From NCBI GenBank assembly GCA_002791545.1, contig PFXG01000011.1, positions 1-64,000 on the forward strand: a stretch of 64,000 nucleotides of DNA, written 5' to 3'. The position numbers and the translations under genes are program-made. Positions 1-64,000 of the stretch are shown one piece after another. Below the pieces are notes generated by a model. That model did no database searches. It saw nothing but the letters and a program-made list of their open reading frames with translations, and was not told the origin of the DNA. This DNA is from Zetaproteobacteria bacterium CG_4_9_14_3_um_filter_49_83. GTDB lineage: Bacteria > Pseudomonadota > Zetaproteobacteria > Mariprofundales > Mariprofundaceae. Each line of letters opens with the position of its first letter. Positions within the stretch are counted from its first letter, which is position 1.

Positions 1-81
1 ATGAAGCGAATGATAGTGAGGGCCCAAAGAATGTCCAGACATGCTGGTTTACATCTTTAGAATCTAAGGGTTGAACCTAAG

Positions 82-93
82 GGCAAATTTGCC
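82..93. promoter_or_regulatory. 12-bp palindrome upstream of ectA, possible operator
   Basis: GGCAAATTTGCC is a perfect 12-bp palindrome about 58 bp before the ectA start. A direct repeat of TGTCA follows at 98-102 and 109-113, 11 bp (one helical turn) apart. Such sites fit a regulator-binding region, and ectoine operons are normally salt-induced. No regulator gene is visible beside the operon and I see no convincing sigma-70 promoter here, so the function is inferred. Confidence 0.35.
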
Positions 94-150
94 GTGATGT
101 CACAGTAGTGTCATTTGTAATAATATCTCAGTTCTATAGGGTCGCCTCCA

Positions 151-663
151 ATGCTTTCTGATTTACTGAAGCAGGATCCGTCACTGGCGATTCGTAAGCC
201 TACGGTAGAAGACGGCCCATCCATTTACGACCTGGTAAAAAGTTCGAAGCCACTGGATGTTAACTCACGCTATCTCTACCTGCTGCAGTGCAGCCACTTT
301 GCGAAAACATGTGCCGTAGCGGAATCCGATGGCTCTGTACAAGCCTTCATAAGCGCATACGTACTTCCAGACCAGCCTGAAACGCTGTTTGTCTGGCAGC
401 TTGCCGTGGACAAATTACTACGTGGACAAGGTATAGCCGGAAAACTCATCAGCCATCTATTGCAGCGCCCACATCTTGCTAAGACGCGTTTTATCGAAGC
501 GACAGTCAACCCGTCCAACAATGCATCTCGAAACCTTTTTAAATCTCTGGCACTCAAACACAACTGCGAGATCAACGAGTCGATGCTCTTTGAAGCCAAA
601 CTGTTCGATGTAGATGCTCATGAGGCAGAGATTCTACTACGCGTTGGTCCAATCCAATCATAG
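151..663 (+). CDS. ectA: L-2,4-diaminobutyrate N-gamma-acetyltransferase
   Basis: EctA is a cytosolic GNAT-family enzyme that acetylates diaminobutyrate from acetyl-CoA, the second step of ectoine synthesis. The 170-residue protein has the usual family length. The acetyl-CoA-binding segment of GNAT proteins is seen around residues 88-100 (LLRGQGIAGKL). The order ectA-ectB-ectC on one strand confirms the call. The 3' end, including the stop codon, is tandemly duplicated just downstream. That leaves this reading frame intact but lengthens the gap to ectB to 99 bp. No good Shine-Dalgarno sequence precedes the ATG. Confidence 0.95.
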   Translation: MLSDLLKQDPSLAIRKPTVEDGPSIYDLVKSSKPLDVNSRYLYLLQCSHFAKTCAVAESDGSVQAFISAYVLPDQPETLFVWQLAVDKLLRGQGIAGKLISHLLQRPHLAKTRFIEATVNPSNNASRNLFKSLALKHNCEINESMLFEAKLFDVDAHEAEILLRVGPIQS

Positions 664-744
664 AAATAAAGCCAAACTGTTCGATGTAGATGCTCATGAG
701 GCAGAGATTCTACTACGCGTTGGTCCAATCCAATCATAGAAATA
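593..744 (+). repeat. Perfect 76-bp tandem duplication of the ectA 3' end
   Basis: Bases 593-668 are repeated exactly at 669-744. The unit covers the last 22 or so codons of ectA, the TAG stop and a few bases beyond. The second copy lies between ectA and ectB and is out of frame with the first because 76 is not a multiple of 3, so it is non-coding. No mismatch is visible, which points to a recent event or an unstable repeat. An assembly artefact is also possible. Confidence 0.95.
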
Positions 745-762
745 CTTAAAACCAGGAGAAGA

Positions 763-2043
763 ATGATGAGAATTTTTGAAGATATGGAATCCGAAGTTCG
801 GGGTTATATCCGATCCTTTCCCGCCGTATTCGATGTAGCCAAAGGCTCGGAAATATTTGATGAACATGGCAATCGCTATATCGACTTCTTCGCTGGCGCC
901 GGTTCACTTAACTACGGCCATAATAACCCAGCAATCAAAGCGGCGTTAATCGAATACATACAGCGCGATGGTATTATTCATGGCCTGGATAAGGCGACGA
1001 TAGCTAAGCAGGCATTCCTGCAAAAGCTTCGCGATACCATCTTTGCACCTCGCAATATGGAATATAAAGTACAATTCACCGGCCCCACAGGCACCAATGC
1101 AGTTGAAACCGCACTAAAGCTGGCACGGATGGTGAAAGGTCGCTCCAATATCATTGCCTTCACCAACGCCTATCACGGTTTATCCATGGGCTCACTGGCG
1201 GTGACAGGTAACTCCTTCTATCGCGACGAGTCCTACGGCGTGCGCGCCAATAGCGCATTTATTCCGTTTGATGGATATCTGGGCAAAGATTTCGACAGCC
1301 TCGGTTACCTGCGCAAGATACTCACCGACCAAAGTAGTGGCATTGATCTTCCTGCTGCCATTATTGTTGAGACTGTGCAAGGTGAGGGTGGCATTCACGT
1401 AGCCCGTGACACGTGGTTGCAGGGCCTTGAAGTCATCTGTAACGAATTCGATATTCTGCTGATTATAGACGACATCCAGATGGGTAATGGTCGTACCGGC
1501 ACATTCTTCAGCTTTGAGCGGGCTGGGATCATGCCAGATATGGTCACCGTTTCCAAATCGATTGGCACAGGGCTACCGATGTCGATTTTGTTGATGCGCC
1601 CTGAACTTGACCAATGGAAACCAGGTGAGCATACCGGCACCTTCCGAGGTAACAACCTTGCCTTTATCGCTGCCACCAAGGCATTGGAATACTGGGATTC
1701 GCCCGAGTTTAGTGAAGGTATTCTTTACAGAGGTGGCCTTTTTGAAAACGGCTTGAAAGCAATTGTTGAAAAGCATCGCGGAGCCCATGGTCAACTGCGT
1801 GGCGTAGGCATGGTATGGGGCATTGATTTTGCCGATTCAGGCTTTGCCGGTGAAATTTCCGAGGAAGCATTTAAACGCGGGTTGGTGATCGAAACCGCCG
1901 GTGCCAATGGTCAGGTACTCAAATTCCTGCCCGCCCTGACCATCGAAGATAAGCTGATCGAAGAGGGGCTTGGCATTATTGATGAATCCATTGCCGCCGT
2001 ACTGCTCAAACGTAACGCCTTGCGCGAAGGGGTACTGACATGA
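763..2043 (+). CDS. ectB: Diaminobutyrate--2-oxoglutarate transaminase
   Basis: EctB is a PLP-dependent class-III aminotransferase that makes diaminobutyrate from aspartate semialdehyde and glutamate, the first step of ectoine synthesis. The 426 residues match the family. Visible landmarks are the [16 protein letters not shown] segment near residue 107, the [13 protein letters not shown] cofactor region near 235, and the [10 protein letters not shown] segment near 263, whose lysine should bind PLP. An AGGAGAAG ribosome site at 753-760 precedes two adjacent ATG codons; I use the first. The stop overlaps the ectC start by 4 bp, so the two are probably translationally coupled. Confidence 0.96.
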
Positions 2044-2441
2044 TTGTACGCTCACTTGAAGAAATCCAGAACACTGACAGAGATGTCCGCGCAAATAATG
2101 GCAACTGGGAATCACGCCGTCTGATTCTCAATGATGACGCTGTTGGCTTTTCTTTGCACGATACAATTATCCATGCCGGTACTGAAACACTGCTCTGGTA
2201 CAAGCACCACATCGAGGCGGTCTACTGTATTGAGGGTGAGGGCGAAGTAGAAACCACCGAGACCCTCAAGAGCTACCCCATCAAGGCCGGAACCGTTTAT
2301 CTCCTCAACGGCAACGAACGCCACTGGCTGCGTGCCCGAACAACAATGCGTATGGTATGTGTTTTCAACCCTGCAGTGACAGGTAATGAAGTGCACGATG
2401 CAGATGGCTCATATTGCCCTGGGGCAGAACATCACAGCTGA
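2040..2441 (+). CDS. ectC: L-ectoine synthase
   Basis: EctC is a cupin-fold enzyme that cyclises N-gamma-acetyl-diaminobutyrate to ectoine. The 133 residues are the normal size. The cupin-type segment is seen around residues 55-97 ([18 protein letters not shown], then [12 protein letters not shown]). It shares ATGA with the ectB stop. No ectD (hydroxylase), aspartokinase or ectoine transporter gene follows, so the operon appears to be the minimal ectABC. Confidence 0.95.
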
Positions 2442-2892
2442 TGCCTAATGTCACAGCAATAAATAAAACCATTTACCCAAAAATTCATACACTCTATCCC
2501 GCAGAATACACGTTCGGGCAAGGAAAATACGGATACCGACTTAATCAGATTCGAGCCTGCTGGCCACGACATCCAAGGCTTGGATCAGGAGCATCTTCCT
2601 GCAAAAGAACCTGATGGCTCTGCTCAGAACTACGTCTGCCTGCCTTATGACTCATGCTAATCACATGGCATGATACCCACAGGTGAATGAATGTAGGGAT
2701 TGGGACTAATCACTACGCTTTTCCAAAAGCTATAGCACTATGATCTGAAATTCAGATCGTAACTTATTGAAGATGCACTAATTGTGTTCAATCATTCGCG
2801 ATAAGATAAAACGGGCAGTTAAAGTGCGAGCCAAAGAAGATTTCAATAACCGGCAGAAGCAAACCTGTGCAGCAGGGCCACCCATAGCTGAA
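2442..2892. other. Gene-free stretch after ectC
   Basis: About 450 bp without a gene I can support. A 66-codon frame overlapping the ectC end has no ribosome site and no family character. I see no clear rho-independent terminator directly after ectC and no RNA gene. Confidence 0.5.
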
Positions 2893-3243
2893 TTATTCAA
2901 TTTCTACTTTCCTTAGCCGAGGGCGCATTCTGAAGTTAATTTTCTCGAATTCCGAAGCGTCGACTTTCGCCAGCGGGTAACAATATGCGCTCAGAAAATT
3001 CACTAACACGTAAGATGTTGGAAAAATTGCCAGAGCTAGCCAGCTTTTCACAACAACTGCGATGGTTACCGTTCCCCAAAAGAAGATCTCTATCATCACA
3101 CCATTTATGCATCTCTTCGAATCAGACAGAAAATAGGCCGCACAACAGCTTGAACAAAACACCGGGTTGAAGCTATGTGAGCGAATCACATTCCATACGG
3201 AAATCGTCGGACTGGAGCAGTGCGGGCATCGTCGCATGATCAT
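2893..3243 (-). CDS. Small zinc-ribbon membrane protein of unknown function
   Basis: The protein (116 residues from the chosen start) begins with a CPHC pair and a second FCSSCC cluster about 20 residues later, which is the pattern of a four-cysteine zinc ribbon. Two hydrophobic segments follow, near residues 48-62 and 68-86, then a short charged tail. Zinc-ribbon plus two-TM proteins of this build are common and mostly uncharacterised. The start could be 3237, 3243 or an upstream codon at 3279; I prefer a start just before the CPHC motif. There is no strong ribosome site. It stands alone, convergent with the ectoine operon. Confidence 0.6.
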   Translation of the reverse strand: MIMRRCPHCSSPTISVWNVIRSHSFNPVFCSSCCAAYFLSDSKRCINGVMIEIFFWGTVTIAVVVKSWLALAIFPTSYVLVNFLSAYCYPLAKVDASEFEKINFRMRPRLRKVEIE

Positions 3244-3383
3244 GGAGACTGTGAGTCGATGGGGCGCAAATCCCCACATAAGGTTTTCTTCAATATTACA
3301 ACGACGTTCTGGAGTTGCACTTGAATTGAATCCGCGAAACCGAAAACGAGATCTTATTTCGACAATAATTGCTTGAGAAATTG

Positions 3384-3635
3384 CTAATTCTTTCTGCCAT
3401 GCAGCATTTGGAAAAATGCAGCAAGTGCAAAACCGAATATACCACCCATTAAACCTAAACCACCGAGAATCATCGCAGCAATGACGTATATAGGCGCATC
3501 ATTAAGTGCATAGTGATGTCCGGAGAATTGTGTATAGGCGTAAGTCAGGAGCAGCACTCCCACGATCATAGCCAACGCATAAATGCGCATCTGTTTTTTC
3601 CATGTGTTCTGAATGTCGTTCGTTTTATCGCTCAT
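3384..3635 (-). CDS. Small two-TM membrane protein, unknown
   Basis: This 83-residue protein has a charged N-terminus and two hydrophobic helices, about residues 15-35 and 47-75, the second glycine-rich. I recognise no family. It lies on the same strand as the cytochrome genes upstream but is separated from them by the terminator at 3777-3795, so it is probably its own transcript. Confidence 0.6.
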   Translation of the reverse strand: MSDKTNDIQNTWKKQMRIYALAMIVGVLLLTYAYTQFSGHHYALNDAPIYVIAAMILGGLGLMGGIFGFALAAFFQMLHGRKN

Positions 3636-3772
3636 CTTTCGCTACTGATCTTTGTCAGCGTCCTGTAATAGTTTTGAATTTGCATGTCGTAGTTACTCAT
3701 CCTCACCATGATTGATCAACTCGTATTTACCTCACCTGCATGGTAGTTCAATCGCGTGTTTTTACTTAAAAA

Positions 3773-3799
3773 AAAACAGGGAGCAAAGCTCCCTGTTTT
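3773..3799 (-). terminator. Rho-independent terminator after the diheme cytochrome c gene
   Basis: The stem CAGGGAGC/GCTCCCTG (3777-3784 with 3788-3795) closes a 3-nt loop and is extended by A-T pairs. On the minus strand it is followed by a run of about ten T (complement of the A run ending at 3776). It ends the transcript of the diheme cytochrome gene. Confidence 0.9.
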
Positions 3800-3827
3800 A
3801 AATTAACACCTCTTAGCTCTAGAAAAC

Positions 3828-4613
3828 TCAGTGGCTAGGAGCGCGTGGATTTCCTGCTGTGGTTGGCTTAGCCAATGTAAGGAATGCAGCCAGGTTAGCG
3901 ATATCCTCATCTGACAGGTTAGCAGCGATTGCGCGCATTTGACCCATATAGTCGTTAACGCGCATATTGTCTTCCTTCTCGCCCATCTGGTCTTTGCTCA
4001 ATGTCGCAGCCCCAAACTTTTGATAACCATTGCGGAAAGATGTCAGCTCATGTTGCAGATACACATAGTTTTGACCACCGATTGCAGGGTACATACGACC
4101 TGCAGAACGACCATGGAAACCATGACAGCTCTGGCAAGCAGCAACACCCTGAGCTAGCGCACCATATTCAGCAATCATCTTACCTTTATGCGGATCACCG
4201 ACTTCTGCACCATCACGGCGCAACTGGTCAAGGTTAGAACCGATATATGGCGTCTTCAGCGTATGAACATATGCTGCAACATCTTTCATATCCTGTTCAG
4301 TTAGACCTTTTGCAATATCGTTCATTTGATACATAGTATCATCAGTACGCAGATCCTTCGAAAAATCAACCAACTGCTTCAATACATAACTGCTGGTCTG
4401 ATAAGCCAGACGTGGGGAACCAATCCCATCATCACCCAAACCATCCGGAGCATGACACCCTTCACAAGCCGGTACAGCATCACCCTTACCCAACTGGTAG
4501 ATAACGCGACCATGCTCAGCATTACCAATATCTTCTTCTGCACTTGCAGCTATTGGAGCAGCCAACCATGTAGCCGCAGTCAACAAACTGATCACACTTA
4601 TAATACGTTTCAT
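3828..4613 (-). CDS. Periplasmic diheme cytochrome c, c4-like
   Basis: The protein (261 residues) starts with a clear signal peptide ending near AASA (residue 25). It carries two heme-attachment motifs, CEGCH near residue 50 and CQSCH near residue 160, each followed by its own cytochrome c fold. The two similar halves and the size match cytochrome c4-type electron carriers, which usually deliver electrons to terminal oxidases. An AGGGAAATGG-type purine-rich ribosome site precedes the ATG. Upstream on the same strand are a 45-residue membrane protein and another membrane protein, probably in the same operon. Its likely partner here is the cbb3 oxidase or one of the variant complexes. Confidence 0.85.
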   Translation of the reverse strand: MKRIISVISLLTAATWLAAPIAASAEEDIGNAEHGRVIYQLGKGDAVPACEGCHAPDGLGDDGIGSPRLAYQTSSYVLKQLVDFSKDLRTDDTMYQMNDIAKGLTEQDMKDVAAYVHTLKTPYIGSNLDQLRRDGAEVGDPHKGKMIAEYGALAQGVAACQSCHGFHGRSAGRMYPAIGGQNYVYLQHELTSFRNGYQKFGAATLSKDQMGEKEDNMRVNDYMGQMRAIAANLSDEDIANLAAFLTLAKPTTAGNPRAPSH

Positions 4614-4646
4614 CCATTTCCCTCCAATTAATATAAGTTTTTACTA

Positions 4647-4784
4647 CTATTCAATTTTAGTTTTCATCGCAGAAAAATACGTCGCCGCACACATTATGGT
4701 GAGCGCGCCGAAAACGATTCCATAACCAATCAATACGTCACCAGTCTGGAACATAACAGAAGCTTCTAAAAAATGAGCCAACAT
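4647..4784 (-). CDS. 45-residue single-TM protein, possible small subunit of a respiratory complex
   Basis: A short frame begins MLAHFLEASVMF and ends KTKIE, with one hydrophobic helix over residues 17-40. A near-perfect GGGAGG ribosome site (complement of 4792-4797) sits 7 nt before the ATG, which strongly supports translation. It lies between the diheme cytochrome gene and a multi-TM protein on the same strand. Tiny one-helix proteins are typical accessory subunits of heme-copper oxidases, but I do not recognise this one. Confidence 0.7.
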   Translation of the reverse strand: MLAHFLEASVMFQTGDVLIGYGIVFGALTIMCAATYFSAMKTKIE

Positions 4785-4868
4785 GATCTAACCTCCCAAG
4801 GAATTTTAATCGAAAAAGGAATCCTGCATACAAGAATTAAAAAACGCAAGCCGAAAATTAATCTTGTT

Positions 4869-5285
4869 TTAATGCACCGGAACTGCTTCCGGAGCAATCA
4901 GCAAAGCGCCTGTAATAAACACTAAAGCTCTGATTACAAAAATCCCCCTACTTTGAACGCGGTGATTCTGCCGCGCCCCTTCGCGCTTCGCAATCACTTG
5001 TTTACCTTCCTGAACCTGAAATACATATAGCGAATACAGCGTTAGAATAAGAAATAAATGCGCCCATATAAGGAAGGAAAACAACTCTTCCTGATCGATC
5101 AGGCGATATTTCCAATCATGGGCTGCATATAAATAGACAGGAAAAATGAGATCAAAAAGCATCACCGATCCCATCAAGCGAATATGCCACAAACGCTGTT
5201 TTCGAACATAATAAGCAATAAACATCACTACAAAACTACAGAGCACCAGCAATATGGATAATTTCATGGGGGCCATCATAAACAT
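4869..5285 (-). CDS. Multi-TM membrane protein, unknown
   Basis: The 138-residue protein has four likely membrane helices (about residues 6-25, 34-54, 68-92 and 115-133). Histidines lie at or near helix ends (WHIRLMG, AAHDWKYRL, WAHLFLIL). The architecture recalls small oxidase-associated membrane proteins, but I cannot name a family. It is the first gene of a short minus-strand unit with the 45-residue protein and the diheme cytochrome c. Two other ATG codons follow within seven codons of the start, so the exact start is uncertain. Confidence 0.6.
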   Translation of the reverse strand: MFMMAPMKLSILLVLCSFVVMFIAYYVRKQRLWHIRLMGSVMLFDLIFPVYLYAAHDWKYRLIDQEELFSFLIWAHLFLILTLYSLYVFQVQEGKQVIAKREGARQNHRVQSRGIFVIRALVFITGALLIAPEAVPVH

Positions 5286-5428
5286 GATCCACTGTAAAAA
5301 CTATAATTGGAGCTGGGCAGCCTTGCTGTGAAATCATCCAAACGCGCGAAGCTTACTTGCACCGAAAATTTTGATGGTTAGTTTGTCACACCATAAAAAA
5401 GCAATCTGATGTTACCCAGGCTAACCAC

Positions 5429-5962
5429 ATGACAATTGAACCCCATACACATCGCGAAAATCTTTATCTTGTAAAATTTTTACTTATGTCAGTGATTTCA
5501 TTTTTCATTGGAACAGTCCATGGACTGTTGCAAGTAGTTCCCTCTGTTCGCGCCTGGCTCGACTCCATTGGAAGCCCTTATGGTGGGCCAGGTCACATGA
5601 TTGATCCACTGGCACATGCACATATCAACCTGGTTGGTGGTGTCACCATCCTCGGCATGGCCGTAACCTATTACATGCTACCTAAAATTACTGGCAAAGC
5701 GCTCTATTCACTTAAGCTTGCCAACCATTCATTCTGGTGGACAACTATTGGCGTGGGATGCTTCTACACCGCATTGCTGATCTTTGGCTTTATCGAAGGA
5801 AATCTGTGGCTTACTGACCCTGCAGCCGTGCCTGCCATACACAAATATTATGGTCCGGTCATTTCTGTTTCGGCTACCGTCCTAGCTGTCGGTTTCTGGG
5901 TTTATCTGGGCAATGTAGTACTCACCATAAAAGATGTTTACAGGAAAAAGGCAATTGACTGA
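5429..5962 (+). CDS. Short CcoN-like (heme-copper oxidase subunit I-like) protein
   Basis: The 177 residues give four membrane helices. The segment LAHAHINLVGG near residue 62, followed by TYYMLPKITGKALYSLKLANHSFW, closely resembles the last third of CcoN in this window (VAHAHLALLGF and what follows). In CcoN that helix carries the two histidines that ligate the b-type hemes. The CuB histidines, the cross-linked tyrosine and the other low-spin heme ligand are absent, so this cannot be a complete oxidase. It may bind a heme or act as a structural subunit. Its plus orientation is opposite to the flanking cytochrome genes. A relative lies at 20572-21081. Confidence 0.75.
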   Translation: MTIEPHTHRENLYLVKFLLMSVISFFIGTVHGLLQVVPSVRAWLDSIGSPYGGPGHMIDPLAHAHINLVGGVTILGMAVTYYMLPKITGKALYSLKLANHSFWWTTIGVGCFYTALLIFGFIEGNLWLTDPAAVPAIHKYYGPVISVSATVLAVGFWVYLGNVVLTIKDVYRKKAID

Positions 5963-6488
5963 TCAGGGAATGCTTGCCTGCGGTTGCCCTTCAAAGTATC
6001 CATCATGGAACCATGAAGATGTCGACATTGGTGCATGGCTGGTTCATGAACAAAAAGCACCTATGTTTCTTCATATGCCAATCGGCTATGAAGCATGGCT
6101 TGATCGTCAGCATAAAGACATCAAACGCCTTGAGCTGAACGAAAAATGGCCTGGCTTTTGCCTGACTCGCTCGGCACTGTTTCGTGGTAAAATCCTTTGC
6201 CCGTTGCAAGAAGAACATTCCCTTGCCAGAAACACCTATCGATTGAGCAATCCATATTATCTGCGTGTTCAGGTGTTTAATGGAGATATCGGTGGCATCA
6301 AAGATACGGTAAGAAGCATGCAATCTTCGCTTCTGGATGAAGCAAAATTACCCAAAGAGCTTTATCTGAGTTATTTAACCTGTCCGCAATGCCAGGGAGA
6401 GCGTGGTGGAAACAAAATCATGCTACTGCGCCACTGGGTTGAAAGCCCTAAGCTGAAAGAACGTTTGAAGAAGCAGAAAAAGACCTGA
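5955..6488 (+). CDS. Conserved-looking protein of unknown function with paired cysteines
   Basis: I recognise no family. The product is soluble and basic, about 177 residues. It has an ACGCPS motif near the N-terminus and a TCPQC pair near residue 145, suggesting a metal site or redox-active cysteines. The start is uncertain. A TTG at 5955, 4-13 nt after AGGAAAAAGG and overlapping the stop of the CcoN-like gene, fits best; an ATG at 5970 is the alternative. The overlap implies co-translation with the short CcoN-like protein and hence a shared role. Confidence 0.6.
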   Translation: MTDQGMLACGCPSKYPSWNHEDVDIGAWLVHEQKAPMFLHMPIGYEAWLDRQHKDIKRLELNEKWPGFCLTRSALFRGKILCPLQEEHSLARNTYRLSNPYYLRVQVFNGDIGGIKDTVRSMQSSLLDEAKLPKELYLSYLTCPQCQGERGGNKIMLLRHWVESPKLKERLKKQKKT

Positions 6489-6520
6489 TCCTCAACTGCA
6501 CTTATCGCTATAAGTACACA

Positions 6521-6880
6521 TTAATCTTGATCCACATCACTTTTATCCTGACGTAAATACGCAATAACATCAGATCTGTCACGCCCACTTAGTGGTGGCA
6601 TCACCATTTCGGTGTTGGGCTTCACAGCCCTTGGATTTGTCAGCCACTGATCCAGCGCCACTTCATCCCAGCGCTCGTATGGCACGCCTTCAATAACCGG
6701 CTTGCGGTTAAATATATCTTTCAGTCCGGGGCCAATACGTACCGATGCCAGATGCAAATGATGACATGGCGTACAGCGAACTTCTGCAACCACCTTTCCT
6801 CGCTCAGCATCATTAGCATATACCGTTTGACATATGCCTAGCACAGGCAAAAGCAACGATAACTTCACCGATACTCTCAT
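6521..6880 (-). CDS. Monoheme class I cytochrome c
   Basis: The 119-residue protein has a signal peptide (cleavage near VYAN, residue 23), one CTPCH heme motif near residue 36, and a possible axial methionine in the EMVMPPLSGRD segment near residue 93. The layout is that of small soluble periplasmic cytochromes c that shuttle electrons to oxidases. It is the last gene of the minus-strand block running from 15340 and touches the preceding lipoprotein gene with no gap. Confidence 0.85.
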   Translation of the reverse strand: MRVSVKLSLLLPVLGICQTVYANDAERGKVVAEVRCTPCHHLHLASVRIGPGLKDIFNRKPVIEGVPYERWDEVALDQWLTNPRAVKPNTEMVMPPLSGRDRSDVIAYLRQDKSDVDQD

Positions 6881-7269
6881 TACTGTGCCCGAGCAGGAGA
6901 TAAAGCAAACATCAGTTCAGTTGATTCTCCACGACGCTTCAACTTTACATACAGGCGATCTTTTTGAACATCTTTCACCGGCAGGGCCTTGCGAAACACT
7001 CCCAGCGCCCCATCCGGCATAGCTTGTTTCCAGTCAGAATGGTCAGTGCGCACATCCACCATTAAATCAGATGAAAAACCACGTTGCTGACGATTGGCAA
7101 TCACCAAAAATTCATTCATACCAACACGCAACTGCGTTGGCCGTGTTTCAATCTTAATCTCAAGATCCTGCCATGTCTGGGCTGATGGTGCCCATGCCTG
7201 CTCATTACCAGAACAAGAAACAAGCAGCAAACTAAAAAAAACAGACAGTAAAACCCTAAATATCATCAT
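6880..7269 (-). CDS. Predicted lipoprotein, FixH/YtkA-like
   Basis: A lipobox (LLVSC, cysteine near residue 19) follows a short hydrophobic leader, so the protein should be a membrane-anchored periplasmic lipoprotein. The remaining 110 residues look like an all-beta domain. The pattern with VRVGMNEF and VDVRTDHSDWKQAM resembles FixH/YtkA-type domains found near cbb3 oxidase genes, but the similarity is weak by eye. It overlaps the next upstream gene by 4 bp and abuts the cytochrome downstream. Confidence 0.6.
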   Translation of the reverse strand: MMIFRVLLSVFFSLLLVSCSGNEQAWAPSAQTWQDLEIKIETRPTQLRVGMNEFLVIANRQQRGFSSDLMVDVRTDHSDWKQAMPDGALGVFRKALPVKDVQKDRLYVKLKRRGESTELMFALSPARAQ

Positions 7270-7586
7270 AGTGTTGAGTCCGACTTGGCAAAACGCTCCA
7301 GATATCGACGCAGGATTTGCATATCCTGAGCGATGATTGGATCCATTCGACGTTCAACCCTGTGTTGTTGCATGCGGGCAATCACGTTGGGCCATTCTTT
7401 TGCCACATGCGCATCCGGAAGTGGAGGCGCGTGACAACTGGAACAATAACTCGAATACACTTTAAAATCATTTGAAGCCTCTTCAGGATAATCTATGTGC
7501 GTGCGATTAACAGACTGATCGCAGGATACCAGCACCAGCATAGCTGCCAACAATAACATTGCAGTTTTCGTGGCGATGGACATCAC
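7266..7586 (-). CDS. Lipoprotein monoheme cytochrome c
   Basis: The 106-residue product has a lipobox (LVLVSC near residue 22) and one CSSCH heme motif near residue 51, followed by a short helical domain. It is therefore probably a lipid-anchored periplasmic cytochrome c. A methionine-containing stretch (RRMDPIIAQDMQ) could supply the sixth ligand. It overlaps both neighbours by 4 bp, so it is translated together with them. Confidence 0.8.
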   Translation of the reverse strand: MMSIATKTAMLLLAAMLVLVSCDQSVNRTHIDYPEEASNDFKVYSSYCSSCHAPPLPDAHVAKEWPNVIARMQQHRVERRMDPIIAQDMQILRRYLERFAKSDSTL

Positions 7587-8035
7587 TTTGGCATATCCAC
7601 ATCATCATAATCATCCTTATCACTATCCAGCTTTCCGGCCCGTGAAGATCCATACAATGTAGTCATGAAATAGATAAACAGACTTGCGATGATAGCATAT
7701 AAACCGGCAGCAACATGTCCCCATGTAAACCAGGCTCTGGGAGCCTCAGGGCGGTCTCCCCAAAATGGCAGCGTCAAACCAAATGCCACCAACAATACCA
7801 TAATGATGATGCCGATAAACCATGCCGGAACATGCCGCTGTGATTCAGGAATTTTCTCGACCAATTCCCAGTCTTCAAGTCCCCGTTTATTCAAGCGCTC
7901 TTCATCCGTTGCATAGCCAAAATGATCTTCCGGGATTTCGCCCCACTTTTTATCTACAGGCGCAGTTGGTCGAACTGATTCACCAGCAACATCTTCATTT
8001 TTGCTTTGTAGCATATTATTCACCTTACCCATCAA
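7583..8035 (-). CDS. Two-TM protein related to the heme-less CcoP-like subunit
   Basis: The 150-residue protein has a charged 65-residue N-terminus, a helix at about 70-92, the motif TLPFWGDRPEAP, and a second helix at about 105-128. The first helix and the TLPFWGDRP motif match TFPLYGQRPTA after the first helix of the CcoP-like protein at 15592-16245, so the two look like paralogues. No CxxCH is present. It overlaps the FixG-like gene by 4 bp. The role is unknown, probably a structural subunit. Confidence 0.65.
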   Translation of the reverse strand: MMGKVNNMLQSKNEDVAGESVRPTAPVDKKWGEIPEDHFGYATDEERLNKRGLEDWELVEKIPESQRHVPAWFIGIIIMVLLVAFGLTLPFWGDRPEAPRAWFTWGHVAAGLYAIIASLFIYFMTTLYGSSRAGKLDSDKDDYDDVDMPK

Positions 8036-9381
8036 GATTTCGCAGGTATCTGCTTACGGACAAAATGCACGGCTTGAAAATCACGGGTCCAGCCACCATC
8101 AGCAGTAACGATCACACGAAAACGATATAAACCTTCCGCCAATTGGTCAGAGAATCTCAGCACCACATCCTGCCTTCCGGCACTCTGAAACTGAACATCC
8201 TGTGTTTGCAGAGAGAACAAAGATGGGTCAATTCCTTCAACACGGATATGCATGTGCTCCGCTTGATTAATTTTGTAGGCCAGATTAATTCGATAATCAT
8301 GAATCTGATCTGCCTGATTTGAATCAGATCTGTATACTGAAAACGATGCAGGCTCATAACTGGCGACACCATATACAACCATGATCGCTCCGGCCACTGT
8401 AGCGAAAGTGGCTGCGCGAGCCCGACTAAAAAATGAGCCTAACATCCCCCGATATTTTCCTTGCCACTCGTCACCAAGCTTAAGTGTTAATAGTCCGGGC
8501 CCGTCGAGCTTTTTACTTTTACTATGCAATTCATCACAGGCAACCACACAAGCACCACAGTTCACACAGCTGTCAAACACTTCAGGCTGGCGAGGATCGA
8601 TATCCAGAAAACATGAATCAACGCAGTAATGGCAGCTCTTACAGTGGTCTGAACGTGTCTTATCATATGATATATGCAAAGTGTCACGCGTCTTAAATGA
8701 ATGCTGCCACACACGGTAAATACACATATATTTACAAATAAGATGGCGCATCACACCGATATCCATCAGCATAATAAACACGCACACCATGTAAATCCAA
8801 TGCAGGCCATTAGCCAGAGCAGGATCATACTGGAACGTTATAAATGACCAGATAAGCTCAGGCGGATAAAAATAAAACACCGGAATCAAGGCATAAAACA
8901 TTGATGCCAATAACAAAGAAAAGCCAAGGATGACATAGTTCAACCAGGATTTTCTTCGACTGGCTACCTGCATTTTTATACCGCTGACATCCATCATGTT
9001 GGCCCGGCGACCCAAATACTTCTCCGTCATCATATTGGCCCATTCAGATGCCGTATTCTGCGGGCACATCCAGCCGCAAAAGACTGACCCGACCAGTGAA
9101 TACATCATAATCAACAGGCTGGCGATAAAAATCCAAAAGCCCATGATAATAAAAATATCTGAAAACCAAACCTGATGATCCAACATCAGAATGCCTGATG
9201 AAGGATCTATGCGAAACAAACCACTGGCAGGAATAAGCACCAACAGAACAAGTGTAAAAACTTGCACAGACCGGCGTGCAACATGCAACCATGTTGCACC
9301 GGGAGCATGCGCTTCCCGAATGGGAATTTGTTTTAGCGACTCTTGAGCTGACATCACGTACCCCGTATTTTTACCCTGCAT
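8032..9381 (-). CDS. ccoG: CcoG/FixG/RdxA family cytochrome oxidase accessory protein
   Basis: CcoG proteins are membrane ferredoxin-like proteins needed for cbb3 oxidase maturation and linked to copper reduction. The 449 residues hold N-terminal membrane helices and the FCGWMCPQNT motif near residue 101. Further helices with CKYMC follow, then two ferredoxin clusters (CKSCHYCVDSC and CVNCGACVVAC), and a C-terminal beta domain of the FixG type. This is the full architecture at usual length. Its location in a block of cytochrome genes 8 kb from the ccoN operon, rather than next to ccoNO, is notable. No CcoI copper ATPase is in the window. Confidence 0.88.
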   Translation of the reverse strand: MQGKNTGYVMSAQESLKQIPIREAHAPGATWLHVARRSVQVFTLVLLVLIPASGLFRIDPSSGILMLDHQVWFSDIFIIMGFWIFIASLLIMMYSLVGSVFCGWMCPQNTASEWANMMTEKYLGRRANMMDVSGIKMQVASRRKSWLNYVILGFSLLLASMFYALIPVFYFYPPELIWSFITFQYDPALANGLHWIYMVCVFIMLMDIGVMRHLICKYMCIYRVWQHSFKTRDTLHISYDKTRSDHCKSCHYCVDSCFLDIDPRQPEVFDSCVNCGACVVACDELHSKSKKLDGPGLLTLKLGDEWQGKYRGMLGSFFSRARAATFATVAGAIMVVYGVASYEPASFSVYRSDSNQADQIHDYRINLAYKINQAEHMHIRVEGIDPSLFSLQTQDVQFQSAGRQDVVLRFSDQLAEGLYRFRVIVTADGGWTRDFQAVHFVRKQIPAKS

Positions 9382-9407
9382 CCCTTGCGCCCAAGCGCAA
9401 GATAGAC

Positions 9408-12020
9408 CTAACGCTGCTCAATGGCCAGTGGACTGACATCGTGCAGACGTTGCATCCACAGCTTAATTGCTTGCTGGTCATCTTTATCTCGGCTTTGTTG
9501 TAACATCTGACGAATTGCACCTTCATGACCGGGCTCTATAGCCAATATTTTAACCAATGCCTGTTCATAACTCATACCGTCCGGGATGTTGTTGTGCAAA
9601 GAATCGAACATTCGATCTGCAATTGCAGTACGTGGCCAACGATCCAACGCATTTGCCTTTAATGCTAACCTGGCCCACTCCAGAGCTTGATCTTCCTGAC
9701 CCTTTAGTTCCGCCATCCACAAGCGCACATCGATCGCGCTTCCAGCCCACGCGCGTTGAAACTGAGGTAAGTCCTGTGGCGCAACATGCAGCGCATCACC
9801 AGCCTGAGTCATTGAATCTTTCCACGACAACATCCATTGCCACAATGAATGCATATCCACTGACTGATCATAACGCACCCGTGGCAAAGCATATTCAATC
9901 ACCGGCGACCATTCATCTTGAGTTTTCACTTCCCAGGTATCAGGAATTCCCCCCCAATAACGTCCCAACCATGTCCAGATACCTTCTCCTCCGGTCATAT
10001 CATCCGGATTTCCGGCAAAATCATTCCTGCCAGCCAAAGATTGAATATGTGCGGATAAAGCTGAAGCATTCAGTGAAGTTTTATAGGTTCCAACCATCGC
10101 CAGTCGATAGCCATCGACGAATACACTGGCATCGTCAAACACTTGCGCAAACGTGTGTAATACAACTTGCAAAGACGCGATATCGAACTGATTCAGAGCC
10201 AGCCACTGCACAAAAATACCGCCCTCATGCAAGCGGTTGCGTACGCGCTCAAACTCTTGTCTGGATAATAAATTACCACGACCCACCATATCCGGATGAA
10301 ATAAATCACCCACAATCACATCGTAACGAGCGTTATCTCTACGTAAAAAACGTCTCACATCATCATGAACAACGTCAATTTTTTGCATGACGCCGTTATT
10401 GACCGGATAAAAAGTATCTGAAGCCGCCTGAATTGCCCCCAGTGATAATTCCACCGCGACACAACGCTCAGGCGAAAAAGCCAAAGCACCCGATGCTGTC
10501 ACTCCCGTTCCAAGACCTAAAAACAACACTGACTTCGGATCAGCATGCAGCAATAAAGGTAATCGGGCCTGATTCTTCTGTACAATCACAGCTGTAGGAT
10601 CGCTTGAAGCATCCATACGCTGCAAATCAGATAATAATACCCGCTGACCGTTATCTCTTTCTACGACATGGGTAGTCGCTACAGCATCTTCATAAAGAAA
10701 AATATCACGACCATCATGCAGTGAAGGTAACAATGCGGATACTGCTGGCAGTTGTTTTACTGGCCACATCAACAGCAACAAGCAAGGCAATGCCAGCCAG
10801 AATCTGACATTATTCAACCAACGGAATCCACATATCATTAGCAGCAATGCCGCCACCACTAAAGACATCGCAGCACCAATAAAAGGCACAGCAATCAAGC
10901 CGGCAAATAATACACCCAGTGCGGCGCCCAGACTGTTGGCTCCATACCACCAACCACAGCTCTGCGTACCAGAGGTACCGTCAAAATGTCTTGCCAACAC
11001 AGGTAGCCAGGCTCCAAGAACCAGTGTCACCGGCAATGTACAGAGCAGTATAACAAACCCTTGAGCCAGCATCGCCTGAGCCAGTGAATCAAATGTAGCT
11101 CGATTTGCCCACTGGCTAATGGATGGCAGAAGATATTGCCCGGCAACTGCCAATACGGCAGCCAAAACAGGTAGTATATTAAGCCACCACGAAGCCTTTA
11201 GCCATTTAGCAGCAATACTCCCAAAACCAACGCCCACCAGATAAACCAACAGTAGTACAGCCAAAACATATTCTGTACGCAGCAGCACCATGCCATAGAT
11301 CCGTGTCCATAAAATTTCCAACATCAGAGCAGCAGCACCAATGCCAGCATAAGCCAACAAGTCGATAAACGGTGGGCGCTGGACAGTTGATTGTGTTGAA
11401 ACTTCACCTTCTGCTGGTAAAGCCCGGGCTACCAGCAATGCCAATATCGCCATCAGCGTTGCAAATGCAGCGACACACCAAACCGAATCGTTTAAACCAA
11501 AACCCGGTAGCAAAAATAACGGGGCGATACCACCCATTGCACCACCCAAGGCATTAACGCCGTACATATCACTCACACCCAGACCACAAGCACGAGCTGC
11601 TCGCAGAGCTAAAGGAAAAGCAAAGCCCATTGCCAAAGCCGCAGGAAATAAAATCAGTATCGATGCAACACCCTGAAAACTCTGCCATTGGGCAAGTGTC
11701 AGTGTTGTGCCCGTTTCGGTTAGCCAACCATCAATAGCAGGCATACATATCGGTAACATTAGCGCATAAGCAGCAATGCCGAACTCTAATATCGCGACTG
11801 TTTGTAAGCTTCGCCTTGGAGACCAGCCTGTGCAGCAGCGTGATGCAAGAAGGCTTCCTGCCCCCAATCCCGCCATGAACGCAGCAACGGTAAACACGAC
11901 ACCAAAAATTCCAACGCCAAACAGTAAGCTTAGCATTCGCGTCCAGAGAATCTCATAAGCCAGCGCACTGGCTCCCATTCCGCCATAAGCGATAAGTAAT
12001 AGTGACTTTAAACAAGTCAT
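9408..12020 (-). CDS. Membrane-fused spermidine-synthase-like protein
   Basis: The 870-residue product has about twelve or more membrane helices in the first ~430 residues. A SpeE-type methyltransferase-fold domain follows (VLFLGLGTGVTASG near residue 500, VVHDDVRRFL near 555, VIVGDLFHP near 571), then a C-terminal ~200-residue helical region. Fused MFS/spermidine-synthase-like proteins are widespread, but few have proven aminopropyltransferase activity. It sits inside a block of cytochrome and oxidase-assembly genes, 26 bp upstream of ccoG, so a role tied to respiration is possible. The substrate cannot be read from the sequence. Confidence 0.75.
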   Translation of the reverse strand: MTCLKSLLLIAYGGMGASALAYEILWTRMLSLLFGVGIFGVVFTVAAFMAGLGAGSLLASRCCTGWSPRRSLQTVAILEFGIAAYALMLPICMPAIDGWLTETGTTLTLAQWQSFQGVASILILFPAALAMGFAFPLALRAARACGLGVSDMYGVNALGGAMGGIAPLFLLPGFGLNDSVWCVAAFATLMAILALLVARALPAEGEVSTQSTVQRPPFIDLLAYAGIGAAALMLEILWTRIYGMVLLRTEYVLAVLLLVYLVGVGFGSIAAKWLKASWWLNILPVLAAVLAVAGQYLLPSISQWANRATFDSLAQAMLAQGFVILLCTLPVTLVLGAWLPVLARHFDGTSGTQSCGWWYGANSLGAALGVLFAGLIAVPFIGAAMSLVVAALLLMICGFRWLNNVRFWLALPCLLLLMWPVKQLPAVSALLPSLHDGRDIFLYEDAVATTHVVERDNGQRVLLSDLQRMDASSDPTAVIVQKNQARLPLLLHADPKSVLFLGLGTGVTASGALAFSPERCVAVELSLGAIQAASDTFYPVNNGVMQKIDVVHDDVRRFLRRDNARYDVIVGDLFHPDMVGRGNLLSRQEFERVRNRLHEGGIFVQWLALNQFDIASLQVVLHTFAQVFDDASVFVDGYRLAMVGTYKTSLNASALSAHIQSLAGRNDFAGNPDDMTGGEGIWTWLGRYWGGIPDTWEVKTQDEWSPVIEYALPRVRYDQSVDMHSLWQWMLSWKDSMTQAGDALHVAPQDLPQFQRAWAGSAIDVRLWMAELKGQEDQALEWARLALKANALDRWPRTAIADRMFDSLHNNIPDGMSYEQALVKILAIEPGHEGAIRQMLQQSRDKDDQQAIKLWMQRLHDVSPLAIEQR

Positions 12021-12081
12021 AGAACTTTTATTTCATCGAATGAAAGGTTAAATGAAGCCGCAAAACGTCTGGCTATCACAT

Positions 12082-12489
12082 TCAGTAGGGCCAAAACCAG
12101 GCAATGGATGTAGCGGCATGAACTGTCGCCAGCGTCAAAGTTAAACCAGCCAGTATGATATGAGCGACAAACACATCTTTTTCAAATGCCACCATAGCAA
12201 TACCCATGGTGGCGGTTAAAAATAACAAGACCAGCAGCGCAACGCCCATCATAAATAATATCTCATGTTTACGCTGAAGTTCAATTTTCCTTTCCGGACT
12301 TTCTTCCTGTTCACCAGAAAACTGCTGCATCACGGCTTCAGATGAAAGTTCCCTCGATGGATCCGATTGTTGATTTGAATTTTCAATTGTTGCCTGAGCC
12401 ATCACAGGCAGTAAAATCAGCAGACCCAATAAAAAAACAGTTCGCTTAATCGTGTTCAGCAACATCTTTTCTCTCAACCTCTTGGACAT
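12082..12489 (-). CDS. Small membrane protein with signal peptide and two TMs, unknown
   Basis: A signal peptide (residues ~10-32, ending VMAQA) is followed by a polar stretch rich in Gln, Glu and Ser. Two C-terminal helices come next, the last containing TLATVHAATSIAWF. I recognise no family. The gene overlaps the end of the preceding gene; a start at the second methionine (12465) would reduce the overlap and place the signal peptide at the N-terminus. It is followed after 61 bp by the spermidine-synthase-like gene. Confidence 0.55.
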   Translation of the reverse strand: MSKRLREKMLLNTIKRTVFLLGLLILLPVMAQATIENSNQQSDPSRELSSEAVMQQFSGEQEESPERKIELQRKHEILFMMGVALLVLLFLTATMGIAMVAFEKDVFVAHIILAGLTLTLATVHAATSIAWFWPY

Positions 12490-12685
12490 CTTTCTTCATC
12501 GCATTACGAACATACAAAATAGCGGATAAAATCATGGGCGCAAAAACCAGAAAGAATAAAAAGATAAAAATCAACCAAGGGGTTTCTATTGTTACATGCA
12601 GGTAGCGATAGCTATCTACAGCCCATGCAGCCTCAGCAGGCAATAACACTGCAAGCATGCATATTATTCTGATAAAGATGTTCAC
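12446..12685 (-). CDS. Small membrane protein, unknown
   Basis: This 79-residue protein has a cleavable-looking leader (ending EAAWA near residue 22), one strong helix (residues ~37-60) and a charged cytosolic tail (KKDVQEVERKDVAEHD). It overlaps its upstream neighbour by 4 bp, so translation is coupled. No family recognised; probably a small subunit or assembly factor of the same complex. Confidence 0.6.
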   Translation of the reverse strand: MNIFIRIICMLAVLLPAEAAWAVDSYRYLHVTIETPWLIFIFLFFLVFAPMILSAILYVRNAMKKDVQEVERKDVAEHD

Positions 12686-13725
12686 GGTTGACTCTCCTCT
12701 TGCTCAATATTCATCGCGCAACGAAACCCAAAAAAATCGGACGCATAGTTCGGCATTGAAAAATTACGATGATAGGCAGTGGTAGAGAAAGGGTCACTCT
12801 TCCAGGAACCACCCCGCATCACAAAATAGATCACACGTTCCTTTTCTTCTGAGCCACGGTGATAGGTTGGATCCAACTCTTTGGCCTGAAACACTTCCTT
12901 GCTGGCAGTAGTCCCCGGATAAGGAGAGAATTCGTCAGCAATCCACTCCTGAACATTTCCAGACATATCCATCACACCATAGGGACTCGCTCCTTGCGGA
13001 TAAGCATTTACATCTGTGATGTGACCGACTTTATAATATGTATTGAGATTTTCAGGGTGCATGGCTGAGCCCCAGGGCCAACGCCTGGCATCCGTACCAC
13101 GCGCAGCCTTTTCCCATTCAGCCTCAGTCGGCAAACGTTTACCAACCCAGGCACAATAATCACGGGCATTATACCATGATACCATAGTGACAGGTTGCAG
13201 TAGTATTCCGTTTGGAATGCGTCCTTCTGTCCAGTTCAATGGAATACGGTATCTGTTCTCAGCAATAAAACGGGCGTATGCAGCCTGCGTCACTGGATAC
13301 TTATCAATTTTAAATGCTTTGACTTGTACCAGATGTGCCGGTTTATTGGGATCATTTGAACGGTTGTCGTCTGTTCCCATGGTGAAGATGCCAGCAGGTA
13401 TAGTAACCATGGATGTGAAATCAAGCCACTGCTCAGCCGTGAGCAATGCCTGAGCTTCCTCAGGCGAATAAGTCTGCGTTCCAGCACTTTGATTTTCATT
13501 ATATTCGTGAAGATACAACTCTTCACCTGCGGCTCTGATTCTGGAGCCCATATCATTCACATCGTAACTGGCTTTACTCTGCATTTCATTCATACGCAAA
13601 GCGCCAAGCTTAAGCACATGTAGCGAGCCACCTACCATGGCTAACGTAATACAGACGACTAATGTCGCCATCATCCATCTTTTCCTTCTCTGCTTCTGTG
13701 CTGGAGAAATTTTCAGCTGTTTCAT
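12682..13725 (-). CDS. FGE/SUMF1-fold (NirV-like) membrane-anchored protein lacking catalytic cysteines
   Basis: An N-terminal helix (residues ~18-40) anchors a periplasmic formylglycine-generating-enzyme domain (from MVTIPAGIFTMGTD near residue 105 to FGFRCA near 338). Family landmarks are clear: KYPVTQAAYARF, WYNARDYCAWVGKRLPTEAEWEKAARG, GNVQEWIADEF and MRGGSW. The copper-binding cysteine pair of true FGE, expected just after RGGSW, is absent (here SWKSDPFSTTAYHRN), so formylglycine formation is unlikely. Proteins of this fold called NirV occur beside nitrite reductase nirK in other bacteria. Here it is embedded in a cytochrome block with 4-bp overlaps on both sides. Confidence 0.8.
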   Translation of the reverse strand: MKQLKISPAQKQRRKRWMMATLVVCITLAMVGGSLHVLKLGALRMNEMQSKASYDVNDMGSRIRAAGEELYLHEYNENQSAGTQTYSPEEAQALLTAEQWLDFTSMVTIPAGIFTMGTDDNRSNDPNKPAHLVQVKAFKIDKYPVTQAAYARFIAENRYRIPLNWTEGRIPNGILLQPVTMVSWYNARDYCAWVGKRLPTEAEWEKAARGTDARRWPWGSAMHPENLNTYYKVGHITDVNAYPQGASPYGVMDMSGNVQEWIADEFSPYPGTTASKEVFQAKELDPTYHRGSEEKERVIYFVMRGGSWKSDPFSTTAYHRNFSMPNYASDFFGFRCAMNIEQEESQP

Positions 13726-14225
13726 GAATTTTTGTTGGTTGTATCTTCTTCCTCAAGTGGCAAAGGCTCAGAGTCGGCGGGCATAAAACCTGGTGAATCC
13801 CAGCTAAAGCGTTTTCGAATGATCAACTCGCCAAGGAACCCGCCGATCGCACAAAATTCCATCTGTAATATAACGAAAACAACCCATAGCCCCCAAGGGA
13901 TGAGATGTGTACCATCTGGGACGCTATAAGTATGTTGATAGACATATAACATCGTTAATGCTGGCGGAAAATGTGCCAGATATTTACCGCCAAAACCGTA
14001 TATAGCACCAACAACAATGCCTGCAACTACAGGTACAATCGTCATTGCAATAATCCAGGCGGCATTGAAGGCTGAAATCCCGGAGAACCATTCAATATGA
14101 ACATCCAATCCAAGCATCATTGACTGATAAACCAGAACACCTGCAACAAAAGCAACTATTCCGCGTACCCAATAGGGAGCCCATGAATTAGAGCGAATAC
14201 CGACATTTGGTCGTTGTACAGACAT
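13722..14225 (-). CDS. Multi-TM membrane protein, unknown
   Basis: The 167-residue protein has four likely helices (residues ~20-38, 50-80, 84-96 and 110-135) and an acidic C-terminal tail. A glycine-rich helix (VVAGIVVGAIYGFGGKYL) is the most distinctive part. No family recognised. It overlaps the FGE-like gene by 4 bp and lies 1 bp from the cytochrome c gene upstream, so it is clearly part of the same operon. Confidence 0.6.
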   Translation of the reverse strand: MSVQRPNVGIRSNSWAPYWVRGIVAFVAGVLVYQSMMLGLDVHIEWFSGISAFNAAWIIAMTIVPVVAGIVVGAIYGFGGKYLAHFPPALTMLYVYQHTYSVPDGTHLIPWGLWVVFVILQMEFCAIGGFLGELIIRKRFSWDSPGFMPADSEPLPLEEEDTTNKNS

Positions 14226-14226
14226 G

Positions 14227-14721
14227 TTAACTACCTTTTAATTTTTTCTCTTCGGCCTTTCGCGCTTCTTCCAAATACCATGCGCGAACTTTCAAACTGG
14301 AAAAATATTTAGCTAAAATATCACGCTCAGTAACGGATAAGTTTGAATATGAAGGCATCTTATACTTTTCTTTAAGTCGAGTAGGCAGCATTTCTTGTGG
14401 ATTAACAGCAGAAAAGTATGCAAAAAGCCACTCTTCACTTCGCCAGGACCCGATTCCGTCCAAACTAGGTGCTGGAACAGTTTCATAAATGCTTTTAACG
14501 CCCCAAATCGTATGACAACTACGGCATTGAAGACTTTTATACAGTTCGGCACCGGATCGCTCCAGGGCCGCGTTAGCCGTAGAATAAAAAGGTAAACCTT
14601 TCTCTGATGTATCTACAGGAGCAGGATTTATGATCGATTGAACAATGGCTGCGATAAAAGTCATAGCCAACAGGATGATAACCGTATTAATTACGGTCAT
14701 CCAATTCATGTGTTTCAGCAT
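14227..14721 (-). CDS. Membrane-anchored monoheme cytochrome c
   Basis: One N-terminal helix (residues ~10-30) is followed by a periplasmic domain with a single CRSCH heme motif near residue 66 and a likely axial methionine in KYKMPSYSNL near residue 121. The design, an N-terminal anchor plus one c-type heme, is that of CcoO-like subunits. The DGIGSWRSEEWLFAYF segment recurs as DGIGSRRTQEWLNAFL in the cytochrome at 21078-21698, so these two are related. It lies between the CcoS-like gene (3 bp away) and an unknown membrane protein. Confidence 0.85.
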   Translation of the reverse strand: MLKHMNWMTVINTVIILLAMTFIAAIVQSIINPAPVDTSEKGLPFYSTANAALERSGAELYKSLQCRSCHTIWGVKSIYETVPAPSLDGIGSWRSEEWLFAYFSAVNPQEMLPTRLKEKYKMPSYSNLSVTERDILAKYFSSLKVRAWYLEEARKAEEKKLKGS

Positions 14722-14724
14722 GTG

Positions 14725-15003
14725 TTAATTCTGTTCTCTTGCAGCAGCTTCCCGTTCAGCCAGCACTTCCTTGCGACGCAACTCCTGACTGGCATTTACC
14801 TGCTGTGATTTTGCGAATTCTTCAGGAGACATTTTGTCACGGTCACCTTCATCAAAAACCAGATACTTGATATCCTCGTCAAATTGTTCATTTTGTGATG
14901 CCCATCGAATGCCAAACACCACCCCGACAAGAATAGCAGCACCACTGATCAACCAGATGTAAAGGGTCCAACCGTCTTGCAATTCAAACATATCAGCCTC
15001 CAT
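14725..15003 (-). CDS. CcoS-like small membrane protein
   Basis: The 92-residue product has one helix (residues ~12-32) followed directly by IRWASQNEQFDEDIKYLVFDEGD. That matches the helix-plus-W(A)xxxxQF/YDD pattern of CcoS, a protein needed for cofactor insertion into cbb3 oxidase. The C-terminus is longer than usual and ends in a charged coiled-coil-like segment rich in Arg, Glu and Ala. It is the second gene of the block, 22 bp after its neighbour's stop. Confidence 0.6.
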   Translation of the reverse strand: MEADMFELQDGWTLYIWLISGAAILVGVVFGIRWASQNEQFDEDIKYLVFDEGDRDKMSPEEFAKSQQVNASQELRRKEVLAEREAAAREQN

Positions 15004-15025
15004 TTAAAGTACGTGAATAGTCTAT

Positions 15026-15340
15026 CTAGAACAGGAATCCGTCAAGCAGTTGCACGGCTGCAAAGATAGAGGCAGCAATCACTCCCAGCACAATGAGAGC
15101 AAACAGAGCCTTTTCACCGGTTTTAATCTCATTACCCTTCTCTGACTTGTAGAAGGCGATGATGATTCCCATAAATACAGCAATAGCTATCATCATAAAG
15201 ATAAAGATTGCTACGCTGTAGCTATGGCTACGCATACTTTCTATGCCCAGGTCATAGGCCTGCTGCGATTCGTTGGCCCAAGCACTCACACTCAACACAT
15301 GTGTAGCAACAAACAACAAGACTGCGTTTACATATTTCAC
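15026..15340 (-). CDS. Small membrane protein, first gene of the 13-gene block
   Basis: A signal peptide (ending SAWA near residue 22) is followed by two helices (about 40-63 and 77-100) joined by a Lys/Glu-rich loop. I recognise no family. The terminator at 15403-15422 lies just upstream on this strand, so transcription of the block from here to 6521 probably begins in the ~60-bp interval before this gene. Confidence 0.6.
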   Translation of the reverse strand: MKYVNAVLLFVATHVLSVSAWANESQQAYDLGIESMRSHSYSVAIFIFMMIAIAVFMGIIIAFYKSEKGNEIKTGEKALFALIVLGVIAASIFAAVQLLDGFLF

Positions 15341-15402
15341 AATATACCACCTCGTATTGAATAGCGACAGCTTATGGCCAATTCACTTAAACACAATAAA
15401 AA

Positions 15403-15422
15403 AGCCACCCTATTGGGTGGCT
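15403..15422 (-). terminator. Bidirectional rho-independent terminator at the end of the cbb3 operon
   Basis: The stem AGCCACCC/GGGTGGCT (15403-15410 with 15415-15422) has a 4-nt TATT loop. It is flanked by an A run on the left and a T run on the right, so it can act on either strand. On the minus strand it lies 24 bp past the end of the last small gene of the cbb3 operon and separates that operon from the next block. Confidence 0.9.
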
Positions 15423-15445
15423 TTTTCACTTTATCATTTCAGCAA

Positions 15446-15580
15446 TCAAAAAACATTTTTACGTGGATCAGGTGATCCTTTTTTATGATTATCCACAAAA
15501 AAGCTGTAGACAATCGGAACTAGCAAAGCAATCGAACACACCAGAATTCCGGCAATTAATGGGCTATCTAAATCAATCAT
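15446..15580 (-). CDS. 44-residue CcoQ-like small membrane protein
   Basis: The frame begins MIDLDSPLIAGILVC and ends RKNVF, with one helix over residues ~8-28 and a basic tail. An AAGGAG ribosome site sits about 7 nt before the ATG. It is the last gene of the cbb3 operon, right before the terminator. Size, topology and position match CcoQ, the small stabilising subunit of cbb3 oxidase, but the sequence is too short to assign with certainty. Confidence 0.75.
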   Translation of the reverse strand: MIDLDSPLIAGILVCSIALLVPIVYSFFVDNHKKGSPDPRKNVF

Positions 15581-15591
15581 TATCGTTCTCC

Positions 15592-16245
15592 TTAGTGTGC
15601 AATTGTGTGATCAGGGCGCCAGCTGAAGTGTGGCAAACGCTTAACAGCAACAATCACAGCCAAACAAAATCCAATAAAGTACCAGAATGCAATCAAATAC
15701 CCTTTATCCCACCATGGCTGCTTTGCAAGCACAGTTCCATCAGCTTGAATATTAAAGAAGTTTGATATAACCACATCAGGACCTACAACGATGTACTCTT
15801 CAAGATCTGCACCAGCTTTTTGCAATTCAATGATCTGAGGTGCAATGACACGCAAATGATCCAGATCTATCGGATGCTGCTCACGTTGAAACGTATATTT
15901 CGAATCAAACTGTGTAAGCGAATCGGTGATCAGCGCCATAGCTTTTGTGTTTGCTTCGTGATGAGAAATTGTACGATCATTCATCACTTCCTGAACCATG
16001 GTACTATTCATCAAAGATACATAATCCAGATAAATCGCAGCAGTAGGACGCTGGCCATACAGTGGAAATGTAATCGCAATCGCTGTTGCAAAAGTAAGCA
16101 GAAGCAGACCAATCACCGGGCGTGGTAATGGGTTATTGTTTTCCGCAATACCACCCAAACTCTCATGTTCCCATACATGCTTAGCTTCTTTGTTTTGATC
16201 CTCTGTCGTCAATGAAAACAGCGGATTATTAAATGTCCATCCCAT
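15592..16245 (-). CDS. Heme-less CcoP-like two-TM subunit
   Basis: The 217-residue protein begins with a cytosolic segment containing HESLGGIAENNNPLPRP, which recalls the N-terminal 'E-x-NNPLPR' entry to the first helix of CcoP. A helix follows (residues ~44-62), then the motif TFPLYGQRPTA, a periplasmic domain of about 110 residues without any CxxCH, and a second helix (~185-205). In normal cbb3 oxidases CcoP is a diheme cytochrome; here the hemes are missing. It stands in the ccoP position directly after ccoO. It is probably a structural subunit, with a related 150-residue protein at 7583-8035. Confidence 0.7.
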   Translation of the reverse strand: MGWTFNNPLFSLTTEDQNKEAKHVWEHESLGGIAENNNPLPRPVIGLLLLTFATAIAITFPLYGQRPTAAIYLDYVSLMNSTMVQEVMNDRTISHHEANTKAMALITDSLTQFDSKYTFQREQHPIDLDHLRVIAPQIIELQKAGADLEEYIVVGPDVVISNFFNIQADGTVLAKQPWWDKGYLIAFWYFIGFCLAVIVAVKRLPHFSWRPDHTIAH

Positions 16246-16256
16246 TATTTACCCCC

Positions 16257-17192
16257 TTATTTCAAATTCAACACAAAATCTACAAGCATACGAGCTTCAC
16301 TGTCTGCAGCAGGAGTTGGTACTCCCGGTGGATAAACGCTTTCACCTTTAGCATAAGCAAAGTATTGCTCATCCCATGCAGCCAGGTCGATATTCTTTCC
16401 ATCTGCATCTTTGTCACCCCACAAGAAGTCGTAGCGCGGCATAATTGAATGCGGTTGAACCAGACGTGGATTAAAGAAGTGCATCACCATCCACTCACGT
16501 GAAGAGTTGCGCGAACCAACATGCAACAAATCAGGTGCTTTACGGTCAGAACCAAACGTTGTTGGGGATTCGCCATTAAAGTCCCCTACCATCGGAGGGC
16601 GACCAAAACTCTGCCAGTCTTGAGTCTGCTCAGGCAACAGTGTGTGACACCACCAGCACCCTTCACGAACAAACAATGTCTTACCAGAACCTGCCATCAA
16701 CTGTTCGTCCGATGCTTTTAGCGTTGCATCGACATTCCAACCACGAGTTACAGTTGCATACTCCATATATGGCGTATCATTACTTGTAACACTTACAACA
16801 AATACAGCACCTTTATCTTCTGACGCCTGGTCGATTTTACCGAGTGAAACTGATGCTTTCTGAACTTCATCACCCAAAATATTATCGTGGGTCAAACCAT
16901 TCGGAAAATGCGTTCCAGCCGGAAAGACATAAGCTTCAGTCTTATCGATAGCCACGCCAGTTTTCGGGTCTTTCGTCAAGGTTACCTTAATAGGCTTATC
17001 TTTACCCTGCAAAAACGGGTCATAATAGTTAAAACCTGTTTCCCAGCCGTAAGTAAGCTGTTTTTCTAACGCCAGTTTTGTAGATGACATTGAAGAAATG
17101 TCAATACCTGGCAAAATGATGGTGATGAACATGGATAAACTCAGTGAAATCCCGAACATCCAACATCCGATTTTATATTCTCTAAAAGCCAC
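16257..17192 (-). CDS. ccoO: Cytochrome c oxidase cbb3-type subunit II, enlarged
   Basis: CcoO is the membrane-anchored monoheme subunit that passes electrons to CcoN. The 311 residues comprise an N-terminal helix (~10-30), a heme motif CWWCH at 179-183 (family consensus EGCWxCHT) and the axial-methionine segment HSIMPRYDFLW at 248-258. Usual CcoO is about 200-240 residues with the heme motif near residue 70. Here roughly 100 extra periplasmic residues lie between the anchor and the heme domain. It is 82 bp after ccoN and 11 bp before the CcoP-like gene. Confidence 0.88.
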   Translation of the reverse strand: MAFREYKIGCWMFGISLSLSMFITIILPGIDISSMSSTKLALEKQLTYGWETGFNYYDPFLQGKDKPIKVTLTKDPKTGVAIDKTEAYVFPAGTHFPNGLTHDNILGDEVQKASVSLGKIDQASEDKGAVFVVSVTSNDTPYMEYATVTRGWNVDATLKASDEQLMAGSGKTLFVREGCWWCHTLLPEQTQDWQSFGRPPMVGDFNGESPTTFGSDRKAPDLLHVGSRNSSREWMVMHFFNPRLVQPHSIMPRYDFLWGDKDADGKNIDLAAWDEQYFAYAKGESVYPPGVPTPAADSEARMLVDFVLNLK

Positions 17193-17274
17193 GGATTCTC
17201 CTCCCTTATTTACATAAAAACTATTTTAGTTTCAGGGCCAGCGATATTGCTGGCCCCGATTAATAAAGAACCGC

Positions 17275-18681
17275 TTAACGTGTATAAGCCACTTCAGCAG
17301 GCTGACGGCCAACCGGTACAATATCACCAGCACGAGCAGTCATAACCATGTTGTACAGCCAGATGATGTTACCAAAGAACACCATGGTCCCTCCAATCCA
17401 GCGGACGATCATGTAAGGATGCTCAGCAATCACCACGTCCACATAAGGAACTTCATAGATCTTAGCAGCACCCTGGATCAAGCCCGAAATTGTCATGGAG
17501 ACCCAGTACAATGAGAATCCGATGAGCAGCATCCAGAAGTGGAAGTTAGCCAGAGATGCTGAGTACAATTTACGACGCAGCAGAACCTGCATGCCATAAT
17601 ATACTGATGCAGCTTCAGCAAAGGTTGAGAATCCCAGCAAGGCCAAGTGAGCATGCGCCACAATCCAACCAGTACCATGAATATACCAGTTAATAGCACG
17701 CGTTTGTTGGAAACCACCCTGCATATTCAAAGGAATTGCCAGCAACACACCAGTAATTGTGAACTTGATTTCGATGTTCTCAACAAACATAGACCAACGT
17801 CCTTGCATAGTTAGCAGGATGTTACATACATATGCTACAGCTGGAACCAGAATCAACACACCTTCAACTGAAGCGAAAGACTTAAGCCATTCTGGCAGCG
17901 GCGAACTCATCAGGTGATGCGCAGCTGGCGTTGAATAAAACACAACGATTGACCAGAAATGTAAATGACCAACACGATGTGAATACAACGGATTACCAGT
18001 AATTTTAGGCACAATGTAGTATGTGATTGCGGCAGCAACCGGTGTAATCAACAAGCCAAGAACATTATGTGCAAACCACCATGTCATATAAGCTTCATTC
18101 AAACCAGTCAGATGCAACCACTCAGGCATATTACCAACCAAGAACACTACAACTGTCATAAACATACAACCAGCAAAGAACCAGTTCGTTGTATAAATAC
18201 CTTGCGTACGACGATTGATAATAGTCATCCATACGTTCAAGCACCATGGAACAACCATTACAAAAGCAATATACAGATCGATAGGCCAGATATGATCTGA
18301 ATACTCACGACCGGAAGTTACACCAGCCCAAAGCAAAGCCAATGCAAGGCATAGACCTACATTATAAAGAAGACAGTTCCACACACCCAGCTTCTCTGAC
18401 CACAATTTAGTATTACCCAGCGCAGGCGTGATATACATCATTGATGCTGCAAACGCCATGGCAATCCAACCAAAGATCACCGCATGCACATGCACCTGAC
18501 GCATATGACCAAACTGCAAAGCATACAAACCGTGATACAAATCCGGAAATGCAAGCTTAGCCGCATTAAACGAGCCAAGACCTGAACCGATAATGAACCA
18601 GGCTATGGATGAAACTCCGAAGAAAATAGCCGCAGTTCCCTGCGGAATATTTTCCTCTTTAGCAAATAAATATTTCAGCAT
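17275..18681 (-). CDS. ccoN: Cytochrome c oxidase cbb3-type subunit I
   Basis: CcoN is the 12-helix catalytic subunit that reduces oxygen at a heme b3-CuB centre. In 468 residues the key sites are all visible. The low-spin heme ligand lies in RQVHVHAVIFGW (H64). The CuB ligands are in WWFAHN and PAAHHLM, with the tyrosine of VVFYSTPAAHH placed as the cross-linked tyrosine. The VAHAHLALLGF pair supplies the remaining heme ligands. It should thus be an active, high-affinity oxidase suited to microaerobic growth. Two tiny membrane proteins precede it and ccoO follows. Confidence 0.93.
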   Translation of the reverse strand: MLKYLFAKEENIPQGTAAIFFGVSSIAWFIIGSGLGSFNAAKLAFPDLYHGLYALQFGHMRQVHVHAVIFGWIAMAFAASMMYITPALGNTKLWSEKLGVWNCLLYNVGLCLALALLWAGVTSGREYSDHIWPIDLYIAFVMVVPWCLNVWMTIINRRTQGIYTTNWFFAGCMFMTVVVFLVGNMPEWLHLTGLNEAYMTWWFAHNVLGLLITPVAAAITYYIVPKITGNPLYSHRVGHLHFWSIVVFYSTPAAHHLMSSPLPEWLKSFASVEGVLILVPAVAYVCNILLTMQGRWSMFVENIEIKFTITGVLLAIPLNMQGGFQQTRAINWYIHGTGWIVAHAHLALLGFSTFAEAASVYYGMQVLLRRKLYSASLANFHFWMLLIGFSLYWVSMTISGLIQGAAKIYEVPYVDVVIAEHPYMIVRWIGGTMVFFGNIIWLYNMVMTARAGDIVPVGRQPAEVAYTR

Positions 18682-18720
18682 TTTTAAAAGACCCCCAAGA
18701 GATTATTATTTGTTACCAAC

Positions 18721-18834
18721 TCAATATTCATCTTCATGCTCTTCGTCATGCTGACCCGGCATCAACAGATACCACGCAAACCACATACTCGAAAACGCAA
18801 GCAAAACACCCAGAATTGAAGCAATTGTATCCAT
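18721..18834 (-). CDS. 37-residue single-TM protein upstream of ccoN
   Basis: The frame starts MDTIASILGVLLAF and ends HEDEY. One helix covers residues ~3-24, and the tail is strongly acidic with two histidines. The AGGAAA before the ATG overlaps the stop of the upstream gene (18839), so the two are translated in series. It is one of several tiny membrane proteins in the cbb3 operon and is probably an accessory subunit. Confidence 0.65.
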   Translation of the reverse strand: MDTIASILGVLLAFSSMWFAWYLLMPGQHDEEHEDEY

Positions 18835-18838
18835 TTTC

Positions 18839-19105
18839 CTATTCCCCCTTCCTGTGACCCTCAAGCAACGCATGCTGCTTAAGCGCATAACCAAGAATTA
18901 ACACAAACGCAAACCCGAAAATAAACATAATCCAGTCTGCAGTACCTTGATATGTACGCGGATCATAAGGATCCATAAACCACAAACCAGCTTCGCCAAA
19001 CGGCCCACGACCTACAGCCAGTAGAAACGCAGCAGTAAATACCGAGCCATTCCCCATGCCAGTCGTCATGCCAGCGACGATAGTCAACCAGATTGAACTT
19101 TTCAT
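18839..19105 (-). CDS. 88-residue two-TM protein, first gene of the cbb3 operon
   Basis: Two hydrophobic helices (residues ~5-30 and 58-77) flank a periplasmic loop with GLWFMDPYDPRTYQGTADW. The C-terminal tail is basic. No family recognised. It is the first gene of the unit that leads into ccoN, and a stretch of about 280 bp without a gene lies upstream, presumably holding the operon promoter. Confidence 0.6.
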   Translation of the reverse strand: MKSSIWLTIVAGMTTGMGNGSVFTAAFLLAVGRGPFGEAGLWFMDPYDPRTYQGTADWIMFIFGFAFVLILGYALKQHALLEGHRKGE

Positions 19106-19390
19106 TCAGCCCTCCTCTTTATTCATAACGATCTTATGTGAATCCAAGATGAATTCCCTTTAATCATCGGTAACCTATCTTCAACCCACCCCTTGTCAAC
19201 CCCATCCAACAACTAGGGTTACTCTTCACTTACAGCATTTTCACCCGTTGCAATTACACAACTTTATATTTAACAACAGCTTAATAAACGTCCAGCTTAA
19301 CAACCTAAAAAACTCTTGGCATTCACCTTGTTTACATGAAATATCAGGTCAGGACTTGCCGATATCCTCCAATAAATTCAGAATCGCCAA
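19106..19390. promoter_or_regulatory. Divergent intergenic region of the cbb3 operon
   Basis: These 285 bp separate the cbb3 operon from the small plus-strand gene and must hold promoters for both. I looked for an FNR/ANR box (TTGAT-N4-ATCAA) and did not find one, and no consensus -35/-10 pair stands out. Confidence 0.4.
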
Positions 19391-19585
19391 ATGAAAGAAA
19401 TTCTCATCTACGGAACCAGCGCACTCGCCTCACTGTTCATTTTCGGATATACAGTACACATGTTTGTTGGCGGGCTGGTCAGCGAAGAAACCGAAACCAT
19501 ACTGATCGTTGTGGTGGTAAGCATTTGCGCCGCTGCGTTGGCATATCTTGCCTGGGAAACCATGCAGCACAACAGGAAACGCTAG
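19391..19585 (+). CDS. 64-residue two-TM protein, divergent from the cbb3 operon
   Basis: The product has two clean helices (residues ~7-30 and 36-57) separated by an acidic turn (SEETET) and ends in a basic tail. The overlapping frame at 19336-19605 lacks such character and is rejected. No family recognised. It is the only plus-strand gene between 6488 and 21840 and converges on the gene at 19596. Confidence 0.6.
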   Translation: MKEILIYGTSALASLFIFGYTVHMFVGGLVSEETETILIVVVVSICAAALAYLAWETMQHNRKR

Positions 19586-19595
19586 ACCTTCCAAG

Positions 19596-20060
19596 CTACT
19601 TGTAGCGCTCTAGCGATTTTATAACTGAATCAAAGTCCGCTTCATTGAACTGATTACGATGAAAAACAAATTGTTTTTTTACGCCGTACTCATCCGACCC
19701 CGTTAAGCCAAACGATTTCCCGGCATGATCCGCAAAGAATCGAATATCTTTCAATAAATTCAACATCTGCCCATTTTTTTGTTTTAGCCGAATACGCTCC
19801 CGGTTTATATCCAACGCTATCGGCGACGATGGCATAACAAGAAGCCGCCGCATCACACGAGCCCCACCCACCATCAAAAAGAAAAACCCCAGAAACATGA
19901 GAACTTGCCCTACAATCTCATCATCTCCGTGCGCATACCAAAGCCTGACACCCATCAACAACAGAAATCCAACGGTTGGCACATAAAGCAATAAATCCCA
20001 TAAAACACCTGCTTTATCCGCGTGCAATTCACACTGAACCTCTTCCCATCGCTTAGCCAT
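19596..20060 (-). CDS. Membrane protein, unknown
   Basis: The 154-residue protein has two helices (about 22-43 and 51-66) and a soluble C-terminal half with a PH-like or beta-rich look (IALDINRERIRLKQKNGQML). It shares its first base with the last base of the thioredoxin-like gene and so belongs to the same operon as the short CcoN-like gene at 20572. No family recognised. Confidence 0.6.
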   Translation of the reverse strand: MAKRWEEVQCELHADKAGVLWDLLLYVPTVGFLLLMGVRLWYAHGDDEIVGQVLMFLGFFFLMVGGARVMRRLLVMPSSPIALDINRERIRLKQKNGQMLNLLKDIRFFADHAGKSFGLTGSDEYGVKKQFVFHRNQFNEADFDSVIKSLERYK

Positions 20061-20596
20061 TACAACTTCTTCCCCTGAGTCAGCAATTCCAGTACAGGAT
20101 CAATTTCTTGATACAGCATTCTTCCCGGATAAACCATCTCAACCTTACCTTCAGCATTAACAATAAAAGTCCAAGGCTCACCTCTTACCTGGAACGCATC
20201 GTAAGCCTCTGGGTTATAATACTGATCCATATGAAGAAACAAAACCTGATCACCATATTTATTCATCATTTCTTTTAATAACTGCAACTGCTTGTCACAT
20301 TGGGTGCAGTGCCCCGGCGTAGCGAATTCAAGCACAATAGGCTTATGTTGTTTTAATGCCTCGTCCACTGACCACTGGTACATACGAGGATCCGGATAAC
20401 GGTAACTGGTTAATTTAGCCATATCCCCGCCAACATCTTTCAGCGTTTTGGTAGCCAGAGAAGGCACAGCCTCCCCTTTCAAAAAATAACCACCACCACT
20501 CATGTCACCAAAATCAATATCACAACCCGATAAAGCAATCAAAACTGCGACAATAAACACGCGACATTTCATCATACTTTTCGCCAACCGGCGCAT
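20060..20596 (-). CDS. Thioredoxin-fold lipoprotein with CTQC active site
   Basis: A lipobox (ALSGC, cysteine near residue 25) follows the leader, so it is a lipid-anchored periplasmic protein. The domain carries FATPGHCTQCDKQLQLL near residue 93, a thioredoxin-type CxxC, and ends with the GEPWTFIVNAEG stretch typical of the fold (with the usual cis-proline region). It may reduce cytochrome c apoproteins or a copper site. The first seven residues overlap the CcoN-like gene; a start at residue 8 or 9 is also possible. It is the third gene of the operon 21698-19596. Confidence 0.75.
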   Translation of the reverse strand: MRRLAKSMMKCRVFIVAVLIALSGCDIDFGDMSGGGYFLKGEAVPSLATKTLKDVGGDMAKLTSYRYPDPRMYQWSVDEALKQHKPIVLEFATPGHCTQCDKQLQLLKEMMNKYGDQVLFLHMDQYYNPEAYDAFQVRGEPWTFIVNAEGKVEMVYPGRMLYQEIDPVLELLTQGKKL

Positions 20597-21081
20597 GTTT
20601 TAAAGATATTGTATGCCCATACAAAGTTCGCCAGTAATACGATAGTACCGAAAATACCCACCAGAGCCAACCAGGGACGAACCAGTAGTTCCAATTCAGC
20701 AGGAGGCATTGTTAAACTGGCCATACCACCAATCGTACCCGCTGTACTGAAGAAAACGACCATTCCAATCAAGCCAAGGTTATGTGTCCAGAAGTGAACT
20801 TTCACCAGCTTCATACTATAGATCGGGCGTTTTACCAAGCGTGGTATAATATAATAAACAGCTGCAAATATCGCCATTTCCACCCAGCCCAGAAGATTAA
20901 TATGCGTATGAGCTCGCACAATCAATTTACCGAACATGCGCTCATCAACGAAATGTCTGAAGTCATGAATTCCACCCATTAAGGCGCCCCACGAAAACCC
21001 TATAATACTATAAATCACACATGCGAAAACAAACCAGAGCGTATATTTGACGTATTCCTGATCTTCCCAAGGTTGACTCAT
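20572..21081 (-). CDS. Short CcoN-like (heme-copper oxidase subunit I-like) protein
   Basis: The 169-residue, four-helix protein contains VRAHTHINLLGW near residue 55 and YYIIPRLVKRPIYSMKLVKVHFW. Both align with the VAHAHLALLGF and YYGMQVLLRRKLYSASLANFHFW parts of the true CcoN here, that is, its last four helices. The CuB ligands and the second heme b ligand are missing. It overlaps the upstream membrane-anchored cytochrome c by 4 bp, mirroring the ccoN-ccoO pairing in miniature. A heme-binding electron-transfer role is likely; oxygen reduction is not. Confidence 0.78.
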   Translation of the reverse strand: MSQPWEDQEYVKYTLWFVFACVIYSIIGFSWGALMGGIHDFRHFVDERMFGKLIVRAHTHINLLGWVEMAIFAAVYYIIPRLVKRPIYSMKLVKVHFWTHNLGLIGMVVFFSTAGTIGGMASLTMPPAELELLVRPWLALVGIFGTIVLLANFVWAYNIFKTCAGWRKV

Positions 21082-21698
21082 GGCTGCTGTATCTCCTGTA
21101 TCGCACGATCATTGGCTTCTTTTAAAGCAGCCGGATCATCACGAACATCTTTATATTTTTCTTTCCATTCCTTTGGAGCCCACGTATTCACCATCGAATC
21201 AATGAACGGGGAATCTCCTTTTGGCGGCACTGCCGCAGAAGATGAACCCTGATCAGATATTAACTCAGACAAGAATGTTGCAATGGCATGCAAGTCCTGC
21301 TTTGGCATCTCAGAAACGTAGGCAGCAGAGCGTTGACCCGGACCATGATCAATCGTTTGTGATCCATAGGTGCTTTCCGGAGATTGCAAGAATGCATTCA
21401 ACCATTCCTGTGTTCTTCTGGAGCCAATACCATCCAGATCAGCTGTGCGCCCCATATTTGTGCCATTACGTAAAGCACGATGACATGTTGTACAGCCGTT
21501 TTCTCGAAACAGCCGCGACCCCAACTGGCCCTCTTCTGATAATTCGGCATGCGTTTTCGTTTCGAACAGTGGTTTATCCGACTTTGAAATTACGACTTGC
21601 ATGATAATAAATGCAATCACTGCGAATACGACAAATAATCCTGCCACAGTAAATAGAATTTTTTCGCCCGGCTTTAAAGGTTGACTTGGTTTACTCAT
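21078..21698 (-). CDS. Membrane-anchored monoheme cytochrome c, CcoO-like
   Basis: The 206 residues have one N-terminal helix (~14-36), one heme motif CTTCH near residue 69, and a methionine in SEMPKQDLHAIATFL near residue 129 that could be the axial ligand. The tail after the heme domain is long and charged. The heme domain resembles the cytochrome at 14227-14721. It heads a four-gene operon with a short CcoN-like protein, the thioredoxin lipoprotein and an unknown membrane protein. Confidence 0.85.
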   Translation of the reverse strand: MSKPSQPLKPGEKILFTVAGLFVVFAVIAFIIMQVVISKSDKPLFETKTHAELSEEGQLGSRLFRENGCTTCHRALRNGTNMGRTADLDGIGSRRTQEWLNAFLQSPESTYGSQTIDHGPGQRSAAYVSEMPKQDLHAIATFLSELISDQGSSSAAVPPKGDSPFIDSMVNTWAPKEWKEKYKDVRDDPAALKEANDRAIQEIQQP

Positions 21699-21839
21699 AG
21701 CCCGGCATTATTCCTCCACATGGCTACATTGCAAGCGCCAATGGCTGCACCTGATCCATATTCAGCGACTCAGTGTATGCTTGCCTATACCTCTCATACA
21801 TCTAAGATTCGCATTACTATGCAAAAAATAAATCCACCC

Positions 21840-22271
21840 ATGAAATACTTCTTCAATAGCTTAGCCATATATATCGCAATCTCAATCCTGTTCACCGGTT
21901 GTCTGACTCAAGCCAGTCAGACAGAGCAGGCACACAGCCTGGTTGAGCAGGCGCATCAGGCTTTTGAGGCCCGGCAGTGGGATTCGCTGACGCCGTTATA
22001 TGCTCCTACTTTCTTTCAAGACAAATCCCCGGAGGATTGGAAAATAACACTAGAAAATACAACAGCAGGACTTGGCAAGCTGACTGGAGTACAGCCCACA
22101 TTCGAACAAAAGGACCCCCGCTTTGGTGGAGATTTTTATTTGTATGGCTTTTTACTTCAATACGAAAACGGCTCAATCAGTGAAACACTTACTGTTTATT
22201 CAAGCATTGATGATGACGTATTGAAAATTTCAGGACATATTCTTAAAACCAGAAGGAACACCAAATCATGA
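21840..22271 (+). CDS. Predicted lipoprotein, unknown
   Basis: Starting at 21840 gives a 143-residue protein with a leader and lipobox (LFTGC, cysteine near residue 20). The soluble domain contains HQAFEARQWDSLTPLYAPTFF and a GDFYLYGFLLQYENGSISET strand pattern, which resembles small secreted domains of the DUF4019/DUF3887 type, though I am not sure. The longer frame from 21681 would bury the leader and is unlikely. It overlaps the next lipoprotein gene by 4 bp. Confidence 0.6.
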   Translation: MKYFFNSLAIYIAISILFTGCLTQASQTEQAHSLVEQAHQAFEARQWDSLTPLYAPTFFQDKSPEDWKITLENTTAGLGKLTGVQPTFEQKDPRFGGDFYLYGFLLQYENGSISETLTVYSSIDDDVLKISGHILKTRRNTKS

Positions 22272-22648
22272 GGCGCTTAATAAGACTTATATCCGCTTCA
22301 TTGCTGGCTTTAGCACTTACCTCATGCATGGCTGCTGAGGATGTTGTACCACAAGAAACAATTGATTTTCTGGAAGGCGAATGGATTCAAGACGAAGGTT
22401 CTGCCAGCATATATTTTTATAACGATGACAACTTCACCATCAAGTTCACCATACCCGACCAAACACCACCGCTGCGCTACCTTTCAACGATAGAAACCAT
22501 GAAAGACGGCTTTGCCTTCAGCCTGGGCAACCACTGGCAAAAACCCGTTGAAGTGATTATGCTTGAGGACGCAAATCAGATCGACCTTCTCATGCCCGGA
22601 GATGAACCCAGAGAAACGCTGCATATGAAGCGAATGGTATCGAAATGA
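22268..22648 (+). CDS. Predicted lipoprotein, unknown
   Basis: A leader with a lipobox (ALTSC near residue 20) precedes a beta-rich domain of about 100 residues (GEWIQDEGSASIYFYNDDNF), lipocalin-like in feel. No family recognised. Its start overlaps the stop of the preceding lipoprotein gene, so the two are co-translated and may work together. Confidence 0.6.
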   Translation: MRRLIRLISASLLALALTSCMAAEDVVPQETIDFLEGEWIQDEGSASIYFYNDDNFTIKFTIPDQTPPLRYLSTIETMKDGFAFSLGNHWQKPVEVIMLEDANQIDLLMPGDEPRETLHMKRMVSK

Positions 22649-22726
22649 AGCTACAGTTTTGTTGTGTCGACAGTACAAGCAAAACAAATTATTTAATTTT
22701 TTTATAATACCAGCGGGAGGATTACA

Positions 22727-23173
22727 ATGAAGATTTCTGAAGTTATGACCACATCACCGATTGCGTGCAAAGCCGATGATACGATTCGTTTCGTAGCCAA
22801 AAAGATGGTTATGCGCCGATGCGGCTCTATCCCCGTCATTGACAACGATAACAAACTTATCGGCATCGTCACCATCCGGGATACCATGATGCCTTTATAT
22901 CCAAATTTTGGCGAATACGTACACGACTCCGTACATGGCCGCGACTTTGAAGAAATGGAAGAGAACTACAAACGTGTTCTTTGCATGAAAGTAAAAGAAG
23001 TGATGACACCAGATCCGCTAACCGTATCAAAAGATGACTCCATTCTCAAAGCTGCATCATACATGGGATTACGCAACCTCAGGCGCATTCCAGTCACTGA
23101 AGACGGCAAACTGATCGGCATGGTAAGCATCGGTGATATCGCTCGCGGCTTATACATTCATCAGGGCATTTAG
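22727..23173 (+). CDS. Two-CBS-domain protein
   Basis: The 148 residues consist of two CBS domains, each opening with the usual V-M-T-x-P segment (EVMTTSPIACKADD at residue 5 and EVMTPDPLTVSKDD near 90) and closing with G-I/M-V-T/S-I-x-D. Such proteins sense adenine nucleotides or bind other proteins. No effector domain is fused. A GCGGGAGG ribosome site precedes the ATG. It is followed by a strong terminator. Confidence 0.85.
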   Translation: MKISEVMTTSPIACKADDTIRFVAKKMVMRRCGSIPVIDNDNKLIGIVTIRDTMMPLYPNFGEYVHDSVHGRDFEEMEENYKRVLCMKVKEVMTPDPLTVSKDDSILKAASYMGLRNLRRIPVTEDGKLIGMVSIGDIARGLYIHQGI

Positions 23174-23195
23174 CACAAACCAGCAGCAATAAAAA

Positions 23196-23230
23196 GCCGG
23201 CGTTTTCAAATTGAAACGCCGGCTTTTTTT
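23196..23230 (+). terminator. Bidirectional terminator between the CBS gene and phoH
   Basis: The stem GCCGGCGTTT/AAACGCCGGC (about 23196-23205 with 23214-23223) is flanked by a run of A on the left and seven T on the right, so it can end transcription of the CBS gene and of the converging phoH operon. Confidence 0.92.
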
Positions 23231-23241
23231 ATGCTTAACCC

Positions 23242-24600
23242 TTATAAAACTTTAGTCGCATACCCAGCCAGACGAGACCTTTCACTGGCTCGCAGTTTAA
23301 CATTGCCGGACCAGTCCCATCCCGCAAATTGTTTCACCACATGTGACAAGCCGTTACTGAATTCAGTCAAGTAAGGCGTATCAATTTGAGCATTATTTCC
23401 CAACACAATAATTTTCGAGCCTTCGCCCATCCGCGTAACCAGGGTTTTCATCTGATGTGGCGTTAAATTCTGTGCCTCATCGACAATCAACCACGTCCGG
23501 GTAAACGTTCTTCCACGGGCAAATGATAACGCTGTTATTTCAATTCGATGCTGCCCCAGAGTAGAAGCCAAATCGCTCGCATCCTGATCCAGCAAATAAG
23601 CCAGATTATCTTTAATAGCTCCCATCCATGGCTCAAGCTTTTCCTTTTCTGTTCCGGGAAGAAAGCCGATATCCTGCCCCATTGGCACCGTTGCCCGAGT
23701 CACCAGAATCTTCTCGTAAATCCCCATATCCAATGTCTGGTGCAATCCACATGCCAGAGCCAGCAATGTCTTTCCTGAACCCGCCAGCCCAGTAACACTG
23801 ACGAGATCGAGATTCGCATCCATCAGCAGGTTCATAGCCATATTCTGCTCCAGGTTTTTTGCCTGAACTCCCCACACAGCATGCCTTTCACTGCGATAAG
23901 AATAAATATCCTGCAACTCTACCTTTCTGCCTTCGCCAAGATGCGTACACCTCAATGCAACCTGTCTGTCACCGGGCAATATCACAAAGGAATTGATAGG
24001 TGGTAGCTCCATATCCTGTGGCCAATCGATCAGATACTGGTTTCCGTGGTCAATCGCACTGACTTCCATGCTTACAGCCATTTGTTCCCAACGTTTATCA
24101 TCGATAAAAATCTGACCGGTTGTTAAAGCATCCGGATCAATCACAACCCGATCCGAACGATAGTCTTCAGTCGTCAAACCCAGTGCACGTGCCTTGATGC
24201 GCAAATTAATATCTTTCGAAACCAGCACAACCTGTCGATCCGTGTTCTTTTCAAGCAATGCCAGCGTCACTGAAATAATACGATTATCACCACTATCATT
24301 AGCCAGAAAAGGCGGCAAGAGCGTTGGATCCTGATTAAGCTCAAAAAACAAACGACCGCCACCGGGTAACAAACAGCCCTTACTCAAATCTTCAGTTTGT
24401 TCGCTTAATTGGTCGAGATATCTGGACACCTCCCGAACATTACGAGCCAACTCATCCAGTCCACGTTTGACCTTATCCATCTCTTCCAGAACAACGAGTG
24501 GCAACACCACATCATGCTCATCGAAATGACTCAACGCATTCGGATCATGAATCAGCACATTAGTATCCAGAACAAAGATTTTACTTGGTTGCTGTTGCAT
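23242..24600 (-). CDS. PhoH family protein with N-terminal PIN domain
   Basis: The 452 residues join an N-terminal PIN domain (FVLDTNVLIHDPNAL at residue 9, acidic nuclease residues following) to a PhoH ATPase domain. That domain has Walker A GLAGSGKTLLA near residue 271 and Walker B LIVDEAQN near 375. Proteins with this PIN-PhoH (PhoH2) architecture have RNA helicase/RNase activity in other bacteria. It is the last gene of the rpsP-rimM-trmD-thrB-phoH run and lies 36 bp after thrB. Confidence 0.9.
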   Translation of the reverse strand: MQQQPSKIFVLDTNVLIHDPNALSHFDEHDVVLPLVVLEEMDKVKRGLDELARNVREVSRYLDQLSEQTEDLSKGCLLPGGGRLFFELNQDPTLLPPFLANDSGDNRIISVTLALLEKNTDRQVVLVSKDINLRIKARALGLTTEDYRSDRVVIDPDALTTGQIFIDDKRWEQMAVSMEVSAIDHGNQYLIDWPQDMELPPINSFVILPGDRQVALRCTHLGEGRKVELQDIYSYRSERHAVWGVQAKNLEQNMAMNLLMDANLDLVSVTGLAGSGKTLLALACGLHQTLDMGIYEKILVTRATVPMGQDIGFLPGTEKEKLEPWMGAIKDNLAYLLDQDASDLASTLGQHRIEITALSFARGRTFTRTWLIVDEAQNLTPHQMKTLVTRMGEGSKIIVLGNNAQIDTPYLTEFSNGLSHVVKQFAGWDWSGNVKLRASERSRLAGYATKVL

Positions 24601-24636
24601 ATATTCCGCCTTTTATTTCTTAATGGACTCTTGCAA

Positions 24637-25602
24637 TCAATAAATCTGAACCTTCTGACAAAACAATAATTTATTTCTATATTCTTCCGGATCTTTAGTC
24701 TGCGTTAAGCTTCCACCACGAGGAAACAGCGCATCGTACAAGCGCGAAACCCAGAAGCGCAGCGCAGCCAAACACAAAAGATGAGGCAAAGCATTTTTTT
24801 CATCTTCATTCAAAAGGCGCACGGACTCATATCCGGCAATAAATGCTCGCATCCGATCCGGATCATTTTCAGAAAAAATAACTGCCTGAGCATTGAGGGC
24901 GATAGCAACATCCAGAACCAGAGATTCATCATGCGCGTAATAAAAATCAATCATACCTGAAACAGCATCGCGCTCAAAAAGGATATTATCTACAAATAAA
25001 TCACCATGAATCACACCTTTCGGCAGCACTGGTGCTTTCCAGCACCTTTGCTCATCGAGCGCATCCATCAATAATGTCGCAGCATCATCACCATAAACGT
25101 GTAAAACCTTATTCTGAATAGTTTCAATAGTGGTTTCCAGCCAGCGCAAACCCGTTGGAGAACAACGCCGCTGTTCAAATGCCATACCCGCAACATGCAG
25201 CCTGGCCATAGCTTCTCCTGAGGTCGTGAGCTGCGTCAGTGACAGTTGATCCAGTGTCTTTCCTGACAAACAAGACACCACACAACCTACCTTTGTTACT
25301 GCACCATCACTAAATTCAAACAGCAAAGCCCCGTCTTGCTGACGCATAACATCCGGACATGACACACCCTGCTTCGACAGGAAATGCATCAACTCCATAA
25401 AATACGGCAATTCACTGGCATTCATACGTTCAAAAACTGTTAACACATACCGGGTATCAGCTGAGTCGGATTGCATATCAATGAAATAGTTACTGTTCTC
25501 GATACCTGCTGCAATGCCTTCAAATGAAATCAACTCGCCAAGTGAATACCTGGCCAGAATCTCTTGCATGTCCTTCCGAGTCAACTCCGTATAAACCGAC
25601 AC
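24637..25602 (-). CDS. thrB: Homoserine kinase (aminoglycoside-phosphotransferase type)
   Basis: This ThrB type phosphorylates homoserine in threonine synthesis. The 321 residues show the kinase-fold landmarks: GIENSNYFIDM near residue 33, the catalytic loop VIHGDLFVDNILFE near 193 and MIDFYYAHDE near 218. A GTG start at 25602 follows a strong GGGAGGG ribosome site. It lies 14 bp downstream of trmD, an unusual partner for a threonine gene. Confidence 0.9.
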   Translation of the reverse strand: MSVYTELTRKDMQEILARYSLGELISFEGIAAGIENSNYFIDMQSDSADTRYVLTVFERMNASELPYFMELMHFLSKQGVSCPDVMRQQDGALLFEFSDGAVTKVGCVVSCLSGKTLDQLSLTQLTTSGEAMARLHVAGMAFEQRRCSPTGLRWLETTIETIQNKVLHVYGDDAATLLMDALDEQRCWKAPVLPKGVIHGDLFVDNILFERDAVSGMIDFYYAHDESLVLDVAIALNAQAVIFSENDPDRMRAFIAGYESVRLLNEDEKNALPHLLCLAALRFWVSRLYDALFPRGGSLTQTKDPEEYRNKLLFCQKVQIY

Positions 25603-25616
25603 TCAACCCTCCCTAT

Positions 25617-26306
25617 TTAAAATGATGATGCTTTCTTAATCAGACTCGAACGTAATCGACTGCGTTCGATTGCCTGCTGTTTTCGCCATACATTAATTTT
25701 TTCATGATTACCTGAAAGCAACACATCAGGTACCGCTTCACCCTCGAACACTTCAGGCCTTGTATAATGCGGCCAATCAAGAATACCCTCTTCAGTGAAT
25801 GAATCAAGCACAGCTGAATCTGCTGAACCCAACACTCCGGGCAACAAACGAATAACCGCATCAAGCACGCATAGCGCGGCAGGCTCACCACCGGAAAGCA
25901 CATAATCACCTAACGAAAGTTGTTCATCCACGTACTGACTTATGCGTTCATCAAAACCCTCGTATCGACCACATAACAATGTAATAGATGACATGTTCGC
26001 ATATTCCAATGCCTTCGCCTGAGCAAATGGTACCCCTGCCGGCGAGAGCATCACCACATGCGTGTCGGGTTGGCGGGTTCGAGCCTGACGAATAGCCGCC
26101 ACAACCGGTTCAGGCTTCATTAACATACCTGGACCACCCCCATACGGTGCGTCATCCACAGTGTGATGTTTATCAGTTGAGAAATCTCGAATTTGTAAAT
26201 ATTCCACTTCAACCAGATTAGATTTAATGGCTCTGGCCGGAATAGAGCATGACAATGCTGAAGTGAAAAAATCGGGAAAAAGAGTTAAAACTTGGGCGTG
26301 AAACAT
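25617..26306 (-). CDS. trmD: tRNA (guanine-N1)-methyltransferase
   Basis: TrmD methylates G37 of tRNAs reading CNN codons, using SAM. The 229 residues contain the knot-fold motifs: GGGPGMLMKPEP near residue 58, LLCGRYEGFDERI near 112 and LGDYVLSGGEPAALC near 132. It overlaps rimM by 22 bp. The common companion rplS does not follow; thrB and phoH take its place. Confidence 0.96.
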   Translation of the reverse strand: MFHAQVLTLFPDFFTSALSCSIPARAIKSNLVEVEYLQIRDFSTDKHHTVDDAPYGGGPGMLMKPEPVVAAIRQARTRQPDTHVVMLSPAGVPFAQAKALEYANMSSITLLCGRYEGFDERISQYVDEQLSLGDYVLSGGEPAALCVLDAVIRLLPGVLGSADSAVLDSFTEEGILDWPHYTRPEVFEGEAVPDVLLSGNHEKINVWRKQQAIERSRLRSSLIKKASSF

Positions 26307-26824
26307 GCGTCCATGCCTTCCAGCAAATGGATAGTTATCTTTTTTTTGTCAATATTCACGTCAAGGACAACATCTTCAATGAAAGGAATCAGCCATTCGC
26401 CGGGTGATTCCACCTTGGCCGCTTCAACCACAAGAATATCCTGCGCACCAAATGACTGAAGTTCAATGACCAAACCCAGTTCAACTTCCTCATCAGTACA
26501 AACAGCGCAACCAATCAAGTCATCCCAGATATACTCATCGGGTTCAGCCGTAATATCCTGATAAGATATATAAAGCTTCTTTCCGACAAAAGATGTGGCT
26601 GTTTCAACATCTGAAATGCCATCGAGCAGAATCAATACACGCTTACCGTGTTGCCAACAGCGTGTGATATTAATTGGAGTAACCTGTTCAGGATTATTAC
26701 CAACCCGTAAGCAGTGATAATTAGCTATCGCTGCTCCGGGTTCAGTATAAGAATAGACAACCAGCGCACCTTTTAAACCATGTGTCCCCACAAGATCTCC
26801 GACATGAATCAATCGATCATTCAT
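26285..26824 (-). CDS. rimM: 16S rRNA processing protein RimM
   Basis: RimM assists 30S maturation by binding ribosomal protein S19. The 179 residues open with VGDLVGTHGLKGALVVYS, the family signature, and continue with a PRC-barrel domain (IWDDLIGCAV near residue 100). The order rpsP-rimM-trmD is the near-universal bacterial arrangement. Confidence 0.95.
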   Translation of the reverse strand: MNDRLIHVGDLVGTHGLKGALVVYSYTEPGAAIANYHCLRVGNNPEQVTPINITRCWQHGKRVLILLDGISDVETATSFVGKKLYISYQDITAEPDEYIWDDLIGCAVCTDEEVELGLVIELQSFGAQDILVVEAAKVESPGEWLIPFIEDVVLDVNIDKKKITIHLLEGMDACFTPKF

Positions 26825-26875
26825 ATCGCCAACTGGTTTTCAATTAAAAAGCCCAAAAGGAGCTTCTTAAATTCA

Positions 26876-27124
26876 TTATTTAGCGCTAGCGGATGCCTTC
26901 TTGATCAAGCTTGCAACACGGTCAGAGACCTGTGCACCCTGATCAGTCCATGCTTTCACACGATCCAGATCCAGTTCAATTACTTCAGGTTCTTTGCAGG
27001 GATCGTAATATCCCAGCTTTTCAATAAACGCGCCATCACGTCGAGTTCTTTCATCTAAAACGACGATGCCATAAAATGGACGTTTCTTGCGTCCACCGCG
27101 TTGCAAACGAATTGTTGTTGCCAT
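26876..27124 (-). CDS. rpsP: 30S ribosomal protein S16
   Basis: The 82 residues begin [22 protein letters not shown], a canonical S16 start. A GGAGGTG ribosome site (complement of 27132-27138) precedes the ATG. It is the first gene of the rpsP-rimM-trmD-thrB-phoH unit, under the promoter at 27156-27184. Confidence 0.97.
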
Positions 27125-27155
27125 GAATCAACACCTCCGAAAAATCAGGCCGCGC

Positions 27156-27184
27156 ACTATAATCGCACCCATCCACAACAGCAA
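27156..27184 (-). promoter_or_regulatory. Sigma-70-type promoter for rpsP operon
   Basis: On the minus strand TTGCTG (complement of 27179-27184) and TATAGT (complement of 27156-27161) are spaced by exactly 17 bp. The start codon lies about 30 bp past the -10 element, giving a short leader with a good ribosome site. Confidence 0.7.
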
Positions 27185-27336
27185 GCGCCCGTTTTACACC
27201 AAAAGTAATTGTTTTTTATTTAATCACTAGACTTTCGAAATCATTATCACACAATAACGGACCGCTATTTCAACACGGATTATGGTCATAATAGTAAATA
27301 CGACGTTATTGCGCTGATCGTAAGAATGAGGCTCAC

Positions 27337-29076
27337 ATGTTTTCACGCTCACTTCCTGGAGTTATTGCCATTATCCTCGGGGTACTGTATTGGCCTTTTG
27401 AATCATTTGTTCACTCATGGTTCTTTCATGAGGGAACCTTTTATGAACAATTGTTCACAACAGAGTCAAATGAATTCTGGATGCGTTCCACCATATCCAT
27501 AACTTTTATTTGCTTTGGTATTTATGTTGCAAAACTTCTGACTCATCAGGCAAGTTTAATTGAAAACATGAGCGTCCTTACCAAAGCACTCGCCCAGGCA
27601 GGCGAAGCCATCATTATCACAAGCACTCAAGGCGACATCGAGTATGTTAATCAGGCATTTACTGCCACTACCGGTTATCAGCTAAGTGAAGTCATCGGCA
27701 AAAAGCCCAGTATTTTGCAATCCGGCAAACAGGACCAAGAGTTTTACAAAGCCATGTGGACTTCGATTGCCACTAAAGGCGCCTGGAAAGGAAAAATTTG
27801 GAACAAACGGAAAGACGGAACTGTTTATCCGGAGCAACTTCACATTCAAGGCGTCAAAAACAAACATGGCGTGATTGTGCAATATGTTGGTACCTTTTCC
27901 GATATCACTGAGCAAATTCTGTTAGAGGATCAACTACGACAGTCGCAAAAAATGGAAGCGATCGGCACGCTTGCTGGTGGCATTGCACATGACTTCAATA
28001 ATATTCTGGCCTACATCACCGGCAATTTATTTTTAATCAAAGATGGACTCCAGGACCATCCTGAAATCCAGGAGAAGATTTCTCACATTGAAGAAGAAGC
28101 ATTTCGTGCTGCTGACATGATAAAGCACTTATTGACCTTCGCCCGAAAGAACACCACCTACTTCAAGCCCTTTAATTTAAATGACCTTATGCAGCAAACC
28201 CTTAACCTTGCCAAAGCAACATTACCCAGCAAAACCACGCTCAAATTAAACATTGAATCAGAGCCTTTAATCATCATGGGTGACATATCCCAGGTTGAGC
28301 AGGTCTTTCTCAACATTCTGAATAATGCTCAGGATGCCATTGAAAACGCAAACTCTCCCCAGATCATAATCAAACTCTCCACTCAAAAAGTTTCAGACAA
28401 ATTACGATCGAAACATGCAACAATTACTGATGATTACTATGCGTGTATGGAAATCACAGACAATGGCTGTGGCATTGAATCTGATAACATTGCAAATGTT
28501 TTTGATCCTTTTTACACCACCAAAGATATAGGAAAAGGAACCGGCTTAGGTTTATCCATGGCCATTGGCGCCATTCAATCTCATAAAGGTGTGATTGATG
28601 TGGATAGTATTCCCGGGTTAGGAACCAGCTTTAAAATCTACCTGCCTCTGGAAACGAATAATAAAATTGAGCTTCAAAAGGCAAACACGCCTCTAAAGAA
28701 AGATAATAGAGAATCCATTTTAATTGTTGATGACGAAGCAGAATTTCTCAGCACCCACTCACAACTGTTGTCACATCTTGGCTATCAGGTCACAACAGCC
28801 AGTAATGCTGATGATGCATTAAATCTATTTCTCAACGAAACCAATCATTTTGATTTAGCCATGCTGGATATCGTCATGCCAGGGAAAAATGGCGATGAAC
28901 TTGCCAGAGCATTGAGAAGCACCTCACCTGCACTCCCCATCATCTTCATGACTGGATATGACAGCAATCATATCCCGGCCAGCATTTCAGAAATAACAGA
29001 CAGCCTGCTTATTTTTAAACCTGCCAACATTTCAGCACTCAATAAAAGTATTCAGAAGATATTACACAAAGCATAG
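27337..29076 (+). CDS. Hybrid sensor histidine kinase (TM, PAS, HisKA, HATPase, receiver)
   Basis: The 579 residues run as follows: two helices (~5-23 and 50-68), a PAS domain (~82-190), a HisKA domain with phospho-acceptor H218 in GGIAHDFNNI, an ATPase domain with the N box near 330 (NILNNAQDA), DNGCGI near 375 and GKGTGLGLS near 399, then a receiver domain with DDE near 465 and phospho-acceptor D511. It is membrane-bound with a short periplasmic loop, so the PAS domain is the likely sensor. No response regulator gene is adjacent, making it an orphan. Confidence 0.92.
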   Translation: MFSRSLPGVIAIILGVLYWPFESFVHSWFFHEGTFYEQLFTTESNEFWMRSTISITFICFGIYVAKLLTHQASLIENMSVLTKALAQAGEAIIITSTQGDIEYVNQAFTATTGYQLSEVIGKKPSILQSGKQDQEFYKAMWTSIATKGAWKGKIWNKRKDGTVYPEQLHIQGVKNKHGVIVQYVGTFSDITEQILLEDQLRQSQKMEAIGTLAGGIAHDFNNILAYITGNLFLIKDGLQDHPEIQEKISHIEEEAFRAADMIKHLLTFARKNTTYFKPFNLNDLMQQTLNLAKATLPSKTTLKLNIESEPLIIMGDISQVEQVFLNILNNAQDAIENANSPQIIIKLSTQKVSDKLRSKHATITDDYYACMEITDNGCGIESDNIANVFDPFYTTKDIGKGTGLGLSMAIGAIQSHKGVIDVDSIPGLGTSFKIYLPLETNNKIELQKANTPLKKDNRESILIVDDEAEFLSTHSQLLSHLGYQVTTASNADDALNLFLNETNHFDLAMLDIVMPGKNGDELARALRSTSPALPIIFMTGYDSNHIPASISEITDSLLIFKPANISALNKSIQKILHKA

Positions 29077-29298
29077 AAAGATCCGATTATCCTTGGATTA
29101 TCCCTGCAAGGCCACAACAGTGACTTTGCCAACTTCACCAGCAGTACCAGCAAGTTATTTCAAAACCTATGGCCCGTTACAACATTCCAGTTCGACTCTT
29201 CGGAACCATTTCCGAATCGGTTCACGCGCCCCTTAACCACATCAGCAAGCCAACTGTTTCTCATAGACAACACGTCATATACATAATCGACCAACAAA
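29077..29298. other. Non-coding stretch after the hybrid kinase
   Basis: No gene is supported. A direct repeat GATTATCC occurs twice just after the kinase stop, and TTCGGAA-CCAT-TTCCGAA is a perfect 7-bp inverted repeat. The latter could form a hairpin but lacks a T run, so I do not call it a terminator. Confidence 0.4.
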
Positions 29299-29330
29299 AA
29301 AGGCTGAACGATTGTCATCGTCCAGCCTTT
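29299..29330 (-). terminator. Terminator after the 29355-29969 gene
   Basis: AAAGGCTG/CAGCCTTT (29299-29306 with 29323-29330) is extended by ACGAT/ATCGT around a short loop. On the minus strand a T run follows (complement of the A run at 29296-29301). Confidence 0.85.
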
Positions 29331-29354
29331 CAAGCACTCAAATCAAACGTAAAT

Positions 29355-29969
29355 TTATGACAGTACTTTATCCAGCATCGTCTTAGACATCACCACCCCA
29401 ACCACTCTCCAGATCAGCAAACTGCCATCCTTGGCAATGTTTATAGTCATCTTCAATTCAGGGTTTTCCTCACTGGTCAGAATAACTGACACCCGATTAT
29501 ATGCCCAGCTCGTGGTATTCCAGCTCACATCAACAAACTCGTAACTACCAGAAGAGCCTTTGACGAAGCCAGCTTTAACCATCAAGTCCACCAAATTATC
29601 TGTTGTTACCTGCAACTTCGGACTATTAACCACCACATCCATAGAAGCTGAATATTTGTCATTGGGGTCCTTTTTAACCTCGTCCAGAATACCCGGCATT
29701 TGCGCAAGGATTGTACGATTCAACTTATCAAAGTTGATCCCGTCTTTCATCATTTCCGCATCATTATTCAAAAGGCCGTCGTGCAGATTTCCTTTCTCCA
29801 CGTACAAACCGCCATAAGAAGCCAGCACCAGTACCAGCACGCAAGTCGTGTAAAAAAGAACCATCCTCAAACCATTGTTCTGTTTCTTATAATCAGTACC
29901 CTCAAATACATCATTGTGTACTTTAATATCGCGAACGACCTTTCCCTCGTGTCTTTCGTATGCAGCCAT
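29355..29969 (-). CDS. Single-TM protein with periplasmic domain, unknown
   Basis: The 204-residue protein has a polar N-terminal 33 residues, one helix (~35-56) and a mixed alpha/beta periplasmic domain with a regular VVVNSPKLQVTTDNLVDLMVKAGFV section. No cysteine or heme motif is present and no family is recognised. A GGAGGG-like ribosome site lies before the ATG. It is a single-gene unit, with its own terminator. Confidence 0.65.
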   Translation of the reverse strand: MAAYERHEGKVVRDIKVHNDVFEGTDYKKQNNGLRMVLFYTTCVLVLVLASYGGLYVEKGNLHDGLLNNDAEMMKDGINFDKLNRTILAQMPGILDEVKKDPNDKYSASMDVVVNSPKLQVTTDNLVDLMVKAGFVKGSSGSYEFVDVSWNTTSWAYNRVSVILTSEENPELKMTINIAKDGSLLIWRVVGVVMSKTMLDKVLS

Positions 29970-30174
29970 GAAAAAAGGCCCTCCTCTGTTGTAATGTAAA
30001 TTGTGTCACACTCATAAAATTCAAATCGAAACTTAGCATAAGATGTATACCAAAGACAAGTTTATACAGCACCACCTTCGCATCAGCGATACACCACCCG
30101 CTTGCTGGCCCACAAGAGTCAATCCACTCTATTACCAATGCATAACCGAACCATGATTCAGTGCATCCTTAATT

Positions 30175-30202
30175 TTTACTTAACAAATAAATAAGATATA
30201 AT
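30175..30202 (+). promoter_or_regulatory. Probable sigma-70 promoter for the multicopper oxidase operon
   Basis: A perfect TATAAT (30197-30202) follows TTTACT (30175-30180) after 16 bp. The start codon at 30279 lies about 76 bp downstream, leaving a leader of roughly 70 nt that contains the AAGGAGG ribosome site at 30265-30271. Confidence 0.6.
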
Positions 30203-30278
30203 TAGGATACATTTTTCAACATCCAGCCACATGGATCTTACAGCTATGGGAAGGGATTTAAACCAAGGAGGATTCAAC

Positions 30279-31340
30279 ATGACGTTACGTAACGGCTTAA
30301 CTACATGTGCACTTTCAATGTTTGCATGTATATTTTTTGCATCAGCTGCACAGGCAGAAACACGGGAAATGAATATGACGATTGATGAGGTGACTATCGC
30401 GGTCGCTCCCGATCTGAATTACAAAGTCTTCGCCTTTAACAGGCAAGTCCCCGGGCCATTGATTCATGCCAAAGAAGGCGATGATCTGGTCATTCACGTG
30501 ACCAACAATACATCTCTGGCGCATACCATTCACTGGCATGGCGTTCATCAAACCAATTCATGGCGCATGGATGGAGTTCCCGGCATTACGCAAGAAAACA
30601 TCCAGCCCGGTAAAACATTCACCTATGAAATGAAAATGGACCGCCCCGGTACGCTTTGGTACCACTGCCACGTCAATGTAAACGAACATGTTGGCATACG
30701 TGGCATGTGGGGACCGATGATCATTGATCCTGCCAATCCAACCGAGCTGGAAAAGAAAGTGACCAAAGAAGTGCTGATGATGTTCTCAACCTGGGAATCT
30801 GCTAATGCTGAAAAATACGGCACCGGTTCAACACCATACGATGTTGAAGATTACTTCAGCGTCAATGGCCGTTCTTTCCCTTATACGCAACCGATTCGTC
30901 CGAAGACCGGCGATGTAGTTCGAGTTCGTCTTTTTGGTTCCGGTGGCGAGATTCACTCCATGCACATTCATGGACATGACTGGACCGTTACACATAAAGA
31001 CGGCTTGCCACTCGCTCAACCTTATAAGTCTGAAACCATCCTTTTCGGACCTGGTGAGCGCTATGATGCCATATATGAAGCTGACCATAAGGAAGGCCGT
31101 TTTATATTCCACGACCACGTCGACAAACATGTAACAGCCCATGGAAAGTTCCCGGGTGGGCCGATTACCGTTCAGGAATATGAAGGCACACCAATGGATG
31201 ACTGGTATGTATGGAAAGACAAGGATTTTGACCCTGACTTTTTCTATCAGGAATCAATGAAAAAAGGCTATGGCCTGTTTGAACAACCAAAACATCGCGG
31301 TACCTCAGATAAAAAAGAACGTGGCAGCCGCCAAAACTAA
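30279..31340 (+). CDS. Two-domain multicopper oxidase, NcgA/BCO-like
   Basis: A signal peptide (ending AAQA near residue 26) precedes two cupredoxin domains. Domain 1 has HTIHWHGVH (H82, H85, H87) and WYHCHVNVNEHVGIRGM (C130 type 1 copper; H129, H131 type 3). Domain 2 has HSMHIHGH (H226, H229, H231) and FHDHVDKH, where Asp279 stands in the Cys position. So type 1 copper is only in domain 1, and a trimer with interdomain trinuclear centres is expected, as in the Nitrosomonas blue copper oxidase. The start at 30279 is set by AAGGAGG; the longer frame from 30231 is rejected. Two cytochromes c follow. Substrate unknown. Confidence 0.88.
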   Translation: MTLRNGLTTCALSMFACIFFASAAQAETREMNMTIDEVTIAVAPDLNYKVFAFNRQVPGPLIHAKEGDDLVIHVTNNTSLAHTIHWHGVHQTNSWRMDGVPGITQENIQPGKTFTYEMKMDRPGTLWYHCHVNVNEHVGIRGMWGPMIIDPANPTELEKKVTKEVLMMFSTWESANAEKYGTGSTPYDVEDYFSVNGRSFPYTQPIRPKTGDVVRVRLFGSGGEIHSMHIHGHDWTVTHKDGLPLAQPYKSETILFGPGERYDAIYEADHKEGRFIFHDHVDKHVTAHGKFPGGPITVQEYEGTPMDDWYVWKDKDFDPDFFYQESMKKGYGLFEQPKHRGTSDKKERGSRQN

Positions 31341-31349
31341 GGAGTGCAC

Positions 31350-32090
31350 ATGAATCGCTTTATTTTAGTTGCCCTGCTTGCCCTCACCGTTTCACCCGCG
31401 CTAGTCAGCGCGGGTGATACCGGCACTGACATCCTCGAGAATAGCTGTTCTTCCTGTCATGATCTCAAAGGGCCGGCACCGCAAACCATACATGCCTTAT
31501 GGAAACGTGATGCACCGGATTTATTCTACGCTGGTAATAAATTCCAGCGCGAATGGCTGATTGAATGGCTGCAAAAGCCGGTACGTATTCGTCCGGCAGG
31601 CGTTAACTATTTACGTACAATCAACTCCACGCCAATTAATCAGGATGTATCAAAGAAAGGGCGCAAGTATGATGTTCTTTGGGGCGAAGTACTCAAACCG
31701 CTGAAACATGTAACCCTGAATAAAGATAATGCAGAAGCAGTAGCTGATGCTCTTATGCAATTAACACCAAATAACGATCTCACTGCTGAGATGGCGCTTG
31801 ATGATGCTCAAGATGTGGATCTGGACAGTGGCGAGTTGCTGATCGACAAGGTTTATGGCTGCCTGTCATGTCACCAGATCGAACCCGGTTACGGCGGTTA
31901 TACCGGTGCTGAGTTGTATACGGCGGGTAAACGATTGCAAGCTGAATACATGCTGAGCTACATCAAACGCCCGAAAAACTGGGATCCGAAAATTTGGATG
32001 CCCAATGGAAATGTTAAACCTGATGACCTGCAAAAGATTGCTAACTATCTGATTCTGCTTTCCAAGGAGGACTTCAATGCGTCTAATTAA
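31350..32090 (+). CDS. Diheme cytochrome c, NcgB-like
   Basis: The 246-residue protein has a signal peptide (ending LVSAG near residue 22) and two heme motifs, CSSCH near residue 33 and CLSCH near 171, with possible axial methionines in the tail of each domain (IWMPNG near 212). The ATG at 31350 follows AAGGAG, 9 bp after the oxidase stop; a GTG at 31344 in the same frame is rejected. It probably takes electrons to or from the multicopper oxidase. Confidence 0.82.
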   Translation: MNRFILVALLALTVSPALVSAGDTGTDILENSCSSCHDLKGPAPQTIHALWKRDAPDLFYAGNKFQREWLIEWLQKPVRIRPAGVNYLRTINSTPINQDVSKKGRKYDVLWGEVLKPLKHVTLNKDNAEAVADALMQLTPNNDLTAEMALDDAQDVDLDSGELLIDKVYGCLSCHQIEPGYGGYTGAELYTAGKRLQAEYMLSYIKRPKNWDPKIWMPNGNVKPDDLQKIANYLILLSKEDFNASN

Positions 32091-32454
32091 GTTATTCTTT
32101 GCTGTAGCGGCTTTAGCTTTCATCACTACGCCAGCCATACAGGCAGAAGAAGCATATCTCAACTACAAGAGCTATTGCATGCAATGCCATGGCATGCACG
32201 GCAAAGGCGACGGCGTCAACGTACCAGCCATGAATGTTTTACCTCGCGATCATAATGACAACAAATACATGATGACGCGCACAAACACTGAAATTTATAA
32301 TGCCATTAAATTCGGTGGCCAGTCAGTCAACAAATCGATCAAAATGCCTGCCTGGGGAGATACATTTACGGAAGAAGAACTCCATCAGTTGGTCGGACAT
32401 ATCCGAACCCTGTGCTGCGAAAGTGAAATTATCCGTGGCGTAAACTTCAAATAA
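32077..32454 (+). CDS. Monoheme cytochrome c, NcgC-like
   Basis: The 125-residue protein has a signal peptide (ending AIQA near residue 23), one CMQCH heme motif near residue 34, a typical class I loop (GKGDGVNVPAMNVLPRDH) and a methionine in IKMPAWGD near 89 that could be the sixth ligand. It overlaps the diheme gene by 14 bp, and the ribosome site lies within that gene. It ends the three-gene unit; a strong hairpin follows. Confidence 0.85.
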   Translation: MRLIKLFFAVAALAFITTPAIQAEEAYLNYKSYCMQCHGMHGKGDGVNVPAMNVLPRDHNDNKYMMTRTNTEIYNAIKFGGQSVNKSIKMPAWGDTFTEEELHQLVGHIRTLCCESEIIRGVNFK

Positions 32455-32471
32455 AGATCCACTTCACATCC

Positions 32472-32512
32472 ACCGGCAGTCTTTCCTCAACGTTTCGGGA
32501 AAGACTGCCGGT
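32472..32512. terminator. Long hairpin between the NcgC-like gene and mutY
   Basis: A perfect 15-bp inverted repeat, ACCGGCAGTCTTTCC with GGAAAGACTGCCGGT (32472-32486 and 32498-32512), encloses an 11-nt loop. It sits between converging genes. The T run on either side is weak, so it may act as a bidirectional terminator or an mRNA-end stabiliser. Confidence 0.75.
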
Positions 32513-32529
32513 AGATTTATCTTCAATAT

Positions 32530-33522
32530 CTATTCCAGCATTTGTAACCCATAAATCTGTAATAACCGGTATATCCCCGTTGGCAGAGCAAATTTAGAAA
32601 TGTCCTTCACCCACTGCCCACATCCAATTGGATCTTGTTGAATCTGTTCCCCATACAAATGCAATCGCCGATGCGTAAGCGTATGTATATAACAAGGCTT
32701 AGCTCCTTGTTCAGGCACATATTTTTCCAGTATAGGCGGTGTCCATAAGCCACCCCAAATACCGTCATCAGGCCGCTTCTCCAGCCACAATCCGCATTCT
32801 GGCTGATAATATAACTTAACCTGCCAGTGGACATCCCGCACCGAGCTTCGCTTATCAGTCTTTGGAGCGTTTCCACAGACCTCATTAACCTTGCCGACCG
32901 ATGCACAAGAATCAGCCAACGGACACATCCCACATTTAGGTGATTTAGCCGAACATAATGTGGCACCCAACTCCATCATAGCCTGATTCCACAGCGCCGG
33001 TTGATCGGATTGATCGATAGCCTGCTGAGCCAGCAACCATAGCTTTGCATCAGCCATCTCATTCACTGTCACTGACCAGCGCTTCAGTACCCGTTTAACA
33101 TTACCATCCAATACCGGTTTACTGAGACTAAAACAGAAAGAAGCAATCGCTCCTGCTGTAGAACGTCCTACCCCCGGTAAACTCAGAATCTCATCAAACT
33201 GCCGGGGAAAATCACCGTTATTTTCATCAACCACCTTCCGGGCTGCGGCATGCAAAAAACGGGCTCTGCGATAATATCCCAGACCCTCCCATGCTTTTAA
33301 CACATCATCCAATGGCGCATCAGCCAAAGACTGAATGTCGGGAAACATGTTAAACCAGCTCAGATAACGTGGCAAAACAGTGTTAACCTGCGTCTGCTGC
33401 AACATCACTTCAGATATCCAGATATGATAAGGATCAGCAGTTTCTCGCCACGGCAGAACGCGTGCCACCAGCGCATACCAATCCAGCAATTGCCTACATT
33501 GTTCTGAAGACAAACCTGTCAT
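32530..33522 (-). CDS. mutY: A/G-specific adenine DNA glycosylase
   Basis: MutY removes adenine opposite 8-oxoguanine. The 330 residues contain the helix-hairpin-helix plus catalytic Asp region (LPGVGRSTAGAIASFCF near residue 113, then PVLDGNVKRVL) and the [4Fe-4S] cysteines C-x6-C-x2-C-x5-C (LCSAKSPKCGMCPLADSC near 189). A NUDIX-like C-terminal domain follows. It is the last gene of the minus-strand hem operon and overlaps the TonB-like gene by about 28 bp. Confidence 0.93.
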   Translation of the reverse strand: MTGLSSEQCRQLLDWYALVARVLPWRETADPYHIWISEVMLQQTQVNTVLPRYLSWFNMFPDIQSLADAPLDDVLKAWEGLGYYRRARFLHAAARKVVDENNGDFPRQFDEILSLPGVGRSTAGAIASFCFSLSKPVLDGNVKRVLKRWSVTVNEMADAKLWLLAQQAIDQSDQPALWNQAMMELGATLCSAKSPKCGMCPLADSCASVGKVNEVCGNAPKTDKRSSVRDVHWQVKLYYQPECGLWLEKRPDDGIWGGLWTPPILEKYVPEQGAKPCYIHTLTHRRLHLYGEQIQQDPIGCGQWVKDISKFALPTGIYRLLQIYGLQMLE

Positions 33523-34411
33523 TTACCACTTCAAATGTAAGATAGAAACTGACTCGATCCAGACCCCAGGAACCTGGCAGCGGCCTGAAAGGAGCGGCCG
33601 CATGGATAGCCTGAACTGCACTCTCATTGATTTGAGCAACCGGACTGGGCCTCAGTATTTCGACGCCGCCCAACTCACCATTATGTTCAATCGTAATACG
33701 CATCATCGATCTGCGCTGGCTATCCGTGTACTTCTGGTAATCGGCTTCGCCCGGCCGCCACTGCTCCTCCAGAGCCTGCACCAGTGCATGAGCATACGGC
33801 GCATACTTGGCTTCACGCGTATTAATCGGAACATCGGCTTCTTTCGAAAGCATCTGTTTCAAACGCCTTTCCCGTTCAAAGTCGCGCGATAGCTGTGACA
33901 ATGCCATACTGGAAGGCATAAGATTAGCCAGCGGAATAACCTTTTCCGGCACTGAAGATTTCTCGACCTTTTGGTTCTTCAGCTTTGATGGCTGATCATT
34001 CACTTCACCATCCTGGGCTGAGCCTTTTTTGGTGAGCGTTTTCATTCGCTTGTCCTCACTCTTGGCAAGTGCCTTGGAGGGAGCGGGTTTCTTGGGTTCA
34101 GGGGTCGGTTCTTTAGTGTTGTTCTTACTGACTGCCGGAGCCTTGGCGACGCGGGTTGTATCATCTTTAGCCTGCTGCGAACTTCCCTGTGCACTTTTAT
34201 TAGCAATGGTTTTTGCATCACGTGGAGGTTTTTTCGTCTTCGCTGCTTGCTCAGGATCCAGCAATACCACATCCATCACCTGCGGCGGCTGCTTTTGAGC
34301 CAGCGCTTTTTCCGGATGAGCAAAATCAATCAGCGTATACAAAAGCACATGTATCACTACCGACAGCAGCAATGACAAGACGAATCGTTTCTGTTGTGAA
34401 TTGATTTGCAA
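33494..34411 (-). CDS. TonB-like protein with C-terminal TonB domain
   Basis: The 305 residues have an N-terminal helix (~10-28) with the conserved histidine of TonB/TolA helices (VVIHVLLY). A long Lys/Pro/Ala-rich periplasmic spacer (to ~170) and a C-terminal TonB domain (EEQWRPGEADYQKY near 215, NGELGGVEILRPSPVAQINESAVQAIHAAAPFRPLPG) follow. Such proteins pass proton-motive force to outer-membrane receptors or act as TolA. No exbBD or tolQR lies beside it. Confidence 0.8.
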   Translation of the reverse strand: MQINSQQKRFVLSLLLSVVIHVLLYTLIDFAHPEKALAQKQPPQVMDVVLLDPEQAAKTKKPPRDAKTIANKSAQGSSQQAKDDTTRVAKAPAVSKNNTKEPTPEPKKPAPSKALAKSEDKRMKTLTKKGSAQDGEVNDQPSKLKNQKVEKSSVPEKVIPLANLMPSSMALSQLSRDFERERRLKQMLSKEADVPINTREAKYAPYAHALVQALEEQWRPGEADYQKYTDSQRRSMMRITIEHNGELGGVEILRPSPVAQINESAVQAIHAAAPFRPLPGSWGLDRVSFYLTFEVVNDRFVFRTM

Positions 34412-34420
34412 TATAATTTC

Positions 34421-34984
34421 CTAGACCTGTTCAACTAAGGTATGTTGTTTCATGCGCCAGAGCATGTATGTCGCAAGTGAACCATTCAACCAGCCAGTAA
34501 CACAAGATAAAAGTAATAATGGCGGCAGCAGATAATACAATGCCAATTGGTGTATGAATAGCATCTCCACAACAAAAAACTGCGCCACCATATGAGCAAG
34601 CGCACCCACCAAACTAATTCCAGCCAAACCAACACCCGGTACAAACCTCCAAAACAGCAACATAACAGCAGCTGCAAATACAGAGCCGGACAGTGAAATA
34701 ATAAATGTTGGGGTCAACAGCGTTCCAATAAAAAAGGAGCCCACCACAACACGCCCGACAGCCAGCGAAAAAGCTGCCCGGGGCCCCAACAATTCAAGCG
34801 TAAGCAGCGTCATAATATTGGCCAGGCCCGGTTTAAACCAGGGGCCCAAGCCCGGCAAAGCCGCTTCAAACACATGTAACCCTGTCGCCAACAGTAACAA
34901 ACCTACCCAGACTGCCTTCCGTTCAATAGAGGCCAGCGAAGGCCTCTGCGGCATATGATCAGCTCCCACCGGTTGACTGCTCAC
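34421..34984 (-). CDS. Gx transporter family membrane protein
   Basis: The 187-residue protein has five or more helices. The segment GLGPWFKPGLANIMTLLTLELLGPRAAFSLAVGRVVVGSFFIGTLLTPTFIISLSGS is characteristic of the Gx (ECF-type S-like) family, once labelled heptaprenyl diphosphate synthase component I. It overlaps the NusG-II protein by 4 bp; that pair is common and often linked to ApbE/Rnf-type flavin systems, none of which is seen here. Confidence 0.7.
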   Translation of the reverse strand: MSSQPVGADHMPQRPSLASIERKAVWVGLLLLATGLHVFEAALPGLGPWFKPGLANIMTLLTLELLGPRAAFSLAVGRVVVGSFFIGTLLTPTFIISLSGSVFAAAVMLLFWRFVPGVGLAGISLVGALAHMVAQFFVVEMLFIHQLALYYLLPPLLLLSCVTGWLNGSLATYMLWRMKQHTLVEQV

Positions 34985-35409
34985 TCAACCACCGCATCAA
35001 AACTATCATGACCCGCACCCAGAATAGTTACAAGAATATGGTTTGGTATGCAGGCGATCACATCTCCTACATGGTGATGTACGCCAGAGCGCACACAATG
35101 TTTTGAAGTGCATGACGAATGGACAACGCGCACACCTTCCTTGTCTATCACTATCTCTGATTCTCCTTCGCTCCCTTTGGCGATGTAGTGAATCGGTTGA
35201 TCAGGATTCAAGGGGTATTTAGCCAGCAGTTCATCATCATGATAAACAAATACCATGGGGGTATGGCCGGAAAGATTCTGATATAACCACTGCCACGCAA
35301 CGATAATGGTCAGAACAGCCAGAACCAGCAACACGCGATCAACCAGTGTTCCTTTGAACCAATAGCTCAAGGATGGCGCTTGCCTGATATCATCTGCTTC
35401 TTCGATCAT
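34981..35409 (-). CDS. NusG domain II-containing membrane protein
   Basis: One helix (residues ~25-43 from this start) precedes a NusG-II-type beta domain with EIVIDKEGVRVVHSSCTSKHCVRSGVHHHVGDVIACIPNHILV, the cysteine-containing signature of the family. The start at 35409 (MIEEADDI) is preferred over 35487. It overlaps the Gx gene by 4 bp. The cysteines and histidines may bind a metal or redox group. Confidence 0.75.
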   Translation of the reverse strand: MIEEADDIRQAPSLSYWFKGTLVDRVLLVLAVLTIIVAWQWLYQNLSGHTPMVFVYHDDELLAKYPLNPDQPIHYIAKGSEGESEIVIDKEGVRVVHSSCTSKHCVRSGVHHHVGDVIACIPNHILVTILGAGHDSFDAVVE

Positions 35410-35507
35410 CGGCCAAGTGTAAACATCTGCAAGATAGGAGGCGATGAACAATATTAATGCGTCGGCCGGGCAAGCTTGGCCAGACAAATGTCAATCGCTA
35501 AGCTTGT

Positions 35508-36650
35508 TTATCCGTTACACGCATTTTCAAATGCAGCAGCCGCCTGTTGCCATTGTTGCTGATCACGATACCACTGACCACGAGTCTGCCAGAATTCAGC
35601 CCGTGGATGCTCAGCCAGCAAGCTCGCCATGGTTTCTTCAGCCAGACCTTCCAAACCGGCCTGATGTGCCAACTGTGCTCTGAGCCATTGCAATGCAGGT
35701 GTACCAGCGCCAGCCTTTTCAACACGTTTAAACACAGACAGGGCATCTGCCTTCATGTATTCAAATGCGGCTTTAGCGACCAGCATATCATCATGCGCAT
35801 TCAGGTGATCAAGCCACAGCTGAATAACAGCCAAATCTCCGTCCGTTTGTTGTTTGTAATAGCCGACAGCCAACACAACATCCGTCTGATGCGGCATTAA
35901 TCGAAGTGCCTTGCGATAATATTCTCCGGCCTGCTTGCCAGCCTTTTCAGCGATATGAATCCACGCCGTAGCCAATAATGGTTTAACCGAAGTCGCAGAA
36001 CGGAAACCCCGCTTCCAGATACGTTCCAGAGAAACCGCCGCCTGATTCCAATCTTCTTCCTCGACAGCCATTTCAGCCTCGCGAATCTGGGCTAACGGAG
36101 AGTCGGGAAATTCTCGTAACCACGACTGCAACAAGACCTTCCGGTTTTTAATGTCCAGCGCCGGCTTATGCATAAGATCAGTTCCTATGCGAGCTTTTAA
36201 AGCCACATGCAGTCCATCTTCACCCTCGATCATCTCAGGATTAAACGACTCCTTGTCTGATATAAGCGTCAACAAAGGATGCGACCAGTCAGGCAACAGG
36301 GATTTTCCCTTGCCCAGATTGCGCTTACCATGATCACCCTGCATATTGATACATTCGGCAATACCCAGCTTCAGGCGTTCTTCGCGGCGTTTGCGTCCAC
36401 CCAGCTTTAATGTTTGCCATATATAACCCGGCCCGGCAATCAGTGCGGTAAATACACGACTAGCCAACCAGAAGACAAACAGAAGACATATCAAAGCTCC
36501 AACAAAAGCCCCTTGTTTCGCCTCAAACTGCCAACCGAAAGCTTCAACCCGCATGACCTGACCGGCCACATCCGGAAACAGACTGAATGCCACCAAAAGA
36601 GCCAAAACCAGAATAAATAGCACAAATAATCTCATCATTGCCTCACCCAA
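35508..36650 (-). CDS. hemY: HemY-type TPR protein
   Basis: HemY of proteobacteria is an inner-membrane TPR protein linked to heme synthesis; its biochemical role is not settled. The 380 residues have two N-terminal helices (~6-25 and 48-68), then helical TPR repeats (for example AAVSLERIWKRGF and GEYYRKALRLMP). The order hemD-hemB-hemX-hemY on this strand supports the call. The short helical stretch at the C-terminus runs to the stop at 35508. Confidence 0.82.
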   Translation of the reverse strand: MGEAMMRLFVLFILVLALLVAFSLFPDVAGQVMRVEAFGWQFEAKQGAFVGALICLLFVFWLASRVFTALIAGPGYIWQTLKLGGRKRREERLKLGIAECINMQGDHGKRNLGKGKSLLPDWSHPLLTLISDKESFNPEMIEGEDGLHVALKARIGTDLMHKPALDIKNRKVLLQSWLREFPDSPLAQIREAEMAVEEEDWNQAAVSLERIWKRGFRSATSVKPLLATAWIHIAEKAGKQAGEYYRKALRLMPHQTDVVLAVGYYKQQTDGDLAVIQLWLDHLNAHDDMLVAKAAFEYMKADALSVFKRVEKAGAGTPALQWLRAQLAHQAGLEGLAEETMASLLAEHPRAEFWQTRGQWYRDQQQWQQAAAAFENACNG

Positions 36651-37654
36651 CCTTCAGCCGACTGTCGCAATGTATTGATGTCCTGAATTAGAGAACTGAA
36701 TGATTCCGGCAGCCCCACTTCCGGACTCGGCTCACCGGCAGGCATTTGCTGTGCCAAAAACAATTGCAATCTGGCTCTGAGCTGTAGCCATTCAGAATCA
36801 TCCGGCCACTGCTCAGTTGCCAGCGACTGGCGAACCTGCAGCAAACTTTGACGCAAGAACTCCAACTCCTTTTGTTGGCCGCTCAAGGCCGGAGCCAGTT
36901 GAAATTGATTTGCGATCCAGCCCAGCCAACTGTTATCAAAATCGGGCACTACATTGCGACGTTCAGGAACTTTTAATTGTGAGGAAAGATCCAGCAGCCG
37001 CTGCTGCCATTGCAGCGAACGATCCAGCGCTGACTTGGCAAGTTTTTGCATGGCTTCAGACTCTGCCCGCTCATCCTCTGTTAATGATGGAAATAAAGAA
37101 ATTTCCTGCCAGGCAAGTTGTACTTGAGGCAAGCGATAAGTCGGGTTACTTATCCAGCTTAATTGCTCGCGCAGCTGTAATGTTTCCAGATTCAGGCGCA
37201 ATTGCTGTAAACTCTGCTGCATCTGATTCAGCGAACCGATTTCACTACTTAAGCCATGCACAGCATCTATGAGTTGCGTGATACTTTGCTTGTCCTGATC
37301 TGAAATAAGTGGCTCAGAGGCCACCTCCTTTACGTTCTCTATAGCTACAGGTTCAGTTACAGGTTCAACAACCGGTTCAACAACAGGCTGAACGATAGTT
37401 TGCACAACGGGTTGTACGATATTCAAACGCGTCAGATATTCGGGAGCCCGGATGGAGGTATACTGAACCAGCCCCAGGCTTATCAGCATACCCATGATCA
37501 AGCCGCTAAAAAATGCTGGCCAACGCTTCTTTTGCGGCGGCTGCTTTTTTATTTCCGTTTCATCGACGACCGCAAAAAGCGGATCATCAGAATCGCCAAC
37601 TATCTCTTCCAGATCATCCACATCGTTCGAAGATTTCTTCGATTGTTCATTCAT
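36635..37654 (-). CDS. hemX: HemX-like membrane protein
   Basis: The 339-residue product has an acidic N-terminus, one helix (~45-65), a Pro/Val-rich repeat stretch (TIVQPVVEPVVEPVTEPV) and a long helical, coiled-coil region rich in Gln and Leu. That matches the HemX family that lies between hemD and hemY in many proteobacteria. ATG at 37654 overlaps the hemB stop in an ATGA, which decides the start. Confidence 0.75.
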   Translation of the reverse strand: MNEQSKKSSNDVDDLEEIVGDSDDPLFAVVDETEIKKQPPQKKRWPAFFSGLIMGMLISLGLVQYTSIRAPEYLTRLNIVQPVVQTIVQPVVEPVVEPVTEPVAIENVKEVASEPLISDQDKQSITQLIDAVHGLSSEIGSLNQMQQSLQQLRLNLETLQLREQLSWISNPTYRLPQVQLAWQEISLFPSLTEDERAESEAMQKLAKSALDRSLQWQQRLLDLSSQLKVPERRNVVPDFDNSWLGWIANQFQLAPALSGQQKELEFLRQSLLQVRQSLATEQWPDDSEWLQLRARLQLFLAQQMPAGEPSPEVGLPESFSSLIQDINTLRQSAEGWVRQ

Positions 37655-38640
37655 CTGCGATCTTCCCTCAACCAACGCGCCACATCCTTGGCATGATACG
37701 ATAAAATCATATCTGCGCCGGCTCGCTTAAAGCCCAGCATGGTTTCCAGCACAACCCTGCGCTCATCAATCCAGCCTTTCTCAGCTGCTGCTTTCACCAT
37801 GGCATATTCACCGGATACATTATAAACCGCCATCGGCAACATGGTTGCATCTTTAACCTCACGGATAATATCCATATAGGCCAGCGCCGGTTTAACCATC
37901 AAAATATCCGCGCCCTGCTCAGCATCGAGCTTGGCTTCGAGAATGGCTTCACGACGATTCGCCGGATCCATCTGGTAAGTCGCACGATCACCAAAACTGG
38001 GCGTGGAATCGGCGGCATCTCTGAATGGACCGAAGTATCCGGAAGCATATTTAACCGCATAAGACATAATCGGGATATTCGTGAAACCTTCGGCATCCAG
38101 CGCCATTCGGATTGCTGCAATCGTCCCATCCATCATACCTGAGGGCGCAATGACATCGATTCCAGCCCGTGCATAAGAAACAGCCTCTTTTTGCAAATTC
38201 AACAGCGTTGCATCGTTATCCACATCTTCGCCATGCAATACACCGCAATGTCCGTGGTTGGTGTATTCACAAAAACACGTGTCGGCAATCGCCAACAATT
38301 CAGGACAAGCTGCTTTAGCTGCGCGAATTGCCCGTTGCACAATGCCCTGATCATCCCAACCTGAGGAACCAATCGCGTCTTTTTCTGCCGGAATACCAAA
38401 AAATATAATCCCCGGAATACCCAGCTCAGCCACCTCATTGGCACACTGATCAACCTGACTCAAAGGAATCCGCGACACGCCCGGCATACTTGCCACCGCC
38501 ACAGCCTCAGTAATCGTCTCATCGACAAAAACCGGATAAATAAAATCTGCCGTCGACAATGTTGTCTCACGAACCAGACTCCGAATGCCTGCACCACTTC
38601 GTAAACGTCTGGGTCGAACAACCAAATCAGGTAATGTCAT
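37651..38640 (-). CDS. hemB: Delta-aminolevulinic acid dehydratase (porphobilinogen synthase)
   Basis: HemB condenses two 5-aminolevulinate molecules to porphobilinogen. The 329 residues carry the zinc-type active site CFCEYTNHGHC near residue 122, the Schiff-base lysine regions (YAVKYASGYFGPFRDA near 195 and ILMVKPALAYMDII near 248) and the usual length. Three cysteines indicate a Zn-dependent rather than Mg-only type. It overlaps hemD by 4 bp and hemX by ATGA. Confidence 0.96.
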   Translation of the reverse strand: MTLPDLVVRPRRLRSGAGIRSLVRETTLSTADFIYPVFVDETITEAVAVASMPGVSRIPLSQVDQCANEVAELGIPGIIFFGIPAEKDAIGSSGWDDQGIVQRAIRAAKAACPELLAIADTCFCEYTNHGHCGVLHGEDVDNDATLLNLQKEAVSYARAGIDVIAPSGMMDGTIAAIRMALDAEGFTNIPIMSYAVKYASGYFGPFRDAADSTPSFGDRATYQMDPANRREAILEAKLDAEQGADILMVKPALAYMDIIREVKDATMLPMAVYNVSGEYAMVKAAAEKGWIDERRVVLETMLGFKRAGADMILSYHAKDVARWLREDRR

Positions 38641-39422
38641 CTCTGAGCCTCCAAATTTAAATATATCTGTAATGCATCAAGCATACCGTGAAAACTTGTC
38701 TCTTCAGCAATTACTCGCACATTCAACCCGATATCTCGGGCTGTGCAAGCGACTTGTTGACTGATAGCCACAAGAATCGGCCTGTTGGCCAGAGAAATAT
38801 TCGCCATGAGATGCAAATAATGTTCTGCCGTTTTCGGACTACCCAACAGTACGGCATCGACTTCATCCCTGGCTAGTGATCCCCGTACCTGCTTTAGCTG
38901 TACATCAGTATATTCAGGCAAGCGCATGCGATACACCTTAACCAGTTCGAAAGGCACTTGCTGCTCAAGAAAATATTGTTGCAAAGTATCCGCACCCTCT
39001 TCGGCGCGAAACATCAGGACGGATGCAGGCACCGGCAAAGCCCGATACGCGTCTACCAGACCCTGCTGGGATGCAGGCGCGGCGATAATAGCCGGTTCAA
39101 TCTGCAATGCTTGCAATGATCGTGCTGTTTTCTCACCGACCACGGCAATTCGCTTTGTTTCAAACAAAACCTGTAACGCTTGGCGACTTGACTCAGCCAA
39201 CACGTGTACCGAATTAACACTGGTTAATATGATGTCCGAAACGTTTTCGATTTTATGTAGCCCGTCGGTCACCCCATCAGACAACACTTCCTTCTCAAGA
39301 CAAGGAAAGGCAATCGGAATAGCGCCTCTCTGCACAAGCATGTTTGCCAAAGGGATATTTTGTTCGGCTGTGCGAGTCATCAGTACCCGACAGCCTGAAA
39401 GATTCTGTTCATCTGCTAACAT
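38637..39422 (-). CDS. hemD: Uroporphyrinogen-III synthase
   Basis: HemD cyclises hydroxymethylbilane with D-ring inversion. The 261 residues have the loose family pattern: LMTRTAEQNIPLANML near residue 14, ILTSVNSVHVLAE near 64, VVGEKTARSLQ near 93 and LLGSPKTAEHYL near 192. Sequence conservation in HemD is low, but hemB directly downstream with a 4-bp overlap confirms it. It is the first gene of an eight-gene run to mutY. hemC is not in the window. Confidence 0.9.
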   Translation of the reverse strand: MLADEQNLSGCRVLMTRTAEQNIPLANMLVQRGAIPIAFPCLEKEVLSDGVTDGLHKIENVSDIILTSVNSVHVLAESSRQALQVLFETKRIAVVGEKTARSLQALQIEPAIIAAPASQQGLVDAYRALPVPASVLMFRAEEGADTLQQYFLEQQVPFELVKVYRMRLPEYTDVQLKQVRGSLARDEVDAVLLGSPKTAEHYLHLMANISLANRPILVAISQQVACTARDIGLNVRVIAEETSFHGMLDALQIYLNLEAQR

Positions 39423-39468
39423 CCCTCAATGATGCGACGATTCACCATTGAAGCCAACCAAAAACAAA

Positions 39469-39494
39469 AAGCCACCTCCCGAAGGAGGTGGCTT
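39469..39494 (-). terminator. Terminator after the delta carbonic anhydrase gene
   Basis: AAGCCACCTCC/GGAGGTGGCTT (39469-39479 with 39484-39494) is an 11-bp stem with a CGAA tetraloop. On the minus strand a T-rich run follows (complement of the AAAACAAAAA at 39461-39470). Confidence 0.92.
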
Positions 39495-39523
39495 TGTCCC
39501 ACCCAATCATTTTTTTTTGAGTC

Positions 39524-40447
39524 TTATTTAATCTTGGACAACAGATCTTTGTTCTGCACAAGATTTCTTACGCCATGCCCGTGATCTTCCTTGAACTCAT
39601 TACCTTCACACCACTTACCAACGGAGTTGATGTCAACCTTGGCAACATTCGGGAACACTTCCCAGGAAACCTGGAACGGAGAACCCTTCTCGTTGTAGCC
39701 AGGCCCCGTAGTAGAACCGATGTAGTTCACTGGAGTACCAAGATCGGTCGGCATATTCACAGCCTGGAACTTGCCATTCTTTTCAGCCACCTTGGTCAGT
39801 TTACCGAAATCCAGAGCGTGTTTGTCGTTCACAACAACATAAACCTGAGCTTCAACTCGCAGCTGTGGGTTATTATCGACATCAGCTGCCAGACATGAAC
39901 CCAGAGTCGCACCCGGCTTGATGTCAGCGGTAGAATGGACGTAATGAACCTCAATAGTATCGCCAGGCATCAGAGTGCTGTGCAAGCTGTCGCAGATCTT
40001 GCCATGTATTGCCGCAGTCTCTTTTTCACTCAGGTCGATCACAGCCTTAAAACCGCTCTGATAGCCATCGCCACTGCCATTGCCATTGCCAGCATAGTCG
40101 GTGAACTGACCACCTTTATGCTCAGCATTCTTGTGGAAGTGGATGTTGCACAGGTTCATCTGAGTGTAATCAGGCGCCTGCGAAAAAACGATATCGTTGC
40201 TACCGTCTTTGGCATCGATATCGCGTGGAGCCTGTGGACCGAAGCCCTTACCCTTGGTGTTCTCCGCCAGTGCTTTGCGCTGTTCAGCGATCACTTCATC
40301 AGAGACAATCTCGTGACCTGCAGCATGTTCGCCATGTGCGCTCTTCTCGTGTGTGGTGCCATGAGTTTCGTGTTTTTCACCATATTCGTTTGCATATGCC
40401 GGTGTGGCTACCAGACATGCTGCAAGCAGAATCCATGTGTTTTTCAT
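39524..40447 (-). CDS. Delta-class carbonic anhydrase-like periplasmic protein
   Basis: A signal peptide (ending PAYAN near residue 20) is followed by a histidine-rich stretch (residues ~21-48, with about nine histidines) and a domain with MNLCNIHFHKNAEHKGGQF near residue 98. That domain matches delta-class (diatom TWCA1-type) carbonic anhydrases, whose zinc is held by histidines of a CxxHFH-like motif. The enzyme would interconvert bicarbonate and CO2 in the periplasm. The 307 residues fit, and the gene has its own terminator. The family call is from memory of the motif; a zinc-binding alternative is possible. Confidence 0.75.
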   Translation of the reverse strand: MKNTWILLAACLVATPAYANEYGEKHETHGTTHEKSAHGEHAAGHEIVSDEVIAEQRKALAENTKGKGFGPQAPRDIDAKDGSNDIVFSQAPDYTQMNLCNIHFHKNAEHKGGQFTDYAGNGNGSGDGYQSGFKAVIDLSEKETAAIHGKICDSLHSTLMPGDTIEVHYVHSTADIKPGATLGSCLAADVDNNPQLRVEAQVYVVVNDKHALDFGKLTKVAEKNGKFQAVNMPTDLGTPVNYIGSTTGPGYNEKGSPFQVSWEVFPNVAKVDINSVGKWCEGNEFKEDHGHGVRNLVQNKDLLSKIK

Positions 40448-40549
40448 TGCATTTCTCCCTCAAATTTTCATTAAAAAGCTATCAATTCATCTATTCGATA
40501 AGCGGCGCTAAAATTAGTTAGGCACCACTTTGAAGTAACGTGCGAATAT

Positions 40550-40559
40550 CCCCCCCCCC
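40550..40559 (+). repeat. Ten-C homopolymer between divergent genes
   Basis: An uninterrupted run of ten C lies about 53 bp before the argC start and about 103 bp before the carbonic anhydrase start. Such runs are prone to slippage. Located in a divergent promoter region, it could shift promoter spacing, though sequencing error is also common at such runs. Confidence 0.9.
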
Positions 40560-40611
40560 TTTTCAACAGTCAAACTTTGGACTTCTCTCTAAAACGTCCT
40601 AGGATCGGCAC

Positions 40612-41643
40612 ATGAAAATTAATGTCGCCATTCTGGGAGCCACAGGATACACCGGCTCTGAACTGATTCGCCTGATTGACGGGCATCCCCATTTTTCACT
40701 TTCTCATCTGGGAGCTCACTCTCAGGCGGGAAAAACTGCCGGAGAAGTGTTACCCGGCCTTGCTGCGCATGTCGCCAGGATGCCCTTACATGCATCAGAC
40801 ACGGTTATAGATGAAAGTGTTGAGCTTATTTTTACCGCATTGCCCCATGGCGCTGCTGCTGAAAGTGTCAAACAAGCTTTGGATGCCGGTAAACGTGTCG
40901 TCGATCTTTCGGCTGATTTCAGGCATAAAACTTCCGAAGTTTATCAGGATGCTTATCAGCAAACCCATCCCTACCCGCAACTGTTCGAGCAGGCTGTTTA
41001 CGGCTTGAGTGAATGGGCCGCCGATGACATTGCAAAGTCAAATCTCATTGCCAACCCCGGCTGTTACCCGACGTCCGTGCTGCTTCCACTGATTCCACTT
41101 TTACAATCAGGATTTATCGACACAGACCGGATCATTATTGACTCCAAATCCGGCACATCCGGCGCCGGAAGATCCGCTAAAACGAACTTGCTGTATTGCG
41201 AAATCAATGAGGGGCTGGCCGCCTACGGATTACCCAGACATCGACATGCATGGGAAATGGAAGAATGGGCTGAAGCTTTCAGCAGCAAAGCTGTAAACAT
41301 CAGGTTTGTTCCTCACATTATTCCGATGACCAGAGGTATGCTCAGCACCCTGCATCTGACTGGTTCCAATACGGATCAGTGGTGGAGTGCGCTTGAAAAC
41401 ACCTATCGCCATAAACCATTTGTACGGATTCTTGCAGAAGGTCAATTACCATCGACCAAACAGGTTGCCGGAAGTAATCGTTGCGATATCGGTATCAGTA
41501 TACTGGATGAACAGAATGCTGTGGTCGTCAGCTGTATTGATAACCTCCTCAAAGGTGCATCCGGTCAGGCTCTGCAAAATGCGAACTTGATGTTTAATTT
41601 TAATGAAACGTTAGGGCTGCCATGCCACGCGCAGTGGCCCTGA
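40612..41643 (+). CDS. argC: N-acetyl-gamma-glutamyl-phosphate reductase
   Basis: ArgC makes N-acetylglutamate semialdehyde in arginine synthesis with NADPH. The 343 residues have the NAD(P)-binding start VAILGATGYTGSELIRLI and the active-site cysteine motif ANPGCYPTSVLLPL near residue 148. The C-terminal IDNLLKGASGQALQNANLMF is the family end signature. It leads a plus-strand run with an unknown membrane protein, bactofilin, gamma carbonic anhydrase and Ppx. Confidence 0.96.
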   Translation: MKINVAILGATGYTGSELIRLIDGHPHFSLSHLGAHSQAGKTAGEVLPGLAAHVARMPLHASDTVIDESVELIFTALPHGAAAESVKQALDAGKRVVDLSADFRHKTSEVYQDAYQQTHPYPQLFEQAVYGLSEWAADDIAKSNLIANPGCYPTSVLLPLIPLLQSGFIDTDRIIIDSKSGTSGAGRSAKTNLLYCEINEGLAAYGLPRHRHAWEMEEWAEAFSSKAVNIRFVPHIIPMTRGMLSTLHLTGSNTDQWWSALENTYRHKPFVRILAEGQLPSTKQVAGSNRCDIGISILDEQNAVVVSCIDNLLKGASGQALQNANLMFNFNETLGLPCHAQWP

Positions 41644-41650
41644 TAGCTCC

Positions 41651-42382
41651 ATGTTTGCAAAAATAATATCCATCTTATTCAGACCAAGACATGTCATTAT
41701 CGCCGATGAGCTGCAAGCTTCAACAAGCAAACATCTACTGATTCGACCCTTCCTGCCACTGCTGCTGTTGATTGTCATCGGTGGCATGGGTGTCATGCTC
41801 GGCCTGATGTTCCAACAGCCTCAAAGTGCCATCGAATCAACCATCATCAACATGCCCGGAAACCCGAACCTCGATCGGTTGCAATCTCAATTAGCTGAAG
41901 CACGAGCAGATTTGGACATTAAAACGCATCAGGTTGTCGAACTCAACGTCATCATGCAGGAGCAACAAAAAAACCTGGCCCTGCTGCAATCAGAAAAACA
42001 TCAACTGGAAGGTATTCTGCTGATGCGTAAGAAAAAAGGATTAAACATCCTCGACGCTTCCCTGCAAAAAGAAACGCCGGAAAAGTTCAGTTTCTCGACC
42101 ATTCTGGTCAAAGGCGGCAGTTACCCGAGACATGTTGTGGGCAGTATTCAGTTCATCAGCATGAATAAGCAGGGTAATCCGCTTGCCCTGAAGTTCGAAG
42201 ATGGATCAGACAGATTGTCTTACCGGGTAGAATCACATACATTTTTGCATGGAACGCTTCTTTGGCCTCAGGCCAAGTCGGAAGCGGCTCAATATATAAC
42301 AAAGATTTATGCTGTTCTGATTGACTCGGAAGATCGGGAAATCGCACGCAAAAACTGTTCCATTAAGGAGGAACCCCTGTAA
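41651..42382 (+). CDS. Coiled-coil membrane protein (DUF6776-like)
   Basis: The 243 residues have one helix (~31-52), a coiled coil (~70-130, rich in Leu, Gln and Glu) and a C-terminal beta-type domain. It precedes the bactofilin gene and ends with its stop overlapping that gene's start by 1 bp. Proteins of this build next to bactofilins may help place or anchor them in the membrane; the DUF assignment is by analogy and uncertain. Confidence 0.6.
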   Translation: MFAKIISILFRPRHVIIADELQASTSKHLLIRPFLPLLLLIVIGGMGVMLGLMFQQPQSAIESTIINMPGNPNLDRLQSQLAEARADLDIKTHQVVELNVIMQEQQKNLALLQSEKHQLEGILLMRKKKGLNILDASLQKETPEKFSFSTILVKGGSYPRHVVGSIQFISMNKQGNPLALKFEDGSDRLSYRVESHTFLHGTLLWPQAKSEAAQYITKIYAVLIDSEDREIARKNCSIKEEPL

Positions 42383-42792
42383 TGTTCAATAAAAATAGCG
42401 CCCAAAGCTCTAAGGCACCCGATCCCCAGAAAATCGATACCCTGATTGGCGTTCACTCTGTATTCAAAGGTGAACTGGTTTTCGAAGGTGCAGTTCGCAT
42501 TGATGGCACATTTGAAGGCAATATCACCTCTGAAAAAGGTGGCCTGCTTATTGTCAGTGAAGAGGCCAAAGTTACAGGCGATGTTAAAGTTCCCAACCTT
42601 ATCCTGCATGGCACAATCCAGGGCAATGTACATTCCAGCAACAGTATAAAACTCGGCGACACAGGATGCCTTAATGGTGATCTGGCCTATAACATTCTGT
42701 CACTGGCTGAGGGCTCTTCGATTAATGGCCGTTGCGGACGAATTAATCCACCGGTTTCCAAACCTCAACCCGCCAAAAAAGAAACCGCATGA
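42382..42792 (+). CDS. Bactofilin family cytoskeletal protein
   Basis: Bactofilins polymerise at the inner membrane and organise cell shape or envelope enzymes. The 136 residues contain the right-handed beta-helix domain (TLIGVHSVFKGELVFEGAVRIDGTFEGNI from residue ~20 to ~115) with disordered ends. A AAGGAGG ribosome site within the preceding gene serves it. Overlaps of 1-4 bp on both sides show tight coupling. Confidence 0.92.
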   Translation: MFNKNSAQSSKAPDPQKIDTLIGVHSVFKGELVFEGAVRIDGTFEGNITSEKGGLLIVSEEAKVTGDVKVPNLILHGTIQGNVHSSNSIKLGDTGCLNGDLAYNILSLAEGSSINGRCGRINPPVSKPQPAKKETA

Positions 42793-43298
42793 TCAAAAAC
42801 TATCTGCACTGGCTACCTCAGATCGATACATCGGTCTTTGTAGCCAGTTCAGCTGATATCATTGGACGAGTCAGTATCGGTGCTGATTCGAGCATCTGGT
42901 ATCAATCTGTGCTGCGCGGTGATGTACACGACATCATCATCGGTGAGCGCTCCAATATTCAGGACCATTCGGTTCTGCATACCAGCCAGGCCGTATCTCC
43001 ATGCGTCGTTGGCAATGACGTAACTATCGGCCATCGCGTCACACTGCATGGCTGTGAGGTGCAGGACGGCTGCCTTGTTGGCATGGGGTCTATCATCATG
43101 GATCAGGCTGTTCTCGAATCCGGCTGTTTTCTGGCAGCAGGCTCACTGGTGACCGAGCGGAAAATTTTACGTGGCGGCTTTTTATATGCCGGAGTTCCGG
43201 CACGTGAGAAACGCCCTCTGCGTGATGAGGAAATCAAATTTCTAACAAAATCTGCCCGCCATTATGTGCAGGTTGCACATCATCACAAGCAAGACTAA
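42789..43298 (+). CDS. Gamma carbonic anhydrase family protein
   Basis: The 169 residues form a left-handed beta helix of hexapeptide repeats. The three zinc-binding histidine positions of the family appear in QDHSVLHT near residue 60 and TIGHRVTLHG near 82-87. The family includes YrdA/CaiE-type proteins whose carbonic anhydrase activity is often unproven. The cytosolic location contrasts with the periplasmic delta-class enzyme at 39524. Confidence 0.88.
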   Translation: MIKNYLHWLPQIDTSVFVASSADIIGRVSIGADSSIWYQSVLRGDVHDIIIGERSNIQDHSVLHTSQAVSPCVVGNDVTIGHRVTLHGCEVQDGCLVGMGSIIMDQAVLESGCFLAAGSLVTERKILRGGFLYAGVPAREKRPLRDEEIKFLTKSARHYVQVAHHHKQD

Positions 43299-43317
43299 CC
43301 GAATAAGTGATACTGTA

Positions 43318-44271
43318 ATGACACGATTTGCTGCTTTGGATATTGGCTCGAATACTTTCCGCCTGCTTATTGCCGAACCGGCCGAAGCCGGTTCGGCAAC
43401 GCCATGGAAAACTTTATTTTATACACATCGCATCATCCGCCTTGGAGAAGGATTGCATTATCATGGTCGTCTTTCTGAAGCGGGCATGCAACGGGCGATG
43501 GATACATTCAAAACTTTCTCAACCCTGTTTCTACAATACGACATATCTCCCGATCAAATGCTGGCCACGGCTACTGCCGCCATGCGCGAAGCTGAAAATG
43601 GCCCTGCTTTTCAGCAACAGGTTGAGGATATAACCGGAATCCGCATACATATCATACCCGGTGAAAAGGAAGCCTCCATGGCCTTGGCAGGTGCTTGTGC
43701 CGTACTTGCCGAATCAACCCGACACGACATGATGCTTTTTGACATTGGCGGTGGCAGCACCGAATTCATTCGGGCCAGAGATGGACTGGCATGCGACGCT
43801 ATCAGTCAGAAACTGGGTGTCGTTCGACTGGTTGAGGTCTGTCTGCAATCAGACCCTCCGTCAGCTATTGATTACCGGGCAATGCTACATCAGGCGCGAC
43901 AACATTTACTTGAAGTCGAACAAAGCTGGCCAGATCAAAAGCCACCCCGCCATCTGGTTGGCACTGCTGGCACCGTGACAACACTGGCAGCCATCGAGCT
44001 GGACCTGAGCCCTTATGATGCCAGCATCATAAATAACCATCGCATGAGCCGCGAAACCTTTTACCAGCTTCGTGACCGTTTGTTATTGATGACCCACGAT
44101 GAGAGACAGGCTATTCGCACCATTGAGCAAGGCCGGGCCGACCTTATTATCGCAGGTCTGGCTATTATCGAAGCCATCATGGAAAAATGGGATTACAAAG
44201 AAATGATCGTAGTTGATGCCGGCTTGCTTGAAGGTGCCTGGCTGGAGATGCTGCATCGCTCCAGGCTGTAA
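43318..44271 (+). CDS. ppx: Exopolyphosphatase/guanosine pentaphosphatase
   Basis: The 317 residues (start ATG at 43318) show the actin-like ATPase fold: FAALDIGSNTFRLLIAE at the N-terminus, FDIGGGSTEFI near residue 142 and VGTAGTVTTLAAIE near 218. Enzymes of this family hydrolyse polyphosphate or pppGpp. The earlier in-frame start at 43264 would overlap the carbonic anhydrase gene and is not favoured. Confidence 0.9.
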   Translation: MTRFAALDIGSNTFRLLIAEPAEAGSATPWKTLFYTHRIIRLGEGLHYHGRLSEAGMQRAMDTFKTFSTLFLQYDISPDQMLATATAAMREAENGPAFQQQVEDITGIRIHIIPGEKEASMALAGACAVLAESTRHDMMLFDIGGGSTEFIRARDGLACDAISQKLGVVRLVEVCLQSDPPSAIDYRAMLHQARQHLLEVEQSWPDQKPPRHLVGTAGTVTTLAAIELDLSPYDASIINNHRMSRETFYQLRDRLLLMTHDERQAIRTIEQGRADLIIAGLAIIEAIMEKWDYKEMIVVDAGLLEGAWLEMLHRSRL

Positions 44272-44298
44272 TTCACTGCAATCTCCTCTTAAGTCGGG

Positions 44299-44925
44299 CT
44301 AATCAACAAAATAGCTGTCAGCGCGCTGTTGCACCTCATCCATAGAGGCCTGAAACATCACCAGACTCTTTTCATCGTCGGTCGGATCAGCAAATACCGG
44401 CTCACCGATAATAAACACGCCACGCGTAAAAGGCTTAGGAATATAAAAGCGATCCCATGATTTGGCCCGCCAGTAACGCTTGCTGGCATAACATACTGCT
44501 CGCAATGGCAAGCCGGTTTTTCTGGCCAATTGAACGGTGCCCGGCTGCATTTTCTCGCGCGGGCCTTTGGGTCCATCAGGCGTGATTCCCAGAGATTTCC
44601 CCGAGCGGGCTAAACGTATCATTTCCAGAAAGGCTCTGGCACCTCCGCGTGTTGATGAACCGCGCGAAGAATCAATGCCCATCAGCTCGACCGCATCAGC
44701 GATAAACGAACCATCACGATGCTCGGAAATCAGCACCGATCCATTCCAACCACGATATGCATAAGGAATCATCAAAATACGTGCATGCCAGAAGCTAAGC
44801 AGGTACGGGGCTTGTTCCCGATTATATTTTTCGCCGACAAACTCCCAGCGAATCGTCAGAATAAGAAACTTGTGAACCAAGAAAATCAGTCTGGGCAACA
44901 TCCAGGATAAAATGCGCTGTTTCAT
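44299..44925 (-). CDS. Lysophospholipid acyltransferase-like protein (DUF374)
   Basis: The 208-residue product is an LpxL/PlsC-like family member. It has an N-terminal helix (~8-26), SFWHARILMIPYAYRG near residue 44 (acyltransferase HxxxxD-like region), and SEHRDGSFIADAVELMGIDSSRGSSTRGGARAF near 69. It probably acylates a lipid A precursor or related lipid. It is 12 bp past the end of msbA, which fits lipid A export. Confidence 0.82.
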   Translation of the reverse strand: MKQRILSWMLPRLIFLVHKFLILTIRWEFVGEKYNREQAPYLLSFWHARILMIPYAYRGWNGSVLISEHRDGSFIADAVELMGIDSSRGSSTRGGARAFLEMIRLARSGKSLGITPDGPKGPREKMQPGTVQLARKTGLPLRAVCYASKRYWRAKSWDRFYIPKPFTRGVFIIGEPVFADPTDDEKSLVMFQASMDEVQQRADSYFVD

Positions 44926-44937
44926 GCAAAGCTCGGG

Positions 44938-46707
44938 CTAAAGCATCACGTGTGATTCAAATTGCAATCGATAAAGCTCTGCATAAAGGCCACTTTTCTT
45001 CAATAACTCCTCGTGATGACCCACTTCTGCAACCTTACCATCATCCAGAACGATAATTCGATCAGCATGCCGAATCGTGCTTAGACGATGGGCAATCACC
45101 AGCACCGTACGGCCGCGCATCAGGGTATCGATAGCCTGCTGAACCAGGCGCTCAGATTCCGTATCCAGCGCACTGGTCGCTTCATCCAGAATCAGAATCG
45201 GAGCATCTTTCAGCAGTGCGCGTGCCAGCGACAATCGTTGGCGTTGACCACCGGAAAGAACCACTCCACGCTCGCCAACCATGGTGTCGTAGCCATCCGG
45301 TAATTTTTTAATGAATTCATGCGCGTTGGCAGCTTTGGCCACCTGTTTGACTTTTTTAAGATCAACTTCATCCAGACCATAGGCGATATTATTCAGTACG
45401 GTATCGTTGAACAAAACAATTTCCTGCGTAACCAGTGCAATCTGACTGCGCAGTGAAGATTGCAACACATCACGTACATCCAGACCATCGATCAATACTC
45501 GTCCATCTGACGCATCCATGAATCGCGGCACCATATTCACAAGTGAAGTTTTTCCTGCACCACTGCGCCCCACCAGCGCAATCACTTCACCGGCAGCAAC
45601 ATTAAAATGTACATCTTTAAGGACTTCTTTCGACGTTCCGGCGTATGTCAAACTGACGTGCTCAAAACAAATGGTGTTTGAAAAAGGCGGCAATGAAATT
45701 GCATCTCCGGCATCCTTAACTGCGAGTGGTTCATCCAGAATTTCAAAGATTCTCTGAGCTGCCGCCAGACCTTGCTGAATTTGGTTGTTGGCACCGGAGA
45801 GTCGCTTCACCGGCTCATACAGCATAATAACTGCGGCCAGGAATGAGATCAATGTACCGGCCGTTGCCTGCCCATCAGCTACTCGAACACCACCATAAAA
45901 CAATACGCCAGCGATTCCGAATCCGGCGAGCAACTCCATCACCGGAAATGACAGTGCGTTAACCCGAAATACACGCATCTGATGTTTCATGAATGTCTCG
46001 ATCAGTGCACTAAATCGACTTTGTTCGTATTTTTCCATGCCAAACGCTTTCACGACACGAATACCACCCACCGTCTCCTCAATCAGACTGGTCATTTCAC
46101 CCATCACCACCTGCCCGTCAAACGATGCAGAACGCATTTTCCGGCCAAAGCGAATAATCGGATATACCACGATAGGAAATACGATGACCGCAATACTTGC
46201 CAGCAGCCAGTCCTGATAAAAAACAACACCCAGCAGAAAAATAATACTCATCGAATCACGCATCAACGCGGTAACAGCCGTACTGACTGCTGACTGAACA
46301 AGCGTTGCATCATAACTGATACGAGCCAGCAACTCTCCTGTTTTACGGTGCGCAAAAAAGCCCAGTGACTGGGATGTGAGATGTGCATAAATGCTATTGC
46401 GCAGATCAAATATCACGCGCTGGCCAATCCAGCCCATCAGATATGCCTGACCATAATATGCCATACCCTTGACCAGATAAATGCTGATGACTGCCAATGG
46501 AATAGCATAAATGTAGTGCCGATTATTACCGGAAAGTGCCTGATCCAATGCTGGCTGTAGCAACCAGGCCATAGCAGCCGTGGCAGCAGCAAGTACAATC
46601 ATACAGAACATAGCCATTGTCAAACGACTGACATAAGGTTTTAGAAAGCCTAAAAGGCGCCGATATAAACCAGACGAATCGACACTGTTCAACGGTGCTT
46701 TACTCAT
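44938..46707 (-). CDS. msbA: Lipid A export ABC transporter
   Basis: MsbA flips lipid A-core across the inner membrane. The 589 residues have six helices (~20-310) and a C-terminal ATPase with Walker A GRSGAGKTSLV near residue 390, signature LSGGQRQRLSLARALL near 490 and Walker B ILILDEATSALD near 514. I chose the ATG at 46707, which overlaps the amidase stop by 8 bp (ATGAGTAA); a TTG at 46719 is the alternative. Confidence 0.93.
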   Translation of the reverse strand: MSKAPLNSVDSSGLYRRLLGFLKPYVSRLTMAMFCMIVLAAATAAMAWLLQPALDQALSGNNRHYIYAIPLAVISIYLVKGMAYYGQAYLMGWIGQRVIFDLRNSIYAHLTSQSLGFFAHRKTGELLARISYDATLVQSAVSTAVTALMRDSMSIIFLLGVVFYQDWLLASIAVIVFPIVVYPIIRFGRKMRSASFDGQVVMGEMTSLIEETVGGIRVVKAFGMEKYEQSRFSALIETFMKHQMRVFRVNALSFPVMELLAGFGIAGVLFYGGVRVADGQATAGTLISFLAAVIMLYEPVKRLSGANNQIQQGLAAAQRIFEILDEPLAVKDAGDAISLPPFSNTICFEHVSLTYAGTSKEVLKDVHFNVAAGEVIALVGRSGAGKTSLVNMVPRFMDASDGRVLIDGLDVRDVLQSSLRSQIALVTQEIVLFNDTVLNNIAYGLDEVDLKKVKQVAKAANAHEFIKKLPDGYDTMVGERGVVLSGGQRQRLSLARALLKDAPILILDEATSALDTESERLVQQAIDTLMRGRTVLVIAHRLSTIRHADRIIVLDDGKVAEVGHHEELLKKSGLYAELYRLQFESHVML

Positions 46708-47875
46708 TTGATTTAGCAACCATTTTACCCTTAATCATACCCATACGCTCCAGAAATGAGACACTTGCCTGATAAATGGCGGTCGCCAGCTTTTGTTGAT
46801 GTGCACTGTTTCTAAGCTTTCGTTCCTGCGCAGGATTGGAAATATAATCCAGCTCAATCAACACACTGGGGACTTCCAGAGCACCCAGCACCACGAAACG
46901 CGCTCGCTTCGAATCTTTATATTTAATATCCCCGACTTTTTCCAGTTCAGCAATAATGTTACCAGCAAACATTTGGGCACTGTTTAAACTGTCTCGCTTA
47001 GCCATATCACCAAGAATATTGCGCACTGTCGGATTATCGACAGTTTCATCCTGCATCACACCACCAATAGCATCAGCTGCGTTTTCTTTGGCTGCCAGCG
47101 CTGCTGCTATTTTACTCGGCGTCGCCCCCTGCTCTGACAGGGTGTAAACACTGGCACCTTTGACGGTACGAGTCCGGACGGCATCGGCATGAATACTGAT
47201 CATCAAATCGGCCTTTGCCTTACGAACCAGATCCACACGCTTTTTAAGCGGCACAAAGTAATCACCTTTACGTGTGAGTACGGCATGGATGCCTGGCTGT
47301 TTATTCATAATATCAGCCAATTTTTTTGCTACTTCCAGCGTCACTTGTTTTTCCTGCAAACCATTGGCGCCAATAGCTCCGGGATCTTCACCACCATGAC
47401 CTGCATCGATAGCCACAATCAACTCTCTTTTATCATTGGCACGCAGCACAGGCGCTTCTTCCCCGTCCTGATTACGCAGCAGATCGATAACAATCCGATA
47501 AGGTTTCCCCTTCATCGGCTTGAGCAGAAAGGAGCGTAATTTCACCTTCTCTTTCACATCGAAAACAAGCCGCAACGTGCCGGATTCAGAATTACCATAG
47601 CGTACAGAACCAATAACAGGGTCAGCTTCTTTCAGGATTTCAGACTGTTGAACCAGCTTTCCATTGTCGATATCAATAACGACGCGATCAGGATCTTTAA
47701 GACCAAACACCTGATATGTCGTATTTCGACTCAGATCAACCACAACGCGGGTATGATCAGGTGCCGTCCACAATCGTACATCACGCACCTCAACAGCGGC
47801 GTGTGCCACATGAGAAAATGTCAAACTCATCAGCCATGCCGTAAGCATCACCACGAAACATTGCCGGATTTTCAT
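46700..47875 (-). CDS. N-acetylmuramoyl-L-alanine amidase (AmiC-type)
   Basis: A signal peptide (ending SHVAHA near residue 26) precedes an AMIN domain (~28-125, VEVRDVRLWTAPDHTRVVVDLSR), which targets peptidoglycan or the septum, and an Amidase_3 zinc domain (~160-375, IDAGHGGEDPGAIG and SIHADAV). The product splits daughter cells by cleaving peptide side chains. It overlaps msbA by 8 bp and lies in an envelope operon. Confidence 0.93.
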   Translation of the reverse strand: MKIRQCFVVMLTAWLMSLTFSHVAHAAVEVRDVRLWTAPDHTRVVVDLSRNTTYQVFGLKDPDRVVIDIDNGKLVQQSEILKEADPVIGSVRYGNSESGTLRLVFDVKEKVKLRSFLLKPMKGKPYRIVIDLLRNQDGEEAPVLRANDKRELIVAIDAGHGGEDPGAIGANGLQEKQVTLEVAKKLADIMNKQPGIHAVLTRKGDYFVPLKKRVDLVRKAKADLMISIHADAVRTRTVKGASVYTLSEQGATPSKIAAALAAKENAADAIGGVMQDETVDNPTVRNILGDMAKRDSLNSAQMFAGNIIAELEKVGDIKYKDSKRARFVVLGALEVPSVLIELDYISNPAQERKLRNSAHQQKLATAIYQASVSFLERMGMIKGKMVAKSNE

Positions 47876-47981
47876 AGCTCCATACTCGTTTCAGACGTAT
47901 TGAATGCAAGAGAATTCATTTGTTTCAAGGGCTTAACCACCAAACATTTACGAGATCCTACTGATATCCATCGAGCTTGAT

Positions 47982-48533
47982 TCATGATAACGAAGTTGCA
48001 GTCGTCGTTTCAACGGCTGCTTCAGCAGCTGTTTCAATATAGGCATCAACCATACGTCTGACCATATCTCTGGAACTTACCACACGATCAATAAACAACA
48101 CCCCATCCAGATGATCAATCTCATGCTGAATCACCCGCGCTTCAAATTGCGAACTCATCAGCTCACAGATTTCTCCCGCCTCATTGATGTAACGCACGCT
48201 TATTTTTTTAGCTCTGGGTACAGTAGCGACCCAATCCGGCACCGACAAACAGCCCTCGCGTCCCATCACCTGTCCGGACTGAGTGAGAATCTCAGGATTA
48301 ATCATCACCAACTGTCCGTGATGCTTGCATGAATGTCTGGCCAGACTGCAGTCCACCACAACAATGCGCCGGCATACGCCAATTTGTGGGGCTGCAATCC
48401 CCACTCCGCCCGGACCACGGTGCATCGCATCAATCAGCAGATCAATATGAGTTTGTATCTCGGAGGTTATTTCTGCGACTGAAACTGCACACTGCCTGAG
48501 TACAGGATCAGGAAATGTTAGAATATCCGCCAT
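47982..48533 (-). CDS. def: Peptide deformylase
   Basis: Def removes the formyl group from nascent proteins. From the ATG at 48533 the product is 183 residues. All three motifs are present: GVGIAAPQIG near residue 45, EGCLSVPDW near 93 and HEIDHLDGVLF near 133. The longer frame starting at 48596 adds 21 residues and overlaps the ACT-domain gene, so I prefer 48533 (MADILTF). Confidence 0.93.
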   Translation of the reverse strand: MADILTFPDPVLRQCAVSVAEITSEIQTHIDLLIDAMHRGPGGVGIAAPQIGVCRRIVVVDCSLARHSCKHHGQLVMINPEILTQSGQVMGREGCLSVPDWVATVPRAKKISVRYINEAGEICELMSSQFEARVIQHEIDHLDGVLFIDRVVSSRDMVRRMVDAYIETAAEAAVETTTATSLS

Positions 48534-48552
48534 GCGAACCGACTCAGATGCT

Positions 48553-49086
48553 CTACAGCAACTCCTGATCCATCGCATGCAGACTGACTTCGACATTCAA
48601 CTCACTGGCTACCGTTTTAAGTGCCTTTTTCAGAGCCAGAATCTGGCCCGAGGAAGCAACTTCAAGAGCCATGAAATAGGCTTGCCCATCATCACTCTTT
48701 CTCGATTGCGTTGACAAATCAACAATCGAGCAACCCTGCTCGGCTATAACCTTGCTGATCTGATAAACCAGACCCACCTTATCACCACCAACCAGCGTAA
48801 TGATGCAATCAGGCTCTAAAGGCACAACTTCAGCCAGGTTTTCATCGATCATTTGCGAACTGATCGTCAAGCCTGTTCGTTGCTCCAGCTCTGCCAGCGC
48901 CGCTTTCATGAGCGGAATCACCGACTGACCATCCAGCCGAACAATAAGCATCATCGTAAACTGCCCTCGCAGGGCGGTCATCGATGAATCTTCTATATTT
49001 ATCTTTAATCCAAGCAGGGATTCAGTGACATCGTGGACAATGCCCGGGCGATCTTCTCCGGACACGGAAATCAGTGCATACGTCAT
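48553..49086 (-). CDS. GcvR-like two-ACT-domain protein
   Basis: The start at 49086 follows AGAGG and gives a 177-residue protein with two ACT domains, the first opening ISVSGEDRPGIVHDVTESLL near residue 6 and the second LVGGDKVGLVYQISKVI near 95. GcvR-type proteins regulate glycine cleavage genes or respond to amino acids. It lies 63 nt downstream of tRNA-Ser on the same strand and 19 bp before def. Confidence 0.82.
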   Translation of the reverse strand: MTYALISVSGEDRPGIVHDVTESLLGLKINIEDSSMTALRGQFTMMLIVRLDGQSVIPLMKAALAELEQRTGLTISSQMIDENLAEVVPLEPDCIITLVGGDKVGLVYQISKVIAEQGCSIVDLSTQSRKSDDGQAYFMALEVASSGQILALKKALKTVASELNVEVSLHAMDQELL

Positions 49087-49149
49087 ATATAACCTCTCAT
49101 ATCTGAGCTTGCTGACGCACGATCTGTAAACAGGAATATAAGTCAAACG

Positions 49150-49237
49150 TGGCGGAAGGGGTGGGATTTGAACCCACGGAAGTTTTACCTTCGCCGGTTT
49201 TCAAGACCGGTGCATTCAGCCGCTCTGCCACCCTTCC
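49150..49237 (-). tRNA. tRNA-Ser(UGA)
   Basis: The minus strand folds as an 88-nt tRNA with a long variable arm. It has acceptor GGAAGGG pairing with CCCTTCC, discriminator G and an encoded CCA (49150-49152). The T-arm is GTGGGTTCAAATCCCAC and the anticodon loop CTTGAAA, so the anticodon is TGA. The serine-specific variable arm agrees. It lies 97 nt after serS on the same strand. Confidence 0.97.
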
Positions 49238-49334
49238 ATGTAATACGTTTGCCTTACCTTTTAAAACCATGCGCAATATAACTCGTAAATTTCAATTTGC
49301 AATACTTGCCGAACACCGGCAAACGCCACATGCC

Positions 49335-50630
49335 TTACTGTGGGATAGCGGGCGGGGCAATCGACTCTCTTCCACCCACATATTGATGCAGAAGTTTCGG
49401 TAATTTCACTGAGCCGTCTTGTTGCCAGCCATTCTCCAGAATCGCTACCAGCGTCCGACCAATGGCCAGACCAGAGCCATTCAATGTTGCAACCGGATTC
49501 ACCTTACCATCCGCATCCCGATAACGAATACCTGCCCTGCGCCCTTGAAACTGACCAAACGATGAGCATGAAGAAATTTCCCTATAGCACTGCTGACTGG
49601 GTAACCACACCTCAATATCGAACGTCTTCTGAGCCGAAAAACCCAAATCACCGGCACATAAATCGACCACACGGTAAGGTAGTTCAAGCGCCTGCAGCAC
49701 TGCTTCCGCGTCAGCCAGCAGTGATGTCAATCCATCCAATGCCTGATCCGGATGCACCAGATGCACCAGCTCAACCTTATCAAACTGATGTTGCCGAATC
49801 ATGCCGCGCACATCCCGACCGGCCGAGCCGGCTTCACGCCGGAAACACGGCGTGTAAGCGCAATGCTTAATCGGCAACTGACTGAAATTAAGAATATCAT
49901 CCTGATACAGATTGGTAACCGGCACTTCGGCCGTCGGAATCAGAAAAGCATCTTCTTCTTCAAGCTTATATAAGTCTTCTGCGAACTTTGGAAGCTGACC
50001 CGTACCCGTCATGGTTTTCCGATTGGCAATAGCCGGTACCCACACCTCTTCGTAGCCGTGCTTATCCACATGCAGATCGAGCATCAGCTGCATCAAAGCG
50101 CGCTCCATACGCGCCCCCATTCCCCGCAGCACAGAAAAGCGACTGCCTGCAAGTTTAACACCGGCCTCAAAATCCAAAATTTTCAGACGCTCACCAATAT
50201 CCCAATGTGCAGGCACTTCATCTCTGCGCGGCTCACCCCAACGTCGAATTTCGACATTGCAATCCTCATGATCACCCTCAGGTACAGACTCGTGAGGCAC
50301 ATTGGGTATTTCAAGCATAGCCAGGGCAAAGGCTTCTTCTGCTTCTTTGGCTGTTACTTCAAGCGCCTTAACCCGACGAGAAACCTCGCCCATTCGAGCC
50401 AGTTCAGCTGAAGCATCCTCGCCTGAGCTTTTTTTCTGACCTATCAGTTTGGATACGCGATTTCGCTCTGACTGCAAAGCTTCGGTTTCCGCCTTACATT
50501 GACGCTGTTGCTCATCAAGTTCACGAGCTCTGCCCCAGGACGAATCAGCTGTAATGACATCAGCCCCCCGTCTGGACAAGGCCGCCTGCATAACATCAAA
50601 ATCTTTTCGGAATGCTTTACGATCAATCAT
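49335..50630 (-). CDS. serS: Seryl-tRNA synthetase
   Basis: SerRS is a class II synthetase charging all serine tRNAs. The 431 residues from ATG at 50630 (MIDRKAFR) contain the N-terminal coiled-coil arm (~30-100), motif 2 ([29 protein letters not shown] near 258) and motif 3 ([18 protein letters not shown] near 380). The start overlaps the gyrA stop by 8 bp. Downstream on the same strand is the cognate tRNA-Ser gene. Confidence 0.97.
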
Positions 50631-53112
50631 CTTGTTCCAGAAACAGCTCTGACTCATCATCCTCTGAATCCAAGTCTGCTTCCTCCTGTTTTTCTACAAC
50701 GCGCACGGCGCCGATGACACGCTCACCTGTTTTGCAATCGATAAGCTTAACACCCTGTGTATTCCGGCCAATCACCGAGATATCATCGATCCGTATACGC
50801 ACCAATCTTCCCGTATCCGTCATCAGTAATACCTGATCACCCTCCACCACCTGAATGGCGGCAATCATATCACCATTTCGGCCTCCGGTTTTAAGTGTAA
50901 AGACGCCCTGACCGCCACGTTTCTGGCAATTGTATTCATCGACAGATGTGCGTTTACCAAAGCCATTTTCAGACACCGCCAACAACGTCGCCCGATCAAC
51001 CACCAGCGACATGGCAATCACACGATCTGACGTGGAGAAACGCATACCTGTAACGCCGCGAGTACTTCTACCCATCGCTCTGGCATCCTGTTCTGAGAAG
51101 CGAATCGCCTTACCACCACTGGAAGCCAGAATAACATCCTGCTCGCCATTGGATTTCACCACACTAACCAGCTCATCACCTTCATCAATCTTGATTGCAA
51201 TGATGCCATTGGTTCTAATGTTCTGGTATTCGGCCAGATTCGTCTTCTTAATAACGCCATTTTTTGTACCCATGACAATAAAATGCTGGTCATCAAATTG
51301 ACGAATTGCCAATGTAGCTGAAATATTTTCACCTTTCTCTACCGGCAACAGATTGATCAACGCCTTGCCACGTGTGACACGTCCGGCCTGCGGCACTTCA
51401 TAAACTTTTTTCAGGAAGACACGACCAAAATTCGAGAAGAACAGCAAATAATCATGCGTCGAGGCAACCATCAACTGTGTTACAAAGTCTTCTTCCTTGG
51501 TGGTCATCGCTGTCTTGCCCTTACCACCTCGCCGCTGAGCTCTGTAAAGTGTTACAGCATTACGCTTGATATACCCTTCATTGGAGATCGTGACCACCAT
51601 ATCCTCTTCAGTGATCAGATCTTCAACAGAAATCTCAGAGGTTTCATCCATAATCTGGGTACGACGCGTTTCGCCATAGCTATCGCGAATCTCAACAAGC
51701 TCTTCACGGATAACAGCCATCAACAACTGCTCATCAGCCAGAATCGCTTTCAATTTCTCGATCACACTCTGGACTTCTTCATGTTCTGCTTTGATTTTGT
51801 CGTATTCAAGACCGGTCAGGCGTTGCAGACGCATATCCAGAATAGCTTGTGCCTGTTTTTCGGACAATCCGAAGCGATCCATCAAGCCCTGTTTGGCTTC
51901 GGCACCTGTCTGGCTGGCACGGATCAATTTAATCACTTCATCGATATGATCCAGTGCAATGAGCAAACCTTCTAAAATATGAGCCCGAGCTTCAGCTTTT
52001 GCCAAATCAAACAGGCAGCGGCGGGTGACAACCTGACGCCTGTGATCAACAAAGTGATGCAGTAATTCACGCACACCACAAAGCTTTGGCTGCCCGTCCA
52101 CCAGAGCCAGCATATTGCAGCTGAAGTTGCACTGAAGCTGTGTATGTTTATACAGATTATTCAGAATAACTTCAGGAATTTCATTGCGTTTAAGCTCAAT
52201 CGCAATACGCATACCATCACGATCCGACTCATCACGCAGATCGGAAATGCCCTCAAGTTTTTTATCTCTTACCAGCAAAGCGATATTTTCAATCAACCTG
52301 GCCTTGTTTACCTGATAAGGAAGCTCGTTGACAATAATCGATGAGCGTTTGGTACGCGGATGGATTTCCACTATCGCCTTGGCCCGCATGGTTACTGAAC
52401 CACGGCCGGTGATAAATGCATCACGCATGCCCTTGCGGCCATAGATAAACCCGCCGGTTGGAAAATCCGGACCAGGCATTACCTGCATCAGCTCATCGTC
52501 ATCGACATCAGGGTTATCGATAATTTTAACGGTTGCATCGATTGTTTCCTGCAAGTTGTGGGTAGGAATATTGGTCGCCATACCCACAGCAATACCCTGC
52601 GAGCCGTTGATCAGAAGATTCGGGAATTTTGCTGGTAACACCTTTGGTTCAAGCAACGAGTCATCATAGTTGGTACCAAAATCTACGGTGTCTTTGTCAA
52701 TTTCTGCCAACAGCTCTTTGGAGAGCTTGCTCATTCGGGCTTCGGTATAACGCATAGCAGCCGGAGAATCACCATCAACAGAACCGAAGTTACCCTGCCC
52801 GTCTACCAGCACATGTCGCATACTCCACGGCTGTGCCATACGTACCAAAGCATCGTAAACAGCCGAATCACCATGCGGATGATATTTACCGATCACATCA
52901 CCAACAACACGAGCTGATTTTTTGTATGGTTTATCGTGCGTACACCCAAGATCCTGCATGGCAAATAAAATTCGCCGATGCACCGGTTTCAATCCGTCAC
53001 GCGCATCTGGCAAAGCTCGCCCGATGATAACGCTCATCGCATAGTCGAGATAAGACTTCTTCATCTCCTCTTCAATGAGAACAGGTATCGCGCTATTTAA
53101 TTGCTCTTCCAT
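50623..53112 (-). CDS. gyrA: DNA gyrase subunit A
   Basis: The 829 residues cover the breakage-rejoining domain with catalytic tyrosine in [10 protein letters not shown] (near residue 120) and the quinolone-determining region [17 protein letters not shown] near 78. There the usual Ser and Asp are present, so no resistance change is apparent. The C-terminal DNA-wrapping beta-pinwheel follows ([11 protein letters not shown] near 535). An acidic tail ends the protein. A GGGGAG ribosome site precedes the ATG, 19 nt after tRNA-Arg. Confidence 0.97.
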
Positions 53113-53131
53113 ATTATCAACTCCCCAAAAA

Positions 53132-53207
53132 TGGTGCCCTCGACACGATTCGAACGTGTGGCCTGCCGCTTAGGAGGCGGCTGCTCTATCCCCTGAGCTA
53201 CGAGGGC
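53132..53207 (-). tRNA. tRNA-Arg(CCU)
   Basis: The minus strand folds into a 76-nt tRNA: acceptor GCCCTCG paired with CGAGGGC, D-arm GCTCAGGGGATAGAGC, and anticodon loop CTCCTAA (anticodon CCT). The T-arm is CACACGTTCGAATCGTGT, and CCA is encoded at 53132-53134. gyrA starts only 19 nt downstream on the same strand. Confidence 0.97.
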
Positions 53208-53307
53208 ATCAAGGCGCTGCATCATAGCGGCTTTAGCCTGTCTCCGCACCCCGAAATGCATCCTTTAGTTACTTCAAATGTTCGATGGGTTCAATCCAGT
53301 TCAAGTC

Positions 53308-53865
53308 CTAGTATTGCAACACGTGGTGAATGGGTATACCGGACAATTGTTCTCTGCCTTTTAGCGCCGTCAGCTCAATAACAAAGAGGCAAGCCACAAC
53401 CTCCGCACCCAACTGCCGAACCAATTCCACACTGGCTCTGGCCGTTCCACCGGTTGCCAGCAAATCATCCACCAATACCACCTTATGCCCTTTAGTTAAG
53501 GCATCACGGTGAATTTCAAGCCTGTCAGTTCCATATTCCAGTTCATATTCAATACCATGTATTTCAGCGGGAAGCTTACCCGGCTTGCGAACAGGAATAA
53601 AACCGCGCCCTGTCATCTGCGCCAGTGCTGCACCGAAAATAAAGCCGCGTGATTCCGTACCCACAATATAATCCACATCCGTTGGCATACTTACTGCCAG
53701 CTGTGATATACAGGCAGAGAACGCATCGCCATTGGCCAGCAACGGCGTAATGTCCTTGAACATGATACCCGGCTTGGGAAAATCCGGGATATCCCGAATG
53801 AAATCTTTTAAGCGGGTCGATGCCATACTTGTTTTGTCCATGCTTGGTGACTTGCTTTTTTTCAA
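53308..53865 (-). CDS. apt: Adenine phosphoribosyltransferase
   Basis: Apt salvages adenine to AMP with PRPP. The 185 residues contain [22 protein letters not shown] near residue 19 and the PRPP-binding loop [16 protein letters not shown] near 129. The TTG at 53865 overlaps the rpoS stop (TTTTGA) and has GGAGAT before it; ATG codons at 53841 or 53826 are alternatives that would remove 8-13 residues. Confidence 0.9.
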
Positions 53866-54704
53866 AATACATCTCCTGACTGAATATGATCCAATCGAAC
53901 CAAACGCCTCAACTTCTGCAATGCGATAACCTGAATCTGCCGTGCCCGCTCGCGCGTAACGCCAATGTGAGAACCGATATCCTCAAGCGTCCACATTTTT
54001 TGTTGCCCCAAACCATAGCGAAGCTTAACAACTATGCGTTCCTTCTCATCCAGCATATCAACCCATTGGTTGACCAGTTTATCCCGATGATTCTGATCTG
54101 CGACCTCTTCAGGTAAAGGGCTATTTTCATCTTCAACCACATCATACAAACTTAATTCACCCTCTCCAACAACAATCATATCCGTGCTGCTGGTTTGACT
54201 TTTCGCATCCATTAACGACTGAATACGATGGATCGGCTTTCCCAGATGCGATGCTATTTCAAATTCGGTTGGATCTCTTTCAAGCAGACTGCGCAAATAA
54301 CTTTCAGCCCGATACATGGCATGAAGCTCTTTACCGATATGGATCGGCAAGCGAATCACACGCGCCTGATTCATAATCCCGCGATCAATAGCCTGTCGAA
54401 TCCACCAGGTAGCATAGGTCGAAAAACGACAACCATAATCAGCATCGAACTTCTGTACTGCATGCATCAAGCCCAGATTTCCTTCTTCAATCAGATCCAG
54501 AAAGGAAAGTCCGCGATTCATAAAATCCCGCGCATTCTTTACCACCAGTCGAAGGTTAGCGTTGATCATTTGCTGACGCGCTTCTTCATCACCGGTGGCA
54601 ATCCGGCGAGCCAAATCGATTTCCTGCTCAGCCGTTAATATCTGATAGCGTGAAATTTCACGCATATATATTTTAACCGGCGAAATTATTTCTCTGTCTG
54701 GCAT
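53862..54704 (-). CDS. rpoS: RNA polymerase sigma factor, RpoS-like
   Basis: RpoS directs the general stress and stationary-phase response. The 280 residues include region 2 ([37 protein letters not shown] near 70), region 3 ([13 protein letters not shown] near 117) and region 4 HTH ([18 protein letters not shown] near 241). Regions 1.2-4 match RpoS/RpoD-type factors, and nlpD directly upstream on the same strand is the classic rpoS context. Confidence 0.88.
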
Positions 54705-54785
54705 CGCAACTCCACCACTATCGAACCGGATAATTTAAGGCTTCACAACCTTCTTTATCATCAGTCTTTTTTACAGCGTACCAGC

Positions 54786-55556
54786 TTATGGCAAATATGC
54801 CATCGGATCAACAGCGCGAACCTGACTCGGCGCCTGACCTCTACGCACCTCAAAATGCAAATGCGGCCCCGTAGCTCTGCCGGTTTGCCCTACTGTGGCA
54901 ATTTTCTCACCCTTTTTCACCTGCTGATTCTTTCTGGCAAAATTCTTATTATTGTGGGCGTAGATAGTCACAAAATCTGAGCTATGCTTGATAATAATAA
55001 GATTCCCGAAGCCTGACAGCTTATTGTCTGAATAGATGACCTTGCCAGCGGCAGCAGCATACACCGGGGTTCCTGATTTAGCTCCAATATCGATACCATC
55101 ATGCATACGGCTTCCACGGCGACCAAAATGACTGGTCACAACGCCTTTCACCGGCCATTGCAATTTCACTAACCCGCCACCGACAGCTGCTTTTGTAGTG
55201 TTTTTTTCAACCGGACGCTTCGACTTGGAGGGTGTTACCGGACGGGTTGTTTTGGCCGGAACGCGTGGTGTTGGCGAAGCTTTGGCCTGATTCGATGCTG
55301 TCAGGTTAATTCTTTGACCGACGTAGATAGTGTAGGGATAACGGATGCCATTCCTGCGGGCCAGTGTTTTATAATCCACCCCTATTCGTCTGGCGATGTT
55401 GTAAAGCGTGTCACCCTGCCTTACTTTATAATATGTCCCTGACAACTGTGGCGATGAAGCTTCCTGATCGCTCGGAAAAAATGGCAACTCCAGTTTGAAG
55501 CAGCCCTGCAAAAGCAGCACGGAAAAGATCAGCGCCCATCTCAGCGAAACAGCCAT
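54786..55556 (-). CDS. nlpD: NlpD/M23-family murein hydrolase activator, lipoprotein
   Basis: From the ATG at 55556 the 256-residue protein has a lipoprotein leader (LLLQGC near residue 17), a LysM domain (YYKVRQGDTLYNIARRIG near 40), a basic linker and a C-terminal M23/LytM domain (GRRGSRMHDGIDIGAKSGTPVYAAAAGKV near 150). The zinc-type HxH is present as GPHLHFEVRRG, but the family often acts as an amidase activator. It is followed by rpoS and overlaps dedA by 16 bp. Confidence 0.9.
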   Translation of the reverse strand: MAVSLRWALIFSVLLLQGCFKLELPFFPSDQEASSPQLSGTYYKVRQGDTLYNIARRIGVDYKTLARRNGIRYPYTIYVGQRINLTASNQAKASPTPRVPAKTTRPVTPSKSKRPVEKNTTKAAVGGGLVKLQWPVKGVVTSHFGRRGSRMHDGIDIGAKSGTPVYAAAAGKVIYSDNKLSGFGNLIIIKHSSDFVTIYAHNNKNFARKNQQVKKGEKIATVGQTGRATGPHLHFEVRRGQAPSQVRAVDPMAYLP

Positions 55557-56197
55557 AATCCCATAAATCCTGCCACCACAAGCACCACCACCGAAAGCGT
55601 AGCCCACTCAAAGTACTTATCGACCAACTGACGCAAGCGATCCCCACCCCATTGCATCAGCGCACCTTCCAGATAAAAACGGGCACCGCGTGAAACAATT
55701 GCTGCAAGTAAAAATGAGAAAAACGGAAGATCGAAAGCCCCGGCAGCAATGGTGATAACTTTAAACGGAATCGGTGAAAATCCGGCAATGAGCACCAAGC
55801 CAATCCCCCATTCGGTGAAAAGCTCCTGCACATGATTAAATGTACCCATAGCGCCATAGAATTGTAATAATGGTTCAGCAACACTGGCGAATAAAAACAT
55901 ACCGATGGCATAACCTATCACTGAACCCACCGTGGAACCCAGGGTGCAAATCCCAGCCAGACGCATTGACGATCTGGGTGCTCCCAGCGCTAAAGCCAGC
56001 AGCAAAACATCGGGCGGAATTGGAAAAACACTGGCCTCGATTAGCGCGACAAAAAACAAACCCCATTTTGCCTGAGGATGCTCTGCCCAAGATAATGTCC
56101 ACCTATAGCATCGGCGCAGCAGTGAAGGTCGATCCGTTGAAATGACATGCTCAGCGATGACTTTCTCCTTCCAGCAACGGCACAAACGTACACGCAT
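55541..56197 (-). CDS. DedA family membrane protein (YqaA-like)
   Basis: The product is a 4-5-helix membrane protein with FVALIEASVFPIPPDVLLLALALGAP, GSTVGSVIGYAIG and LIAGFSPIPFKVITIAAGAF. The paired Pro-containing, Gly-rich segments are typical of DedA/YqaA proteins that work in lipid flipping and envelope homeostasis. The start is uncertain: the frame opens at 56260, inside pcm; an ATG at 56197 still overlaps pcm by 47 bp. Confidence 0.8.
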   Translation of the reverse strand: MRVRLCRCWKEKVIAEHVISTDRPSLLRRCYRWTLSWAEHPQAKWGLFFVALIEASVFPIPPDVLLLALALGAPRSSMRLAGICTLGSTVGSVIGYAIGMFLFASVAEPLLQFYGAMGTFNHVQELFTEWGIGLVLIAGFSPIPFKVITIAAGAFDLPFFSFLLAAIVSRGARFYLEGALMQWGGDRLRQLVDKYFEWATLSVVVLVVAGFMGLWLFR

Positions 56198-56816
56198 CGA
56201 AATATTCTTCTTCAACACCATCCGCCAGCTTTCGCCTTCGCACCAAACGATGCTGGCCATGACTACCCTCAGGCATCAGCAATGTACCATACACAGCCAA
56301 TTGCTCCAGCCACAAATCAGAAGCAAACCCACCAGCCGTGACGATTATGGCATCAAATGGAGCATATTCAGGCCATCCCAGCAAACCATCGGCACATGTT
56401 AGCATTGCATTTGCCAATCTGGCACGGCGCAAATTATTCCTGGCTTTCATGTGCAGGGAATGAATACGCTCTACACTATAAACCCGCTTACACAAACGCG
56501 ACAGCACAGCTGTCTGGTAACCGCAGCCGGTCCCTATTTCCAATACCCGCTCATCACCCTTAAGCTGTAAAAGCTCAGTCATCCGAGCCACCATATAGGG
56601 TTGTGAAATAGTCTGCCCTTCGCCAATCGGCAAGGAACAATCATGATAGGCACGAGAGACCAATGGCGAATCAACGAACATATGCCGGGGAACCAGTCGC
56701 ATCACGTCGATCACACGCTGGTCGGTAACCCCCCGCGCAATCATTTGCTCATCAACCATACGCTTGCGTGGTCGATCAAAAGTTAAATTATGTGAAATTG
56801 AATATGCCAGTGTCAT
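56151..56816 (-). CDS. pcm: Protein-L-isoaspartate O-methyltransferase
   Basis: Pcm repairs isoaspartyl residues with SAM. The 221 residues include [24 protein letters not shown] near 25, [22 protein letters not shown] near 67 and the SAM motif [15 protein letters not shown] near 95. The ATG is only 12 nt after the end of tRNA-Pro and has no ribosome site; the start may be internal (56759, before VDEQMIARG). Neighbours dedA, nlpD and rpoS form the usual pcm-rpoS cluster. Confidence 0.93.
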
Positions 56817-56828
56817 GCGATAAAAAAA

Positions 56829-56905
56829 TGGTCGGGACGAGAGGATTCGAACCTCCGACCACCAGACCCCCAGTCTGGTGCGCTACCAGGCTGCGCTACG
56901 CCCCG
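56829..56905 (-). tRNA. tRNA-Pro(GGG)
   Basis: The minus strand folds into a 77-nt tRNA: acceptor CGGGGCG paired with CGTCCCG (one G-U pair), D-arm GCGCAGCCTGGTAGCGC, and anticodon loop CTGGGGG (anticodon GGG). The T-arm is GGAGGTTCGAATCCTCT, and CCA is encoded at 56829-56831. It lies 21 bp after the MerR gene and 12 bp before pcm. Confidence 0.96.
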
Positions 56906-56926
56906 ATTCATCAACACTAGAGGAAA

Positions 56927-57304
56927 TTAATCCGCCAGCAAGTCCCGTATCGAAACCAACTCTTCCCGGATTTGTTTAAGTGAAACCTGAGCATCAGGCT
57001 TCTCAACAATATCATTAAGATCGCCGCTCATCAGACGTTTTTTTGCACCCCGAATGGTGAAATTAAGATCATACAGAAGATGTTTAATCTGAAGCACAGC
57101 GTAAATATCTCGATGGCGATAGAAACGTCTGTTGCCACCTTTTTTAACAGGGCGAATATGTCTGAACTCTGTTTCCCAGTAACGCAACACATGTGGCTCA
57201 ACAGCGCACAAGTCACTGACTTCCCGAATTGAAAAAAACAATTTATCGGGAAGCGTTGGAACTTCCATTCCGGCTTCCTGCAATTGTTTAGGCTGAATAC
57301 TCAT
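56927..57304 (-). CDS. MerR-family transcriptional regulator
   Basis: The 125 residues contain an N-terminal winged HTH ([24 protein letters not shown] near 25, [21 protein letters not shown] near 59) but little effector domain. MerR-like proteins of this size are frequently found directly after ihfA. It overlaps ihfA by ATGA. The target is unknown. Confidence 0.9.
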
Positions 57305-57585
57305 TCAGCATCATCCAACAGGTTGTTCTTCAATAATTGACTGGCGCGGAAAGTAACAACCCGGCGCGGTTCAATGGTGATGTCCTGACCGGTTTTAGGA
57401 TTTCTGCCACGACGGGCATGCTTTTCGCGCAACATGAAATGGCCAAATCCAGAGAGCTTCACATCTTCACCATCGATCAAAGCCTGCTTAATCTCTTCAA
57501 GCACAGTCTCAACCAGTTGAGCGGATTCCTTTTTGGAAAATCCGATACGTTCATGAATAATATTTGCAATCTCAGCTTTGGTCAC
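57301..57585 (-). CDS. ihfA: Integration host factor subunit alpha
   Basis: IHF bends DNA and shapes many promoters. The protein shows the family motifs VTKAEIANIIHERIGFSKKESAQLVETVLEEI, VKLSGFGHFMLREK and RRGRNPKTGQDITIEPRRVVTFRAS. I set the start at the GTG at 57585 (VTKAE); an upstream GTG at 57603 is also possible. It overlaps the MerR gene by 4 bp. Confidence 0.94.
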   Translation of the reverse strand: MTKAEIANIIHERIGFSKKESAQLVETVLEEIKQALIDGEDVKLSGFGHFMLREKHARRGRNPKTGQDITIEPRRVVTFRASQLLKNNLLDDAE

Positions 57586-57691
57586 TTGGCTTATCTTCCC
57601 CACGAAAAGGCTACATGCGCCTGCAAACTCGAAAAAACTTAAGCAAATATAGCAAAAGCTATTGATTCGTCAAAAGTTTTTTGACTTCCCT

Positions 57692-58360
57692 CTAAATCAG
57701 AACGCCTTTTTTGAGCTGAAGCACCCTGTCAGTCGCATTGGCTAAGGCCATACTATGGGTCACCATAATCACTGAAGCCTGCTCTTCCTGACACAACAAA
57801 CGCATTTGCGAAAATACTTCCTGAGCCGTTTTCTCATCAAGGTTTCCTGTTGGTTCATCTGCCAACAAAAGCTTCGGTGAAGCCACCAATGCCCGTGCTA
57901 CAGCCACCCGCTGCGCCTCACCACCCGAGAGCTTGGCCGGCACATGATGAGATCGCGACTGCAAGCCCAGCCGGGTCAATAAATCCATCGCCCGTCCGGC
58001 AGCTTCTTTCGATGACTCTCCACGAATCAGCAAAGGAAGCATCACATTTTCAAGCGCTGACAACTCCGGAATCAGGTGATGAGCCTGATAAACAAATCCA
58101 ATAGAAGAGTTACGAAGACCGGCTTTTTCGCGCTCACTCAAATTGAATACAGAACGTCCGTCCAATAGCGCCTCGCCACTCTCCGCCTCATCCAGCGTTC
58201 CCAGAATTTGCAGCAGCGTACTTTTGCCAGAACCCGACTCACCAACAATGGCTAGAAACTGTCCTTGCTCCAACTCGAATGACACCCCGCGCAGGACATG
58301 AATAGGTTCCACTTCAGTTTTATAAGATTTTGATAAATCCCTGACTTGTAATCGAATCAT
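57692..58360 (-). CDS. lolD: Lipoprotein-releasing ABC transporter ATPase
   Basis: LolD powers release of lipoproteins from the inner membrane by LolCDE. The 222 residues have Walker [13 protein letters not shown] near residue 38, signature [16 protein letters not shown] near 143, Walker [13 protein letters not shown] and H-loop VTHSM near 200. lolC is upstream on the same strand but separated by a cNMP-binding gene. Confidence 0.93.
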
Positions 58361-58367
58361 CTGAATA

Positions 58368-59585
58368 TCATTTATCCTGATTCATCAAAACCTTGATTGT
58401 CTCCTTCACGCGCGACTTCTGATAAGCCTCAACAATCTTTCGGATCGACGGATGCACCCTGGCGATACTGTCGAATTTTTCGCGGGTTAACTCCATGAGT
58501 TCAACATTGGACTCAGCGATCACAGTAGCTGTTCTGGGTTTTTCTGTGAGAAGTGCAACCTCACCAAAAAACGATCCCTCACCCATGCGGCCGAGCTCAA
58601 TCGGCTTGCCATCTTTTTGCATGCCGCAAGTGACAATACGGACAATACCTGAGCGAATTAAAAAGAAAGAGTCTCCCTGCTCACCCTCACGCACGACAAT
58701 TTTGCCTTTGGCCAGCCTGATCATATTAAAGGAATTGGCCAACTCCAGCTTGGCATCTTCAGGCACACCTTCAAATACTGGTGTCAAGGCCAATACGCGT
58801 GCCAGCACTCGCTGGCGATAAAACTGTTCAACGGTACCACTAATGGCCGGATTATCTTTCACCCACCGATCAAACGTATCCCTGTCGATCATCAACACGC
58901 TGACTTCAGTATCAGCAACAGCGAAGTCACGTCGTTTGACGCGCGACATAAAGGCGTGCTCACCAAAACAGTCACCTTCCCCCAACCTGGAATACACTTT
59001 TGTTCTGCCGGATGATTGTCGGGCTTCCAGACGTACCGAGCCCATACCAATCAGATACAGATACTCCCCTTCCTCGCCCTGTGCGTATATTTCTGAACCT
59101 TCTGAAAAGCTCTTAAGGGTCAGTGAATCCATGAACGATTCAAGATAATCACCTGACAATCCGGACAGCAAAGGTGTCCGCTCAAAGCCAAGTTTTCCTT
59201 TATCTTCAGAGCTGATGTCCATACCCATCGTCTTATCAGCCGGCACCATGGTACTGACTGCCCAGTCTTCACCACGTTCAGCTGAAAGCTCTTTCAGATG
59301 TTCTTTAATTTCGGTTCGATGCGGATCCAGGCGTAAGATAACTTTATTAATCGCGATCGACTGTACGATATATCCCTGCTCGGCGTACATTCTGGCAATT
59401 TTAACATAATCAGCGACAGCGCCGTCAGTATCGCCATTTTTTTCTCGCAGCTCAGCCAGCTTTACAAATGTACGCAGATCGTCCGGACTGCTTTTATGCA
59501 ATTCCTCAAACAAGCCAAGAGCAACCTTGTGTTTGCCATCCAGTAGCGCTCGCATTGCTTTTTTTCGAATCTGATCGTCTGACAT
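58368..59585 (-). CDS. Protein with TPR region and two cNMP-binding-like domains
   Basis: The 405 residues have an N-terminal helical TPR-like part (ALFEELHKSSPDDLRTFVKLAELREK and LRLDPHR, ~1-100). Two cyclic-nucleotide-binding-type domains follow, the first near 145-260 (EYLYLIGMGSVRLEAR, GEGDCFGEHAFM) and the second near 270-395 (GDSFFLIRSGIVRIV, GEGSFFGEVALLTEKPRTATV). No HTH is seen. Placed between lolC and lolD with gaps of 7-8 bp, it may regulate or couple to lipoprotein transport. No known family name. Confidence 0.82.
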   Translation of the reverse strand: MSDDQIRKKAMRALLDGKHKVALGLFEELHKSSPDDLRTFVKLAELREKNGDTDGAVADYVKIARMYAEQGYIVQSIAINKVILRLDPHRTEIKEHLKELSAERGEDWAVSTMVPADKTMGMDISSEDKGKLGFERTPLLSGLSGDYLESFMDSLTLKSFSEGSEIYAQGEEGEYLYLIGMGSVRLEARQSSGRTKVYSRLGEGDCFGEHAFMSRVKRRDFAVADTEVSVLMIDRDTFDRWVKDNPAISGTVEQFYRQRVLARVLALTPVFEGVPEDAKLELANSFNMIRLAKGKIVVREGEQGDSFFLIRSGIVRIVTCGMQKDGKPIELGRMGEGSFFGEVALLTEKPRTATVIAESNVELMELTREKFDSIARVHPSIRKIVEAYQKSRVKETIKVLMNQDK

Positions 59586-59593
59586 GTTCCCCT

Positions 59594-60841
59594 CTATTCG
59601 TAGCGTAAAGCGTCAGCTGGAGGAACACTTGCAGCCCGCCAGGCCGGATAAATTGTAGCCAACAATCCCACCACAAAACTTATCCCAACAACCAACAATA
59701 CCGAGACAGGGTCAACTATGGAAGGGATGTGGTCAATAAAATATACATCTTTGGATAAGAATGTAATGCCGGTGACAGACTCAACCCATGCCAATACAGC
59801 ATCAAGACGCCATGCCAGCAAGAGCCCCATGCTCGCACCCAGAACAATTCCGACGCCGGTCAGCATCACCCCCATCATCAGAAAAACACGCATCACCGAT
59901 GCATGTGTTGCTCCCACCGTTTTCAGAATGGCAATTTCCTTACGCCGCTCCATCACCACCATCACCAGTGAAGCAATCATATTAATCACGGCAACCAACA
60001 CAATCAGCGACAAAATCACACCCATAGCCCGACGTTCCATTTTCAGCGCGTCGAAAAACGAACGATTCCGTTGTGTCCAGTCAGTGACCCAGGCATCAAC
60101 CGGAAGCTTTCCACGTAACATGGCGGCAAATTGCGGAGCCTGATCCCGATCAAGCAGATGTAATTCAATACCACCGACACGATCTCCCAAACGAGCCAGA
60201 CGTTGCAGAGACTTTAGCGGTGCCAGCACGACACCTGAATCGTATTCATAAAAGCCCGAATCAAAAATACCAACCACTTTGAAACTTCGCATTCTGGGGG
60301 CCATACCGGACGGTGAGACACCTCCGGATGGGGATACAATGCGCACAGCATCACCCACTGAAACACTTAACTTACGAGCCAGATCCTTGCCAATCACCAC
60401 TTCAAACAGCGCTTCTTCACCGGAAGAAATAAAACGCCCCCCCTCAAGAATCTGTCCAGCGATTCTTCCGGCCCGGGTCGTATCCACGCCTTTCAGTATC
60501 GCACCGACAGATTGTTTACCGCGATTAATCAGCACCTGAGAAATAATATAGGGCGTTGCCTGCTCAACATCCGGGAATGACTCAATCACATCGAGCCATG
60601 CCTGCCAATCTTCGATGGTGTCACCTGCGCCCTGAACATCGACATGCGATGAAAACCCGAGAATTTTATCCCTTATTTCGATAGCTGCGCCGTTCATTAC
60701 CGACAACACAACAATCAGTGCCATGACGCCAACCGCAACACCCAACGAAGAGCTCCAGCCTATCAGTGAGACAAATTTCTCATCCCTTCGCGAACGCAAA
60801 TAGCGTAACGCCAGCATCCATTCATAAGTTTTAATAGCCAA
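59594..60841 (-). CDS. lolC: Lipoprotein-releasing ABC transporter permease LolC/LolE
   Basis: The 415 residues have an N-terminal helix (~25-50), a large periplasmic MacB-like domain (~50-270) and three C-terminal helices (~272-300, 320-345, 375-400), the FtsX-type layout. The N-terminal ALRYLRSRRDEKFVSLIGWSSSLGVAVGVMALIVVLSVMNG is the LolC/E signature. A single gene here may serve as both subunits; a second lolE is not in the window. Confidence 0.92.
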   Translation of the reverse strand: MAIKTYEWMLALRYLRSRRDEKFVSLIGWSSSLGVAVGVMALIVVLSVMNGAAIEIRDKILGFSSHVDVQGAGDTIEDWQAWLDVIESFPDVEQATPYIISQVLINRGKQSVGAILKGVDTTRAGRIAGQILEGGRFISSGEEALFEVVIGKDLARKLSVSVGDAVRIVSPSGGVSPSGMAPRMRSFKVVGIFDSGFYEYDSGVVLAPLKSLQRLARLGDRVGGIELHLLDRDQAPQFAAMLRGKLPVDAWVTDWTQRNRSFFDALKMERRAMGVILSLIVLVAVINMIASLVMVVMERRKEIAILKTVGATHASVMRVFLMMGVMLTGVGIVLGASMGLLLAWRLDAVLAWVESVTGITFLSKDVYFIDHIPSIVDPVSVLLVVGISFVVGLLATIYPAWRAASVPPADALRYE

Positions 60842-60866
60842 TGTCAGTTAAAACCGATAACCGGGG

Positions 60867-62213
60867 TCAAACCAGATACCTGAAATACAGGTAAGCATGG
60901 GCGACTAATATCGTCAGCAACATCAAGGCAAAAGCATGTTTAAGAAACTCCAGAAAGGCAATCGGATAACCCGCCCGCTGGGCAAATCCGGCAACAATTA
61001 AATTTGCCGAAGCACCGATCAATGAGCCATTACCACCCAGACATGCGCCTAAAGCCAGCGCCCACCACAAAGGAACCAGCGCTTCTTCACCGCCAAATGT
61101 CGGAGCCATGCTTTGAATCAGGGGAATCATCGTCGCCACAAACGGAATGTTATCAATTAAAGCTGATGCTATCGCCGACACCCAGAGAACTGCCGCAGCC
61201 GTTGCTGTCATAGAGCCACCGGTCAAAGACAATGTCTTCTGTGCCAGCAGAGCAATCACACCGGTATGTTCAACGCCGGTCACAATTATAAATAAACCGA
61301 CAAAAAAGAAGATCGTGGTCCATTCAACTTCCGCCATGACCCCTTCGTAGGCATGATCTTTTTCGTGCAACGACTGGCCAAAGCTTTGCAGCAACAGCAA
61401 CACTGCGGCACCAAACATAGCAATACTCGCCGGTTCCAGATGAAAACTATGTGCTACGCTAAATCCCGCAATCACAGCGAATAACACAAACAAACATTTT
61501 TTCAGCAACTGTGGATTGGTAATTGCTTCGTTTTCGTTAAATTGCATCACCAGTGCCTTGTTTTCTTCGGATGCATGAAGATCCCGCCCGAACATAAACC
61601 ATACACAAAGAAGCACGACAGCAAAAATAACCGGTGTAATCGGAGCCAGATTGACAAGGAAATCGTAAAAACTCAAATGCGCGGCAGAACCAATCATAAT
61701 ATTCGGCGGATCACCGATTAAGGTGGCTGTACCACCGATATTTGATGCCAGAATCTGAGCAAAAAGATACGGGTATGGCCTCACTCCGAGTGCTTCGGTA
61801 ATCAACAAGGTTACCGGTGCGATGAGCAGTACAGTGGTCACGTTATCCAGAAAAGCTGAAAACACTGCCGTTACCACGGACAGCATCACCAAAATACCCC
61901 AGGGACTGCCTTTTACTGATTTAGCGGCCTTGATTGCCACATACTGGAACATGCCTGTCTTCTGACTAATCGCAACAATGACCATCATACCGGTAAGCAG
62001 ACCGATGGTATTAAAATCTATACCTGCCATGGCTTGCTTCTGGGTAATCACACCACAAAAAATCATCAATCCGGCACCGAGCAATGACAGCACGGCACGA
62101 TTGAATTTCTCCAGCATGATTATGCCGTAGATCAGCAAAAGAACCGTCACGGCGACCCAGGTCGGGTCCCAGCCAAAAATCACATGTGAGAGATGTTCTT
62201 CAGCATTATGCAC
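60867..62213 (-). CDS. ArsB/NhaD-type ion transporter
   Basis: The product has about twelve helices with repeated family motifs: SVVTAVFSAFLDNVTTVLLIAPVTLLITE near residue 114, ASNIGGTATLIGDPPNIMIGSAA near 155, IASALIDNIPFVATMIPL and LGACLGGNGSLIGASANLIVAG. These match NhaD/ArsB ion-transporter families, so Na+/H+ antiport or arsenite export are possible. The GTG at 62213 overlaps the CBS gene by 8 bp (GTGCATAA), which is the likeliest start. Confidence 0.85.
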   Translation of the reverse strand: MHNAEEHLSHVIFGWDPTWVAVTVLLLIYGIIMLEKFNRAVLSLLGAGLMIFCGVITQKQAMAGIDFNTIGLLTGMMVIVAISQKTGMFQYVAIKAAKSVKGSPWGILVMLSVVTAVFSAFLDNVTTVLLIAPVTLLITEALGVRPYPYLFAQILASNIGGTATLIGDPPNIMIGSAAHLSFYDFLVNLAPITPVIFAVVLLCVWFMFGRDLHASEENKALVMQFNENEAITNPQLLKKCLFVLFAVIAGFSVAHSFHLEPASIAMFGAAVLLLLQSFGQSLHEKDHAYEGVMAEVEWTTIFFFVGLFIIVTGVEHTGVIALLAQKTLSLTGGSMTATAAAVLWVSAIASALIDNIPFVATMIPLIQSMAPTFGGEEALVPLWWALALGACLGGNGSLIGASANLIVAGFAQRAGYPIAFLEFLKHAFALMLLTILVAHAYLYFRYLV

Positions 62214-62673
62214 GGTTTTCCACCCCGCTTTCCTGCACAAAGCATAAAATATCGGAACGCGCCACAACACCTTTCAAATGCTTATCTTTACTGACCACCA
62301 TGGCCAAAGAACTATGATGAGAGGCCAATAATTCAGCAGCAACGGACAATACCGATGATTTTTCATCGACCAGAATTGGCGATGGATTCATGATATCAGC
62401 GACTATTTTAGAAGCGATTTCGTTATACCTTCGCTTCAGGACGCCAATATCCGGCACAAATTCGACATGATCCAGATCACCGCTGGTGATGTAACTCGGA
62501 ACAATCGTTGTCAGAATTTTATAGGTGGAAAACTCTCCAAGCACACGCCCATGTTCATCGATCACCGGTAAGGTTCTGTATTTAAGCGTCCGCATACGAT
62601 GCAGAATATCTCCCACATTTTCATGCAACTGAACGGTTTCCACTTCCCGAACCATGATATCTTCTGCTTTCAT
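62206..62673 (-). CDS. Two-CBS-domain protein coupled to the transporter
   Basis: The 155 residues are two CBS domains (DIMVREVETVQLHE at residue 5 and DIMNPSPILVDEKSSV near 91), with the ends GVVARSDILCFVQESG. The stop overlaps the transporter start, so translation is coupled. It may sense nucleotides or ionic strength and gate the transporter. Confidence 0.85.
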   Translation of the reverse strand: MKAEDIMVREVETVQLHENVGDILHRMRTLKYRTLPVIDEHGRVLGEFSTYKILTTIVPSYITSGDLDHVEFVPDIGVLKRRYNEIASKIVADIMNPSPILVDEKSSVLSVAAELLASHHSSLAMVVSKDKHLKGVVARSDILCFVQESGVENRA

Positions 62674-62711
62674 TGCCAGTCTCCCAACGGAATATCTTTC
62701 ATCTCGGTAAA

Positions 62712-64000
62712 CTAAAAGGTTTCCGGCCTCATATGCGGAAATAGCAGCACATCCCGAATAGAATGCTGACCGGTCATCATCATCACCAGTCGATCCACAC
62801 CAATACCCACACCGGCGGCTGGCGGCATGCCATACTCCAGAGCACGAAGAAAATCTTCATCCACACCCGTGGCTTCCGCATCACCAGCGGCTTTAGCCAG
62901 GGCCTGTGCTTCTAAACGAGAACGCTGATCATCCGGATCGTTCAGTTCAGAAAAACCATTAGCAATTTCACTGCCCGCTATAAACAGTTCAAAGCGATCA
63001 GTAACACTTGGCTCATCATTACTGCGCCTGGCCAGCGGCGACACATCGACCGGATAGTGGGTTACAAATGTCGGCTGCATCAGCTCCGGTTCAATCAGCT
63101 CTTCAAACAAAGCCAGCAAATAGTGCCCTGCTTTCCACGTAATCAGCGGTTTAATATCCGGAATAACCTGTAAACAAACCGTTGCCAACAAGGCTTTATC
63201 GTTGGTATGGCCGCGTAAGTCAGGGCGTTTTTCAATTACGGCTTCATCTAAACGTAATCGCCTGAATGGCATAGAGAAATCGAGCTCGACACCTTTCCAT
63301 TCAAGCGTTTCGATATTCAAGCCATACGCAATATCACGAATCAACCCTTCTGTATTCTCCATAGCATCGTTAAAATCGGCATAAGCCTGATAAAACTCAA
63401 CCATGGTAAATTCGGGATTATGGGTCGTATCCACACCTTCATTTCTGAAATTCCGGTTAACTTCAAACACCCGCTCGAAACCACCCACCAGCAAACGCTT
63501 CAGATATAACTCCGGTGCAATGCGCAAAAACATATCCATATCCAGCGCATTGTGATGCGTTATAAACGGTCTGGCTGCTGCACCACCGGCTTGCGATTGC
63601 AGCATCGGCGTTTCAACTTCCATGAATCCGCGCGATTCCAGCCCCTGACGCAAAAGCGACATCATTTTAGAGCGATTACGAAATACAGTGCGAGATTCCG
63701 GCGACACCATCAAGTCAACATAACGCTGACGATATTTAATTTCGATATCGCTCAGGCCATGCCACTTTTCCGGCAATGGCCGCAAGCATTTAACGACCAT
63801 TTCGACGTGTTTGACGCGCACCGACAACTCGTTGGTACGCGTACGAAACACCACGCCACTTGCACCAATGATATCACCCAGATCCCATTTCTTGGTCGGG
63901 TTATAATTCGCTTCACCACCCAGCTCATTGAGATTCAGAAACAACTGAATCTCCCCCTGTTCATCCCTGATTTTTACAAAGCTGGACTTACCCATTACCC
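62712..64000 (-). CDS. lysS: Lysyl-tRNA synthetase, 5' end beyond window
   Basis: The class II LysRS is cut at the window edge. Visible parts are the end of the OB-fold domain (KSSFVKIRDEQGEIQLFLNL), motif 1 (GFMEVETPMLQ), motif 2 (NRNFRNEGVDTTHNPEFTMVEFYQAYAD) and motif 3 (PPAAGVGIGVDRLVMMM). Open reading continues past base 64000. About 430 of roughly 490-500 expected residues are in view. Confidence 0.95.
   Translation of the reverse strand, partial: VMGKSSFVKIRDEQGEIQLFLNLNELGGEANYNPTKKWDLGDIIGASGVVFRTRTNELSVRVKHVEMVVKCLRPLPEKWHGLSDIEIKYRQRYVDLMVSPESRTVFRNRSKMMSLLRQGLESRGFMEVETPMLQSQAGGAAARPFITHHNALDMDMFLRIAPELYLKRLLVGGFERVFEVNRNFRNEGVDTTHNPEFTMVEFYQAYADFNDAMENTEGLIRDIAYGLNIETLEWKGVELDFSMPFRRLRLDEAVIEKRPDLRGHTNDKALLATVCLQVIPDIKPLITWKAGHYLLALFEELIEPELMQPTFVTHYPVDVSPLARRSNDEPSVTDRFELFIAGSEIANGFSELNDPDDQRSRLEAQALAKAAGDAEATGVDEDFLRALEYGMPPAAGVGIGVDRLVMMMTGQHSIRDVLLFPHMRPETF

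Follow-up and report, generated by a model that had tools for sequence, protein, structure and literature searches.

The window analysed here, a stretch of 64,000 nucleotides, contains a block of thirteen genes (A to M, 6521-15340), every one of them on the minus strand, which directly follows three genes (N, O and P, 15592-18681) that probably encode the catalytic unit of a divergent haem-copper oxygen reductase. The features of the locus, with their positions in the window, are these:

3828..4613, minus: Cyc1, dihaem c4-type cytochrome with two CxxCH motifs (Cytochrom_C E 6.5e-19)
5429..5962, plus: short CcoN-like protein (C-terminal part of COX1), flanking the block (COX1 E 9e-13)
6521..6880, minus: M, soluble monohaem cytochrome c (Cytochrom_C E 3e-6)
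6880..7269, minus: L, lipoprotein with a FixH-like beta-sandwich (AF2 model, pLDDT 84)
7266..7586, minus: K, monohaem lipoprotein cytochrome (CxxCH and lipobox Cys)
7583..8035, minus: J, haemless protein with two TM segments, resembling the CcoP N-terminus
8032..9381, minus: I, CcoG-like polyferredoxin
9408..12020, minus: H, fused MFS-like membrane/spermidine-synthase-like protein (NF037959, 81 bits, cut-off 40)
12082..12489, minus: G, 135-aa membrane protein
12446..12685, minus: F, 79-aa membrane protein
12682..13725, minus: E, membrane-anchored FGE-fold protein (PF03781 E 1.6e-56)
13722..14225, minus: D, multi-TM protein of 167 aa
14227..14721, minus: C, membrane-anchored monohaem cytochrome c (Cytochrom_C E 1.6e-7)
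14725..15003, minus: B, CcoS/FixS-like membrane protein
15026..15340, minus: A, 104-aa membrane protein
15404..15421, minus: intrinsic terminator (core stem-loop) between the N-O-P operon and the block (fold z = -7.5)
15446..15580, minus: 44-aa single-TM microprotein between P and A, with conserved MIDxDN...YSFFVDNHKK
15592..16245, minus: P, CcoP-like subunit with two TM segments (FixP_N E 0.0017, below cut-off)
16257..17192, minus: O, CcoO-like monohaem subunit with an N-terminal insertion (FixO Pfam E 1e-18)
17275..18681, minus: N, divergent CcoN, catalytic subunit (COX1 Pfam E 2e-80)
18721..18834, minus: 37-aa single-TM microprotein just upstream of N, with conserved ...LLAFSSMWFxWYLLMP
18839..19105, minus: 88-aa membrane protein upstream of N, adjoining it in nearly all loci
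20060..21698, minus: upstream arm in conserved order, comprising a membrane cytochrome, a second short CcoN-like protein and a thioredoxin-like CxxC lipoprotein

All thirteen co-directional reading frames described in the first-pass annotation were confirmed and, as it had stated, none of them encodes a catalytic oxidase subunit; the block is nevertheless not isolated, since N, O and P sit on the same strand 0.25-3.3 kb upstream. Judged from the coordinates, five junctions (D/E, E/F, I/J, J/K and K/L) are 4-bp overlaps, L and M overlap by 1 bp, F and G by 44 bp (with an uncertain start), G and H are separated by 61 bp, and the other non-overlapping junctions of the block are gaps of 1-26 bp. 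What the earlier gene list missed were the two conserved microgenes of the locus. The motif of the 44-aa microprotein is kept in zetaproteobacterial and gammaproteobacterial loci alike, whereas the 37-aa microprotein was recognized, with a loose motif, at about 80 of 91 loci; third codon positions hold 50% and 45% of the differences in the two microgenes, respectively. The 44-aa microprotein has no PDB or Pfam match, and a sequence search lent no support to identifying either microprotein with CcoM or CcoQ, which the 44-aa one resembles in position and topology only.

A hairpin followed by a T-run, equivalent to the terminator listed above, is present at 59 of 68 P/A junctions, compared with 0-3 cases at seven other junctions of the block and adjoining genes. 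The conserved terminator suggests that the block is probably an operon of its own, one that need not be co-transcribed with N. The hairpin was missed by a terminator-prediction program, probably because A/T arms extend its stem. Matches to an FNR-type box in the 64-kb window were no more numerous than expected by chance.

The same gene order, for which the first-pass annotation had proposed a search, was found in about ten genera of Zetaproteobacteria and many Gammaproteobacteria; far from having no counterpart in any relative, the arrangement is conserved well beyond chance, reading from N to L or from N to M across loci of both classes. All 48 loci in which N and H occur together also contain O, P, A, B, C, E, F and G, and 43 of them contain D. 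Among 25 loci selected for the presence of I and L (so that L is there by definition), H and J are found in all, K in 17 and M in 12, the last all zetaproteobacterial; indeed, M was found only in Zetaproteobacteria, and D, K and M are each missing from some relatives. In one genus the segment H-M stands apart from N-G, and the segment I-L is inverted in some Gammaproteobacteria, which implies the existence of at least two modules. In a minimal cluster (L225) with a 58%-identical N, the genes adjoining N are O, a P/J-like protein, A (still recognizable), B, C-type cytochromes and F.

Among Zetaproteobacteria genomes with a completeness of 90% or more, 15 carry all three of N, D and H and 11 carry none of them, a count that ignores phylogeny. 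Cyc1 co-occurs almost perfectly with N in these genomes (13/15 versus 0/11) and lies upstream of the cluster in Gammaproteobacteria, and the short CcoN-like protein at 5429..5962 is syntenic in both classes. A contig scan had given the impression that N is confined to Zetaproteobacteria and a few Gammaproteobacteria, which was overturned by a whole-genome search that recovered N in 31 of 369 gammaproteobacterial genomes.

N aligns end to end with the CcoN of Pseudomonas stutzeri (3mk7), scores 246 bits against the CcoN equivalog TIGR00780 (cut-off 583) and belongs to a clade separate from canonical CcoN with support of 100/100. All six His ligands of haem b, haem b3 and CuB are invariant in this clade, as they are in the canonical rows of the alignment, and so is the helix-VII active-site Tyr (Y249). 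Five substitutions are fixed in the clade in both classes, and three of these cluster at the K-channel position. The canonical Tyr, Ser and Glu are missing, with invariant His, Gly and Gln in their place, and a further His replaces Ile; the changed residues are H235, G238, H239 and Q321. The canonical residues concerned are those we take to be Y241 and S244 of V. cholerae and Glu323 of P. stutzeri. O carries its haem c motif CxxCH at residue 179, whereas P has no CxxCH motif and so lacks the feature of the canonical dihaem CcoP; the AF2 model of P contains a helical periplasmic domain and gave no PDB fold match. The ligands, the Tyr and the CcoO-type haem identify N-O-P, at the level of sequence, as a divergent C-family (cbb3-type) haem-copper oxygen reductase, and the substitutions fixed around the active site of N suggest a modified proton route.

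Several assignments made earlier for the block genes are less secure than they were presented. B resembles CcoS in its QFDE motif, but its FixS Pfam score (14.3 bits) falls below the cut-off of 23.1; I has the conserved Fe-S Cys motifs of a CcoG-like protein, but reaches only 105 of the 317 bits demanded by the equivalog TIGR02745; and L is FixH-like in its predicted beta-sandwich fold, the top fold match being the copper-resistance protein CrdA (E 4e-4), but has no sequence-family match. J, with PFWGDRP where P has PLYGQRP, is a probable paralogue of P, a single protein of L225 matching both. E lacks the catalytic Cys pair of FGE, the corresponding region reading GGSWKSDPFST, and H retains a SAM-type motif LGxGTG and GDLFHPD. 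Homologues of H (33%) also occur outside any such block in two genomes (L048 and L049). The residues H110 and H124 in the last TM region of G are invariant in 21 sequences. Family and structure searches with D gave no match, and profile searches of solved structures with P, G, J, D, L and both microproteins returned nothing credible. To our knowledge, no function of E, H, D, A, F or G is known in any oxidase.

We estimate at about 0.8 the probability that the block is a companion operon dedicated to the divergent C-family (cbb3-type) oxygen reductase whose genes lie directly upstream of it, and its best reading is as a set of biogenesis factors and electron-entry cytochromes for that enzyme. 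The first-pass annotation had considered that the block might be accessory to the neighbouring cbb3 oxidase, a possibility that linkage, co-occurrence and gene content support strongly. Its other proposal, a so far undescribed respiratory complex, which would then stand next to the oxidase genes without belonging to them, is improbable: although the conserved terminator and the separability of H-M from N-G would fit it, the block co-occurs perfectly with N, is accompanied by N in every well-covered genome that carries it, adjoins it in two classes, has no catalytic subunit and includes genes resembling those of the oxidase assembly factors CcoG, CcoS and FixH. The same CcoG, CcoS and FixH resemblances might point instead to the canonical cbb3 oxidase of this genome as the enzyme served. 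However, the canonical genes, located elsewhere, are accompanied by their own CcoG, FixH and CcoI-like genes, and several genomes without the block retain canonical CcoN; the block is therefore not serving the canonical enzyme, and this explanation is largely excluded. A nitric-oxide reductase as the catalytic unit is hardly more credible; N is indeed a divergent haem-copper oxidase with residues changed near its active site, but it invariably keeps the helix-VII Tyr, expected to be absent from such a reductase, and its closest matches by structure are CcoN proteins, NorB matching far less well.

A more serious, though still doubtful, alternative makes the block part of a dedicated machine for iron oxidation or extracellular electron uptake that would end in the oxidase, an idea akin to the separate electron-transfer machine, for example for iron oxidation, envisaged in the first-pass annotation. 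In its favour, Cyc1 belongs to the locus and tracks N; published work connects zetaproteobacterial Fe(II) oxidation with Cyc1 and cbb3 genes (PMC7029218), and cathode-grown Ca. Tenderia electrophaga with a syntenic region that contains Cyc1 (PMC5371394). On the other hand, the iron oxidisers CP-5 and CP-8 have neither cyc1 nor cbb3 (PMC5513912), other zetaproteobacterial genomes lack N, and no outer-membrane cytochrome-porin or multihaem conduit was found in the block or its neighbours. The link to iron is further weakened, despite Cyc1, by the lack of Cyc2-motif enrichment in Gammaproteobacteria: in an even sample, the motif occurs in 4 of 23 genomes with N and 23 of 251 without it (one-sided p = 0.18). 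An apparent enrichment (9 of 17 gammaproteobacterial genomes with the cluster against a background of about 10%) was not upheld in the even sample and was dropped because that set had been chosen by a sequence pattern.

If the block indeed serves the divergent oxidase, electrons would arrive on the dihaem Cyc1 (3828-4613), proposed as the electron donor to N-O-P, and enter via membrane-bound monohaem cytochromes (C, the cytochrome at 21078, and K and M where present), which would replace the missing dihaem CcoP; they would then pass through O and haem b to the b3-CuB site of N, where O2 would be reduced. Small subunits or stable assembly partners may be represented by A, B, F, G and both microproteins. 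I, L (as a copper-type beta-sandwich lipoprotein) and B would supply and insert CuB and haem, and E and H may be dedicated biogenesis factors. The locus has no gene for the CcoI copper ATPase, which it probably shares with the canonical cco cluster at another place in the genome; that cluster does contain a P-type ATPase-like gene. The terminator after the 44-aa gene would allow the two operons to differ in their level of expression. We infer the electron-donor, copper-delivery and proton-route roles from family resemblance. Going further, and only tentatively, N-O-P with the block may constitute a new subclass of C-family oxygen reductases: a many-subunit complex with separate membrane cytochromes in place of dihaem CcoP, a re-routed proton pathway and its own copper/haem assembly line, perhaps tuned to low-driving-force donors.

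Compared with canonical cbb3 systems (ccoNOQP with ccoGHIS), the locus shares the CcoN fold and metal ligands, the CcoO haem c, small TM proteins and helpers that resemble CcoG, CcoS and FixH, but differs in the low identity of N (only about 30%) and its five fixed substitutions, the haemless P, the lack of CcoI and the many genes absent from canonical clusters. 'Distal' cbb3 oxidases in the Ducluzeau scheme, reported from Zetaproteobacteria and Sideroxydans ES-1 (PMC7029218, PMC8788666), are by their description similar in being a second form beside the proximal one, with a different subunit composition and cyc1 by the cbb3 cluster; no homologue of N was recovered from Sideroxydans. The Cyc1 region of Ca. 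Tenderia electrophaga, syntenic with that of M. ferrooxydans according to the accessible part of PMC5371394, is very probably the same locus: Tel_00495-00510 (a polyferredoxin and three hypothetical genes) match I-J-K-L of locus L229 in order and position, and from this match the genome of L229 is very probably that of Ca. Tenderia electrophaga. The N-clade substitutions, the terminator, the microgenes and the taxonomic breadth described here do not appear in that part of the text. A conserved cytochrome cassette with cyc1, PC2 and PC3, which PMC7029218 cites from earlier work, probably overlaps the locus as well. Parts of the locus are already published, while the putatively altered proton path and the large helper set are largely unstudied.

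The locus is common, almost gene for gene, to marine iron-oxidising Zetaproteobacteria and some Gammaproteobacteria; many gammaproteobacterial genomes carry it but not the Cyc2 motif, a finding that corrects the idea of a machine specific to iron. Its oxidase, of the high-affinity type, forms a clade of its own, with fixed changes at sites with a presumed role in the proton transport of cbb3 oxidases. For the question of how weak donors sustain energy conservation in neutrophilic iron oxidisers and in bacteria that grow on cathodes, the locus provides a parts list for one oxidase, and this list predicts which genes would be worth deleting or co-purifying.

All 13 ORFs of the block, lettered A to M in order of transcription, lie on the minus strand from 15340 to 6521, as the first-pass annotation had it, and the 4-bp overlaps it described are present at five junctions (D/E, E/F, I/J, J/K and K/L). 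It also rightly placed no catalytic subunit inside the block, which nevertheless adjoins one, since three cbb3-type oxidase genes (N, O and P) stand directly upstream on the same strand. Two microgenes that it did not list were found in intergenic gaps across loci. Principal features of the locus:
18721-18834, minus strand: 37-aa single-TM ORF in the gap before N, conserved directly upstream of N
17275-18681, minus strand: N, CcoN family match
16257-17192, minus strand: O, CcoO family match
15592-16245, minus strand: P, CcoP N-terminus family match, below cut-off
15446-15580, minus strand: 44-aa single-TM ORF in the P-A gap, conserved in zeta- and gammaproteobacterial loci
15026-15340, minus strand: A, first gene of the block
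6521-6880, minus strand: M, last gene of the block

Third-position changes are in excess in both microgenes (50% in the 44-aa and 45% in the 37-aa ORF). A hairpin with a T-run follows the 44-aa gene (z -7.5) and is found at 59 of 68 P/A junctions, compared with 0-3 at each of seven further junctions examined inside or next to the block, 11/90 at N/O and 14/90 between the 88-aa membrane protein gene 18839-19105 and N; microgene and hairpin counts across loci take in some duplicate contigs. Because this terminator-like element recurs at P/A junctions, N-O-P and A-M are probably separate transcription units. Elsewhere in the window, two short conserved CcoN-like proteins (5429-5962, plus strand; 20572-21081, minus strand), comprising a C-terminal COX1 part with an HxH motif, flank the locus, and genes reading as ectABC (ectoine synthesis) occupy the start of the window (151-2441, plus strand).

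The gene order proved to be conserved. When H, N and D were used as queries against 60 relatives and the matching loci were read, about ten genera showed the order N-O-P-A-B-C-D-E-F-G-H-I-J-K-L-M. Carriers in a scan of named genomes were Zetaproteobacteria, including Mariprofundus ferrooxydans PV-1 and M. erugo, together with gammaproteobacterial MAGs (76-80% identity). In a search across the class, 31 of 369 gammaproteobacterial genomes proved to carry N, at 72-79% identity plus one at 58%; in a 399-genome sample of Pseudomonadota, every match beyond the cut-off came from the window's own taxonomic order. Among de-duplicated loci, O, P, A, B, C, E, F and G accompany N and H in 48/48 cases and D in 43/48. 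All 25 loci picked for having both I and L contain H and J; 17 of these have K and 12 have M. The locus is made up of at least two modules kept in one genome without required adjacency, as H-M is sited apart from N-G in one genus and I-L is inverted relative to H in two gammaproteobacteria. One relative has regular repeats resembling a CRISPR array within a few kb of its H-M module (L041:986-3379), and the window's genome contains, at another site, a second, broken-looking D copy next to a paralogue of the 21681 gene (L214:4163-5156, G000:C67).

Of the 26 Zetaproteobacteria with genomes at least 90% complete, 15 carry N, D and H together and 11 carry none of the three, and Cyc1, the dihaem c4-type cytochrome gene (3828-4613, minus strand), which belongs to the locus, occurs in 13 of the former and none of the latter (Fisher p = 1e-7 for N/D/H and 2e-5 for Cyc1, values that ignore shared ancestry). 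A strong terminator-like hairpin lies just 3' of Cyc1 (3773-3799, minus strand). The canonical enzyme does not need the block, because several block-less genomes keep canonical CcoN and because a canonical cluster stands apart in the window's genome, where it includes genes resembling CcoG, FixH and CcoI.

N aligns along its length with P. stutzeri CcoN, and its family forms one clade (100/100 support). When 27 members of this family were aligned with 15 canonical sequences, both groups kept all six His ligands, the helix-VII Tyr and the K-channel His without exception, and five positions proved to be fixed differently:
D129 in the N family, Glu in canonical sequences
H235 in the N family, Tyr in canonical sequences
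G238 in the N family, Ser in canonical sequences
H239 in the N family, Ile/Val in canonical sequences
Q321 in the N family, Glu in canonical sequences

By inspection, the 58%-identical homologue shares four of these changes, those at positions 235, 238, 239 and 321. H235 and G238 presumably correspond to the K-channel residues Y241 and S244 (V. cholerae), and Q321 to Glu323 (P. stutzeri); the changes may affect proton movement.

That homologue lies in a minimal cluster (L225) of N, O, a P/J-like protein, A, two cytochromes, B, a thioredoxin-like protein and F, where the contig ends. From its contents, the earliest partners would seem to be A, B, C and F. One protein of this cluster matches both J and P, which therefore look paralogous. 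In this genome (G116; L225 and L240), the 58%-identical N and its minimal gene set have a Cyc2-like motif protein nearby (L240:4348-5934), and the arrangement is possibly ancestral.

Three proteins of the block (C, K and M) are monohaem cytochromes, and two invariant histidines mark G. B resembles CcoS and I resembles CcoG, as proposed, both at scores below curated cut-offs; E has the FGE fold but not the catalytic cysteines, and H is indeed a fused MFS/spermidine-synthase-type protein. The lipoprotein L has a predicted beta-sandwich (pLDDT 84), whose top PDB match is the copper-resistance protein CrdA at modest TM-scores of ~0.5.

Fe(II) oxidation has been tied to Cyc1 and cbb3 in published work that also describes two cbb3 forms and a conserved cytochrome cassette (PMC7029218). 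PMC5371394 links a syntenic Cyc1 region to a cathode bacterium, reports that this region of Ca. Tenderia electrophaga is syntenic with that of M. ferrooxydans, and names a polyferredoxin and three hypothetical genes there; locus L229 (~98-100 kb along its contig) matches this account. The suggested linkage of the block to iron oxidation fared less well: no enrichment of the Cyc2 motif (as defined in PMC8406198) was found among N-carrying genomes in an even gammaproteobacterial sample, and we therefore regard the iron link as one application of the system rather than as what defines it.

The proposal of an accessory system for the neighbouring oxidase is favoured by linkage and co-occurrence with N-O-P, in which the active site of N is intact and P is haemless. 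Most likely, the block supplies electron-entry cytochromes and biogenesis factors to N-O-P: Cyc1 would donate electrons, C and other cytochromes would stand in for CcoP, I, L and B would act in copper and haem insertion, and the small block proteins may serve as subunits.

Follow-up and report, generated by a model that had tools for sequence, protein, structure and literature searches.

Many iron- and nitrite-oxidizing bacteria carry a cbb3-type oxidase in which the protein at the CcoP position has no heme. We describe it from the window, a stretch of 64,000 nucleotides of contig PFXG01000011.1 from Zetaproteobacteria bacterium CG_4_9_14_3_um_filter_49_83. Comparison of sequences gives good support for a conserved heme-less CcoP position, and on the same grounds its occupant is a CcoP homolog in which the first membrane helix and, on the cytoplasmic side, the FixP_N motif survive. 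Textbook CcoP fuses two jobs, electron input and the mouth of the proton channel, where its N-terminus plays a role in proton entry. The enzyme is probably an O2-reducing heme-copper oxidase of the C family (cbb3), from the branch that work on iron oxidizers calls "distal," with the heme-less CcoP kept for assembly and for the proton-channel mouth and with electrons entering at the CcoO heme, likely via a companion cytochrome. The central genes are listed here.

18839..19105, minus strand: one-helix membrane protein, 88 aa
18721..18834, minus strand: one-helix protein, 37 aa, in a CcoQ-like position (listed as a 57-aa frame, 18721-18894)
17275..18681, minus strand: CcoN-like catalytic subunit, 468 aa (COX1, 271 bits)
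16257..17192, minus strand: CcoO, enlarged to 311 aa by an insert (about residues 68-166), with a single heme c (C179, C182, H183; M251 invariant)
15592..16245, minus strand: CcoP-like subunit without heme, 217 aa (a FixP_N start followed by a membrane helix, a helical domain in the periplasm, and another membrane helix)
15446..15580, minus strand: one-helix membrane protein, 44 aa
14227..14721, minus strand: membrane-anchored monoheme cytochrome c, 164 aa (C66, C69, H70, and M122 invariant), a candidate substitute for the CcoP hemes

The first-pass annotation had described the protein at the CcoP position as having two membrane helices, an NNPLPRP-type entry, and no CxxCH, and closer inspection agreed on every point. 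Two hydrophobic helices are predicted, and the N-terminus contains NNPLPRP together with the FixP_N motif GI-x-E-x-x-N-P-x-P. Both cytochrome c domains of the CcoP family are missing, and a mostly helical stretch without a heme motif stands in their place. The window protein itself matches FixP_N weakly (E 0.0017, 18.5 bits; Pfam cut-off 24.9), while its relatives exceed the cut-off in 12 matches from 11 Zetaproteobacteria genomes. We then counted across 80 named loci, those kept from 149 confirmed stretches, which underlie all named-locus counts given here. These belong to Zetaproteobacteria, Gammaproteobacteria, Gallionella, Sideroxydans, Nitrotoga, and Ferrovum. None of the 80 CcoP-like proteins contains a CxxCH, indicating that the heme-less state is not due to chance. 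All 80 retain the glutamate of the FixP_N motif, which a pattern match located in 79 and direct reading in L105, and ccoN and ccoO precede the gene in all 66 loci with sufficient upstream sequence. Alignments of the CcoP-like protein and of CcoO used 29 of the 80 loci plus the window.

The surrounding cluster comprises ~20 genes whose order is almost constant among the named relatives. Its other members, with neighboring genes, are as follows.

21078..21698, minus strand: membrane-anchored monoheme cytochrome c, 206 aa, paralog of the 164-aa cytochrome
20572..21081, minus strand: short CcoN-like protein, restricted to COX1 model positions 309-434
20060..20596, minus strand: thioredoxin-like protein
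19596..20060, minus strand: membrane protein, 154 aa
19391..19585, plus strand: membrane protein, 64 aa, on the opposite strand
15026..15340, minus strand: membrane protein, 104 aa
14725..15003, minus strand: one-helix protein, 92 aa, CcoS-like (FixS E 0.035, sub-threshold)
13722..14225, minus strand: membrane protein, 167 aa
12682..13725, minus strand: FGE-sulfatase (SUMF1-like) domain protein with membrane anchor
12446..12685, minus strand: membrane protein, 79 aa
12082..12489, minus strand: membrane protein, 135 aa
9408..12020, minus strand: membrane protein, 870 aa, with spermine-synthase domain
8032..9381, minus strand: CcoG-like polyferredoxin
7583..8035, minus strand: second heme-less CcoP-N-like paralog, 150 aa (I-P-E-S-Q-R-H-V-P ahead of first helix)
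6880..7269, minus strand: one-helix protein, 129 aa, in the CcoH position (no Pfam match)
6521..6880, minus strand: monoheme cytochrome c, 119 aa
5934..6488, plus strand: 184-aa protein, Pfam Bact_hydrolase
5429..5962, plus strand: second short CcoN-like protein, 177 aa
3828..4613, minus strand: diheme cytochrome c, 261 aa, Cyc1-like by neighborhood and heme number

The three tiny membrane proteins previously proposed at 18839, 18721, and 15446 are real as judged by their homologs among the 80 named loci (65 for the 88-aa protein, 61 for the 57-aa frame, and 66 for the 44-aa protein), with the one at 18721 better read as 37 aa. CxxCH motifs in nine CcoG-like rows were read as ferredoxin cysteines. 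An Rfam search over the window returned tRNAs only. A promoter scan found fewer sites than expected (10 vs. 16.5 in shuffles) and a terminator scan about as many (9 vs. 6.7), so the transcription units proposed here rely on the spacing of genes alone.

The paralog at 7583-8035, beside the CcoG-like and CcoH-position genes, shows that a CcoP-type N-terminal helix has been reused within the cluster. The 217-aa protein could likewise be an assembly factor or structural subunit that resembles CcoP in nothing but the docking helix at its N-terminus and transfers neither protons nor electrons. Its periplasmic domain has no significant fold match, which fits such a role. Foldseek searches of the PDB with the CcoP-like and CcoO models, in which the extra domains were predicted as part of the longer chain, found no match at E ≤0.001. 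Among PDB sequences, the CcoP-like profile had no match better than E 0.45. The best VIA-align Z scores were 2.0 and 3.9 for the CcoO and CcoP-like models, respectively; weak or absent matches of this kind are no evidence of a new fold. However, the gene occupies the place of ccoP in all 66 loci that can be judged, and the glutamate of the motif is invariant. We consider this explanation unlikely.

A phylum-wide sample of 398 genomes held 42 with a CcoP-like match, all from the window's own class, one of them weak (G041) and taken as the 150-aa paralog; gamma- and betaproteobacterial carriers nevertheless appear in the named scan. The source genome also contains a canonical ccoNOQP with a diheme CcoP on another contig (C74). 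A canonical diheme CcoP encoded elsewhere in the genome and co-purifying with CcoN was what the first-pass annotation had named as refuting its reading; the first half of this holds, but that CcoP has its own CcoN and CcoO alongside. Such a CcoP could in principle join the CcoN and CcoO of the window, giving three hemes c and leaving the heme-less protein as an accessory, and isosubunit mixing is known in Pseudomonas aeruginosa (title of Hirai 2016). Against this, no canonical FixP_N match was found in 22 of the 41 Zetaproteobacteria carriers (14 of these 22 being ≥90% complete) or in 28 of the 45 carriers in the Nitrotoga family. "Canonical" here denotes a strong FixP_N match (>60 bits in Zetaproteobacteria and E ≤1e-8 in the Nitrotoga family), with hemes read in the source genome only. 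The heme-less and canonical proteins are distributed independently in Zetaproteobacteria (Fisher 0.38) and are negatively associated in the Nitrotoga family (2.5e-8), both tests ignoring kinship. Recruitment of a canonical CcoP therefore seems very unlikely.

CcoN had been said to possess all catalytic residues, and the alignment confirms it. In 68 rows (the window and, out of 72 loci with a CcoN match, the 67 that scored >800 bits), the six metal-ligand histidines of heme b, heme b3, and CuB are invariant. So is a helix VII tyrosine six residues ahead of the CuB histidine pair (Y249 in the window's CcoN), the active-site, cross-link tyrosine equivalent to Ps-Tyr251. All 68 rows also carry the changes S240G, Y237H, Y317A, T321N, and E323Q (P. 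stutzeri numbers). Y223, S240, and Y317 are canonical K-channel residues, and of these Y223 is retained, unlike S240 (G) and Y317 (A). With several canonical K-channel positions lost, the proton route may be quite different.

These lost channel residues, the divergence of CcoN (246 bits against TIGR00780, cut-off 583), and the small monoheme membrane partners might also fit a nitric oxide reductase-like heme-copper protein that is no oxidase. However, the tyrosine and the CuB histidines are invariant, and CcoN scores 213 bits against solved cbb3 but 28 against NorB. In our tree, 22 distal CcoN sequences of the 68 (21 loci plus the window) grouped with canonical cbb3 and left NorB outside (support 92/87). 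They formed a separate clade (99/99) in this small tree of our own, a candidate counterpart of the distal cbb3 subtree of Ducluzeau 2008. Moreover, the genome of the aerobic nitrite oxidizer Nitrotoga fabula ZN8 has one full-length COX1 gene, that of this oxidase, and lacks both bd subunit I and a canonical FixP_N. A nitric oxide reductase is thus highly improbable. O2 reduction and proton pumping would be expected of a C-family enzyme.

CcoO was reported as about 100 residues oversize, which a comparison of lengths bears out: solved CcoO chains have 200-242 aa and the genome's canonical copy has 236. The extra residues form a conserved domain that separates the membrane anchor from the heme domain. 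CcoO matches FixO at 68 bits and has a single CxxCH, and its C, C, H, and M ligands are invariant over 30 rows. Among the CcoO rows of the named loci, two without CxxCH (L081 and L093) were taken as cut fragments. Because pLDDT is largely <60 over the heme domain of the predicted model, contacts are unreadable from it.

The CcoO heme is not the only heme c of the operon, as had been claimed. Same-strand genes with small gaps run past 15446 as far as the CxxCH-bearing cytochrome at 14227-14721, four genes downstream of the CcoP-like gene. The expectation of fewer hemes is still probably right, with one in CcoO and one in the companion vs. three in CcoO plus CcoP, even though the companion was overlooked. 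Of the 66 named loci that extend ≥2,500 bases downstream, 63 have the 164-aa cytochrome. Its alignment combined the window with 22 of the 69 loci that encode it (L057 was omitted for its uncertain start). In Zetaproteobacteria, 39 of 41 genomes have both this cytochrome and the heme-less CcoP, in a test that ignores kinship. Two genomes have the CcoP-like gene without a cytochrome match (G010 and G019) and two the reverse (G007 and G059), all four assemblies being fragmented; in three others (G009, G015, and G017) the cytochrome stands on a contig of its own. A heme-less CcoP with a near-constant companion cytochrome suggests that electrons, and perhaps protons, enter the oxidase by an altered route. 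A donor different from that of canonical cbb3 is plausible.

Beyond O2 reduction, we infer a mechanism in which the heme-less CcoP would be retained for assembly and the proton-channel mouth rather than for electron transfer. The CcoO heme would be the electron entry point, most likely supplied by the membrane-anchored 164-aa cytochrome, which may in turn be reduced by soluble cytochromes, for example the Cyc1-like diheme protein. The oxidase would then be the last member of a high-potential chain that carries electrons from Fe(II) or nitrite to O2. Soluble cytochromes could instead reduce the CcoO heme directly, leaving the 164-aa cytochrome to serve another carrier in the same regulon. Several further cytochromes are encoded within the cluster, and the docking data drawn on here for the R. 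capsulatus supercomplex, with eight cytochrome c2 cross-links to CcoO and one to CcoP (PMC7876108), make direct reduction plausible. Yet the 164-aa cytochrome gene lies inside the oxidase operon and accompanies the CcoP-like gene almost throughout, and we regard direct reduction as possible but doubtful. More speculatively, a lithotroph lineage may have rebuilt cbb3 with CcoP only as a proton-entry and docking subunit, a rewired K-channel (S-H-R-x-G-H-L-H-F-W, helix VII), and electron input via a separate membrane cytochrome and enlarged CcoO, in one complex of at least 10 subunits linking Fe(II)- or nitrite-oxidizing cytochromes to O2; we rate this as less likely than not.

A natural, widely kept heme-less CcoP separates the two jobs of that subunit and makes the indispensable one directly testable. 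The cluster also supplies concrete subunits for the terminal oxidase of Nitrotoga and of neutrophilic iron oxidizers, whose final step, between periplasmic cytochromes and O2, is so far depicted as a box.

The window operon shares with canonical CcoNOQP (P. stutzeri 3mk7/5djq and the C74 copy) the CcoN ligands and tyrosine, a one-heme CcoO, the FixP_N-type start of the CcoP-position protein, and CcoG- and CcoS-like neighbors. Unlike the canonical operon, it has no CcoP heme, a ~100-aa CcoO insert, the five CcoN substitutions, and extra conserved cytochromes and membrane proteins in its cluster. At the Cupriavidus metallidurans CH34 locus, where CcoN is 32.7% identical, CcoN, a one-heme CcoO, and a monoheme membrane cytochrome c also stand in a row. 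There, however, CcoN is fused to a CcoS-like start, CcoO is of normal size, and no CcoP-like gene was found among ORFs of ≥110 aa.

As an oxidase, the enzyme has already been published under the name of the "distal" cbb3 form found in Zetaproteobacteria and Gallionellaceae (PMC7029218; PMC10734462; PMC8788666). The shared organisms, the existence of two forms, and the differing subunit composition given for S. lithotrophicus ES-1 make it very probably the same enzyme. The portions of this literature drawn on here tie electrons from Fe(II), thiosulfate, electrodes, and nitrite to this oxidase type, report high expression of distal ccoN and ccoO in ES-1 (PMC8788666), and include a predicted cbb3 oxidase in Nitrotoga fabula (PMC6050957). 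By contrast, the heme-less CcoP homolog appears unreported: the portions of the three "distal" papers covered mention neither it nor the co-occurrence of the companion cytochrome nor the CcoO insert.

Two further systems resemble the cluster. By gene content, we liken it to the complex IV-2 region of Tenderia electrophaga, a conserved region with a Cyc1-type diheme cytochrome, a polyferredoxin, and oxidase-like genes. According to the part of PMC5371394 used, that region is syntenic with Cyc1 contigs of M. ferrooxydans and very highly expressed. In the Ferrovum JA12 cbb3 cluster, as far as the account in PMC4725956 was drawn on, only subunits I and II were recognized, and co-localized c-type cytochromes were proposed as a replacement for subunit III. 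Our analysis differs in finding the CcoP homolog present, without heme, and a Ferrovum MAG (L118) carries it too.

The oxidase genes lie on the minus strand of the window, in a 2.68-Mb source genome whose class is represented by 78 genomes in the collection examined. Its nearest named relatives are Zetaproteobacteria, including Mariprofundus ferrooxydans PV-1, M. erugo, and Mariprofundus sp. EBB-1. We read the predicted proteins as most likely forming a distal-type cbb3 oxidase in which CcoP lacks heme and a companion cytochrome is present, and the proton and electron roles that we assign to its subunits are putative. The main genes are as follows:

17275-18681, minus strand: CcoN (COX1 match, 271 bits)
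16257-17192, minus strand: CcoO (FixO match, 68 bits, residues 169-267 only)
15592-16245, minus strand: CcoP-position protein (FixP_N match, E 0.0017)
14227-14721, minus strand: 164-aa membrane-anchored cytochrome c (Cytochrom_C match, 33 bits)

Ectoine genes (aminotransferase class III and ectoine synthase, 763-2441) adjoin this region.

The first-pass annotation, which described a CcoP position without heme, was largely right, and its observation proved more general than its sequence-only view: CxxCH was absent from the CcoP-like protein in 80 of 80 named relative loci. However, it wrongly took CcoO to carry the operon's sole heme c. Further genes follow on the same strand, separated by small gaps or overlapping, as far as 14227-14721, so the operon holds a second heme c protein, the 164-aa membrane-anchored cytochrome.

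Within the CcoP-like protein, the glutamate four residues ahead of the first proline in NPLPRP was kept in 79 loci by pattern and in one more (L105) by reading, the pattern having missed it owing to a neighboring residue. That proline is replaced by arginine (NNRLP) in many Gamma- and Betaproteobacteria, with the glutamate still in register. A 30-row alignment showed W25, E28, L30, G31, E35, N37, P41, and most of a C-terminal QPWWD-x-GY block to be invariant. The structural model (mean pLDDT 76.4) has helices at 42-63 and 183-202; the stretch joining them is itself mostly helical, with high confidence over about residues 70-160. Judging from charges, this stretch is probably periplasmic, where canonical CcoP has cytochromes. 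A 150-aa protein (7583-8035) has its N-terminus in common with the CcoP-like protein (39 columns, E 1.8e-7), and the cluster therefore holds two heme-less proteins resembling the CcoP N-terminus.

Among the heme c proteins, C179, C182, H183, and M251 were invariant in CcoO (30 rows) and C66, C69, H70, and M122 in the 164-aa cytochrome (23 rows). All 30 rows contain the CcoO insert of about 100 residues, which was modeled with pLDDT values around 85-97; the model of the heme domain is poor. The 164-aa cytochrome is homologous to the upstream 206-aa cytochrome (hhalign E 6e-22) and lay downstream of the CcoP-like gene in 63 of the 66 loci that extend 2500 bases or more in that direction; it was not found there in L070, L074, and L075. 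The genomes matching L070 and L074 by contig coordinates (G017 and G015) carry a copy on another contig. Across the class, 39 genomes had both genes, two and two had a single one, and 35 had neither (Fisher 2.6e-17, kinship ignored). In L074, L075, and L070 (two Mariprofundaceae MAGs and one Zetaproteobacteria MAG), the cluster ends after the 44-aa gene and other genes follow.

CcoN keeps its catalytic residues, as originally noted. The six histidines H60, H207, H257, H258, H345, and H347 (Pseudomonas stutzeri numbering) and Y251, E122, T215, Y223, and H337 were retained in 68 of 68 rows. Changes were equally uniform (Y237 to H, S240 to G, Y317 to A, T321 to N, E323 to Q, and E125 to D, all 68/68). 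The functions given to Y251 and to the histidines follow the cbb3 literature, as do the placing of Y223, S240, and Y317 along the K-channel and the involvement of a CcoP glutamate at its mouth. If this picture is right, the K-channel would have been rebuilt with the CcoP glutamate retained. In the CcoN tree, the CcoN of this cluster type formed a clade supported at 99/99, joined with canonical cbb3 and two plasmid-borne forms at 92/87, NorB standing apart; owing to several long branches, the deeper placement is uncertain. On the Cupriavidus metallidurans CH34 megaplasmid (L171, 6815-9624), a CcoN with a CcoS-like start, a normal CcoO, a monoheme membrane cytochrome c, and an SCO-like gene are unannotated in the record's gene table.

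Gene order was nearly constant across the 80 loci. It starts with a diheme cytochrome (3828-4613 in the window, at the opposite end of the cluster), the 206-aa cytochrome, a short CcoN-like protein, a thioredoxin-like protein, a 154-aa protein, and a 64-aa protein on the opposite strand. The 88-aa protein, 57-aa frame, CcoN, CcoO, CcoP-like, 44-aa, 104-aa, and 92-aa proteins and the 164-aa cytochrome come next, followed by 167-aa, FGE-sulfatase-domain, 79-aa, 135-aa, and spermine-synthase-domain proteins. CcoG-like, 150-aa, and 129-aa proteins close the order, with a 119-aa cytochrome and a divergent pair next in some loci. In the 11-gene stretch that begins with the 88-aa gene and ends with the FGE gene, order and strand were the same in 42 of 43 loci holding all 11, the exception being L056, and CcoN and CcoO preceded the CcoP-like gene in 66/66 loci with >2500 bases upstream. 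For the three tiny membrane proteins first proposed as possible subunits (88 aa, 57-aa frame, and 44 aa), homologues were present at 65, 61, and 66 loci, respectively, out of 80. The membrane-anchored FGE-sulfatase-domain protein (12682-13725) and an 870-aa spermine-synthase-domain membrane protein (9408-12020) are regular members. Two short CcoN-like proteins (20572-21081 and 5429-5962), covering COX1 model positions of about 309-434 and 309-411, are mutually homologous (hhalign E 3.5e-16) and conserved members of the cluster. Both retain an H-x-H motif resembling the one in the CcoN heme-ligand helix, but the CuB part is missing. A monoheme cytochrome (21078-21698) accompanies one of them.

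A canonical diheme CcoP elsewhere in the genome, co-purifying with CcoN, had been named as speaking against an oxidase with a heme-less CcoP position. Such a gene does exist in the source genome, where another contig (C74) carries ccoN, ccoO, a ccoQ-like gene, diheme ccoP (CAGCH and CSGCH in translation), a ccoG-like gene, and additional genes that by reading resemble ccoI/ccoS. In general, however, the objection does not hold, as many carriers lack the canonical form. Among the 78 Zetaproteobacteria genomes, the heme-less form occurred in 41 and a strong FixP_N match in 40 (19 both, 22 heme-less only, 21 canonical only, 16 neither), and 14 of the 22 heme-less-only genomes were at least 90% complete. 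In the family of the Nitrotoga genome (150 genomes), the counts were 45 and 106 (17 both, 28 heme-less only, 89 canonical only, 16 neither), and the two forms avoided each other (Fisher 2.5e-8, kinship ignored). In the genome holding the Nitrotoga fabula ZN8 record, covered by its contigs of at least 3,000 bases, the sole full-length COX1 match was that of the heme-less cluster, with two short ones besides; bd subunit I was not found, and FixP_N matched only below threshold, at the heme-less cluster.

In the openly accessible passages and listings examined, we found no published description of a heme-less CcoP homologue. In another strain of N. fabula, a predicted high-affinity cbb3 oxidase is reported to end nitrite oxidation (PMC6050957). 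The PV-1 genome paper lists ccoNOP (PMC3179512), and the Tenderia authors report that the surroundings of Cyc1 are syntenic with M. ferrooxydans (PMC5371394). For Ferrovum JA12, where only subunits I and II were found, the authors propose a co-localized cytochrome as a subunit III substitute (PMC4725956). "Proximal" and "distal" cbb3 forms are described in Zetaproteobacteria (PMC7029218) and Gallionellaceae (PMC10734462). Sideroxydans lithotrophicus ES-1 has both, with differing subunit composition and about three times greater expression of distal ccoN/ccoO; levels of the distal form were raised in thiosulfate and those of the proximal form in Fe(II)-citrate (PMC8788666), which speaks against the distal form acting as an Fe(II) oxidase in every host.
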